This document shows, one piece after another, positions 1 through 34,039 of a stretch of DNA of 34,039 nucleotides. Origin of the DNA: a virus; the IMG/VR virus record IMGVR_UViG_3300035703_000272, positions 1-34,039 of that record. One strand, written 5' to 3'. A program made the position numbers and the translations under genes. The stretch's first letter is position 1. Every line of letters begins with the position of its first letter. Below the pieces are notes generated by a model. That model searched no databases, had not been told where the DNA came from, and was given only the letters and a program-made list of their open reading frames with translations.

Positions 1-1236
1 TGCAGTAAGTTGTCGATCGATCATAGACAGTTCAAACTCAAGCCTAGTCGCATCGGCAGTCTCTTCCTTCTTACGTTTGTCAGCGCGATACTTTTGCTCC
101 GCCTTGTCAGCTGCTTCGTGCCTCTTTGCTTCGCTATCCAAGAAGTTGGCAAGCAGCGTCTGGCTTAGCTCGTCCATTTCTAGGTTAACTTTTTGGATAA
201 GTTCTAATTCGCGCTGTAATGTCTCTTGTCTTTTTTGCGCTGCCTCTTGTGCTTTCTTAGCTGCCTCTTGAGCTTTACGTGCATTATCTTCAGCTTCTTT
301 GGCTATCTCTGATTCAATTCTATTACGAAGTTTATCGACACTTGATAGCCTTTCTTGTAATTCCGCACGCTTGTTAATTGCCTCAGCTAACTTATTTTCA
401 ATACCTATACGTTCATCATCAGATGCAGTAGTCTTACTTTTTAATGATAATTGCTTTTGAAGTAGTTTTATCTCTTCATTATTCCTCTTAATACTATCAT
501 CTGTCTGCTTCTTGATTAAATTATCGGCGCGCTGTGCAGCTTCTAAACGATCTTTATCTGCCTTGCTTTTATCTTTAGCTAATCTTATTTCGGTAGCAAT
601 AGCCTCATTATACTTAGCTTGCTTTATGTTAAATTGACCTATGCTATCTGCATGTTCATCCATAGCAGCGGTCAATTCGTACTGCGCCTTAATAGTTGCG
701 CCTAGTGATCGTTGTGTCTGCTCTTGTCCTGTAACAAAATTATATATAGCATCTGTAACCCATCTAAACGCAGCACCTACAGCAGCCGTAACTTGTTCAA
801 GTTTTTCCATTACAGGGTTAAGTTTCATTAACCCGTTAATAAGTAGTCCAATAGCGGTTACTACTAACCCAATAGGGTTAGCTAGCAGCATACGGCCAAA
901 CGATGCAAAGGCATTACTTGCCCCACCTATAGGACCAGGCAACGCTTGAAATGCATCACCTATACCACCTAATATCTTGGGATAGTTACCTACATTGCGT
1001 TGATGGTTGCCCATCGTTGCATCAAACTGCTTGAGCCTATCATTATTTTGGTTGTATTGTTGCTGTAGCTTTTGAAGTTTGCCTGTAGTATCATCTAATG
1101 GCAGCTGTCGCATCGCTATCGCCAGCGCTTTGTTTTGCGCAACTAGTTCGTTGTAAGATTGACCCGATGCCTTCTGCGCATTCGTAAGCGCATTAAGATC
1201 CTTCTGCTGGTTTTGATAATTCGTACGCGCTTGCTT
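1..1236. repeat. Imperfect terminal direct repeat, left copy
   Basis: This stretch matches 32804-34039 base for base in length (constant offset 32803) but not in sequence. About the first 185 bases and the last 100 are almost identical. Roughly 190-660 is heavily diverged and 700-1130 moderately. Both copies keep the same open frame. The pattern fits two alleles of one gene at the ends of a circularly permuted assembly. Confidence 0.9.
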
Positions 1237-1455
1237 AAGCTCAGCGTTAAGCTTCTCCATCTCCTGCTGCTGCTCAGCCGTAAGCTTGCCTTGTTCCTTC
1301 TCCGCTGCCTTTAGCTTATTGATCTCGTCGGTTAATCGCTTGACCTCTTGATTTGCCTCGACAAGATTAGCAAGTGCTTGTGGCTCGATGATCTCAATTT
1401 GAGCCGTATCCCCCGCTTCAATGTTAACCTTAAATGTTAGCTCTTCACCATTCAT
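1..1455 (-). CDS. Tape measure protein, N-terminal part (runs off left edge)
   Basis: This is the first 485 codons of the tail tape measure protein, which sets tail length and threads through the tail tube. The ATG at 1453-1455 overlaps the preceding chaperone stop as ATGA. The protein is rich in Lys, Glu, Gln and Ala and almost entirely helical or coiled coil. A hydrophobic stretch near residue 190 (MLLANPIGLVVTAIGLLING) is the kind of segment tape measures carry. The frame is open to base 1. It joins in frame to the C-terminal part at the other end of the window: base 1 corresponds to 32804, and the joined protein would be about 701 residues. The position right after the G/GT chaperones is diagnostic. 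Family known, identity certain enough; only the junction is inferred. Confidence 0.9.
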   Translation of the reverse strand, partial: MNGEELTFKVNIEAGDTAQIEIIEPQALANLVEANQEVKRLTDEINKLKAAEKEQGKLTAEQQQEMEKLNAELKQARTNYQNQQKDLNALTNAQKASGQSYNELVAQNKALAIAMRQLPLDDTTGKLQKLQQQYNQNNDRLKQFDATMGNHQRNVGNYPKILGGIGDAFQALPGPIGGASNAFASFGRMLLANPIGLVVTAIGLLINGLMKLNPVMEKLEQVTAAVGAAFRWVTDAIYNFVTGQEQTQRSLGATIKAQYELTAAMDEHADSIGQFNIKQAKYNEAIATEIRLAKDKSKADKDRLEAAQRADNLIKKQTDDSIKRNNEEIKLLQKQLSLKSKTTASDDERIGIENKLAEAINKRAELQERLSSVDKLRNRIESEIAKEAEDNARKAQEAAKKAQEAAQKRQETLQRELELIQKVNLEMDELSQTLLANFLDSEAKRHEAADKAEQKYRADKRKKEETADATRLEFELSMIDRQLTA

Positions 1456-1990
1456 TTCAGGGGCTCCACATATTCGTAACAGACTTTAGATACATACGCT
1501 TCGGCTATCTCGTGCGCTGGTAAGTCCCAGATATCCTTCGCTCTAAGCGGATCAAAGCCCGACAAGATATAAGCAAAGTACTTGTAACTCCCTACGCGAT
1601 TGCTCCAGATGATGCGGAAACCATTGACGATGCCCTGCTTCGCATTGAAGTTCTGGGCAAACATCATGATCTCTTCGGCTTTCGTCAAAGATAAAGCCGC
1701 GTCATTAAAAAAAAATCCTCGGTATCCTTGAGGATCGTATACTCAAACTCTTCCGACTTAAAAAAGTTAAGGTCTAGAGGCGTTTCGGCATCCCAAAGGA
1801 TATCCGCTTTTGCCTTCCAAAACTCAGCCTTTTTATCCAATGGCATGGTTTCCCACGACATATCGGAATGTTTCGCAGCGTAGTCGCGGATATCGTTGTT
1901 AACCTGATCTAAAAGTGAACGGCGCTTCTCGGTATATGGCACGAGCCGTACGATAACACCGTTCACCTTTGTTCTTTTTTCAAACATCAT
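1452..1990 (-). CDS. Tail assembly chaperone GT fusion by -1 frameshift
   Basis: The second chaperone frame (about 1452-1706) has no good start of its own. Its first start-like codon is a TTG at 1688. It is reached instead by a -1 slip from the upstream G frame at a run of nine Ts. Ribosomes would read 95 codons of G, slip, and continue with Asn-Asp-Ala-Ala into the second frame. The product would be about 179 residues. In lambda-like phages G and G-T bind the tape measure and recruit tail tube subunits, and are not in the mature virion. The stop overlaps the tape-measure ATG as ATGA. Frame geometry is seen directly; the slip itself is inferred from the family and the heptamer. Confidence 0.82.
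1685..1990 (-). CDS. Tail assembly chaperone G-like protein
   Basis: This 101-residue acidic protein sits between the tail tube gene and the tape measure, the usual place of the G chaperone. It starts at an ATG directly abutting a perfect 8-bp hairpin; a second ATG follows immediately. The end of the protein is encoded by GAT followed by eight more Ts, which forms the frameshift site to the second chaperone frame. No enzymatic motif is visible. The call rests on position, size and the slippery site rather than on sequence similarity that I could confirm. Confidence 0.78.
   Translation of the reverse strand: MMFEKRTKVNGVIVRLVPYTEKRRSLLDQVNNDIRDYAAKHSDMSWETMPLDKKAEFWKAKADILWDAETPLDLNFFKSEEFEYTILKDTEDFFLMTRLYL
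1706..1712 (-). promoter_or_regulatory. Programmed -1 frameshift site, T TTT TTA
   Basis: On the minus strand nine Ts are followed by A. In the G frame the codons read GAT TTT TTT TTA, so the heptamer T TTT TTA is in the correct X XXY YYZ phase. A one-base backward slip re-pairs both tRNAs on TTT and leads straight into the second open frame. This is the same heptamer as the HIV-1 gag-pol site. The zero frame ends seven codons later at a TGA (1685-1687). Confidence 0.85.
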
Positions 1991-2014
1991 GTGTCTTACC
2001 CTTTTTTAAGACAC
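1991..2014 (-). promoter_or_regulatory. Hairpin between tail tube and chaperone genes
   Basis: A perfect 8-bp stem (GTGTCTTA / TAAGACAC) with an 8-base loop starts within the tail-tube stop and ends one base before the chaperone ATG. There is no U-tract, so it is not a simple terminator. It would cover the ribosome-binding region and lower or couple chaperone translation relative to the abundant tube protein. The function is inferred. Confidence 0.6.
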
Positions 2015-2413
2015 TGTAGTAACTAAGTCGGCCGAGGTTGCACGCTTGCTAGCCATCAACTTAATACCCGTACGGTTGCCATCGAATACGCGATGCGCAG
2101 TAATGTACACGTTATTGATGTTGATGTTCTGGCTACCCGTTGCGCCAACGAAGCACAAGCGTGCAGCGCTAGGCGTAGTCGTGGTATCGGTATAAACTTT
2201 GGCATCAGTTAACAGCGTGCTATTAAAGCTGATGATCTCAGCCGTCACATCGAACGCGCTTGGAAGTGTTTGGTTATCTTCAAGCGTATCGGTTACAGGA
2301 GTGATCGTAACTTGCGCGCTGTCGGTAACGGTAAGCGGATACTGGACGTACGCGCCACCCGTTGCATTAGCAACGCCCACGGCTTGAAAAATAAGCGGTT
2401 TAGTTATGCTCAT
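2006..2413 (-). CDS. Major tail (tube) protein, putative
   Basis: A 135-residue protein rich in Thr, Val, Ala and Asn with alternating beta-strand character and no transmembrane segment. It lies between the presumed tail terminator and the G/GT chaperones, exactly where the tail tube subunit is encoded in HK97- and lambda-like phages. The ATG at 2411-2413 is 6 bases after the upstream stop. Tube proteins are often larger, but subunits of this size are known. No recognisable family motif was identified, so the assignment is positional. The following hairpin suggests it is expressed more strongly than the next gene. Confidence 0.6.
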   Translation of the reverse strand: MSITKPLIFQAVGVANATGGAYVQYPLTVTDSAQVTITPVTDTLEDNQTLPSAFDVTAEIISFNSTLLTDAKVYTDTTTTPSAARLCFVGATGSQNININNVYITAHRVFDGNRTGIKLMASKRATSADLVTTVS

Positions 2414-2419
2414 TTATAT

Positions 2420-2896
2420 CTATCTAGGAAGGTTGGTGTTTTGAATTTTACTGTAATCTCTTTGTGCGATGATCGACAGGGTCATAGTTACAAACTTAGT
2501 ATTGCGCGTAATGCCTGTTTGAGCATTGTAGCTGAAATAATATAGGTAGCTATTCGTCAGCGTTGCAATGTTAAGTTGGTTAATCCAGTCGATTATTTTG
2601 TCCTTAAGGTCGAGCAGGCGAAGCTCAGCGTCCTGCGCATTGTTATTCATATACGCTTTGATCACGCTTATGTCAATGCCATAACCTGCCTGCATAAGAT
2701 CATTTCGATACTGATCGACACGCGTCTGAGGCGACTCTGTGATCTCGTATATGGCGATACGCGCATCACGTATATCAGCACGCGACTCAATGTCCTGCAC
2801 GTTCTGGCGGTACACTTCGTACGTTACGTATGGTTCGTACAAGTACTCTTCCATACTAGTGCGCAACTTGTTAAGTATGTCTCTACTTACGGCCAA
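2420..2896 (-). CDS. Tail terminator-like protein, putative
   Basis: A protein of up to 158 residues containing helical and strand segments and a motif TYEVYRQNVQD near the N-terminus. Gene order (connector, neck protein, this gene, tube) is that of a tail terminator, which caps the tube at the head end. The start is uncertain: a TTG at 2896 overlaps the upstream stop by 14 bases, while the first ATG is at 2854. The helix encoded between the two (ILNKLRTSMEEY) looks like real protein, which favours the longer form. Assignment is by position and size only. Confidence 0.5.
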   Translation of the reverse strand: MAVSRDILNKLRTSMEEYLYEPYVTYEVYRQNVQDIESRADIRDARIAIYEITESPQTRVDQYRNDLMQAGYGIDISVIKAYMNNNAQDAELRLLDLKDKIIDWINQLNIATLTNSYLYYFSYNAQTGITRNTKFVTMTLSIIAQRDYSKIQNTNLPR

Positions 2897-3365
2897 TTAG
2901 CACCTCGGCAATCATGCGGTTTATCTTGTCCATTATGTCTGCAGGTACCGACTCGACTCCCTTAGGGAAAATCGAGCGCATACGCAGGCCTGCTTTGCTA
3001 TATTGAATGCCATCGTGATGGTACTTAAATACCTTGCCCATATCTGGATCTTCGAAGCGAATGGTTGAGCCTTCACCTGAGGTAACTTCGATACGCGTAT
3101 TTTCAATGCGTCGTTTGTTTGCGCGCATCGTTACTGGCGCTTCTGGTAGTCCTTGTCGTTTACGATATACCCTATACTTAGGTGTGTACTCGTTGTCGTA
3201 ACGGTCATTGCCGAACGCCTTGCCTGCCAACGTGTTATCTTTCATGCGCTGCGCTATATCCTCGGCAATGACAGGTGTGACCTTATCGTTGAGCTCCGCT
3301 ATGCGTGAGCCTATGATTCTTTCAAGCTGTACCGTAAAACTCTCGCCTTCAAGCGTTATCTTCAT
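2883..3365 (-). CDS. Neck / tail-completion protein (HK97 gp10-like position)
   Basis: A basic 160-residue protein with a helical N-terminus (residues 1-50) and a central patch of Arg/Tyr (YTPKYRVYRKRQGLPEAPVT) followed by strands. Proteins of this size between the head-tail connector and tail terminator generally belong to the gp10 / virion-morphogenesis group that closes the neck. The ATG at 3365 overlaps the upstream stop in an ATGA, suggesting translational coupling. No conserved catalytic residue is expected. The family call is inferred from order and overall character. Confidence 0.5.
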   Translation of the reverse strand: MKITLEGESFTVQLERIIGSRIAELNDKVTPVIAEDIAQRMKDNTLAGKAFGNDRYDNEYTPKYRVYRKRQGLPEAPVTMRANKRRIENTRIEVTSGEGSTIRFEDPDMGKVFKYHHDGIQYSKAGLRMRSIFPKGVESVPADIMDKINRMIAEVLIGRK

Positions 3366-3994
3366 AACACATACCTAATGAATGGCGTGAGCAGGTTACG
3401 CGCTTCGACGGACAAACCGTTGACCACAACGCGCTGTGTGGCGTTCGGATCTTGACGGTTCTTATACTGAAGGCTTAGCTCTTGCATAATGCCCATGCGT
3501 ATCGATGCTGGGCAGTTGCCAGCGGTGTATCCGCTCTTAAAGGTAATGATCAAATATTCGTCCAAACCGCTTACGATCTCAAGCCACTTGAAATCCGATC
3601 CATGTACATAGTAGTCATCATTGGCCACTAGCGTTGTATCTTGATTATCGTAAGTCCTTGATATAACGCTAGTTATAGCGCCATGTATTCCGTATGGCAA
3701 AAGCACCTTTGTAGCAGGGCGCACCCATATTGAACGTCGTGTCTTCTCATACGTATCTAATGCAATGTATCGTTCGACCTGTTCGGTCGTCGCCTCGAGT
3801 AGCATCTGAATGTAGGCGTCATGCACATTGGTATTGACGGGCAAGATCTCTTTGGCTTGTTGCAATGTAAGTGCATACTCGCGAGGGTCATCAATTATCG
3901 TATTCTCACTTGCCGTAGTATTGAGCGAGTAAGCACCCGTTAAACTGTCATACTGCCTTGCGATAAACGCTTGCTTGCCGTTAATTGATATCAT
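3362..3994 (-). CDS. Head-tail connector, gp6 / phiE125 gp8-like
   Basis: A 210-residue protein with a helical core (LTLQQAKEILPVN, then DAYIQMLLEATTEQVERYI) followed by a beta-rich middle and a final helix carrying IMQELSLQYKNRQ. This arrangement of an N-terminal 'LTLxxAK' helix, a helix ending in VERYI, then strands is typical of the HK97 gp6-like connector that binds the portal ring and forms the head-tail joint. ATG start at 3994, overlapping the upstream gene by 14 bases. The next gene begins in an ATGA overlap, so the neck genes look like one translational unit. Confidence 0.72.
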   Translation of the reverse strand: MISINGKQAFIARQYDSLTGAYSLNTTASENTIIDDPREYALTLQQAKEILPVNTNVHDAYIQMLLEATTEQVERYIALDTYEKTRRSIWVRPATKVLLPYGIHGAITSVISRTYDNQDTTLVANDDYYVHGSDFKWLEIVSGLDEYLIITFKSGYTAGNCPASIRMGIMQELSLQYKNRQDPNATQRVVVNGLSVEARNLLTPFIRYVL

Positions 3995-4202
3995 GTGCCT
4001 TACGTGACTTAGGTCTAATGACCTTTGGTGCGTTGGATGTGTTGTCCGTTGCCACTATCTCGGCCGTGCCGTCATAGATGTAGTATTCAAACATACGCTT
4101 TTCTTGAGCGTGAGCTGCGGTATATATCTCACCTTTCTTGTACTCTTTGACGTTACGTCCGTCAAAGCTGCTAAAGGTGTCAAATTTAAAGCGTATAGTC
4201 AT
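3981..4202 (-). CDS. Small protein between capsid and connector genes
   Basis: A 73-residue protein (starts MTIRFKFDTFSS) with a mostly beta N-terminal half and a basic tail. No family recognised. It opens the head-tail connector block, and its ATG is only a few bases behind a strong UUCG-loop terminator, so its transcription must depend on read-through. In related phages a small gene here is often a minor head or connector-associated protein, but nothing in the sequence proves that. Confidence 0.55.
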   Translation of the reverse strand: MTIRFKFDTFSSFDGRNVKEYKKGEIYTAAHAQEKRMFEYYIYDGTAEIVATDNTSNAPKVIRPKSRKAHDIN

Positions 4203-4205
4203 GGC

Positions 4206-4233
4206 AAAAAGTAGGGTAGGCCGAAGCCTACCC
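4206..4233 (-). terminator. Intrinsic terminator with UUCG tetraloop after the capsid block
   Basis: On the minus strand an 8-bp perfect stem GGGTAGGC / GCCTACCC closes a C(UUCG)G tetraloop and is followed by TACTTTTT. It lies 6 bases after the stop of the small structural gene and about 3 bases before the next ATG. It should attenuate transcription from abundant head proteins into the connector genes. Confidence 0.88.
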
Positions 4234-4239
4234 CTTTAT

Positions 4240-4668
4240 CTAGTTGGTTGGTGCGTTGTTAGGAAAGCCTAATACGCCCACAATAGCAACGTTGACATTA
4301 GATGTCACAGAAGTTGCATTGGTTTTGTACACTTCTGGGAATACATAACGCTTGGTAGGACGGATGGAGTAGTAGGCAACCGTGTTAACAGCCGTCAAAT
4401 TCTCCGTCTTAATTAGGTTAGCAGCAGCCAAACGTGTGGCATTAGCTACGTTGGTATCATCGCCTTCACGGAAAGCTAGCGTTAACGCATTGCCTACGTT
4501 GATAGCGCCCGTTGCATCACCTTTAGCGCCACCGACAAGGGCGACACCTACACCGCTGAACGTTGCCGTATCAATGGCGGAACCGTTAGCGTTCGCATTG
4601 GTCGTGCCACCCGTGAGCAGCGCGGACCATTGTACATTACTTTGCTGACCGAAATCAAATAAACTCAT
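4240..4668 (-). CDS. Small head structural protein, decoration-like
   Basis: A 142-residue protein rich in Ala, Asn, Thr and Val, without charged helices, transmembrane segments or cysteine. It directly follows the major capsid gene (15-base gap) and has one of the clearest ribosome-binding sites in the window, TAGGAGACTACAATG, which suggests high expression. Together with the terminator right behind it this points to an abundant virion component such as a capsid decoration protein. No family identified; an alternative is a second tail or head fibre-like structural protein. Confidence 0.55.
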   Translation of the reverse strand: MSLFDFGQQSNVQWSALLTGGTTNANANGSAIDTATFSGVGVALVGGAKGDATGAINVGNALTLAFREGDDTNVANATRLAAANLIKTENLTAVNTVAYYSIRPTKRYVFPEVYKTNATSVTSNVNVAIVGVLGFPNNAPTN

Positions 4669-4683
4669 TGTAGTCTCCTAAGG

Positions 4684-5844
4684 TTAAGATGCGGTCATAG
4701 TTAACTGTGCGATGGCTTCGTCACGGATGACGGCGCCACCGAAACGGCTCATCACGTACAGATTAGTCACAAAGCTAGATGCTTCGCTGTACTGGTCACG
4801 AATGACGTAGAAGTCAGTGTGGCGAACAACGGTATATCCATAGCGGAAGTCACCGTACAACACTGGCACTTGACCAGCGGTGAACACACCAGTAACGTTA
4901 CCTACAAGGTCAGGTGCTTCATAAACTGGAGAGCCTAACAGACGCGATGGCGTGCCAGCTTGGAAACTTGGCTCCCATAAGTAGGCAAGGCCGTTGGTGC
5001 TGGATAGTACCAGCTGACGGATAGCAGCTAACGTCAAACGGTTAGCCATCCAAGATGCATTGGCCAAATAGTAATCTTTGAGCTGACCTTGCAGGCGAAT
5101 CAAGTGATCGCTAGTCAGTGTCAAAGCTGTAGAGTTGTAGTTGGTCACGTTGCCTACAAGACCCGTAGGCTTGCTTACGCCATTGCCATTAATAAACGCA
5201 GTACCCAGCGACTTCTCAAACTGCTCACGGATGGAGCTGTTGATTTCGGCCTCAAGGTCGTATGCTGCGTCTTGCTCTTGCTCGATCGTCCATGCGACGC
5301 GTGCAGCCAACTTGAATACTGGAATGTCAGTATATCCAAAGCTGTCCTTGGTCTTTGTGCTTGCAACATCTTCGTCTAACCACGATGCGGATAGCGACTC
5401 ATTACGCTTAGCTTGCTTGTAGCTTGGAGCAGATGTCTCAACTACGCGTGCTACTTGAAGTACAGGGCTGATCTCAACGATTTGCTTGTTGATATCATCA
5501 GACATCTGTGCAGGCAGGAGCAATGCGCCAGCTGCTGCGAGATCAAAGCGAACAAGGTTATCGCTCTTCAATTCACCGCCACGACGGACGTTGATCTTAG
5601 TGTCTTTCATCTGCGCTTCAACAGCGCCAATGCCTCCTTTAGCAAATAACGTAACAGCTTTTTTAAAGTTGCGTACGTCATCGCTCTGCTGCTTAGGCTG
5701 AGCAGGATTGATGCTCTTCAAGCCCATTTCGATTTGATCTAAACGGCTATTGATCTTAGTGGCTTGCTCGTTATTCTTGTTAATAACTGCTTCTTTAAGC
5801 TCAACCGCTAGATCACGAAACTCTTTTTTAGCGTCAAGTTTCAT
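4684..5844 (-). CDS. HK97-fold major capsid protein
   Basis: A 386-residue protein with a charged coiled-coil N-terminus (about residues 1-100) of the delta-domain type that replaces a separate scaffold and is removed by the protease. The rest carries hallmarks of the HK97 family: WLDED, then FKLAARVAWTIEQEQDAAYD of the spine helix region, and FEKSLGTAFINGNGVSKPTG. It follows the prohead protease by one base and precedes a decoration-like gene. There is no Shine-Dalgarno; the leader is AT-rich (TTATTAACATG). No separate scaffold gene is present, in keeping with the N-terminal extension. Confidence 0.93.
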   Translation of the reverse strand: MKLDAKKEFRDLAVELKEAVINKNNEQATKINSRLDQIEMGLKSINPAQPKQQSDDVRNFKKAVTLFAKGGIGAVEAQMKDTKINVRRGGELKSDNLVRFDLAAAGALLLPAQMSDDINKQIVEISPVLQVARVVETSAPSYKQAKRNESLSASWLDEDVASTKTKDSFGYTDIPVFKLAARVAWTIEQEQDAAYDLEAEINSSIREQFEKSLGTAFINGNGVSKPTGLVGNVTNYNSTALTLTSDHLIRLQGQLKDYYLANASWMANRLTLAAIRQLVLSSTNGLAYLWEPSFQAGTPSRLLGSPVYEAPDLVGNVTGVFTAGQVPVLYGDFRYGYTVVRHTDFYVIRDQYSEASSFVTNLYVMSRFGGAVIRDEAIAQLTMTAS

Positions 5845-5845
5845 G

Positions 5846-7264
5846 TTAATAATTTTTAATTTCGGTTATTAGTGACTTTAACTCATCCACAAGTGATTGA
5901 TAAGCATCGTCTTGCGGACGCTTAACTGTCTTTCGACGTGTTATGCTCTTTTGCCATAAGGCTTGCTTACGCTTTAAGCTGCTTTTACGTGATTTAGCAG
6001 CCATAATTTGTGCTTCCGTGTTCATTGGAAATGGCGTAATGCTTACCTCGTGCAGTGCTACTTCCTTAAGTAGCCGTGTACCGTCAGCGCCTGGCATCGA
6101 TTTAATGGTATCATAACCAATCGACAGCCCCATTTTAGCGCCTCGGTCCAACATAAATTTGATTTTCTTATATGCGCTTGCAACTTCTGGATCATCCAAC
6201 GGCATCTCGGCCTTCATGTATAGGCCTTTCTCTTGATCCTCAAGCACGGCAACGCCAGCGACATCACGTGTATTGTATCCGTGATCGAGTAACAATGGTA
6301 CGATACCTTGCTTATGCAGCAGCGTTTGTTTGAATGCGCCCTTCTCGACTACGTCGCCACCTAGATCGGTGTTGCCGTAAGTTGATGCGAAGCCTTCAAT
6401 GACGCCTACTTTAGTATCATCGACTTCTTGGATGTCCATCTCGACCTGCTTAAACTTACCGATGATACGACGCTTTGGAAGTTCCGCTTCTTCAAGCGGT
6501 TCAATTTTAGATAGCGTGCTAAAGCGGTGACCGACTACTACGCCAGACGAACGCCAGCCACCTTCAACGCGCTCATACACTTCAATCAGTGCAGCTGGAT
6601 CTTCGGGGCTTGCATCGACCGTGAACTCGCTATCGGGTACATTCAATGATTCGCTGGCGCTGATCTCAATGATCTTGCCCTGCGCTTCTCCGCCAGCCGA
6701 TTCCCACTTAACAAAGTCGCCATCGGTAAGTTCGCCAGCTGCTGCCTTCATATCGTCAGGCATATCTTCGGCATCGGTATCTAGTTCGGTATCGATTTCT
6801 TCCTCAACTTCGCCTTCAAGGTAATCCTCAGCGTCGTGCAAATTTTCTAATGGCAAATTTAGCAGCTTATCAGTCGGTTCCATTTGATCGCCAGCCGTAG
6901 CGTACACGCGAACGGTATATACATTGGCTTCAGCGTCGAGGTTTTCGATGATGCCAAATCCGTCGCCATCGCCATCAATAAAATGAACCATGTCGCCTAG
7001 GCCATATTCTTTTTGCTCTTCGATAAGCTCATCGTCAACCATTGTCTCAGGATCGTCGATCATTTCGGCCATCTGGTTGATGATATCATCAATCTGTTTG
7101 GCTTCATCTGCAGCTTCGATGGCTGCGATAGCAGCGTATGCCGATGCCTCGTCAGCGTGACAGGCAAAAGGAACTCGCTGTTCGCCTTCCAACTTATACA
7201 CCATGGCTTGACCGGTATCGCCGCTCTCCATGTTGCATTGTTCTTGTACTACTTCAAAAGGCAT
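5846..7264 (-). CDS. Prohead protease (HK97 type) with N-terminal SH3-like insert domains
   Basis: A 472-residue protein, about twice the length of a plain U35 protease. Residues 285-425 hold the protease: VIEGFASTYGNTDLGGDVV, catalytic-type His in DHG (327-329), Ser381 in GLSIGY and a conserved LHEVS (404-408). In front are a short N-terminal domain with ACHADEASAYAAIAAI (about 34-50) like that of other phage proteases, and two barrel-like modules starting LGDMVHF (89) and DGDFVKWESAGG (181), the second ending VVVGHRFSTLSKI. Highly acidic linkers join them. The C-terminus is basic and could aid packing in the prohead. The enzyme should trim the capsid N-terminus. The extra domains' role is unknown. 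Confidence 0.88.
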   Translation of the reverse strand: MPFEVVQEQCNMESGDTGQAMVYKLEGEQRVPFACHADEASAYAAIAAIEAADEAKQIDDIINQMAEMIDDPETMVDDELIEEQKEYGLGDMVHFIDGDGDGFGIIENLDAEANVYTVRVYATAGDQMEPTDKLLNLPLENLHDAEDYLEGEVEEEIDTELDTDAEDMPDDMKAAAGELTDGDFVKWESAGGEAQGKIIEISASESLNVPDSEFTVDASPEDPAALIEVYERVEGGWRSSGVVVGHRFSTLSKIEPLEEAELPKRRIIGKFKQVEMDIQEVDDTKVGVIEGFASTYGNTDLGGDVVEKGAFKQTLLHKQGIVPLLLDHGYNTRDVAGVAVLEDQEKGLYMKAEMPLDDPEVASAYKKIKFMLDRGAKMGLSIGYDTIKSMPGADGTRLLKEVALHEVSITPFPMNTEAQIMAAKSRKSSLKRKQALWQKSITRRKTVKRPQDDAYQSLVDELKSLITEIKNY

Positions 7265-7284
7265 CGGTTGTGTTGTTTGGATTG

Positions 7285-8565
7285 TTATATGGTACTTGGA
7301 GGTGGTGCGTTTGGATTCATTGGTTTATCATATCCTGGCAGAGATTCGTAACCTACCTTATCGCGCGCCTCATTAACTGAAATAATGCCAGCGTTAACCG
7401 TTGCAATATCAACGTAGGTGAGCTGACCTTTTTCTTCTAGGTTAGCGAATCCAAGCTCTTCACGTGCTTCGTTAACGGTCATAATACCAGCCTCAACCGC
7501 TTTCATTAAGCGATCGATCTTGGCTGCTCGCTCTTCTTGAATAGCTTCAATGCTATCGTAGTCAATACATATCTTTGGATTGTCAGAGTAAAATGGTTGT
7601 AGCGATCGGTTAAGTGCGCTATAGATCATCTTGCCAAGCGGAATAGCTGCTTCGCTGTAAAGCGCCTTGCGTGCTTCTTGGAAGTTACTATACGTCTTGT
7701 TGCTTGCATCGTTGAGCAGCTCGCTCGATAGGCCTAAAGCCATAACGATCATTCGCATTGATATCTGTATCGCCTCGCTCCATTCGGTTTCCTGAGGCTT
7801 ATCGCTAAAGCGTTGAAGCGTAGCGTTTTCGCTGATTATTTTTAATCGGTGCGCATTGGCTGCACCCGACTGCGCTTGCCATTGGTCCTTTAGCATATTA
7901 GCCTGAGCCTGCGTTATGCCAGGCATGCTGGCTATGATCGGTGGCGTACCACCACCTAAGGCAACATTCTTGTTCCACGTAATTGCGCTATTGTGCAGAT
8001 CAATCAGCTCGCCTAATGGAACACCTGGCGACATACCGTGAAAGTACTCGCGAAGGTTAGGCATCTTGATGTATATTACTTCTTCCTTGCCAAAGTACAC
8101 GTCACGGTTTTCACGGTACACATAGCCTGTTATCGGATTAATATAGTCACCTTGAATTGGATCAGTGTACTGCGATGGCATCACCACCAAGCCCAATGGA
8201 CGTTGATCGTAGTCGCTCTTGACGATGTTCAGATACCCCTCGCCAGTTGCGATGATGTACAAGCATAATAGCTGAATCATTTCTTCACGCGTTGTATCAC
8301 GCTCCATCATACGCAGGATAGGATGATCGGTCGTCGTCGTAGTACGTCCACGTGTGCTGCTTTCAATATAGATCGGCATGCTAGCTACCGTTCGTGACAA
8401 TAGCATAGCAGCAGCATAGAAAGGAGCGTTACGCTCGAAGGCTTGCTCAATTAGTTTGCGCTTATCCCAGCGCGTATAGTCTTGCCAGCCGTTACCCCAT
8501 AGGATACCTTGATATACACGACTTGGTAAACTCTTGCGATTGAATAGATTAGAATACCATGCCAT
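7285..8565 (-). CDS. Portal protein, HK97 gp3-like
   Basis: A 426-residue protein. The ATG at 8565, two bases after the terminase stop, is preferred over an in-frame TTG at 8580. Features of the HK97-type portal family include the N-terminal FERNAPFYAAAMLLSRTVAS helix, DHPILRMM with the following EMIQLLCLYIIATGEGYLNI, VIYIKMPNLREYFHGMSPG, and the helix around MALGLSSELLNDASNKTYSN. It forms the dodecameric DNA channel at the capsid vertex and docks the terminase. The Pro-rich C-terminus (NPNAPPPSTI) is ordinary. Position between terminase and protease is canonical. Confidence 0.94.
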   Translation of the reverse strand: MAWYSNLFNRKSLPSRVYQGILWGNGWQDYTRWDKRKLIEQAFERNAPFYAAAMLLSRTVASMPIYIESSTRGRTTTTTDHPILRMMERDTTREEMIQLLCLYIIATGEGYLNIVKSDYDQRPLGLVVMPSQYTDPIQGDYINPITGYVYRENRDVYFGKEEVIYIKMPNLREYFHGMSPGVPLGELIDLHNSAITWNKNVALGGGTPPIIASMPGITQAQANMLKDQWQAQSGAANAHRLKIISENATLQRFSDKPQETEWSEAIQISMRMIVMALGLSSELLNDASNKTYSNFQEARKALYSEAAIPLGKMIYSALNRSLQPFYSDNPKICIDYDSIEAIQEERAAKIDRLMKAVEAGIMTVNEAREELGFANLEEKGQLTYVDIATVNAGIISVNEARDKVGYESLPGYDKPMNPNAPPPSTI

Positions 8566-8567
8566 GT

Positions 8568-9863
8568 TTAAACGATCCAATAGTTATTGCGGTTGCCTGG
8601 ATACATACGTCCATAGATCTCCCAAAGTGCATATCGTGCCGTATCGGCATCGTGCGTTTTGACTCGACCTTCTTTGTAATCGGACGACTTGTCGAGGTCG
8701 CCATACTTGTCGGCTTTAGCAGCTTGAAGCGATTGATATACGTTGCGCTCAGCAGGATTGAACTTTACTAAGTCATTGCGTAGCGCCCAGTTAACGCATT
8801 GTATTGTGTCCTTAACTGGTGGGTTAGCCAATGGTACCTTGTATCGTAGACGATCACCGAACGCATCACCATACAATTCACGCACTGCCTTCCACATGCT
8901 GCCCGTTGCAAGTGCTGTACGGTTCTCGCCAGACGCATCGCCTAACAAGATGATGTTACCACGATGGTTCTTGTAATGTTCAATCAATTTTTGAGCGTCT
9001 TCGAAAACGGTCGCTTCCTTCATCTGAAAGCTCTCAACGCATCCAGCTAATGGCTGTGCCTTATCATTACGACCGAACTCTTGCCATGCGGATACGGCAC
9101 GGTACTCAACGTTAAAATCCCAACTAAGGTATAGATCTTGGTTAGCACTATAAACGCACTCTTGTCTGTGCTCTGGTAAGATGCTAAATAACCCAAGGCC
9201 TGTCAGCGATACGCGTCGGCCGTGAAGATAGCGGTCGAGCTGCGCTCCATCGTAGGTTGCGCGTAGTAGCTTTTCATAACGCTCACGGAAAGCGCGATCA
9301 GGATTGTCCTTAAGGCTGATCTCATAAAGCGTTCCGCCTTGATCTTCAACGAATTTATACAATGGCGCGTCTGGTTCGTCGGGCATCGATGTCACACGGA
9401 CCCGCGCTTGACCTTTACGGATACGGCTAACAAAGGTTGTGAGCGCTTCGGTTGAAAAGTAGCTGGCCTCGTCCGCCCATCCCCAACTATAAGCAACCGA
9501 TTCGATACGCTTAATGACATCGGCTTCGGCTGATCGTAAGTGAATGATCGACCCCATAACGTTGATGGTCATGGTCGATTGATTGAAGCGGTACGGTATG
9601 GCAAGCTGTTTGAATAACGGTTCGATGTCTTGAAAGTAAATATCGCGCGCCTGTTGCAGCGTATTCCACATCAAAAGCCCCTGGCTACCTGGCTGGCGAT
9701 CGAGCTCAGCAATGACGAATCGTGCACCGCACCAAGTTTTGCTTGAGCCCTTAGCGCCTACGATAGACACGAAGCGCGTATTACCAGCGACAAAGTCTGC
9801 TTGGTACGGGCGCATCGGTTGGATGACGCTATCTTCGGTGCTATAGCTTAGAGCTGCGTTCAA
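8568..9863 (-). CDS. terL: Terminase large subunit
   Basis: The packaging ATPase and nuclease, 431 residues. Walker A is GAKGSSKT (36-43) and Walker B is WADEAS (129-134). The RNase H-like nuclease follows with LSWDF (Asp249), ILLGDASGE (Asp309) and a late THDADTA (403-409), supplying the acidic metal ligands. The annotated TTG start overlaps the upstream stop as TTGA. An ATG at 9815 (MRPYQADFV) just before the Walker A region is an alternative and would still give a full ATPase. It is separated from the small subunit by five other genes, which is unusual. Confidence 0.95.
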   Translation of the reverse strand: MNAALSYSTEDSVIQPMRPYQADFVAGNTRFVSIVGAKGSSKTWCGARFVIAELDRQPGSQGLLMWNTLQQARDIYFQDIEPLFKQLAIPYRFNQSTMTINVMGSIIHLRSAEADVIKRIESVAYSWGWADEASYFSTEALTTFVSRIRKGQARVRVTSMPDEPDAPLYKFVEDQGGTLYEISLKDNPDRAFRERYEKLLRATYDGAQLDRYLHGRRVSLTGLGLFSILPEHRQECVYSANQDLYLSWDFNVEYRAVSAWQEFGRNDKAQPLAGCVESFQMKEATVFEDAQKLIEHYKNHRGNIILLGDASGENRTALATGSMWKAVRELYGDAFGDRLRYKVPLANPPVKDTIQCVNWALRNDLVKFNPAERNVYQSLQAAKADKYGDLDKSSDYKEGRVKTHDADTARYALWEIYGRMYPGNRNNYWIV

Positions 9864-10105
9864 GCGAAGGCAACGATATTGGATGCGGTCGTATCGGTGT
9901 TACTGACTCGTTTGACGCTCAGGTCAAGGAAAGTGCCAGCGTTAATATTCTTGATAATGACGCTTGAACTGCCATCATACGGGATGACGTTGATATTACC
10001 TGCTGTTCCTACGTATAGGTAACGAACAGCTATTGAAATGTTGGTCGTATCCGATGGTGTAACCGCTTCGAAGTAAGTGGACGATCCGCGTTCTGCTCTT
10101 TGCAT
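9860..10105 (-). CDS. Small spike-base-like beta protein (RcGTA rcc01079-type)
   Basis: An 81-residue protein, taking the ATG at 10105; a second ATG at 10117 lies inside a hairpin. The pattern AVTPSDTTNI, YLYVGTAGNINVI, INAGTFLDLSVKRV and TTASNIVAFA matches the small beta-sandwich family I know from spike-base proteins of the Rhodobacter gene transfer agent and many phages ('TPSDTT... LYVGTAG... VPAG... VRRV... TGI VA'). In those systems it sits at the head spike base. Here it directly precedes terL, away from other structural genes. Family recognition is from memory, not a search. Confidence 0.65.
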   Translation of the reverse strand: MQRAERGSSTYFEAVTPSDTTNISIAVRYLYVGTAGNINVIPYDGSSSVIIKNINAGTFLDLSVKRVSNTDTTASNIVAFA

Positions 10106-10108
10106 AAA

Positions 10109-10143
10109 TGCACACATTTAGAAGGTTCATCTAAATGTATGCA
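10109..10143 (-). promoter_or_regulatory. 13-bp hairpin at the junction of the sugar cassette and terL block
   Basis: On the minus-strand RNA a 13-bp stem (one G-U pair) TGCATACATTTAG / CTAAATGTGTGCA with a 9-base loop ends about 3 bases before the preferred ATG of the next gene. Read on the plus strand the same hairpin is followed by seven Ts (10145-10151) and would be an intrinsic terminator for antisense transcription. Confidence 0.6.
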
Positions 10144-10177
10144 CTTTTTTTAAAATATGTGTATGATTTTTAAAATT

Positions 10178-10825
10178 TTATTTGTATATCGCCTCGCACT
10201 TATCAAGAAACGTCTCGATGTGTTTATGCGTGCGGATCTGAAACATGTGATAACTCATCTCTATCGTGCCAATTCCGAACGTTGTACCGCATCCATACAC
10301 TGGCATTCCATCGCGCAGCTTCCAGAATGGCGCCTCAATTGGTGGGAAGTCGTAGCGTAAAGGCATGTAATATATGATCGGCTTACCGTGCGCTTCGTAG
10401 GCATAGGTTACCTCTTCGGCTACGTCGCCTCGCTCGGTCTCGGCAAATGACGGACGACCGATTGCGGTCCATTCGTGTAGGTTGATGCCCATAAAAGATG
10501 GGGCAACAAACACATGTTGATTATTTTCGATATGATTGCTGCGTTGAATGTTGCCTACTAGCTTACCTTTGCTTGCATGTAGCAGCGTCATTTCGATAGC
10601 TTGTAACGATAGCGGTATCGCATCGATGTCCATAATCAGTGCCACATCATAGCCTACGTTTAACGCATGTGACAGCATCCAATCGCAGGTTGCTCCGTGT
10701 GGCTTAGTTGTAAGTACCTGCTTGAACTCGATATCGCATCCAAGCTTGTACACGACTTTGCGCTGAGCTTCAACGATTGCAGGTGAGATATTGCCCATGT
10801 AAGGCGATAGTATTATTGGCTTCAT
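10178..10825 (-). CDS. Glycosyltransferase-like protein with DID motif
   Basis: A 215-residue cytoplasmic protein with an N-terminal Rossmann-like region and ALIMDIDAIPL, whose Asp66-Ile-Asp68 fits the metal- and nucleotide-sugar-binding DxD motif of GT-A transferases. Later it has AETERGDVAEEVTYAY and a conserved-looking PIIYYMPLRYDF. No transmembrane segment. It is the last of four sugar-related genes between the terminase subunits, coupled in an ATGA-type overlap with the FkbM gene. The donor and acceptor cannot be told; host surface glycan or virion protein are both possible. Confidence 0.6.
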   Translation of the reverse strand: MKPIILSPYMGNISPAIVEAQRKVVYKLGCDIEFKQVLTTKPHGATCDWMLSHALNVGYDVALIMDIDAIPLSLQAIEMTLLHASKGKLVGNIQRSNHIENNQHVFVAPSFMGINLHEWTAIGRPSFAETERGDVAEEVTYAYEAHGKPIIYYMPLRYDFPPIEAPFWKLRDGMPVYGCGTTFGIGTIEMSYHMFQIRTHKHIETFLDKCEAIYK

Positions 10826-11373
10826 TGGCGTACAAAGATTTGATCGTATCCGCAGTCGTAGGTCTGGTCGGTCAGTTCGTACCCGTGTGACTTCATGTAA
10901 AAAATAAACTCATCACGGTTTTTAAGGTGTATCATCTCTACCTGTATCTTGTCGATATCATACTCGAACAAATCGGTATCCATTATGACCTCTTCGTCCA
11001 TGCCTTCTATATCCACGAATAGGATATCGATGTGCCTAGGTGCGCTGTTAAGTACTTGCGATAGGGTAACCGTTGGGCAAAGGAACGAAGCTATCGTTGC
11101 ATCGTCATAGCCATGTTTTAAAATGTGGTTACGGTCGGTCGATGCAACTTCGTATCTAGGGCCGTCTAATGTGCTGTAATAAAATTCAATAATGCCTAAT
11201 TCTTTATCGCTCGGCACTACGGCAGCATTAATGACATACGCGTCTGGATACTTTGAGCGCAGTATCGGCACGTGATAGATATTAGCCTCCACCAAGATCA
11301 GCTTATTGTCAGCCGTGTAAAATTGCGTGACGTGGTCATCACCTACGCATGCGCCTAGTTGAATTATGTTCAT
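10822..11373 (-). CDS. FkbM-type SAM-dependent methyltransferase
   Basis: A 183-residue protein beginning with a short SAM-binding strand-loop (IIQLGACVGDD), a ribose-binding acidic residue in LILVEANIYH (Glu29), and the family hallmark IDILFVDIEGMDEEVI (Asp121, Glu123). FkbM enzymes usually O-methylate sugars or polyketides. Compared with full-length FkbM proteins (about 230-250 residues) it is slightly short but has all core motifs. It overlaps both neighbours by 4 bases, so it belongs to the sugar cassette and probably methylates a sugar added by the adjacent transferases. Confidence 0.78.
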   Translation of the reverse strand: MNIIQLGACVGDDHVTQFYTADNKLILVEANIYHVPILRSKYPDAYVINAAVVPSDKELGIIEFYYSTLDGPRYEVASTDRNHILKHGYDDATIASFLCPTVTLSQVLNSAPRHIDILFVDIEGMDEEVIMDTDLFEYDIDKIQVEMIHLKNRDEFIFYMKSHGYELTDQTYDCGYDQIFVRQ

Positions 11374-12221
11374 AGATTTGCAATGTAATCTTCAAGTTTA
11401 CGTGTTGGTGTCCAGCCTAGCTCCGTGCGTGCATCGTGGTTATCGCATACGCTTATCGGATAGTTGCCCTTCTGGTCAGGAACATTAACGTGAGTGATAT
11501 CTGGATATCTAGCTTTAAACATTTCGAATACCTTGTTAATGGTCACAGGCATATAAGCACCGAGCTCGAACTCACGGAGCTTGCTATCGGTATGCATAAT
11601 CTTTACAAGGCCGTCAACAATATCGTCCACATGTGTGAAGTCTCGCACTTGGTTGCCATTGCCTACGATCGTTAACGGTTCGTTTTTGGCTATCATACCA
11701 CGCCATTTGCCAATGAGTGCAGCTTGATCACCTTCAGTTATCTCATGTGGTCCGTACACGTTGTAGAAACGTGCTATACGTGTATCGACATCGAAGCACT
11801 TATGGTACATCATACATAGCTGTTCACTCATAAACTTGTACGTTGCGTATGGCGATATGTGCGGATCGTGCCAGCGTGAGGATGAACCGGCATAGATGAA
11901 CTTAAAACCGTACATGTAAGCATTGACTAGTATATCCTTTGTTAGCTTAGCGTTACTATCAAAGTAGGTTAATGGCAAACAAAAAGATGCTTGAATACGT
12001 GACAAGGCTGCAAGGTGAAAGCAAACGTCAATATTCTCATATATTTGCTTGTCGTATATATTTAATAATCGTGTATCATAATACTTGCAGCCATCCACGT
12101 GGTTTTCTTTTGTACCTACGCTATAGTTGTCGATTGATCGTACCTCATGCCCATCAGCAACGAGGCGTTTGATGAGGTTAGTACCAATGAATCCAGCACC
12201 ACCTGTGACTAATATTCGCAT
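11370..12221 (-). CDS. NAD-dependent sugar epimerase/dehydratase (extended SDR)
   Basis: A 283-residue enzyme with the nucleotide-binding GGAGFIG (7-13), acidic strand end SIDNYS, AGSSSRW (serine of the active site) and the catalytic Tyr125-x3-Lys129 in YATYK. FYNVYGP and VRDFTHVDDIVDG are standard for UDP-glucose 4-epimerase or dTDP-glucose dehydratase relatives. It would interconvert nucleotide sugars in the cytoplasm for the neighbouring transferases. The start has an AAGGA about 9 bases upstream. It overlaps the GT2 gene by 13 bases. Exact substrate cannot be read from sequence. Confidence 0.92.
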   Translation of the reverse strand: MRILVTGGAGFIGTNLIKRLVADGHEVRSIDNYSVGTKENHVDGCKYYDTRLLNIYDKQIYENIDVCFHLAALSRIQASFCLPLTYFDSNAKLTKDILVNAYMYGFKFIYAGSSSRWHDPHISPYATYKFMSEQLCMMYHKCFDVDTRIARFYNVYGPHEITEGDQAALIGKWRGMIAKNEPLTIVGNGNQVRDFTHVDDIVDGLVKIMHTDSKLREFELGAYMPVTINKVFEMFKARYPDITHVNVPDQKGNYPISVCDNHDARTELGWTPTRKLEDYIANL

Positions 12222-12877
12222 GCTAAGTTATCCTTGTAAAATTTCAATGTGTTGTCAGGTACATAGTAGTTGACTGTTGCTTGACCGCTACACGCTACGG
12301 TTATATCGTGCTTAATGCTTTGCATATGCTTAGTGAACATGCGGTCACCTAGCCATTGCCAATCAAAATGGAATAGGTGATGGATGTGGTCGCGTCTGAG
12401 CATCCAGCAGTTTGTATCGATTAGCGTATAACCGAAGTTGTTAGGCTTGCCCGTGCTCTCAAAGTTATCAATGCCTAAGTAGTTACCTTGCTGGTCGTAT
12501 AGCTTGCGCTTACTGTAGGCATAACCGTGCTGCTTTGCTATCGGAAGCAAGCTAGCTATGTGGTTTTGATTGATGTGATTGTCTTCGTCAAGTAACGCAA
12601 GGTAATCGCAGTCAATAAGCTGGCTATAGTGCGCGTATATGCGATGTCCGTTCCATTTGTTCTTGCCTGTGTTGTCCAGTAAGCTAGCTATACGTGCATA
12701 ATAGCCATTGCTTTTTTTTAGTATGTCAAGCGTGTTTTCGATAAACTCGCGGCCATCAATGACAAGCAGATGCCGTAACTGAGTAGCCAAAGGTATCTGC
12801 TGCTCGCTTACGCTATTGATGCAGCGTGTTAACTGTTCACTCGCGATCGTCGGTGTTAAGATGGTTATTCGTGTCAT
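12209..12877 (-). CDS. Family 2-type glycosyltransferase
   Basis: A 222-residue GT-A protein. It opens with the GT2 signature ITILTPTIASEQLTRCINSV, has LLVIDGREF and the DxD equivalent LALLDEDNH (Asp97-Glu-Asp99), and a further WLGDRMFTKH in the acceptor region. No transmembrane segment. The gene overlaps the 3' end of the small terminase gene by 41 bases in another frame, showing that the sugar cassette is well integrated in the packaging operon. It would transfer a hexose to an unknown acceptor. Confidence 0.83.
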   Translation of the reverse strand: MTRITILTPTIASEQLTRCINSVSEQQIPLATQLRHLLVIDGREFIENTLDILKKSNGYYARIASLLDNTGKNKWNGHRIYAHYSQLIDCDYLALLDEDNHINQNHIASLLPIAKQHGYAYSKRKLYDQQGNYLGIDNFESTGKPNNFGYTLIDTNCWMLRRDHIHHLFHFDWQWLGDRMFTKHMQSIKHDITVACSGQATVNYYVPDNTLKFYKDNLACEY

Positions 12878-13283
12878 TAGTTTCGATGTCCTTATCTGTG
12901 GTTACTATCACTAGTTTTCGGCTGCCCTGCGTAACATCTTCGGTCTGCACTAGGTTACCGTATTTTTTAGGCTTAATTTTTGATGCCGTCCATTTGATCG
13001 TGTCGATCCTCAGTTCATTCTGGCGCAATTCAATCTGATCGTTCACTTGGCTATCAGCAATGTCCATAATCATGTCCACACGTACATCCGCTTGAATATC
13101 GCGCGCGCGCATGTATTGCTGTAAAAATGTAGGATGTTTCTCAAGCCAGTTGTACACGGTTTTCAGGGTCGGAGTGTTTGGCTCCTTGCAAAATGAAGTG
13201 AGCGACTTGCCAATTATAAGCCAGTCGCATATGCGATCTGCCATCTCCTGCGTGAAATCGCTAGGTCTTCCAACATCATTCAT
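12837..13283 (-). CDS. terS: Terminase small subunit
   Basis: A 148-residue DNA-recognition subunit. GRPSDFTQEMADRICDWLI followed by TLKTVYNWLEKHPTFLQQY is the helix-turn-helix characteristic of this small-terminase family, and IDTIKWTASKIKPKKYG is its conserved central helix. The C-terminus is polar and likely disordered (TNDTNNHLNTDDRE). It would bind pac or cos DNA and hand it to the large subunit. Upstream of the ATG there is a GAGG five bases away. The large subunit gene lies about 3 kb downstream beyond a sugar cassette. Confidence 0.88.
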   Translation of the reverse strand: MNDVGRPSDFTQEMADRICDWLIIGKSLTSFCKEPNTPTLKTVYNWLEKHPTFLQQYMRARDIQADVRVDMIMDIADSQVNDQIELRQNELRIDTIKWTASKIKPKKYGNLVQTEDVTQGSRKLVIVTTDKDIETNDTNNHLNTDDRE

Positions 13284-13770
13284 AGTACCTCGCCTTTAGT
13301 TTGTTCACATAGTGCATAAAGTTGCTATTGTTTATCACTCTATCTAGCTCACCTTCGTACAATTTAGCGATAATATCCATTAGTTGCTTTGCCTTAGCTT
13401 TCGATATATCAGCAGGCAATGGTTCGTTTGGATCGTATTGCCAGTTATCTGGCTTTGGCGGGCAAGAGCTGTGCTCAGGTGTTGCCGTGCGCATCGAGGT
13501 GCGAGCGCGTAGCCATTCGGTAAACGCCATAGCGTGTGCACGTGCGTTCGTACCTTTGAGCTCAACACTGCCGTAGTGCAATGCGCTAAAGAATGCCTTA
13601 AGTACAACTTCCATGTGTTCGTGCTCAGGAAAGTTAACGTTGTCGGCAACGAGCAGATCGAAGAGCAGCTTCTTTTCATGTACGGTTACGTCTTTGCCTA
13701 GCACGCGGAAGTGATAGTCAAAGATGTCATCGATCTCAGGTGTTAGTATGCAGGGTCTAGTCTTCTTCAT
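13276..13770 (-). CDS. Unknown protein between replication gene and small terminase
   Basis: 164 residues from the ATG at 13770 (MKKTRPCILTPE), which overlaps the replication gene stop by 14 bases; in-frame starts further upstream would run deeper into that gene. It is largely helical, with a Pro-rich middle (SSCPPKPDNWQYDPNEPLP) and a final helix. No catalytic or metal-binding pattern is apparent. The stop overlaps the terS start by eight bases. By position it may assist replication initiation, for instance as a helicase-loading partner, but this is a guess. Confidence 0.6.
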   Translation of the reverse strand: MKKTRPCILTPEIDDIFDYHFRVLGKDVTVHEKKLLFDLLVADNVNFPEHEHMEVVLKAFFSALHYGSVELKGTNARAHAMAFTEWLRARTSMRTATPEHSSCPPKPDNWQYDPNEPLPADISKAKAKQLMDIIAKLYEGELDRVINNSNFMHYVNKLKARYYE

Positions 13771-14485
13771 AAAGGTGTGATAAATCAGGCCATTTAACTT
13801 CTTTTTCAATTTTCACGCGGTATCGCGGATCGTGCAAGGAACGGTTGATCCAGTTGCTAGCTGCGCTGCGCCAGTCCATTATAGGTAGGTTGTTGCTTTT
13901 AAGCCAGCCTTGTGAGTCGTAATGGTTAAAGAACCGTTCCGCTTCCTGTGCGTTCGATCCAGCATCGATAAACATCTGAACCATAGCATCGTCTTTCGAA
14001 TGCTTCGGGAATGGCGGCTTATCTTTATCCTTGTCTTTATCCTTGTCCTTATCCATATCCTTTACTATGTCCATATTTTTATCTTTATCTTTATCTTTAG
14101 ATCCTATAATGGGGCTATCAAGCCCCTTGCTAGCCCCTTGTTTTTTATCATCGATAAGCGATGTAAGGCCGTGTTTCTGTAAAATTTGTATAACGGATTG
14201 TGAAACCTTATCCCCTTTCAATGATCCATATTGGAAGTCGATAAATTTTTTAATGATCCAGTATGTATCATCTAGCTTTTGAATACGATCGGACATGTAC
14301 CTAATTACTTCCGACTGTTCCAATGATTCACCAATCATAAACTGTGCTTTACGAAAGTTTACCTTCCATATACCGGCATGATCGCATTCATCCAATAGGT
14401 ATATCCAAAACAATTTATACTTAGATGGCAGTTCTGAAAACCAAGGATCATCCCACTTTTTAGTATCTGTAAAGCGTTTAGCCAT
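13757..14485 (-). CDS. Replication initiator-like protein (DnaD/DnaT type C-terminus)
   Basis: 242 residues from the ATG in MAKRFTDTKKW, chosen because GGGAGGA lies seven bases upstream and the upstream stop overlaps as TAATG. The N-terminal domain (1-105) has the winged-helix look of phage replication proteins (SKYKLFWIYLLDECDHAGIW). A linker of alternating Lys-Asp (about 130-156) follows. The C-terminal domain has AERFFNHYDSQGW and MDWRSAASNWINR, the pattern of DnaD/DnaT-like primosome proteins. No polymerase or helicase gene exists here, so it probably recruits host replication machinery to the phage origin. Confidence 0.75.
   Translation of the reverse strand: MAKRFTDTKKWDDPWFSELPSKYKLFWIYLLDECDHAGIWKVNFRKAQFMIGESLEQSEVIRYMSDRIQKLDDTYWIIKKFIDFQYGSLKGDKVSQSVIQILQKHGLTSLIDDKKQGASKGLDSPIIGSKDKDKDKNMDIVKDMDKDKDKDKDKDKPPFPKHSKDDAMVQMFIDAGSNAQEAERFFNHYDSQGWLKSNNLPIMDWRSAASNWINRSLHDPRYRVKIEKEVKWPDLSHLYEED
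14029..14099. repeat. Lys-Asp coding hexanucleotide repeats
   Basis: Two runs of an imperfect 6-base repeat, (TTATCC/CTTGTC type on the plus strand) at about 14029-14060 and 14079-14099, encode the Lys-Asp linker of the replication protein. Such repeats can change length by slippage without breaking the frame. Confidence 0.7.
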
Positions 14486-15036
14486 TAATAGATCCTCCCG
14501 TATTTTCTGTTGTAACATATACCACCTACATATCTAAACGCTGTATTTATACTATCTTCAGTTCCATCGTAATATTGAATGTATGCAATGTTTATCGCTT
14601 CGCATACTTCAACTACGCCAAACTGCTTAATAAACTTTTTATAGTTTATAACACCTATTTCGGTCAATACTCTTCCATAGAGTTCATTAATAAGATTACT
14701 AACTATTGTAAGCGACTGATCCTCTTCGTCTATTAATTGCTTTTGCCATGTGGCAAGCATTTCAAGTTGATTTTTACGCTCCTGAATTATGTCTAGTTGA
14801 TGCTTACGCTTTAATAATATTTCATTGTCAGACAATATCTTGTTGCTTTTTCCAGCATTACAAGATTGACAAGATGTAATCAAGTTCATAATGTCATTCT
14901 CACCACCCTTAGATAATGGATATATATGATCTATATGTAGTATAACTTTAGGCGCTGATTCACCACAGTATTGACATGTAAATTTATCTCTTTTAAATAT
15001 TTCAAAGCGTAACTTTTTACTTATTCCTTTTCTCAT
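14485..15036 (-). CDS. HNH endonuclease
   Basis: 183 residues from the ATG at 15036; the longer reading frame upstream runs through a terminator and is rejected. The HNH core is complete: CQYC (21-24), HIDHIYPLSKGG with His34 and His37, N51 in IMNLIT, and CQSC (56-59), so a zinc ribbon and a beta-beta-alpha-metal site are expected. A helical C-terminal half (65-183) of unknown role follows, ending with AFRYVGGICYNRKYGRIY. It could be a homing endonuclease or a nicking enzyme in replication or packaging. It is separated from the terminator by about 9 bases and coupled to the replication gene. Confidence 0.85.
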   Translation of the reverse strand: MRKGISKKLRFEIFKRDKFTCQYCGESAPKVILHIDHIYPLSKGGENDIMNLITSCQSCNAGKSNKILSDNEILLKRKHQLDIIQERKNQLEMLATWQKQLIDEEDQSLTIVSNLINELYGRVLTEIGVINYKKFIKQFGVVEVCEAINIAYIQYYDGTEDSINTAFRYVGGICYNRKYGRIY

Positions 15037-15044
15037 GTTGTTAC

Positions 15045-15096
15045 AAATAAAAAACCCAACTCTGGGTGCGGTGCTGATCGCATTGCCAGAATTGGG
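15045..15096 (-). terminator. Intrinsic terminator immediately before the HNH gene
   Basis: On the minus strand CCCAATTCTGG pairs with CCAGAGTTGGG (11 bp, one G-U), closing a 20-base loop that can fold further (TGCG / CGCA), followed by TTTTTTATTT. It ends about 9 bases before the HNH ATG, leaving no room for a new promoter, so downstream replication and packaging genes need read-through or anti-termination. Confidence 0.85.
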
Positions 15097-15168
15097 CTTG
15101 GGGTTGGTGCTGTCACCAGGAGTCAATCGATTAGGTCAGCACTCCTAAGCGATCGAGTATAAATATAC
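15045..15168 (-). ncRNA. Possible small RNA or long structured leader (intergenic RNA B)
   Basis: The 138-base gap between the VRR-NUC and HNH genes contains a candidate -10 (TATATT or TATACT near 15156-15167), an AGGAGT/ACTCCT stem, a GGTG/CACC mini-hairpin and the terminator. It holds GTGCTGACC (15133-15141), exactly complementary to GGTCAGCAC in the similar intergenic region near 19.9 kb. Whether it is a separate RNA or a leader is not decidable from sequence. Confidence 0.4.
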
Positions 15169-15174
15169 GAAATC

Positions 15175-15783
15175 TTATGAATCTTTTAAAGCAAGATAGT
15201 TGCTCGTCAGTTGCATAAAGTCATCCAAGCTACGTGCGATACGGTACGCATAGCCCTCAAGCTCGCATATGTTCTGGAATAGCTTTTGACTATCGGTCTG
15301 CCGTCCTGTCTCTGTCTTCATTTCTATAAAAAGCCCATGAAAGCCACCACGCGGAGCCATAATGAATAGATCGGCTACGCCTGCCAGCACGCCTTCACGC
15401 TTTAGGATGCTGCCTGTTTTCGGCTCACGCTTAGATCCATTAGGTATAGCAAAGATCACTATATCGCGGTGTTTGGTTCGGAAGTATGCAACGCAAGCCG
15501 ACTGGATGCGTGACTCAGCATGTTTCATAACTTTTTTCTTAACAATTATTTTTGGTTTCTTCTTGATCCATAGGTGCTTTTTTTCGCTTGGTGTACAATG
15601 CCACGATAGGAACCGTTTGGCACGTCCTTTCATTACTTTTTCTTTAGAATAGCCGGCATCAAGTATTGTTGAATAGAACAGGTTAATACTGAACTCATAA
15701 GGCATTTTTTCGTATGCGTCCTTAAGTATGCCTTCCTTCATGTTTGGCTGGTCTATGTATTTATGAAAATCTAGCTGTATCAT
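15175..15783 (-). CDS. VRR-NUC domain nuclease
   Basis: A PD-(D/E)XK nuclease of the VRR-NUC group, 202 residues from the ATG at 15783 (TGATG overlap with the upstream stop). Residues 88-190 carry the core: AESRIQSACVAYF, IPNG (113-116), LAGVADLFIM with the catalytic Asp, FIEMKTETGRQTDSQ with the Glu-x-Lys pair, and a closing GYAYRIARSLDDF. These enzymes cut branched DNA, and phages use them as Holliday-junction-type resolvases. The N-terminal 85 residues are basic and lack a recognised fold. With the Erf protein upstream it forms a recombination pair that would process concatemers before packaging. Confidence 0.88.
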   Translation of the reverse strand: MIQLDFHKYIDQPNMKEGILKDAYEKMPYEFSINLFYSTILDAGYSKEKVMKGRAKRFLSWHCTPSEKKHLWIKKKPKIIVKKKVMKHAESRIQSACVAYFRTKHRDIVIFAIPNGSKREPKTGSILKREGVLAGVADLFIMAPRGGFHGLFIEMKTETGRQTDSQKLFQNICELEGYAYRIARSLDDFMQLTSNYLALKDS

Positions 15784-15995
15784 CACGGCACCAATTCGTT
15801 GACGTCAACGCCAAGATCGTTAAGCGCAGATCGTATCAAGCGCACAAGCTCTGCCTTACGTAAGCTCTTAGCTTGAGGTAGTATATCGTTTTTAATCAAG
15901 TTAAGTGCGTACGCCATGCGCTCACCGTGGACAAGGTGCTTGAGTCGCACCGTGTCCATTGGATCTGCATCGCATAATTCTATCAATGTTTTCAT
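15783..15995 (-). CDS. Unknown small protein
   Basis: A 70-residue, mainly helical protein (MKTLIELCDADPMD...VNELVP) with alternating Leu and charged residues (LVRLIRSALNDLGVD). The start overlaps the holin-like gene as ATGA and the stop overlaps the nuclease start. No family recognised. Tight coupling to both neighbours suggests it is translated; it might be a helper of the nuclease or an unrelated early protein. Confidence 0.6.
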   Translation of the reverse strand: MKTLIELCDADPMDTVRLKHLVHGERMAYALNLIKNDILPQAKSLRKAELVRLIRSALNDLGVDVNELVP

Positions 15996-16177
15996 AAGTG
16001 TATGGTAATCATAAAGTTAATGAACGAAAGCAATAGCACGCACGCCATAAGCGTGTACACAGCTATCAATTTCTTAGGTGCGTTGTTATCCTTGCTTTTG
16101 TCAATATACTCCGCTGCCTGACCAAGCCCTGGCAGCAATAACAACAGGACGATGCTTAGAAAGATCTGGTCGTGCAT
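15992..16177 (-). CDS. Holin-like membrane protein overlapping the endolysin gene
   Basis: A 61-residue protein with two predicted membrane helices: QIFLSIVLLLLLPGLGQAA near the N-terminus and YTLMACVLLLSFINFMITI near the C-terminus, joined by a charged loop (YIDKSKDNNAPKK). This is the layout of a class II holin. Its ATG lies inside the glucosaminidase gene, overlapping it by 77 bases in another frame, which fits a shared lysis cassette. Holins release or activate endolysins; with a signal-peptide endolysin its role may be triggering or a pinholin-like depolarisation. No sequence family was identified. Confidence 0.65.
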   Translation of the reverse strand: MHDQIFLSIVLLLLLPGLGQAAEYIDKSKDNNAPKKLIAVYTLMACVLLLSFINFMITIHL

Positions 16178-16760
16178 AGGTGTTTGTTAAGAGTTCGTGT
16201 TCAAATTTAACGGTAGGAATAATCGAAGCTAACATCTCGTCGTACGCCATGCTATCAATCTTAGCATACATTTGTTTATCGTATTTTGTTAAGTCATACA
16301 TATCAATGATCTGCTTTAAGACCTGAGCATAGTTATGCGCTTCGGCATATCCAGCACGTGCAATGGCATCAATCTGCTCGTACGGGTCTTGGGTCTGCAT
16401 CACCGCTCGGTATCGGCTAAACTTACTAAGCAAGTTATATCGATCCTTGATTGATTGATCTGCATTGTTATAAGCTCTAAAATAGCCTTCGGCAGGTGTC
16501 CAAAATTTGCCGTAACCGCTGCCACGTGTGTGCTTGATGCCGTATAAGTTGCGTGCTCGTTTGTATAGGGTCGATGATCCGTATCCTGTCTCAAGGGCTG
16601 CCTGAGCTAATGCTACGGACGGCAGTAGTCCTGGTGTTTCGATGCTTGCTTGGATGATCTGCTCTGAGTATCGATCAAAGAAAGCTTGTTGGCGTGACAG
16701 GTTACCACCGATGGCAACAGTGCTTAAAGCGAAGGTTAAAATGAAAAGGTGTTTTAACAT
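16101..16760 (-). CDS. Endolysin: GH73 N-acetylglucosaminidase (FlgJ-like) with signal peptide
   Basis: A 219-residue peptidoglycan hydrolase. Residues 1-18 (KHLFILTFALSTVAIGG) look like a signal or signal-arrest segment. The GH73 core follows: LLPSVALAQAALETGYGSST with catalytic Glu57, YGIKHTRGSGYGKFWT, FRAYNNADQSIKDRYNLL, and DAIARAGYAE..YAQVLKQII. It cleaves between GlcNAc and MurNAc in the cell wall. The last 60 or so residues are an extra tail, part of which overlaps the holin-like gene. An exported endolysin would need only membrane depolarisation to act. It follows a 26-residue membrane peptide. Confidence 0.9.
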   Translation of the reverse strand: MLKHLFILTFALSTVAIGGNLSRQQAFFDRYSEQIIQASIETPGLLPSVALAQAALETGYGSSTLYKRARNLYGIKHTRGSGYGKFWTPAEGYFRAYNNADQSIKDRYNLLSKFSRYRAVMQTQDPYEQIDAIARAGYAEAHNYAQVLKQIIDMYDLTKYDKQMYAKIDSMAYDEMLASIIPTVKFEHELLTNTYARPDLSKHRPVVIAARAWSGSGVY

Positions 16761-16781
16761 GGCTCATATATTTAGTTAGTG

Positions 16782-16862
16782 TTAGAAAGTTGATATGATG
16801 ATCATAGCCATTGCCAGTATGGCAAGTGCCACAATCAATAGTTCTTGTTTTAAGGTTCTCAT
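16782..16862 (-). CDS. 26-residue membrane peptide upstream of endolysin
   Basis: A short frame, ATG at 16862 to TAA at 16782, encodes a peptide with a charged start (MRTLKQE) and a single hydrophobic helix, LLIVALAILAMAMIIIS. It sits between a hairpin and the endolysin gene, with TTTCCT but no purine-rich site in front. A one-helix peptide next to a lysis enzyme could be a small holin or anti-holin. It may also be an accidental frame, but hydrophobic character and placement favour a gene. Confidence 0.5.
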   Translation of the reverse strand: MRTLKQELLIVALAILAMAMIIISTF

Positions 16863-16871
16863 TTAGGAAAG

Positions 16872-17087
16872 TTAACGCCCACCCGTCACAGTGGGCGTTA
16901 GTAACTCAATGATATCCAGTTCCAACTGAACTGGTGTTCCCAATTTAACTACTATCGGAACGCTATCGTAGGTATATAGCTGCGGATAGTAGCGCTCGTT
17001 GTACGTGCGTCGCTCTCGAATTCTTACCAGCCTTCCGGAAGAGGTCTTAATGTCGCGCTGGTCTAAACTGTAGTCACGTCGTTTCAT
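16872..17087 (-). CDS. Unknown small basic protein
   Basis: A 71-residue protein with a strongly basic first half (MKRRDYSLDQRDIKTSSGRL then RIRERRTYNERYYPQ) and a beta-like second half (VPIVVKLGTPVQLELDII). It may bind nucleic acid, but no family was recognised. It overlaps the upstream gene by 14 bases, and its final codons and stop form one arm of a perfect 10-bp hairpin. Confidence 0.55.
   Translation of the reverse strand: MKRRDYSLDQRDIKTSSGRLVRIRERRTYNERYYPQLYTYDSVPIVVKLGTPVQLELDIIELLTPTVTGGR
16873..16900 (-). promoter_or_regulatory. Perfect 10-bp hairpin before the membrane peptide gene
   Basis: TAACGCCCAC and GTGGGCGTTA form a perfect 10-bp stem with an 8-base loop, containing the stop codon of the upstream gene. 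It ends ten bases before the 26-residue peptide ATG. Only weak T content (ACTTTCC) follows, so it is either a poor terminator or an RNA stabiliser and barrier between early and lysis genes. Confidence 0.65.
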
Positions 17088-17394
17088 AGTGAAGTTCCTT
17101 CACTTTATTATAATTTGTTTTATGCGAATTTGCAAACGCTTTTACACCTGTACCTAATAGGTCGTCGTTAAGCATACCTATCGTGCATACGGTCTTGCTC
17201 ACTTCCCATGTTTGCACTTTGTAATGTCGCGTTACTTGTCGCACGTTAAGTGCAATAACATTAATGCGTAAAGGCTTTACGTAAAAGCAGTTTACAAAAT
17301 GCGATAGTGTTAAACGCTCTTTATTTTTGCGCATATTTTTGCGCTCTTCTTCCTCAAGCGAGAGGTACGAATACACGTCAATGAACTTGCTCAT
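17074..17394 (-). CDS. Unknown early protein
   Basis: A 106-residue basic protein (MSKFIDVYSYLSLEEEERKN...). A charged helix is followed by alternating strands (FYVKPLRINVIALNVRQVTRHYKV, quoted in part: residues about 37-60) and a Lys/Asn-rich tail. No known family seen. The ATG overlaps the upstream stop in ATGA, and the stop overlaps the next gene by 14 bases, so it belongs to the early operon downstream of the Erf gene. Confidence 0.55.
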   Translation of the reverse strand: MSKFIDVYSYLSLEEEERKNMRKNKERLTLSHFVNCFYVKPLRINVIALNVRQVTRHYKVQTWEVSKTVCTIGMLNDDLLGTGVKAFANSHKTNYNKVKELHYETT

Positions 17395-17648
17395 AGGTGC
17401 TCCTCGTAGTAAAAGTTATTGACGATCTCGCCTTCTGCCCAAGCAAGCAAAGGGTTTGCTTCATATAGCTCGGGGTTTGCGTAGAACTCGGTAAGCTGCA
17501 CGTAATTGCCCGATGCAAGTAGCTCGTTAAATTGCAGCTTACTTGGTCGCAGATCAATGCTGATTTCGTAAATGTCACGGTAAAAACCAATCAGCGTGCC
17601 TTGGTTATTGTCGTACGCGTCAACGCGGTAGAATATTCCTTGTTCCAT
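17391..17648 (-). CDS. Unknown early acidic protein
   Basis: An 85-residue acidic protein rich in Tyr, Asn and Leu (begins MEQGIFYRVDAYDNNQG, ends NNFYYEEHL). No family recognised. It starts two bases after the Erf stop and has no Shine-Dalgarno, so translation is probably coupled. Small acidic early proteins of phages often inhibit host enzymes, but nothing here shows such a role. Confidence 0.55.
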   Translation of the reverse strand: MEQGIFYRVDAYDNNQGTLIGFYRDIYEISIDLRPSKLQFNELLASGNYVQLTEFYANPELYEANPLLAWAEGEIVNNFYYEEHL

Positions 17649-17650
17649 AG

Positions 17651-18310
17651 CTAAAAAGGTAAACCATCTTCGTTATAAGTGTATGCTGGTGGATGCTTTT
17701 CGTTCATCACCGCAAGCTCAATCGTTTCGGCATCCTTCTTCGATACCTTGTACTTGCGACGTATGCGATCCATTGTCATCTTGTCATCTTCAATCATCAA
17801 ACGCACGACCTCTTCACCCTTTTTGGTTAGGTTACCATCTTTGTCGGTTGCGTTCAGCCACGGCTTATCATCTGTATTGACCTCAGATTTCGGTTGTAAC
17901 GCGCGATCGGCTGTCGGTGCACTTGCTGTATTGCCGTCATCGTCGTCGTCGCTTACAATGCCTAGAATTGAGCTGAGTCCGTAGCGTCGGCCGTAGGTCT
18001 GAGCGCTGCCGATACCTTGAGGATCTTGCTTGCTTGGACGTAACGTGATCACGCTCTGGATCCATTCACCGCTTTCGTGGAACACGGTCGTCACTACGTT
18101 CACGTACGTGCCATCGGTTTCGGTGTTTGTTTGCGTAAATCCTAAGCCATTCGCCCGTAAGATAGGACGAACAGCTTCTACGATGTTATGCAAGGTAGCG
18201 TACTTTGATTTGTACACGGGATTTGACCCGTCGGTTAAGATAGGTTTGAACTCGCTTTGCGCTTTAATAAGTGCGCTAAACAGTTTGTTCGTTGTTTCGC
18301 TTTGCTTCAT
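17651..18310 (-). CDS. erf: Erf-family single-strand annealing protein
   Basis: A 219-residue recombinase. The N-terminal 125 residues are the Erf domain: ALIKAQSEFKPI, YKSKYATLHNIVEAVRPIL, and the signature GSAQTYGRRYGLSSILGI (101-118) followed by five Asp. It anneals complementary single strands, circularising DNA or building concatemers. The C-terminal third is flexible with a small helical domain, and the last residues, NEDGLPF, resemble the acidic hydrophobic tip of bacterial SSB proteins. It overlaps the upstream small gene by 35 bases. A VRR-NUC nuclease lies downstream in the same operon. Confidence 0.92.
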   Translation of the reverse strand: MKQSETTNKLFSALIKAQSEFKPILTDGSNPVYKSKYATLHNIVEAVRPILRANGLGFTQTNTETDGTYVNVVTTVFHESGEWIQSVITLRPSKQDPQGIGSAQTYGRRYGLSSILGIVSDDDDDGNTASAPTADRALQPKSEVNTDDKPWLNATDKDGNLTKKGEEVVRLMIEDDKMTMDRIRRKYKVSKKDAETIELAVMNEKHPPAYTYNEDGLPF

Positions 18311-18473
18311 TGACGATATCGTTTATAAGTTGTTGGTTATCTGCCTCAGATAGCTGATTAAACAGCAATTCTATCACGTAGCTAAAGTAATTATAAGCAT
18401 TAGGATCCTTTGACGCATCTAGTGCCGTTACTAAAAATCGACGAATATTGTAATAATCTTGCAATTTTAACAT
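18276..18473 (-). CDS. Unknown small helical protein before erf
   Basis: A 65-residue protein, all-helical in appearance (MLKLQDYYNIRRFLVTALDA...), beginning two bases after the stop of the upstream gene and overlapping the erf start by 35 bases. No family recognised. Its tight fit in the operon suggests real translation, possibly coupled to erf. Confidence 0.55.
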   Translation of the reverse strand: MLKLQDYYNIRRFLVTALDASKDPNAYNYFSYVIELLFNQLSEADNQQLINDIVNEAKRNNEQTV

Positions 18474-18475
18474 CG

Positions 18476-18895
18476 TTATTCCCCCTTGTAGGTAAGCTTA
18501 ATACCCTCAGCGGTAAAGCTAACTTTGGCAGGTGTGATCATCTCGCCAGTATCGGTATTGGCAAGCGGAACGCCTTCGGCTGCCATCGCCATCAATGACT
18601 CGTGATCCTTTAGTAACTTGTTGTATTGATTCCAAGTCGCATCATCTTTGTAGCTATACATCTTGCGCTGCTTGTTGATTTCAACGATATAGCCATTGAT
18701 TCTAACCTGCTCGCTACCATACTTTAGGCGCTCATTAATCGCATTAGCTTTGATTGCATCCAAGGCATCGGCAGCAGCATCAGCGATCATACGCAGTTGC
18801 ACGTATGCTGGTAGGGCTTTTGTATCACCATTAACAACATAGGATTGCAGGTCTGCAATGTCGTTAATGATTTGATTTAGTTTATCAGTAGTCAT
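18476..18895 (-). CDS. Unknown protein upstream of erf
   Basis: A 139-residue protein: a long helical first half (KLNQIINDIADLQSYVVNG, then an Ala-rich helix) followed by a strand-rich end (ITPAKVSFTAEGIKLTYKG). Proteins of this size and helix content often accompany phage annealing recombinases, where they are nuclease inhibitors or recombination helpers, but no specific match was recognised. The ATG at 18895 has no clear Shine-Dalgarno (AAAGATATG). Confidence 0.6.
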   Translation of the reverse strand: MTTDKLNQIINDIADLQSYVVNGDTKALPAYVQLRMIADAAADALDAIKANAINERLKYGSEQVRINGYIVEINKQRKMYSYKDDATWNQYNKLLKDHESLMAMAAEGVPLANTDTGEMITPAKVSFTAEGIKLTYKGE

Positions 18896-18935
18896 ATCTT
18901 TATATAGTTAGTTGTTCTAATGTGTGTCTGTGATG

Positions 18936-18965
18936 CGAAGGGGTGATCTAAAAGTCATCCCTTCG
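18936..18965 (-). promoter_or_regulatory. Stem-loop with stop codon in its loop
   Basis: CGAAGGG and CCCTTCG form a 7-bp stem, extended by TGA/TCA beyond one A-C mismatch. The stop codon of the 31-residue peptide is in the loop. There is no U-tract. Folding would depend on ribosomes leaving the peptide frame. Confidence 0.45.
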
Positions 18966-19043
18966 TACGTTTAAGTTCATAGTCGCTTTGTGATAGCCGT
19001 TGAGGAACCAAAGCACAACGATAAAAAACATAATTTCAAGCAT
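18948..19043 (-). CDS. 31-residue membrane microprotein
   Basis: ATG at 19043, stop TAG at 18948. It has a strong ribosome-binding site, AAGGAGGCTGCTATG, one of the best in the window, and overlaps the upstream stop by 8 bases. The peptide begins MLEIMFFIVVLWFLNGY, a single membrane helix, and ends with a polar, charged tail (NVRRDDF). Such early membrane peptides can modify the host envelope or exclude other phages, but the role is unknown. Confidence 0.65.
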   Translation of the reverse strand: MLEIMFFIVVLWFLNGYHKATMNLNVRRDDF

Positions 19044-19224
19044 AGCAGCCTCCTTCGTTATCGCGTGTTAATTCGTCAAACGCTTCACTGATCTCTCTGA
19101 TCTCGCCTATGTAGCGCAGCCACGCAGCGGAGTCGCCACAATACAGCGCCATATATGCCATAAACTTGGTTTGTCCTAAGCGCTCAGAGAGCTGCTCAAT
19201 TGTGTAGTTACTGAAGTTGTTCAT
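19036..19224 (-). CDS. Unknown small early protein
   Basis: A 62-residue helical acidic protein (MNNFSNYTIEQLSERLGQTK...GGCYA). ATG at 19224 is preceded by AAGGAGAACCG, a clear Shine-Dalgarno, and overlaps the stop of the ribbon-helix-helix gene in ATGA. No family recognised. Its strong site and place in the early operon suggest an abundant early product. Confidence 0.6.
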   Translation of the reverse strand: MNNFSNYTIEQLSERLGQTKFMAYMALYCGDSAAWLRYIGEIREISEAFDELTRDNEGGCYA

Positions 19225-19355
19225 CGGTTCTCCTTGCTAAACTGTTCAGCGATCAACGAACGTATGCCTACGCTGACTGATCCGTACTTGGATTTGAGCC
19301 ACATCACCCAGTCAAGGCGAAGAGTGATGTTGACTTGTTTTTTTTCTTGTGTCAT
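19221..19355 (-). CDS. 44-residue ribbon-helix-helix-like regulator
   Basis: ATG at 19355, TGA at 19221. The protein runs from a basic start through a strand VNITLRLD, then a helix WVMWLKSKYG, a turn SVSVG and a second helix IRSLIAEQFSK. A strand plus two helices with a serine-glycine turn is the ribbon-helix-helix (CopG/Arc) layout, in which a dimer inserts the strands into the DNA major groove. Close to the early promoter, it may autoregulate the early operon. Family call is by pattern only. Confidence 0.62.
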   Translation of the reverse strand: MTQEKKQVNITLRLDWVMWLKSKYGSVSVGIRSLIAEQFSKENR

Positions 19356-19357
19356 AA

Positions 19358-19699
19358 TTATAAGTTAGTGTTGTTACGGATAAATTCGTTGACAATGTGA
19401 ATGCTGTCATGATGCACCGCTGATTTGAAGTTATAACCGTTAATAACTTTTAAGCATGCACTACGCTGCTCAGGTGTGCAAGTTGCATCGTCGATTAAAA
19501 GTGCTGCTGCATCGTTTTGACGCTGCGTAGGCACATAGTTACCGCCAGCGGTTGCGTAGTCAAACTTTGAACTAGCGCGACGCTTCTCAGCTTTGGCAGC
19601 TTTGCGCTCATTATAAGCTTGAGCGTATGCGGCATCGGTTGCCATGCGGATTGCGAACTCTTTACGTTGTGCAGCGGAAGGTCTAAATTTGTAAGCCAT
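19358..19699 (-). CDS. First early protein, unknown
   Basis: A 113-residue protein with a very basic Ala-rich first half (RPSAAQRKEFAIRM, then NERKAAKAEKRRASSKFDYA) and a polar helical second half. The basic part could bind nucleic acid. It is the first gene behind the early promoter near 19.75 kb, about 40 bases from the -10. No family with known function recognised. Confidence 0.65.
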   Translation of the reverse strand: MAYKFRPSAAQRKEFAIRMATDAAYAQAYNERKAAKAEKRRASSKFDYATAGGNYVPTQRQNDAAALLIDDATCTPEQRSACLKVINGYNFKSAVHHDSIHIVNEFIRNNTNL

Positions 19700-19740
19700 A
19701 ATCGTGAGTGTTAATGTGTGTGCGTTTTTGATTATGTACT

Positions 19741-19768
19741 AATATACGTACTTTATATATAAAAGCAA
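19741..19768 (-). promoter_or_regulatory. Early promoter
   Basis: On the minus strand TTGCTT (19763-19768) is followed after 16 bases by TATATT (19741-19746) in strongly AT-rich DNA. It can be read as a sigma-70-like -35/-10 pair, or as the Bacteroidota type TTG-N19-TATATTAG. It lies just downstream of a terminator and about 42 bases before the first early ATG. Confidence 0.6.
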
Positions 19769-19816
19769 GCACTTTTAATACTATTTGTAAGTATTTATAA
19801 ATAATTGGCGTAAAAT

Positions 19817-19849
19817 AAAAAAGGCCAACCCTTTCACGGAGTTGGCCTT
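19817..19849 (-). terminator. Intrinsic terminator T2
   Basis: AAGGCCAAC / GTTGGCCTT, a perfect 9-bp stem with an 11-base loop, runs into TTTTTTATTTT on the minus strand. It ends about 50 bases before the early promoter. Confidence 0.9.
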
Positions 19850-19928
19850 GGTCCCTATGCTTAACGTAATTGCGATGTGCTGACCAGCTATCAGACTTGC
19901 CAGCACTAGTTCATGCTTAACTTATATA
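19817..19928 (-). ncRNA. Possible small RNA between two terminators (intergenic RNA A)
   Basis: Between T1 and T2 a candidate -10 (TATATA, 19923-19928; no good -35) could start an RNA of about 100 bases that ends at T2. It contains a GTGCTG / CAGCAC hairpin whose 3' arm, GGTCAGCAC (19880-19888), is exactly complementary to GTGCTGACC in intergenic RNA B. Existence as a transcript is inferred from the double-terminator layout. Confidence 0.42.
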
Positions 19929-19942
19929 CGTGAAACCAATAT

Positions 19943-19974
19943 AAAAAAAATAGCTATCCGATCAAAGATAGCTA
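19943..19974 (-). terminator. Intrinsic terminator T1, end of late operon
   Basis: TAGCTATC / GATAGCTA, a perfect 8-bp stem with an 8-base loop, followed by eight Ts on the minus strand, 21 bases after the stop of the holin/XhlA-like gene. Confidence 0.9.
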
Positions 19975-19994
19975 CTTGACTAGTGATCTGAGGT

Positions 19995-20282
19995 TTATAG
20001 GAGTCGTGCAATAATCGTATTCATAATGCCACCACCGAGCGCGCCAGAGCCGATAGCGATACCGATACTTATCCATTTAAATGTCTTGTTTTGCTCGGTT
20101 ACGATATCAAGCTCGCGTTCAATTGTCTGCAATCGGTAGAGTAAGCCTGTCTTGTTGTCCAGCTCGTTACCTACAATGACATTGTAAATCAAGCTGATCT
20201 TGTCTTCAATGCTGTTAAGTCGCTGTTCGATGGCATCCATGCGCTTTTGGCTTGGCTGGCCGCTAGTGTTATTTGATGTCAT
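19995..20282 (-). CDS. XhlA/holin-like coiled-coil membrane protein
   Basis: 95 residues from the ATG at 20282 (MTSNNTSGQPSQKRMD), which overlaps the upstream stop by 14 bases; in-frame starts further upstream run into that gene. A long coiled coil (MDAIEQRLNSIEDKISLIYN and onward) is followed by one C-terminal membrane helix, WISIGIAIGSGALGGGIMNT. This resembles the haemolysin XhlA-type helper of phage lysis cassettes and follows the peptidoglycan-active YkuD-like protein. It is the last gene of the late operon. Confidence 0.65.
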   Translation of the reverse strand: MTSNNTSGQPSQKRMDAIEQRLNSIEDKISLIYNVIVGNELDNKTGLLYRLQTIERELDIVTEQNKTFKWISIGIAIGSGALGGGIMNTIIARLL

Positions 20283-20856
20283 TGGATGTAAGTAAAGTGT
20301 AGGTGAATGAGTTGCCGTATAGCTGTCGTGAAAATTCACACAGCTTTATAAATTCATCGTACTCTGCGCTGCGTTTAAACACCTGGCAGCCGTGCGACCA
20401 GTTATCCACGATTACGCTATCACGACCAGCCTTGTGTATGTTAATGCCGAATAGGCCAGTATCGGTGCGAAGCTCATCATAATCTTTGTCACGATCGCTG
20501 TCACGCCATACGGTTACGGGTTTGCGTTGCACTAAGGCTTTATATCGTCCGCGGTGCAGGCCTAGCTGATAGGCGCCCCTATATTGACCCGGCACCAAAC
20601 GCGCTACGCCTTTAGGATTGTCATAAGTGATGGCGCCTTTTAAACCAGGATCGGTAGTGATCGGCCATTGATGGAACATCTGCTCGCCACGTAGCTTATA
20701 GCTTACGGTTAGCACATCATCGAACCAATTAGTGATGACCTTGTCAGTCACGCTATTACGTACGCCTACGATGTTAATGTTATAGTCGCCACTATCGAAA
20801 TAAATGTAACCTTTGGCTAGCATTACTGATCGTATGGCGGTAGCGTTATAGGTCAT
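20269..20856 (-). CDS. YkuD-like L,D-transpeptidase-fold protein
   Basis: 195 residues from the ATG at 20856. The C-terminal half has the catalytic layout of the YkuD fold as found in phages: GLFGINIHKAG with His141 and DNWSHGCQVF with Cys157 as nucleophile, preceded by ARLVPGQYRGAYQLGLH. Bacterial relatives form 3-3 cross-links; phage relatives are thought to act on host peptidoglycan, as lysins or entry enzymes. Located between tail fibre genes and the XhlA-like gene, it could belong to either tail or lysis. The N-terminal part (IYFDSGDYNINIVGVRNS) resembles a structural or substrate-entry segment. Confidence 0.7.
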   Translation of the reverse strand: MTYNATAIRSVMLAKGYIYFDSGDYNINIVGVRNSVTDKVITNWFDDVLTVSYKLRGEQMFHQWPITTDPGLKGAITYDNPKGVARLVPGQYRGAYQLGLHRGRYKALVQRKPVTVWRDSDRDKDYDELRTDTGLFGINIHKAGRDSVIVDNWSHGCQVFKRSAEYDEFIKLCEFSRQLYGNSFTYTLLTSNDIK

Positions 20857-21247
20857 CAATGCGTACCCAGCTAAGCGTGTCTTCGTCCCATATATATGTA
20901 TGACCATCATTTGGGTATGGTACGGGCGCTTCCCATAAACACGATGTTGTATCTAACAACCAAGATTGGAATGGTTGTGGTGGGATAAAAGCATCTAATG
21001 TAGCATCATACGTGTAGCCAATGCCTGCGTAATTTTTACGGTATGCTTTGCTTTGATCAGCTGATGGCTTATTTGTATTAGAATCATAATGTATACCGCC
21101 ATGTGTGTTATAACTTGTACGCTTGCACACCTGCCCACGAAACTCGCCATACCACTCTTCCCAGTTGATGCCATCTTCGCCTTCATCTTTACCGACAATT
21201 ACATCAGTAACTATATTTTGGTCATCTAAAAATGCGTAGTGTGCCAT
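20846..21247 (-). CDS. Aquatic-phage 'KNYAGIGYTYD' family structural protein
   Basis: A 133-residue protein whose pattern, MAHYAFLDDQNIVTDVIVG, NTHGG, RKNYAGIGYTYDATLDAFI, PQPFQSWLLD and a Trp-rich end (YIWDEDTLSW), is a family I recognise from cyanophages, pelagiphages and other aquatic phages. There it is encoded among tail fibre or virion genes; the exact role is unknown, probably a tail accessory or fibre-tip component. It lies between the glycine-rich adhesin and the YkuD-like gene, in agreement with that. Confidence 0.75.
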   Translation of the reverse strand: MAHYAFLDDQNIVTDVIVGKDEGEDGINWEEWYGEFRGQVCKRTSYNTHGGIHYDSNTNKPSADQSKAYRKNYAGIGYTYDATLDAFIPPQPFQSWLLDTTSCLWEAPVPYPNDGHTYIWDEDTLSWVRIDDL

Positions 21248-21249
21248 AA

Positions 21250-22179
21250 TTAAGTAAATGTAACTGTTCCAGTTCCAGCTGTAAAATTTTTATAGCTATA
21301 TGAGCCATCAGTACCGGTAGCATCAGCGGTAAGACCTGCGCCCACTGTTATACTAGCATCAGCGGTCAACCATCTTAATATGACTACTCCCGATCCACCT
21401 GCTTTGGCATCTGTAGTGGCATAACTTCCACCACCGCCACCGCCCGTGTTAGCTGATCCAGCTGTTGGTGCAAGAACACCACCACCAGATCCTCGGCCAC
21501 CATTACCACCTCCTCCAGATCCTCCCAATCCTCGTGTGTTAAATCCTGGGCCACCGCCACCGCCTGCACGAGTAACCGATGAACCTGTTGCCGATGATGC
21601 TATACCACTTCCGCCAGCTCCACCTACTCCATTAGTAGCTGTTGCACCGTTAGCTGATGCACCACCTCCACCACCGCCAGCATTGCCAAGAGTTTCAACA
21701 CCACTTCCACCATCTTTACCTTGGCTTGTAGTACCAGTGCCACCAGCTCTTCCTGTATAAGGTGGTGTATTATCGGTTCCACCACCACCTCCAGAACCAC
21801 CATTTAATCCAGTTGCATTTGTATTATCGAATGCACCGCCACCGCCACCGCCCGTAGATGTAATTGTCGAAAAAGTTGAGCTACTTCCATTTGTTCCTCT
21901 TCCACTTACTGTTGTAGAACCGGCTCCGCCCCCACCTATTGTAACTGTATATTGTGTGTTTTTTGTTATAAATATTGCTGATTCAGCAGTAGTATTACCA
22001 CCACTATTATCGCCAGTTACACTCGATCTATATCCACCAGCTCCACCGCCTGCAAAACCACCGCCACCGCCACCACCAGCTATAACTAAATATTGAACAG
22101 ATAAATTAACATTTCCAGGTAATGTTTGAATAATCGGCGCTATCTGCCCGCTACGAGTGCGTAATCCATATCTACTCAT
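21250..22179 (-). CDS. Glycine-rich tail adhesin-like protein
   Basis: A 309-residue protein, dominated by runs of Gly broken by Ser, Ala, Thr and Asn from about residue 35 to 265. The opening SVQYLVIAGGGGGGG and the closing GGSGVVILRWLTADASI are the signature of a family of phage glycine-rich virion proteins. In better-known cases (T-even gp38 and relatives) poly-Gly II helices form a receptor-binding tip. It probably recognises the host surface together with the long fibre upstream. A C-terminal GTDGSYSYKNFTAGTGTVTF forms a small beta extension. Confidence 0.75.
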   Translation of the reverse strand: MSRYGLRTRSGQIAPIIQTLPGNVNLSVQYLVIAGGGGGGGFAGGGAGGYRSSVTGDNSGGNTTAESAIFITKNTQYTVTIGGGGAGSTTVSGRGTNGSSSTFSTITSTGGGGGGAFDNTNATGLNGGSGGGGGTDNTPPYTGRAGGTGTTSQGKDGGSGVETLGNAGGGGGGASANGATATNGVGGAGGSGIASSATGSSVTRAGGGGGPGFNTRGLGGSGGGGNGGRGSGGGVLAPTAGSANTGGGGGGSYATTDAKAGGSGVVILRWLTADASITVGAGLTADATGTDGSYSYKNFTAGTGTVTFT

Positions 22180-22553
22180 GGTGCTATATTGTTAACAAAT
22201 CCAGTTATAGTAGTAGTGTTACCTACATTAGTAAATGCGCTAATATAGCGTAGTCCAGATTCTGTGCCTTGTAGTACAGTGCCAGGTGTAATGATTGTAA
22301 AACCGCTTGCTGCTGGAATACCATAGACAATGCGATCATTATTTGTAGCGTTTGCAATATTGCTACCATATTGTATCGTCAAACTTACATTAGATGCGCT
22401 AAAGTTATTAGCATACAACCATACCTCATGATAAACATTAGCATTAGAAGTTATGCTATGCAGATTAGTTGCATTGCTAGTAAGCGTACCTTGTATTAAT
22501 ATAGGCCTACCACCGTCACTTGATGATAGTTTTTCTTTGGTGATGTTTGCCAT
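22176..22553 (-). CDS. Small beta-rich tail protein
   Basis: A 125-residue protein with no Cys and few charges, rich in Asn, Thr and Ser (HSITSNANVYHEVWLYANNF, IQYGSNIANATNNDRIVY, TPGTVLQGTESGLRYISAF). It reads as a single beta-sandwich like those of head or tail accessory proteins. Lying between the long fibre and the glycine-rich protein and overlapping the latter by 4 bases, it may be a fibre-attached accessory or spike component. No definite family. Confidence 0.55.
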   Translation of the reverse strand: MANITKEKLSSSDGGRPILIQGTLTSNATNLHSITSNANVYHEVWLYANNFSASNVSLTIQYGSNIANATNNDRIVYGIPAASGFTIITPGTVLQGTESGLRYISAFTNVGNTTTITGFVNNIAP

Positions 22554-22555
22554 AA

Positions 22556-25471
22556 TTAGCTAAAAACTTGAGCGTTTAAAATGATGTTACCAAGATCTAT
22601 TGCGGAGCTACCGCCCTGCGATTGAACCGCATTCCATGTGTTGCTAGTGCTCAAATATGTAAGCACATAACCATTAGTAGGCGATGTTACGTTGACATTT
22701 GTAAGATCGTCAAGACTTAATTCTACAACGCCATTTTTGCCGTTGACGCTTATAACATTCGCATAGCTCACTACCTGCGTTACATTCTGATAACCAGCAG
22801 GATTCAAGTTGCTATAAGCACCAACATCATCGGCATCTAACACGACTACACCTGATGCGCCATTGACGCTAATAACGTTGGCGTATGCTACGACCTGTGA
22901 TACGTTCTGGTAGCCAGCAGGGTTAGTATTTGCATACGCTCCTACGTCATCCGCATCGAGCACAACGACACCGCTGGCACCGTTGACCGATACGACATTG
23001 GCATAGCTTACAACTTGAGAAACGTTCTGATAACCTGCTGGGTTCAAATTCGAGTAAGCGCCGACATCGTCCGCATCAAGCACCACAATGCCACTAGCGC
23101 CATTAACGCTTATCACATTGGCCGTAGCTTGCACCTGCGAGATGTTAACAAAGCCACTTGGGTTCAAATTGCTATAGGCACCAACGTCATCGGCATCTAA
23201 AACAACTACGCCAGATGCACCGTTCACGCTAACTACATTAGCATAAGCTGTTACTTGAGATACATTCTGATAGCCACTTGGATTGGTGTTTGCGTATGCT
23301 CCTACATCGTCTGCATCAAGTAACACAACACCGCTCTTGCCATTGACGTTAACTACATTAGCGTACGTTACTACCTGTGAAACGTTTTGATAGCCGGCTG
23401 GGTTGGTATTAGAATATGCTCCGATTTCATCAAGCGTAGGAAAGCTAAGCACCGGATTTTGCGGATCGCTATTATCGACACCATCACCGCTCACGCTTTG
23501 CACACCGCCAGCACTTACGCTTTTAGCTTGCCAAGTATTGCTAGTACCGTTGTAAATAAGGTACTGGCCTTCGGTCGCGTTAGTAGCTTGGACATCATTG
23601 ATATCGTTCATGTTTAGCACGACGACACCTGTCTGGCCATTGACGCTATCGACCGCACCGCCACCGCCTTCGCCTGCAATCCACGTATTTGAGGTAGCGT
23701 TATATATAAGCACATCGCCCGTATTGGCAACCGTCACGTTTACATTGCTTAGATCGTCAAGACTTAAAACGACAATATTAGTTTTGCTGTTAACGCTTTG
23801 CACGGGCGCTGCTGCGCTGGCTTGAGATATGTTTACAAAGCCACTAGGATTTGTGTTGCTATAAGCCCCGACATCGTTAGCATCTAATACGACAACACCG
23901 CTCTTGCCATTGACGTTAACTACATTGGCATAAGATGTAACTTGTGAAAGATTTTGATAGCCGGCAGGATTGGTATTGGCGTATGCTCCAACGTCATCAG
24001 CGTCTAAGACTACTATTCCTGATGCGCCATTAACGCTCACAACGTTAGCTACGGCCGTTACCTGGCTAATGTTAGTGTATCCGCTTGGGTTTAAATTGCT
24101 ATACGCCCCAATGTCGTCGGCATCTAACACGACAATATTTGTCTGGCCGTTTACACTTTGTACAGGGGCAGCAACGCTAGCCTGCGAAACGTTTATATAT
24201 CCTGCTGGATTTGTGTTGGAATATGCCCCGATCTGATTAACGGTCGGGAATGTAAGCGTTGGGTAGAATGGGTTAGCGTTATTAACGCCATCACCGCTAA
24301 TGCCTAGCACTACATTGTGTGTATTCCAAACATTGCTAGAGCTGTTCCAAATAATAGTCTGGCCATTGGTTACATTTGTTGCGTTAACATCGTGTAAGTC
24401 TTTGAGGTCATCCGATAGCCACGGACGCACTAACACATTGACGTTATTGCCGTTAATGCTAACGATTGCACATACGCTAATTTTAAGGTTTGGAGCCGTT
24501 GGCTCAACCTTCGTTAGTCCACCTGCAACCGCAGGATCGCACCATAGCAAATCACCTTCTGCCCACGTTTGCCCTGCTGGTTGTTTAGCACTTAGGCTGA
24601 TCCCACGTAGGTTGCCAAACCATGTTACAAATCCATCAGCGCCAGCCGTTATTTCTTCGGTCACTAATCCTGTCAACAGCTTAGCCGGTAACGTACCATC
24701 GGCAACCATTCGTTTGATACGTAATTTGTTACCCTGTGCTGGCGTGGTTGGGTCAACCATAACAACAGTACCCTTAGTAAGGGTAACGCTATCGGCATTA
24801 TAAGAGATCGGATATAACGTTTCCTGACCGATCTGCAACATAGTGTTGGCAGTCTTGCCGAACTCTAAAGTTTTCTCCTCATAGTTCCAACCTATTTGCC
24901 CAATGCCTACCGTTGCATTCGTGGTTGTATCAAACGTTACCGTATCGACGTTAATGTTTGAAGTCCATGTTGCATCGTAATCAGTGCCTGAATTCTTTTG
25001 CAGCAATTGATACTGAGCACCGCCATTGTATACATTTACAACACCGCTTTGCCCATTGACCGATATAACGTTTGCGTATGCCGTGACCTGCGAAACATTT
25101 TGATAACCGCTAGGGTTTAAATTAGAATAGGCGCCTACGTCATCGGCATCAAGAAGCACTACACCGCTGGCATTATTTACGCTTACGACATTACTGACCG
25201 CGGTAACTTGTGATATGTTTACATACCCATTCGGGTTAGTGTTTGAGTAAGCTCCAACGTCATCGGCATCGAGAACTACAATGCCTATTTGACCATTGAC
25301 GCTATCAATAGCGCCTGAACCATTACTCCAATAAGTATCGTAATTGGCATTGGTATTTTTGCGGAGCACTTGACCTACTGTACCACCAGCTGCAACGCCT
25401 TGACCCGGGTCGCCTTTCTCGCCTACAGGTACTATCTCAACAATGTAATTGCGTACATTCACGTCACTCAT
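22556..25471 (-). CDS. Long tail fibre with twelve 'GAYxNxNPxGY' repeats
   Basis: A 971-residue fibre. After a short N-terminal attachment part with a collagen-like GEKGDPGQG, it carries about twelve copies of a unit whose core is LDADDVGAYSNxNPxGYxN and whose full spacing in the regular arrays is 40 residues (SVNGASGVV precedes each). 'SVNGxxGxV' repeats are a common shaft element in phage fibres. Residues about 175-385 form a separate domain (YNADSVTLTKGTVVMVDPTT; ITAGADGFVTWFGNLRGI; WAEGDLLWCDP) found in other aquatic phage fibres. Three further linkers of the type 'YNGTSNTWQAKS' break the arrays. It probably trimerises and binds a host receptor. Confidence 0.85.
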   Translation of the reverse strand: MSDVNVRNYIVEIVPVGEKGDPGQGVAAGGTVGQVLRKNTNANYDTYWSNGSGAIDSVNGQIGIVVLDADDVGAYSNTNPNGYVNISQVTAVSNVVSVNNASGVVLLDADDVGAYSNLNPSGYQNVSQVTAYANVISVNGQSGVVNVYNGGAQYQLLQKNSGTDYDATWTSNINVDTVTFDTTTNATVGIGQIGWNYEEKTLEFGKTANTMLQIGQETLYPISYNADSVTLTKGTVVMVDPTTPAQGNKLRIKRMVADGTLPAKLLTGLVTEEITAGADGFVTWFGNLRGISLSAKQPAGQTWAEGDLLWCDPAVAGGLTKVEPTAPNLKISVCAIVSINGNNVNVLVRPWLSDDLKDLHDVNATNVTNGQTIIWNSSSNVWNTHNVVLGISGDGVNNANPFYPTLTFPTVNQIGAYSNTNPAGYINVSQASVAAPVQSVNGQTNIVVLDADDIGAYSNLNPSGYTNISQVTAVANVVSVNGASGIVVLDADDVGAYANTNPAGYQNLSQVTSYANVVNVNGKSGVVVLDANDVGAYSNTNPSGFVNISQASAAAPVQSVNSKTNIVVLSLDDLSNVNVTVANTGDVLIYNATSNTWIAGEGGGGAVDSVNGQTGVVVLNMNDINDVQATNATEGQYLIYNGTSNTWQAKSVSAGGVQSVSGDGVDNSDPQNPVLSFPTLDEIGAYSNTNPAGYQNVSQVVTYANVVNVNGKSGVVLLDADDVGAYANTNPSGYQNVSQVTAYANVVSVNGASGVVVLDADDVGAYSNLNPSGFVNISQVQATANVISVNGASGIVVLDADDVGAYSNLNPAGYQNVSQVVSYANVVSVNGASGVVVLDADDVGAYANTNPAGYQNVSQVVAYANVISVNGASGVVVLDADDVGAYSNLNPAGYQNVTQVVSYANVISVNGKNGVVELSLDDLTNVNVTSPTNGYVLTYLSTSNTWNAVQSQGGSSAIDLGNIILNAQVFS
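22735..25310. repeat. 120-bp protein-coding repeats in the fibre gene
   Basis: About twelve degenerate copies. The clearest tandem run is 22735-23420 with exact 120-base spacing; smaller groups lie near 23800-24240 and 25030-25310. Amino acids are nearly constant from copy to copy while codons vary widely. Confidence 0.85.
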
Positions 25472-25848
25472 GTCGTTACCTCCGCTGTAACTGTAAACTG
25501 TCCTGTCATGTAACTTGTTTCAATCGTCGCATTGCTGACCCGAAAGTCATATACCAATGATGCAACAGGTATGTTTGCCATGTTTGATTTGCCGATTGTC
25601 CATGTCACAACGTCAAAGCTTGTATTGCTTATCACAATATCGCCATTGTTAGTGCTACTTGTATATATGACGTTGACATTCGACCCACGTACACGCTTGA
25701 TCTGAGCCTTGATATCGTAACCTGAAAGACTCATTGGCACAACATTGCCATTCGTGTTGGTCTGGAACTTCCATCGGCGCTGGAAAGTGTCGCCCTGATA
25801 TACGTTTAAATTTTGAAGCCCCGGGTAAGTAGCTAATTCTATGGCCAC
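25468..25848 (-). CDS. Baseplate upper protein-like N-terminal domain
   Basis: A 126-residue beta-rich protein. The start NLNVYQGDTFQRRWKFQT, then LSGYDIKAQIKRV and a closing SYMTGQFTVTAEVT are the pattern of the small domain at the N-terminus of BppU-like and other phage fibre-anchor proteins ('qGDtf...l..Y.ira.ir'). It likely links the fibre to the tail tip. The GTG start overlaps the microprotein stop by ten bases; it is followed by the fibre gene with a 4-base overlap. Confidence 0.65.
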   Translation of the reverse strand: MAIELATYPGLQNLNVYQGDTFQRRWKFQTNTNGNVVPMSLSGYDIKAQIKRVRGSNVNVIYTSSTNNGDIVISNTSFDVVTWTIGKSNMANIPVASLVYDFRVSNATIETSYMTGQFTVTAEVTT

Positions 25849-25946
25849 TTTTTTAAAATTAAGAGCAGTTTGCAGATCAGTTTAACAGTCCAAGGTACGA
25901 CCTTGTTCGGGTCATACCTTGGATCGAAGTCTATCGGATAACTCAC
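25839..25946 (-). CDS. 35-residue microprotein between membrane protein and baseplate genes
   Basis: GTG at 25946 overlaps the preceding stop as GTGA, and the TAG at 25839 overlaps the next gene's start by 10 bases. The peptide begins MSYPIDFDPRYDPNKVVPW and ends in an amphipathic basic helix (KLICKLLLILKKWP). The frame covers the gap exactly, which supports a real gene. Its DNA also contains a 14-bp hairpin (25889-25923), so the segment may have a double role. Confidence 0.6.
   Translation of the reverse strand: MSYPIDFDPRYDPNKVVPWTVKLICKLLLILKKWP
25889..25923 (-). promoter_or_regulatory. 14-bp hairpin inside the microprotein gene
   Basis: TCCAAGGTATGACC pairs with GGTCGTACCTTGGA (one U-G pair) around a 7-base loop, one of the strongest stems in the window. 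No U-tract follows. It could slow ribosomes, stabilise mRNA or separate the sugar genes from the fibre genes. Confidence 0.6.
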
Positions 25947-26359
25947 AAGCTTAGCGCACCGCTAATGCGCTGGATCCACTCCGCAAGCGGAAGGCCTAGC
26001 ACTTCTACGGTACCGTAAAGCACGGTGATAAGCGACAAGCCTCGAGCGACTACCGTCAACGGCCAGTCAACTACAGGTTTGCCTTTACGATCTTTTACAA
26101 TCTCACCGTCTTTGCGTTGATACACGGGATACGGGAAGACCCACTGCAAGAGCACTGGAATTAGCTTGCCCATAATACCGTTAAATAATTTTTCAAACAT
26201 ACCTTTTTTGATTTTTGGTTGTTCATCCTGCGCTGGCTTCGGCTCGACAGCCTCGACCTTTTCCGGCAAAGGTTTTGGTACCTTTGGTTTCGGTGCGTTA
26301 CCAATGCGCTTCGGCATAGTAACTTTCACAGGCTCTATGAAATTTTTTTTATCGCTCAT
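25943..26359 (-). CDS. Membrane protein with Pro/Lys-rich N-terminus, holin-like or tail-associated
   Basis: 138 residues from the ATG at 26359 (MSDKKNFIEPVK), overlapping the upstream stop by 11 bases; an in-frame start 24 bases further upstream is less likely. The first 60 residues are rich in Pro, Lys and Glu (KPKVPKPLPEKVEAVEPKPA), then comes a basic segment with YQRKDGEIVKDRKGKPVVDW, and a C-terminal hydrophobic region (VVARGLSLITVLYGTVEVLG) that can span or lie in a membrane. It resembles small phage membrane proteins but no holin family was recognised. Confidence 0.5.
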   Translation of the reverse strand: MSDKKNFIEPVKVTMPKRIGNAPKPKVPKPLPEKVEAVEPKPAQDEQPKIKKGMFEKLFNGIMGKLIPVLLQWVFPYPVYQRKDGEIVKDRKGKPVVDWPLTVVARGLSLITVLYGTVEVLGLPLAEWIQRISGALSL

Positions 26360-27203
26360 TAAGCACTCCCATTGCGTTCTCAATCGTCTTAAATTCGTAC
26401 GGCACAGGTGTGCCCAAGGTCATCGATACGTTGTCAGGTACCGACTTAGCTTCGCCACGTGCATTGATCTGCTTTTGCGCAGCCTTGATAACGTCTTCAA
26501 ATAATGCCACGTTCATATTGGCATCGGTGCGCAATCGATCGAGGAGCAGCGTAGCACCTTTAATAAACTGCGTATCGTCCATCGGATACGACATCTGACC
26601 GTAGTGCACCACCATAATAGATGGGTCAAGATACGTCTTGTAACCTAGCTCAGCAGCGAGCTGGCAAAAATAGTAATCCTCACTTAAGTAGCGTCCGCTA
26701 CGTACGCCAATGCGAAACCAGTCATGATAGTCTCCTGCCTGCTCATCGTCATCTGGTCTGTAGTTATGCTCAGGCCACATCGTTTTCATAGCGCCAAAGA
26801 CGTCACGACGTATCATCATAAAGCCCGTACCGATTTCGCGCATGACAAATAGGTTCTCTTCCTGCGCTAAAGCATGGTTCATGACTGGTGTGTATGGTAT
26901 CGTCTTTTTTAGGTATATACCACCGCAGATACCTTTGTTATGTGATCGAAGCAGGTTGATCATATTGCGATCAAACTTTATATCGCTGTCTATAAACATA
27001 AGGTACTCCGAGTCGCTGTCAAGAAACATCTTTACGATCTTGTTGCGACCACGTGGGATCAAGCTATCACCGTTATAGTATTGGATACCCGCAACGACAC
27101 ACTCGGGATCAGACACCGCAGCCAAACACTCCTGCAGGATGTCCGCATGAATGCGGTTATCGTAGCAAGGTAGGCCTATCAGTACGTCTTTTTTAACTGG
27201 CAT
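26349..27203 (-). CDS. GT-A glycosyltransferase-like protein (Anp1/GT2 type)
   Basis: A 284-residue protein. It begins DVLIGLPCYDNRIHADIL, has NGDSLIPRGRNKIVKMFLDS and the metal-binding FIDSDIKF (Asp72-Ser-Asp74), then GICGGIYLKKT and a late SEDYYFCQLAAELGYKTYLD containing the candidate catalytic acidic pair. This order, with RGRN before the DxD, is that of Anp1-like and related phage glycosyltransferases. A 168-base leader upstream marks it as the start of a new unit. The acceptor is unknown. Confidence 0.75.
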   Translation of the reverse strand: MPVKKDVLIGLPCYDNRIHADILQECLAAVSDPECVVAGIQYYNGDSLIPRGRNKIVKMFLDSDSEYLMFIDSDIKFDRNMINLLRSHNKGICGGIYLKKTIPYTPVMNHALAQEENLFVMREIGTGFMMIRRDVFGAMKTMWPEHNYRPDDDEQAGDYHDWFRIGVRSGRYLSEDYYFCQLAAELGYKTYLDPSIMVVHYGQMSYPMDDTQFIKGATLLLDRLRTDANMNVALFEDVIKAAQKQINARGEAKSVPDNVSMTLGTPVPYEFKTIENAMGVLNER

Positions 27204-27371
27204 AAAATTAAGGAGGGTTTAAGGTTGCCTTAAAATTACGCAAAAAAATGTTGCTTTTTTAAAATATTTGTTGTTAAGACTAAATAATTATAGATACCCT
27301 TCGTTATCTTCAGGTATCACATTGATTTCATGATTGCAAAGGCATCCTTCAGGAATGGGGGTTGCCTTTAT
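27204..27371 (-). promoter_or_regulatory. Leader region with hairpins and a -10-like TATAAT
   Basis: The gap between two transferase genes. It holds AAAGGCA/TGCCTTT and GATACC/GGTATC stems, a TATAAT (27287-27292 region, no good -35), and a palindromic TTTAAGG-CAA-CCTTAAA (27219-27235) close to the downstream ATG. A small open frame continues from the upstream gene's stop. Separate transcription of the last transferase is possible. Confidence 0.4.
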
Positions 27372-28052
27372 TTATTTAGGCAACATACCATAGTAGTCAT
27401 CATTAAAATGTGGTCGTAAATGTATATGCCCTTGTTCGGTTGATCGGCTATCGACGATGTCATATACCTGCTGTGAATCGTTATTGCCGATTCCAGATAT
27501 ATGCGTAGTGCCCATGCCCCAGCGATATATCATGCTATAGTATCCCGTATTTCCCGTATAGATTTTGGCATCATTACCGAAAGTTATCATGCCATCTTCT
27601 ATAACTGATACGTCTGGAAAAGTTATTCGATTTATGTACTTACGTGAATAGCAGTTGCCATTATTGACGCTACCACCAATATCTAGATATATATTGTCAG
27701 AGTAAAAGTAGTGCGCATAACATCGATATACATCGTAACCTGGATTGCTATTGATATAAGATGCCACTAAACTAAGCGCCCATGGTGATAATAAGTCATC
27801 ATCATCAAGCCTGTATACGTGATCGTACTTACAAGCCTTCATCCCGTACTCTAGTTTTTTGCCTATGCTGCTGAAACGCTCACTTAAATTAATGATGCGT
27901 ATACGATCATCATCAATGCTGTAAGTTACAAGCGGGCTATCGTTAACGATAATCATCTCGCTTTCACAGTCAAAGTCTTGAGCTAAAAATGAATGTACAG
28001 CCTCCTCAAGCAGGTGATGCCTACGATACGTAAGCGTGACTACGCTTATCAT
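27372..28052 (-). CDS. Family 2 glycosyltransferase
   Basis: A 226-residue GT2 enzyme: ISVVTLTYRRHHLLEEAVHS, IIVNDSP, the nucleotide-sugar-binding HVYRLDDDDLLSPWAL (Asp83-86), and GNNDSQQVYDIVD near the end. The N-terminal signature and the DDDD motif make the family clear. It is coupled to the GT32-like gene by a 4-base overlap. Its frame continues open for about 27 codons after the TAA stop. Soluble; acts in the cytoplasm on an unknown acceptor. Confidence 0.85.
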   Translation of the reverse strand: MISVVTLTYRRHHLLEEAVHSFLAQDFDCESEMIIVNDSPLVTYSIDDDRIRIINLSERFSSIGKKLEYGMKACKYDHVYRLDDDDLLSPWALSLVASYINSNPGYDVYRCYAHYFYSDNIYLDIGGSVNNGNCYSRKYINRITFPDVSVIEDGMITFGNDAKIYTGNTGYYSMIYRWGMGTTHISGIGNNDSQQVYDIVDSRSTEQGHIHLRPHFNDDYYGMLPK

Positions 28053-28696
28053 TCGTATTCACCGCTTAATAACTTAATATTCCACTCGCTGTTTGGATAC
28101 CATGATGCAAGGGCAATATGCTGAAACGCTTTGTCGGTATCGGCAACATCAATCAGCTTGACGCCATAGATTGATAAATCATCTATGAATTGACCATACG
28201 TAGGCGTGTAATTATGTCCGAAATATTTGATCAAAGAATTTGACCAGTAGTTTGGGCCTAACCATTGATCGCTAGTTTTAATGCCGTCGATCAATAACTT
28301 TAATAGCTCGTGCTCTTTATCAAACCCAAAAAAATTGCAACCCAACGCGCCTATACCATAGCCATCGTTATACGTTATAAACCCATCATTATTCTCTGAT
28401 ATAGGCAACGCGTCAAAGCCACCGATTAACTTATGATCGCCATCTAAATAATAACCACCATATTTATATACTACATACATGCGCAATAAGTCAGTCTTTG
28501 CCGATGTCTTTGTAGGATCAGCTATGCCATTATAAATTGATAACAAGTTATCTGGCATCTCAGGCAAGTTGCCATCATGCCAAAAGTGATACTCGTAATC
28601 TGCATGTGCATCCTTGATCTCCTGCATCCACTCTTTAATATGCTTAGGTATGCGCTTATCACCGACCCATACTTGATGTATGACTTTAGGTATCAT
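28049..28696 (-). CDS. GT32-type glycosyltransferase (DxD sugar transferase)
   Basis: A 215-residue protein with the family opening IPKVIHQVWVGDKRIPKHI, then YEYHFWHDGNLP and the hallmark SAKTDLLRMYVVYKYGGYYL with Asp85-Gly-Asp87 just behind it. This combination of 'IPKxIHQ', 'K(T/S)D.LR' and 'YGGxYLDxD' defines the Gly_transf_sug / OCH1-like GT32 group, which includes mannosyl- and galactosyltransferases and some toxins. Overlaps both neighbours by 4 bases. Confidence 0.88.
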   Translation of the reverse strand: MIPKVIHQVWVGDKRIPKHIKEWMQEIKDAHADYEYHFWHDGNLPEMPDNLLSIYNGIADPTKTSAKTDLLRMYVVYKYGGYYLDGDHKLIGGFDALPISENNDGFITYNDGYGIGALGCNFFGFDKEHELLKLLIDGIKTSDQWLGPNYWSNSLIKYFGHNYTPTYGQFIDDLSIYGVKLIDVADTDKAFQHIALASWYPNSEWNIKLLSGEYE

Positions 28697-29640
28697 ATAA
28701 GGATGCTATTCTTTTCAGCCTGCTGAACCCAATAGTAGTAGTAGCTACTTGCCATGTCCTGACGAATATCGAGATTCAAGTTATACGGAAAACGATCAAT
28801 GTAATTAGCCTTATAAAATAGCCCCGTGCTATCGGTCGTCACGCCTGCATTGTGCATAATATTGCAAGTGTCGATCTCTTTAATGCCCGACGTACCCCAA
28901 GCAAAGTCGAACGCTTTGTCGATCTTAGTTGTAATGCCTCGTTTCCAAGCTGTCCACAATAGCGCCCACATATCTGCCGTCCAGATCTGAATCTCATGGT
29001 AAGATGGTACGTCTAGCTTTTTAGCTGCATTAAGTGCGCTTATCTCTTTAAATAGCGCCTCGCTTTTTTGCTCGACCGCATACCAGAAGCTAGCGTCAAC
29101 GCCTTTCATAAGGTACTGTGCACCGATATCACCACCATCATCGCTACGCTGCATCACTTCTTCGCCATCGATGTGCATAATATCGAACATAGCCTGAGCA
29201 ATATCATAGCCTTTGCTTACGATGTACGGATAGCCGATGTACCATTTAACATCCGATCCGTACCATACCTTGTCGCTTATCAGATCTTTGCTGATCCATT
29301 GGCTTGGCGGTTGCGTGAAGATCATATCGCAGTCATGGTAAAAAATGGTCTCGCCTTCCATTTCTGGATGCGCTTCCCAATGCTGCCTTAATATATTAGG
29401 CCTAATGCTTGAAATGTAGTGTTTTGTTTGGCGACGATCGCAGTAGAAAAAGAAACGTGACGGATAGGTCTCGGCCAATCGCTGCCAATCTGGTGGCACC
29501 TGGCACCCTGGCTTTTCGCAGATGATATCGATTTGATTAGGATTGATGCCCATTGCGTAGAAGTTAGCTAGCATCGTTTCAATCTGCCACGCGTAGTATG
29601 GCGTAGCCGGTTGTGCGCAGATGTATCGAATAGGTTTCAT
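28693..29640 (-). CDS. Putative glycosyltransferase with DCD motif
   Basis: 315 residues from the ATG at 29640 (MKPIRYICAQPATPYYAWQI); an in-frame GTG at 29670 overlapping the upstream stop would add ten residues. ETIFYHDCDMIFTQPP carries Asp103-Cys-Asp105 as a likely DxD motif of a GT-A fold, and WYGSDVKWYIGYPYIV and SYHEIQIWTADMWALLW look like conserved core elements. I recognise such proteins from phage and aquatic metagenomic genomes but not their substrate. It opens the second sugar cassette directly after the tail-tip gene. Confidence 0.6.
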   Translation of the reverse strand: MKPIRYICAQPATPYYAWQIETMLANFYAMGINPNQIDIICEKPGCQVPPDWQRLAETYPSRFFFYCDRRQTKHYISSIRPNILRQHWEAHPEMEGETIFYHDCDMIFTQPPSQWISKDLISDKVWYGSDVKWYIGYPYIVSKGYDIAQAMFDIMHIDGEEVMQRSDDGGDIGAQYLMKGVDASFWYAVEQKSEALFKEISALNAAKKLDVPSYHEIQIWTADMWALLWTAWKRGITTKIDKAFDFAWGTSGIKEIDTCNIMHNAGVTTDSTGLFYKANYIDRFPYNLNLDIRQDMASSYYYYWVQQAEKNSILI

Positions 29641-29663
29641 GTTAGTACGTATGTCAAAATTAA

Positions 29664-31691
29664 TCAACACGACCCACTTGACATGACTGTTCCATCATTA
29701 TCAATTTGTTTCCAATTACTACCATCACTCCAGTAGATTTCTTCACCGTTAAATACTTGATATGTACTTCCTACTAATTCAATAAATATAGTGCTGGCAC
29801 TAAATGTAGTATCATTACCGTATAAAGTTTTTGTACCAGGATATGCAGTGCATGCACCAGCGCCGCTAAATATACTAAAGTCAATGTTGTTGAATTGCGT
29901 TAATGCATCTATAACCTGCAACACTTGACCACTGCTATTTATTTCAACTACTTTCAGTCCATTGCTATACCAACCAGCTTGAGATAATGGCGTCGTACAA
30001 GTGTCACTTGTATATGCCATTGTTGCCGATGTAATTACTGGGTTGTTTAAATATATGTAATTAGCAGCTCCTGTATAGACTTCCTTAGTAGCTTCCGCTG
30101 CCGTTAGCCCAAATCCCATCAAATATTCAACACATTGGGCTAAGGTTGTTGTGGTTGTTGTGGTCGTGCTTGTAGTTGTAGTACTTGTAGTCGTAGTACT
30201 TGTAGTAGTTGTCGTAGTTGGCGAAGTTCCAGCACCTAACTGATACGCACGTACCGTGACCTTATCGCTCATAAAGTCATAGCTTAGCGACGATGGTCGA
30301 AAGATCTTATCTTGATAGCGTGTAGGCACGCTTTGATCAAATACGAACGGCTGATGAGGCTTGAGCTTTTCGGCACCGATCATCTCGAATTCGATCGTGT
30401 ATATGTTACGTTCGGTAAGCGTCACACCTAATGGTGGCGCGTATGCATTGGTAGCAGCACGCGTAATGTTTTGTACATAGCTATCTAAATAGTCAGTACG
30501 CATTGTTGTGTTGCCAAACGCTGCGCTATTAGATGCATATCCATAAGTTTCGCTAGTTTCTAAACCACCTATTAAAAGAAACGGTGTGTATTTAGAGTAA
30601 TCTATAACCAAAGATTGAGGCGCGTCTAGCCATGCATCGAATCTAACTGTTTGCGATGCTGATGGGAAAAACCTTGCATTAGCTGAATCAGCTGCTACGC
30701 CTGCATTGAACTTATAAGTTATTGAATTGATATAGCGACCGACACGCTGAAACTTTATATCAGATAGATCGTTATTCGTGATCGTTACTTGATTGTCTTT
30801 ATTTTGCCTATTGATATAAAAATTGATGTTAAATGCGCTGCCAAAGATAGCGCCTTCCATCGCTGCGAATTGCTTTACCTTATCAATAGCTAGATCATTG
30901 TCGAAGGCGCTTGTCTTGACCGGATCAAATTGAAAGTTAGGCACATATGTTCCAGGACCGTATTCAAGGATCTCAGCGCGTCTAGGAAACGCGCCGTAGT
31001 TAGCGTTGGTATATGTCGTGCCTGCCCATTGAATAGTTGTAAACTTACCTATATTACGCGCACTCTTATACACATTCTGATTGCCTGACCCTTGATTAAG
31101 TAAGGCAACGACATCATAAATAAAGTCGCCTGCTAGAACTGTTGTTGTATCGGTGTATGCTGCTACAAACGTAGGTGCTCCTGCTCCTGTTGTTGTATAG
31201 TCAAGCTGTTCAATAACATCGGCTGCGTATATTGATGCACGCTGCGCTCCCCATTGCGACACGGTATAGTTAGTGTATTGCGGACTCATAGCAATCGATA
31301 GATGACCGCTGCGCTCGTCATATTGAAGGTCGCTATACCTTATCTTAAACGGAAAACGATACGTTGTTCCAGGACTTACCCTTGAATGCAACACTAGATT
31401 TGCGTTGCTTACTGGTAGCTCATACCAATACTCTACATTGTAATTGCCTAGCTTATTTTCCAGTACCTGAAACATGCTTCCCATATTAGACAGCTTATCC
31501 ACCGCTTTGATCGTCATGCTGCCTGGTATAGCAGATACGTACGTGAGCTGATCTTCGCTAGTGACAAGGTCATACTCGTAATCAAGACTTGACATATCAA
31601 TAATGTCAAAGTTGGTATCGCTACCAGCAACGTCAATATCAAACGATATAACACCTGCCCTTGATTGTATGTTTGTCGCTATTAAACTCAC
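29664..31691 (-). CDS. Large tail-tip protein with Thr-rich linker and C-terminal domain
   Basis: A 675-residue beta-rich protein following the distal tail protein, the position of the tail-hub / tail-associated protein. Residues 1-485 form the structural part (VRAYQLGAGT ends it). A linker almost entirely of Thr with a few Ser follows at about 490-515, then a C-terminal domain of roughly 160 residues with several Cys (AQCVEYLMGFGLTAAEA; TSDTCTTPLSQAGWYSNG; FSGAGACTAYPG) that may bind a receptor. The GTG start overlaps the upstream stop as GTGA. Confidence 0.7.
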   Translation of the reverse strand: MSLIATNIQSRAGVISFDIDVAGSDTNFDIIDMSSLDYEYDLVTSEDQLTYVSAIPGSMTIKAVDKLSNMGSMFQVLENKLGNYNVEYWYELPVSNANLVLHSRVSPGTTYRFPFKIRYSDLQYDERSGHLSIAMSPQYTNYTVSQWGAQRASIYAADVIEQLDYTTTGAGAPTFVAAYTDTTTVLAGDFIYDVVALLNQGSGNQNVYKSARNIGKFTTIQWAGTTYTNANYGAFPRRAEILEYGPGTYVPNFQFDPVKTSAFDNDLAIDKVKQFAAMEGAIFGSAFNINFYINRQNKDNQVTITNNDLSDIKFQRVGRYINSITYKFNAGVAADSANARFFPSASQTVRFDAWLDAPQSLVIDYSKYTPFLLIGGLETSETYGYASNSAAFGNTTMRTDYLDSYVQNITRAATNAYAPPLGVTLTERNIYTIEFEMIGAEKLKPHQPFVFDQSVPTRYQDKIFRPSSLSYDFMSDKVTVRAYQLGAGTSPTTTTTTSTTTTSTTTTSTTTTTTTTLAQCVEYLMGFGLTAAEATKEVYTGAANYIYLNNPVITSATMAYTSDTCTTPLSQAGWYSNGLKVVEINSSGQVLQVIDALTQFNNIDFSIFSGAGACTAYPGTKTLYGNDTTFSASTIFIELVGSTYQVFNGEEIYWSDGSNWKQIDNDGTVMSSGSC
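30155..30232. repeat. Thr-codon repeat encoding the linker
   Basis: An imperfect trinucleotide tract (GTT/GTA/GTC/GTG on the plus strand, ACN codons on the minus) with TTGTAGTACT-like longer units. It encodes the Thr/Ser linker of the tail-tip protein and could vary in length. Confidence 0.75.
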
Positions 31692-32152
31692 GGTGTTTTG
31701 TAATAATCAGGAATTGCCGTCTTGATATCGCGTCCAGTAAGCGTCACAACGACGGGATTATTCACGATCGTGCTATCGATACGCGCTTCCCAATTGCTTG
31801 CCTCAAGCACAACATCTTGATACTCTGCGTTATCCTTGTCAGGATATAGGTGTATACGGATCTCGCTTGAATTGGTCAGGAACGATTTGTTGAGTACGTT
31901 AAACACATTTGTATTATCGCTTGTGAGCATACGATCCCAGCTAAGCGTTGCCTGAAATCGAAACCCGCCCATCTGCGAATGTAGCCTTCCCGATAGCGCT
32001 TGATCGTACGCCTGCCCTGTAAAAAAGTATGGCACCCAATTGCATGAACCGCTCGACAATTTAACGTTAACCGGAAAGCCGGACAGCGATGTTACGCTTG
32101 TACCATTATCAACCTTAACATCGATCTTGCACTCACGTATCTGACGGTTCAT
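31688..32152 (-). CDS. Distal tail protein-like
   Basis: A 154-residue protein encoded directly after the tape measure (ATG touches its TAA) and before the large tail-tip gene, as distal tail proteins are. It is beta-rich (IRECKIDVKVDNGTSVTSLS, FRFQATLSWDRMLTSDN, EIRIHLYPDKDNAEYQDVVL, VVTLTGRDI). It would form the hexameric ring joining the tail tube to the tip. Shorter than most Dit proteins, so it may be an N-terminal-domain-only form. Positional assignment. Confidence 0.6.
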   Translation of the reverse strand: MNRQIRECKIDVKVDNGTSVTSLSGFPVNVKLSSGSCNWVPYFFTGQAYDQALSGRLHSQMGGFRFQATLSWDRMLTSDNTNVFNVLNKSFLTNSSEIRIHLYPDKDNAEYQDVVLEASNWEARIDSTIVNNPVVVTLTGRDIKTAIPDYYKTP

Positions 32153-34039
32153 TTATGCGAATGTAAATTGTTGTGTTTTGATTTCTCGCTCACCCTCACG
32201 CACGGCAATAGCTAGACCCTTACGGTCAACCTTAGCGTTTACAGTTATGCCCATGTCACGCGATCCGGCAGCACCTGCCATGCCTGCACTTAGATTAGCG
32301 TTGCCCATCGTCATCGGTGCTCCTGGATTGAACGCATTGCCCACCATTGGCACGCGCCCTGCGCTTGCTGTTGGTGTTGGTATAGGCGCTCCAGTAGTGC
32401 TTGTACTACCAATATTAGTAGCAAGAATCTTTTTAACGTTAGCGTATCCAGCAGTTAGCACTGATGCCATAGCTGCGAACCTTGCAATAGTGCCCCCACG
32501 CGTTGTTGCTAACACGCTTACTGACGCTGCTAATGTATCGATAATAGCTTGCGCTACGGCTATCGCCTTGGTATCGCCAAACAAGTTACGGCCTACGGCT
32601 ACCGAATCGTTTGCTATCTGTAATAAATTAGCCAATTTATCATCACGATCTTTTTTATTAAGTGCCTGCATGGCAGCACTATACTCTTTATCGGCCTTAA
32701 GTTTAGCCATGTTAGCTGCTTCATGGCTTTCAATATTCTTTGATTCGTAGTATTGACGTAGTTCATATATCATTTGTTGATGCTGCGCCTCAAGTGCTTG
32801 ACGTGCAGTAAGTTGTCGATCGATCATAGACAGTTCAAACTCAAGCCTAGTCGCATCGGCAGTCTCTTCCTTCTTACGTTTGTCAGCGCGATACTTTTGC
32901 TCCGCCTTGTTAGCTGCTTCGCGCCTCTTTGCTTCGCTATCCAAGAAGTTGGCAAGCAGCGTCTGACTTAGCTCGTCCATTTCTAGGTTAACTCTTTGAA
33001 TCAATTCTAACTCTTGCTGTAGCGCCTCTTTTCTTTTTTGCGCTGCTTCTTGCGCTTTCTGCGCTGCCTCTTGAGCTTTTTGCGCTTGCTTCTCTGCTTC
33101 TTGAGCTATCTCCTGTTCTATGCGATATCTAATCTTATCAACACTACTTAGCTTATCTTGAAGCTCACCGCGTTTATTTATGGCTTCAGCTATCTTATTT
33201 TCAATAGCTAATTTATCCGCATCAGCTGCCGTATTTTTGCTTACTAAAGCTAATTGCTCCCGTAAATTTTTAATGTTTTGATCGTTTCTCGCTTGCTGCT
33301 CTTTATACTGTTTATTTAATAATTTATCCGCCCTATCAGCAGCAGCTAATCTTTCAGCATCCGATTTACTTTTATCTTTAGCTAGTCTTAACTCTTTTGC
33401 TATCTGTTCATTATACTCAGCTTGGGTAATGTTAAACTGACCTTGACTATCCTCAAAAGCATCGATTGCAGCGGTCAATTCGTACTGCGCCTTAATAGTT
33501 GCGCCTAGTGATCGTTGTGCTTGCTCTTGTCCTGTAACAAAATTATATATCGCATCGGTAACCCATCTAAATGCAGCGCCTACCGCTGATGTAATTTTTT
33601 CAACCTCTTCCATAATCGGGTTAAGTTTCATTAACCCGTTAATAAGTAGTCCAATAGCGGTTACTACTAATCCAATAGGATTAGCTAACAGCATACGGCC
33701 AAACGATGCAAAGGCATTACTTGCCCCACCTATAGGACCAGGCAACGCTTGAAAGGCATCACCTATACCACCTAATATCTTGGGATAGTTACCGACATTG
33801 CGTTGATGGTTGCCCATCGTTGCATCAAACTGCTTGAGCCTATCGTTATTTTGATTATACTGTTGCTGTAGCTTTTGCAGCTTGCCCGTAGTATCATCAA
33901 GTGGCAGCTGTCGCATCGCTATCGACAGCGCTTTGTTTTGCGCAACTAGTTCGTTGTAAGATTGACCCGATGCCTTCTGCGCATTCGTAAGCGCATTAAG
34001 ATCCTTCTGCTGGTTTTGATAATTCGTACGCGCTTGCTT
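32153..34039 (-). CDS. Tape measure protein, C-terminal part (runs off right edge)
   Basis: The last 628 or so codons of a tape measure protein; the 5' end lies beyond the window's right edge and is represented at 1236-1455. Composition is coiled coil with Ala/Gln/Lys-Glu repeats (AQKAQEAAQKAQEAAQKRKE), then a C-terminal region with hydrophobic helices (TLAASVSVLATTRGGTIARF) and a Gly/Pro/Ala-rich end (TASAGRVPMVGNAFNPGAP). Within the repeated part it differs from the left copy mainly in the coiled coil. Followed immediately by the distal tail gene. At about 1.5 angstrom per residue, 701 residues would fit a tail of roughly 100 nm. Confidence 0.9.
   Translation of the reverse strand, partial: KQARTNYQNQQKDLNALTNAQKASGQSYNELVAQNKALSIAMRQLPLDDTTGKLQKLQQQYNQNNDRLKQFDATMGNHQRNVGNYPKILGGIGDAFQALPGPIGGASNAFASFGRMLLANPIGLVVTAIGLLINGLMKLNPIMEEVEKITSAVGAAFRWVTDAIYNFVTGQEQAQRSLGATIKAQYELTAAIDAFEDSQGQFNITQAEYNEQIAKELRLAKDKSKSDAERLAAADRADKLLNKQYKEQQARNDQNIKNLREQLALVSKNTAADADKLAIENKIAEAINKRGELQDKLSSVDKIRYRIEQEIAQEAEKQAQKAQEAAQKAQEAAQKRKEALQQELELIQRVNLEMDELSQTLLANFLDSEAKRREAANKAEQKYRADKRKKEETADATRLEFELSMIDRQLTARQALEAQHQQMIYELRQYYESKNIESHEAANMAKLKADKEYSAAMQALNKKDRDDKLANLLQIANDSVAVGRNLFGDTKAIAVAQAIIDTLAASVSVLATTRGGTIARFAAMASVLTAGYANVKKILATNIGSTSTTGAPIPTPTASAGRVPMVGNAFNPGAPMTMGNANLSAGMAGAAGSRDMGITVNAKVDRKGLAIAVREGEREIKTQQFTFA
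32804..34039. repeat. Imperfect terminal direct repeat, right copy
   Basis: Right-hand copy of the 1236-base repeat described at 1-1236. The final ~95 bases are the same as 1142-1236; divergence is concentrated in about 32990-33465, encoding the variable coiled coil. Confidence 0.9.

Follow-up and report, generated by a model that had tools for sequence, protein, structure and literature searches.

Genes of tape-measure proteins (TMPs) are among those that most often carry metagenomic islands in co-occurring honeybee phages (PMC13331135), TMPs are over-represented in sequence mosaicism (PMC10684548), and the TMP belongs to the variable core of Clostridium perfringens phages (PMC3118219). The remark of a first-pass annotation of the DNA treated here, that this gene is not usually thought of as a hot spot, is contradicted by the first two of these reports. 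It is to be noted that a genuine case of recent mosaicism in TMPs could not be confirmed in PMC10684548. As for assembly, it is known that de Bruijn graphs acquire loops and bulges from strain diversity (PMC11443906).

How does the locus described here compare with these systems? Like strain-variant bubbles and the end overlaps of circularly mapping phages (PMC11443906), it shows collapse elsewhere and a contig broken or looped at a variable gene; unlike them, it has terminal identical runs of unequal length, and the window (the whole stretch analysed, 34,039 nucleotides of IMG/VR record IMGVR_UViG_3300035703_000272) is known from its contig sequence alone. With metagenomic islands (PMC13331135) it shares that the variation of a phage population is concentrated in the TMP gene, while here the variation is seen not as coverage but as two sequences of equal length, at the base level, in one record. 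With mosaic TMPs (PMC10684548, PMC3118219) it has in common conserved ends, a variable coiled or helical middle and mosaicism by sequence; the differences are that homologous segments appear to have been exchanged here, that synonymous sites point to recent recombination, and that the length is unchanged.

The window begins and ends within a TMP gene, and the two incomplete copies, called alleles A and B below, overlap as follows.

1..1455, minus strand: left copy (allele A), the N-terminal 485 codons of the TMP gene, with the start at 1455, running off base 1
32153..34039, minus strand: right copy (allele B), the C-terminal 628 codons and the stop of the TMP gene, cut at base 34039
1..107 (= 32804-32910): outer identical run, 107 bases
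1123..1236 (= 33926-34039): inner identical run, 114 bases, the longest identical run in the overlap

Bases 1-1236 align with bases 32804-34039 without a gap, with 187 mismatches in 1236 positions and thus 84.9% identity (BLAST E=0, far above chance), so that the first-pass annotation was right to state that the ends align in the same frame with no change in length. The shared frame lies on the minus strand and is open in both copies, and 104 of the 187 mismatches fall on third codon positions. Because frame and length are kept and third positions are in excess, sequencing noise is excluded for both copies. The outer ~185 and ~100 bases had been described as almost identical; indeed, only three mismatches are found between bases 1-186 and the matching bases of the right end, and 107 and 114 bases at the two extremities are identical throughout. 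Inside the overlap, runs of 50-66 identical bases are present, 66 being the longest. The strongest divergence lies in 187-660, and in the best-scoring divergent block, 277-666, 136 of 390 sites differ (maximum chi-square 173; none of 60 permutations exceeded 16). The earlier claim on 190-660 holds as to where divergence is highest but not as to its limits, since 661-1122 is moderately divergent too (dS 0.2-0.4).

The gene is predicted to encode a tail length tape-measure protein from weak family matches, the length of 701 aa when the copies are joined, a mostly helical model and its position in the tail module. PHROG tape-measure matches are weak but consistent (PHROG 3336 as the best, E 9.1e-6, and also PHROGs 1686 and 4704), a Pfam search of the TMP gave zero matches, and isolated phages, mostly those of Bacteroides and Phocaeicola, match it weakly with ~26% over half of the query. 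The gene sits downstream of the head genes, its neighbours being head-tail adaptor, capsid, protease, portal and terminase. In a structure model of low confidence (mean pLDDT 57.9), the right copy comes out almost wholly helical; the model served only for placing residues 193-350 of this fragment, which make up the variable block, inside long helices. Elsewhere in the window, the prohead protease (Peptidase_S78) at 5846-7264 has an extra upstream stretch matching Hva1_TUDOR (PF11160, E 2.5e-8), and a 971-aa protein at 22556-25471 contains many 120-bp repeat units (40 aa), is collagen- or fibre-like, and matches virion structural and tail fibre PHROGs. Scans of the window for tRNAs and Rfam families came out empty.

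Three relatives were found in IMG/VR (G001, G002 and G003), and none among 84,980 species genomes in two scans by terminase and capsid alignment. The closest, G001 (IMGVR_UViG_3300044729_001353, 33,611 bp), matches window 30149-34039 with its bases 27875-31758 and window 1-3088 with its bases 30523-33611, and these two matches overlap on one TMP. All three relatives run across the join of the window's ends with a single TMP gene, and more distant contigs have likewise one TMP apiece at the corresponding place. When the two copies in the window are joined, the gene measures 1455+651=2106 nt, or 701 aa, which is exactly the size of the TMP gene in G001 (2106 nt, 701 aa), and the TMP of G002 has 697 aa. 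The contig of G001 ends at window 3088/3136, ~47 bases short of a closed circle and with no end overlap. Since this contig is nearly a closed circle cut elsewhere than the window, gene order in the group is circular. From this near-circle, and from relatives that cross the join with one TMP, it follows that the window maps as a circle of ~32,803 bp and that its end repeat is one locus that was read two times. As far as can be read from the sequences, this phage has a circularly mapping genome of ~32.8 kb and a single TMP gene of about 701 aa. The two contig ends of G001 meet at window 3089-3135, close to where G001 goes from about 89% down to 77% identity with the window. Several related contigs (L059, L060, L061 and L051) break off within the TMP gene or right at its end, as the window does, in numbers too small for a test.

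How, then, can a genome with one TMP gene display two alleles of it? With high probability, the genome is circular with one TMP gene, the locus was passed twice via two co-occurring strains, and the middle of the gene was exchanged by recombination. Most simply, in an assembly graph built from two strains that probably coexisted, the rest of the genome would collapse and the TMP gene would remain as a long bubble. The contig would go once round the circle and cross the TMP locus twice, picking up allele A on the left and allele B on the right, and a path of the form anchor-A-anchor-rest-anchor-B-anchor would reproduce the layout of the window. Because such a path has anchors, the outer runs of 107 and 114 bases would be the longest in the overlap; as observed, the end overlap lies between near-identical anchors of these lengths, with divergence inside and an internal maximum of 66. 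A plain de Bruijn path expects both outer runs to equal the k-mer size of the assembler, and the two are unequal. Among the three options of the first-pass annotation, the joining of two strains in assembly is the best supported, while a real tandem duplication has against it that G001, G002 and G003 cross the junction with one TMP.

Switching between strains by the assembler could also have produced part of the block structure of the overlap, provided that it worked with a k of at most 66. It might also be that allele A is a chimera of several strains or species made by the assembler. The internal identical runs of 50-66 bases would permit such switching at small k, and the rod segment of allele A, when searched alone, has no close relative in IMG/VR, although near-identical records may be masked by the search. 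On the other hand, frame and length are kept, third positions are in excess, and dN/dS is below 1 in the divergent block, so that each segment of allele A does at least come from a functional gene. We consider a chimeric allele A unlikely.

The reading of two strains with an exchanged middle is distinguished from plain divergence of a variable gene by what happens at synonymous sites, for which the divergent block has to be defined in both copies.

187..660, minus strand: most divergent block of allele A, in the helical rod, with a dS of about 1.6 to allele B
32990..33463, minus strand: divergent block of allele B, G001-like (91% aa, dS to G001 0.51), within long predicted helices

Between A and B, dS is 0.026 in 1-186, 1.63 in 187-660, 0.20 in 661-756, 0.40 in 757-900, 0.24 in 901-1122 and 0 in 1123-1236. 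Between B and G001, the same six blocks give 0.38, 0.51, 0.89, 0.46, 0.16 and 0.04 in order, with no jump in 187-660. Tree topology changes together with the A-B divergence: informative sites that support A=B against those that support B=G001 number 13:1 in 1-186 and 14:110 in 187-660, and third positions only give 11:0 against 8:52 (p 3e-8). Could the same picture arise with no recombination, from nothing more than a higher rate of evolution of the rod segment in two clonal strains, be it through relaxed or through diversifying selection? It is true that in every comparison this middle region varies most, that dN is raised there (0.27), and that PMC10684548 warns of rate variation in TMPs that can mimic mosaicism. 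However, over a few hundred bases dS climbs from 0-0.03 to about 1.6, and third positions show a switch of topology with respect to G001, which makes clonal divergence of this kind quite improbable. Relaxed constraint alone would not shift synonymous divergence and topology in this abrupt manner, and hence the difference between A and B fits natural homologous recombination better; the synonymous-site and topology tests support the suggestion of the first-pass annotation that TMP variants had recombined.

In such an exchange, the helical-rod part would have been replaced in one lineage by that of a diverged relative, with frame and length kept. As the distance between B and G001 is kept in all blocks, A is probably the recipient of the imported segment. 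Neither a donor of this segment nor another carrier of A turned up among IMG/VR records. At the protein level, allele A is 87% identical to the G001 TMP, and allele B 96%, gap-free. Two genes in the window encode proteins that may be related to the exchange.

17651..18310, minus strand: Erf-like single-strand annealing protein (PHROG 2324, E 4.5e-49)
15175..15786, minus strand: protein with a Holliday-junction-resolvase-like match (PHROG 5702, E 3.8e-14)

Judged by these matches, the Erf-like protein could be a candidate agent of homologous exchange, with the resolvase-like protein as a possible partner in recombination. Mosaicism of the whole genome, together with the Erf-like protein, agrees with recombination. 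The window resembles G001 in gene order across the join, in TMP length, in the TMP of allele B as given above, and in the genes at 1452-2896 (97-99% aa identity), but the two differ in the capsid (82%), in the gene at 29664-31691 (69%) and over the tail region (64-69%). To G002, the capsid is 99% identical and the TMP about 61%. Window 1452-12883 is strongly mosaic when compared with G001, G002 and L028: tail-side genes are at 97-99% and capsid and adaptor at 77-82% to G001, and the reverse is seen with G002. A nucleotide-sugar epimerase carried by the phage at 11370-12221 shares only 54% identity with its counterpart in G001 and 86% with that in G002.

It is also conceivable that both alleles are carried by a real molecule, either as a heteroallelic concatemer or as a headful-packaged virion with a heterozygous 1.2-kb terminal redundancy after recombination in co-infection. 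Terminal-redundancy heterozygosity after recombination in co-infected cells is classical in T-even phages. The overlap lies exactly at both ends, at 3.8% of the unit it would be of a plausible size for terminal redundancy, gene order is circular in the relatives, and the Erf-like annealing protein is present in the phage. However, what comes out of a bulk metagenome assembly is an average over many molecules, so that a single heterozygous pair of ends should not become the consensus, and the ends of G001 lie elsewhere, with no overlap. A molecule of this kind is very unlikely, and a shade more so in its narrower form of a natural terminal-redundancy heterozygote, in which concatemers from co-infection are packaged with ends that carry two different TMP alleles.

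Are there two TMP genes after all? Two copies are in the window, yet they are truncated on opposite sides and jointly make one gene, and the locus holds one TMP in G001, G002, G003 and more distant contigs; two complete adjacent genes are not seen, the end of the contig cuts into either copy, and synteny contradicts a tandem gene duplication, to which we give hardly any credence. The least probable source, to the point of being negligible, is programmed diversification by a diversity-generating retroelement or an invertible cassette, which the local hypervariation in a tail gene might recall but which the substitution pattern (all types, without adenine bias), the repeats (a third copy, a template repeat and inverted repeats are all absent) and the scan of genes (a reverse transcriptase is absent among those scanned) contradict.

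The overlap at the ends of the window is most likely one gene assembled from two strains, in which the ordinary and already known variability of the TMP is seen, and not a duplicated gene. It gives a caution for virus catalogues: an end overlap of about 85% identity can conceal a closed circular genome; IMG/VR classes such a record as 'linear' when end repeats are not found. What the window adds is a pair of TMP alleles at the base level, in which synonymous sites argue for a recent exchange of the helical rod at constant length. If reads confirm the pair, it would, with the slight added value that PMC10684548 leaves to it, serve as a usable example of recent TMP recombination.

Follow-up and report, generated by a model that had tools for sequence, protein, structure and literature searches.

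Forty-residue repeats of a phage tail-fibre-like gene keep their peptide while their codons agree at chance level

The window, a 34,039-nucleotide stretch of viral DNA (IMG/VR record IMGVR_UViG_3300035703_000272), carries on its minus strand a tail-fibre-like open reading frame of 971 aa (22556..25471) in which 40-aa repeats stand in three blocks, alongside two further modules. The protein matched phrog_2824 (virion structural protein) at E 6.3e-38 in 10 stretches along its length, multiple matches of this profile within one protein being what marks a motif-repeat fibre, and phrog_14726 (tail fiber) at 6e-10. It lies in a tail-gene context, with a terminase and a glycine-rich neighbour (PF21722); a tape-measure-like gene at 32153-33916 gave a weak match (E 4e-4). 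The fibre gene and several of its neighbours are conserved in G001, G002 and G003. Family resemblance and position suggest that the units make up a trimeric fibre shaft. The Pfam families DUF3303 and DUF5701 were rejected for this protein, as 0 stretches were significant alone and the whole-protein scores arose from the summing of weak repeats. The fibre also gave hits to designed beta-trefoils in the PDB, but these were weak resemblances to a different protein of repetitive sequence and were discounted.

Ten 40-codon units were counted, leaving out partial units such as those at aa 138, 560, 610 and 909. On the minus strand, the first block comprises units aa 58-97 (25181..25300) and aa 98-137 (25061..25180). 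Module A (aa 138-425, 24197..25060) comes next, followed by the units aa 440-479 (24035..24154), aa 480-519 (23915..24034) and aa 520-559 (23795..23914), and then by module B (aa 560-700, 23372..23794), which contains partial unit motifs. The last block holds aa 709-748 (23228..23347), aa 749-788 (23108..23227), aa 789-828 (22988..23107), aa 829-868 (22868..22987) and aa 869-908 (22748..22867). VNGASGVVVLD is found in the units starting at aa 749, 829 and 869, and VNGASGIVVLD at aa 789. TRF reported a period of 120 with 4.5 copies at 22739-23276. An exact direct repeat of 35 nt on the minus strand, with copies at 23892..23926 (aa 516-527) and 23325..23359 (aa 705-716), flanks module B; the copies are 567 nt apart and in frame. 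Modules A and B are each present in a single copy per gene. Modelled as a single chain with AlphaFold, module A gave a mean pLDDT of 29.

The window also encodes, on the same strand, an ERF-superfamily single-strand annealing protein of 219 aa (17651..18310). It matched PF04404 at E 7.2e-26 (91.4 bits, for a curated cut-off of 25) and phrog_2324 at 4.5e-49, and homologues 51-53% identical are present in G001, G002 and G003. Nothing in this analysis was found to link this gene to the fibre repeats.

Relatives of the fibre were recovered to different extents according to the query. In IMG/VR, the whole protein found no relative, whereas a unit query found two close relatives, the unit alignment a third, and the module queries the first two again. 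Besides itself, locus L047 used as a query found one locus, L050, at 46% identity; a set of 7 loci from another search included L062 and L063, these two at 26-30% identity. In the isolate collection, the whole fibre reached mainly module A, whose core matched 9 phage records at 29-40% identity, and a two-unit query gave no match up to E 10, perhaps owing to low-complexity masking. A scan of genome contigs for relatives found none.

The original prediction held that adjacent 120-base units at 22735-23420 encode the same peptide with different synonymous codons. Positions and codons were right: both example strings are present on the minus strand, AGC GTC AAT GGC GCA straddling the start of the aa 869 unit and TCG GTC AAC GGT GCC that of the aa 829 unit. 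Sameness of the peptide was put slightly too strongly, because exact SVNGASGVVVLD occurs in 3 units (aa 749, 829 and 869), while aa 789 carries SVNGASGIVVLD and aa 709 carries NVNGKSGVVLLD. That stretch is only the last block of the larger set of ten units in three blocks.

Divergence was measured over the 45 unit pairs of the window. Mean identity was 0.764 for amino acids and 0.640 for nucleotides, pS was 0.849 and pN 0.206, with a mean dN of 0.246, and Jukes-Cantor dS was infinite, i.e. saturated, in 39 of the 45 pairs. At positions with the same residue, codon identity was 0.365, compared to 0.360 (sd 0.011) when codons were shuffled among same-residue positions of the units: overall, it is not below the random level. 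Values in the relatives were similar (0.387 v 0.381 in L002, 0.382 v 0.364 in L003, 0.367 v 0.365 in L047). The proposal that these are old repeats under strong protein selection is thus borne out, by saturated dS with low dN, and also by the mostly synonymous differences between L002 and L003 described below.

As a second reference, we took 40-codon windows of orthologs within this phage group, matched for protein identity (1596 ortholog pairs from 22 records, several of them near-identical; the windows overlap), expected codon identity being computed here, as in the module comparisons, from usage pooled over four genomes. For the 36 pairs with <34/40 residues alike, codon identity stood at a mean percentile of 0.38, which is somewhat low; for the 9 pairs sharing 34 or more of 40 residues, it stood at 0.135. 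Pairs of units drawn from one gene are statistically dependent, so these percentiles are descriptive. The most alike pairs go beyond what ageing at the usual constraint would give, so that a tighter constraint on the fibre must be assumed. Against both references, random codons and ortholog pairs, the repeats of the window would mostly be explained without a special cause.

The gene is rearranged among relatives. Module order is A-B in the window and L047, and B-A in L002 and L003: the repeat array is not frozen. As to repeat number, whose comparison across relatives had been proposed, units are in register in L002 and L003, and frequent change was not shown. The fibre genes of these two differ by 104 codons, of which 95 are synonymous (39 synonymous and 5 nonsynonymous in the units, 56 and 4 elsewhere); by these counts the units are no more constrained than the rest of the gene, counter to the tighter constraint assumed above. 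Differing codons make up 44/320 in the units and 60/619 outside (P=0.063). Unit identity was 0.737 within L002 and 0.747 between L002 and the window, where it is 0.764, as given above. Concerted evolution, considered because the window has VNGASG where relatives have VNGQSG or VNGYSG, was rejected on these values for the window and L002. Units are equally alike between and within lineages, and the pool of units therefore seems older than the split between the two.

Much of the codon difference may have been imported: units or patches would have been exchanged with diverged strains, making the array a mosaic of alleles. The differences between L002 and L003 are clustered (dispersion 3.32, for a maximum of 1.87 in 5000 shuffles), and one 114-nt patch has 26 differing positions while the gene is 96% identical overall. 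The swapped module order goes in the same direction, as does the comparison of G001 and G002, where an 8.2-kb block including the fibre gene is 97.1% identical and other blocks longer than 1 kb are 72-92% identical. However, no donor clearly fits the patches among the three fibre genes searched (window, L002, L003), and any allele brought in must already have undergone ageing of its own, so that import alters the route and not the cause. That much of the codon difference came in this way is conceivable but rather doubtful.

The original prediction had further suggested selection for DNA divergence, avoiding deletion by the phage's own Erf protein. In this scheme, identical units are deleted by recombination (Erf or host), loss of a unit is costly, and codons diverge under selection. 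It is in keeping with the ERF genes of the window, G001, G002 and G003, with the reported curbing of repeat recombination by codon diversification in AAV vectors (PMC12365220), and with the touching units of the window, whose codon identity (0.268 for 7 pairs) is below the 0.358 expected by chance (P=0.002; 0 of 1000 as low in a second permutation run). Pooled over the window, L002 and L047, this deficit has P=0.031. Yet it is absent in L002 and L003, there is no general fall below random, and codon identity did not depend significantly on the distance between copies in any of 7 genes. Long exact repeats were not depleted in any of the 4 fibre genes examined, and were in excess in L003 and L047; the longest one beat all 300 shuffles in the window (35 nt, for a maximum of 32 in 300 codon permutations) and in L047 (47 nt). 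Nor is randomisation confined to repeated DNA. Between the window and L002, single-copy module B has 0.89 amino-acid and 0.41 codon identity, and module A 0.79 and 0.46, although module B, with its partial unit motifs, is not a wholly repeat-free control. Module B is less randomised between the window and L047 (0.64 amino-acid and 0.52 codon identity, 27 of 52), which ageing alone would not predict. Divergence reaches the random level and goes no further, and these sequence comparisons lend no support to selection for DNA divergence. The original prediction had named two findings that would speak against it: synonymous divergence is indeed no higher than random, and the other one, frequent change in repeat number, was not observed. 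Because further divergence is useless once homology is short, such selection may have acted in an early phase; taken as a whole, we hold this account to be improbable.

The main outlier is L047. It contains a 144-codon duplication, or superunit, with 137/144 residues alike and a codon identity of 0.372, below the lowest value (0.45) among 1059 comparable, overlapping ortholog windows, the stretch having been chosen for its protein similarity. This placement under ortholog windows of like protein identity speaks for codon-scrambling selection; it could also be due to an especially tight constraint or to a higher rate of synonymous change. Unit identity is 0.921 within the L047 gene and 0.605 to the window, and concerted evolution may have occurred within this lineage. 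A version in which newly gained fibre units survive only when their DNA soon comes to differ from that of their neighbours, synonymous-site selection guarding fibre length, also seems unlikely to us; if true, the L047 superunit and the touching-unit deficit of the window would be its traces.

Ascertainment, whereby short-read metagenome assembly drops arrays of identical units and only codon-randomised ones are recovered whole, is a poor candidate. Two further relatives that extend into the neighbouring genes, G4 and G5, do end 46 and 59 nt after the final sense codon of the gene two places upstream of the fibre gene, and the G002 contig ends 160 nt beyond the fibre stop codon. But such a bias, which may hide young arrays, cannot produce 95%-alike protein with random codons, and a repeat segment of the cultured phage S-WAM1 (54 aa, chosen for protein similarity, in a gene cut where the fetched stretch ends) is also random, with a codon identity of 0.39 for 0.42 expected. 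A fibre match was found in 0 of 18 extra relatives, which carries little weight as these are mostly short fragments of other regions.

We conclude that these are probably old 40-residue fibre repeats selected at the protein level, whose synonymous sites have aged to saturation, in a gene rearranged by rare recombination. The units would derive from old internal duplications of a shaft segment of the tail fibre. Purifying selection has held the protein while its synonymous sites mutated to saturation, and codon agreement between units is now at the level of random choice. Infrequent recombination among units and among strains would rearrange the gene; its likely signs are the change in A/B order, the divergent patches between near-identical strains, and the 35-nt repeat flanking module B. 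For the window, selection for DNA divergence is unnecessary. The case puts to the test whether a special explanation is required when repeats conserved in protein differ in their codons; the window mostly requires none, and L047 might. It also shows that fibre modules lying between such repeats can switch order, one route to rebuilding host-recognition fibres.

Many IMG/VR contigs have the motif VNGxxGxVxLDAxDV in a fibre-like frame, and it is also present in isolates, e.g. Synechococcus phage S-B68 and Pseudomonas phage Rollin. FtbO (PDB 9j1l) resembles the unit in that one copy of the motif aligns, and a second weakly; against the unit profile its whole-sequence E was about 1e-3, with single stretches at 0.17 and above, and the match spans only 17 of the 40 unit positions. 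What sets the window apart from phrog_2824-type fibres is a unit of regular length, 40 residues, that contains GAYSNxNPxGYQNVSQV. The long fibres of the cyanophages S-B68, S-CREM2 and MA01 likewise have internal repeats, 91-92% alike in protein. In these segments, chosen for protein similarity (the S-CREM2 gene is cut where the fetched stretch ends), codon identity is 0.60-0.63 compared to 0.44-0.50 expected from each gene's own usage, so that their codons still retain shared ancestry, whereas the window is at random. In Enterococcus phage EfV12-phi1, a 1.8-kb tail-fibre segment was reported to be duplicated in tandem (PMC6365445); there too, fibre segments were gained in frame, but these were fresh duplications in experimental coevolution, and the window has no young full unit pair. 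Natural codon randomisation in fibre repeats is not described in the titles and abstract openings of the literature surveyed. The engineered form, the codon diversification reported to curb recombination between repeats of AAV vectors (PMC12365220), shares with the window the same protein written in differing codons; it was built against recombination, whereas the divergence in the window corresponds to the level of chance.

The repeats lie in a tail-fibre-like gene of the 34,039-base IMG/VR virus record, an open reading frame of 971 residues on the minus strand (22556-25471), whose product is matched in 10 stretches by phrog_2824, a family of virion structural proteins (E 6.3e-38), and by the tail fiber family phrog_14726 (6.1e-10). 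It contains ten units of 40 codons each that follow the pattern VNGASGVVVLDADDVGAYSNxNPxGYQNVSQVxAYANVIS; unit numbers here and in L002, L003 and L047 (the fibre loci of the related IMG/VR contigs G001, G002 and G003) are our own count, by one criterion for all. The units start at residues 58, 98, 440, 480, 520, 709, 749, 789, 829 and 869 and form three blocks, separated by two single-copy modules, A (residues 138-425) and B (residues 560-700), the latter with partial unit motifs at residues 560 and 610. The stretch first noticed is the last of the three blocks only. We conclude that the units are old fibre repeats kept by protein selection, with codons at the random end point and occasional rearrangement.

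The synonymous codon strings quoted in the original prediction are genuine, and span the boundaries at which units 869 and 829 begin. Among the 45 pairs of window units, mean pS was 0.849, mean pN 0.206 and mean dN 0.246, and the Jukes-Cantor dS was infinite in 39 pairs. The same codon was found at 502 of the 1376 shared-residue positions (36.5%), compared to 36.0% (sd 1.1) expected when codons were permuted among same-residue unit positions, and 39.3% (sd 1.8; P=0.059 for a lower value) with codons drawn according to usage elsewhere in the gene. Similar figures were obtained for L002 (0.387 versus 0.381 expected), L003 (0.382 versus 0.364) and the four units of L047 (0.367 versus 0.365). Unit codons are as dissimilar as random choice gives, and overall not significantly more so. 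Saturated dS, the observed dN and codon identity at the random level bear out the proposal of old repeats under protein selection.

As a yardstick for ageing, we used 1596 pairs of reciprocal-best orthologs, each of at least 100 codons, from the window and G001-G021, without the fibre gene. Mean codon identity was 0.45 at 70-80% amino-acid identity, 0.66 at 85-90% (minimum 0.57, n=20) and 0.76 at 95-98% (minimum 0.63, n=75). The window unit pairs are on the low side relative to this curve, at a mean percentile of 0.33 (n=45), with 0.38 for the 36 pairs having fewer than 34 of 40 residues alike and 0.135 for the 9 most alike; L002 and L003 gave 0.38 and 0.36 (28 pairs each). The L047 pairs are off the curve (0.077, n=6). 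Moreover, L047:1922-4561 carries a 144-codon duplication (residues 558-701 and 687-830, lag 129) in which 137 residues are alike and 51 of these share their codon (0.372); for overlapping ortholog windows with 135 or more of 144 residues alike (n=1059), the minimum is 0.45. L047 is the case where more data would pay off.

The codon-randomised state is also found outside the tandem units, which favours a constraint on the fibre protein and disfavours a force acting on the repeats. Between the window and L002, module B has 89% protein and 41% codon identity (47/114), lower than in any of the 20 ortholog pairs in that class. Module A, at 79% and 46%, is on the ortholog curve; the corresponding values are 75% and 61% (25/41) for the N-terminal 57 residues, and 54% and 44% (12/27) for the C-terminal 52. 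Two observations do not fit neatly with a constraint on the fibre protein. Module B of the window compared to that of L047, at 64% protein identity, has a codon identity of 0.52 (27/52), which exceeds the value found with the nearer L002. In the comparison of L002 with L003, constraint on the units is no tighter than elsewhere in the gene (39 synonymous and 5 nonsynonymous differing codons among 320, against 56 and 4 among 618 outside).

An ERF-superfamily annealing protein is encoded at 17651-18310 (PF04404, 91.4 bits), and selection for DNA divergence, avoiding deletion by this protein, had been put forward. The sign in its favour comes from touching units, i.e. directly adjoining ones: at 22748-23347 of the window, codon identity was 0.268 versus 0.358 expected (7 pairs, P=0.002; 0/1000 in another run), and 0.321 versus 0.367 when window, L002 and L047 were pooled (P=0.031). 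The deficit was absent in L002 (0.404 versus 0.381) and L003 (0.381 versus 0.365), and we treat it as weak because it is one among several lags and genes tried. Several results go against such selection. By permutation, overall unit codon identity was not below random in the window, L002 or L003, and it did not depend significantly on the distance between copies in any of 7 genes. In-frame exact repeats of at least 15 nt were not depleted in the four fibre genes: 4 versus 3.3 expected in the window and 5 versus 3.2 in L002, and above expectation in L003 (9 versus 2.9, P=0.007) and L047 (10 versus 4.2, P=0.013). The longest exact repeat went beyond all 300 shuffles in the window (35 nt) and L047 (47 nt), and was within their range in L002 (26 nt, P=0.077) and L003 (20 nt). 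In a separate test, differing codons between L002 and L003 (44/320 in units, 60/619 outside, P=0.063) tended towards faster change in units. On balance, selection for DNA divergence with a role of Erf is not supported.

Signs of recombination were present. The 35-nt repeat of the window, at residues 516-527 and 705-716, flanks module B in frame. L002 and L003 each encode a 938-residue homologue (96.1% identical in DNA, 99.0% in protein) with 8 units in register; the differences between them occur in clusters, with a dispersion of 3.32 where 5000 shuffles reached 1.87 at most, and one 114-nt patch holds 26 differing bases. An 8.2-kb block that holds the fibre gene and neighbours resembling glycosyltransferases (G001 18313-26541, G002 26873-35101) is 97.1% identical, compared to 72-92% for the remaining blocks above 1 kb, and can be read as a recent exchange of the host-recognition region. 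Together, clustering and block point to exchange of the fibre region, to which codon divergence is no bar. The 879-residue homologue of L047 has its own unit, VNGQTNVVVLGADDVGAYSNTNPANYINVAQAAAAAPVQS, and 4 units of the VNG type. Module order is A then B in the window and L047 (the L047 open frame, at 54-860, is collinear with window 23-843), and B then A in L002 and L003 (window 57-494 aligns to L002 453-890, and 412-796 to 110-541). The swap could have arisen through the repeats, if an extra A-B pair was gained and the outer modules were then lost.

Elsewhere in the window, a hexanucleotide array (14018-14099, period 6, 13.7 copies) codes for a DK-rich stretch in ORF 13757-14518, and a Ser/Thr-rich low-complexity tract (30145-30220) lies within a 675-residue gene (29664-31691), with resembling tracts in the equivalent region of L002 and L003. 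Sugar-related genes occupy 10178-12877 and 26349-29670 of this 34-kb phage. Two of them fell short of the cut-off: 11370-12221, which resembles an NDP-sugar epimerase/dehydratase (TIGR01179, 3.8e-26), and, by a narrow margin, 10822-11373, which resembles an FkbM-type methyltransferase; neighbours resemble glycosyltransferases as judged by eye, and no NCBIfam model matched 26349-27203 or 28049-28696. The same part of a tape-measure-like gene is found at both window ends (1-1236 and 32804-34039, 85.1% identity); the window is probably a circularly permuted genome, its assembly passing from the allele of one strain to that of another.

In two further relatives, G4 and G5, the contig breaks off just before the fibre cassette, 46 and 59 nt beyond the final sense codon in the homologue of gene 25946-26383; the break is at the start of G4 and at the end of G5 (L088, L090), as if the assembly forked there. 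The G002 contig ends 160 nt after the stop codon of its fibre gene. Assembly may lose arrays whose units are identical.

In the loci gathered, 16 frames of 200 codons or more had internal repeats by our criterion, including two antisense frames of locus L016 and the glycine-rich gene of L047. As read from the printed values, 10 of these frames, the fibre genes of the window, L002, L003 and L047 included, had a codon identity lower than expected or no more than 0.05 away from it, and 6 had a higher one. Of 16 fibre-type genes examined in isolates, 4 had such repeats. These comparisons indicate that this phage is not alone in having fibre repeats with random codons; younger fibre repeats are likewise common. 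In S-WAM1, one 54-residue segment has a codon identity of 0.39 (expected 0.42). The repeats of S-B68, S-CREM2 and MA01, in contrast to the random level of the window, have codon identities of 0.60-0.63, where 0.44-0.50 is expected, with the protein 91-92% identical.
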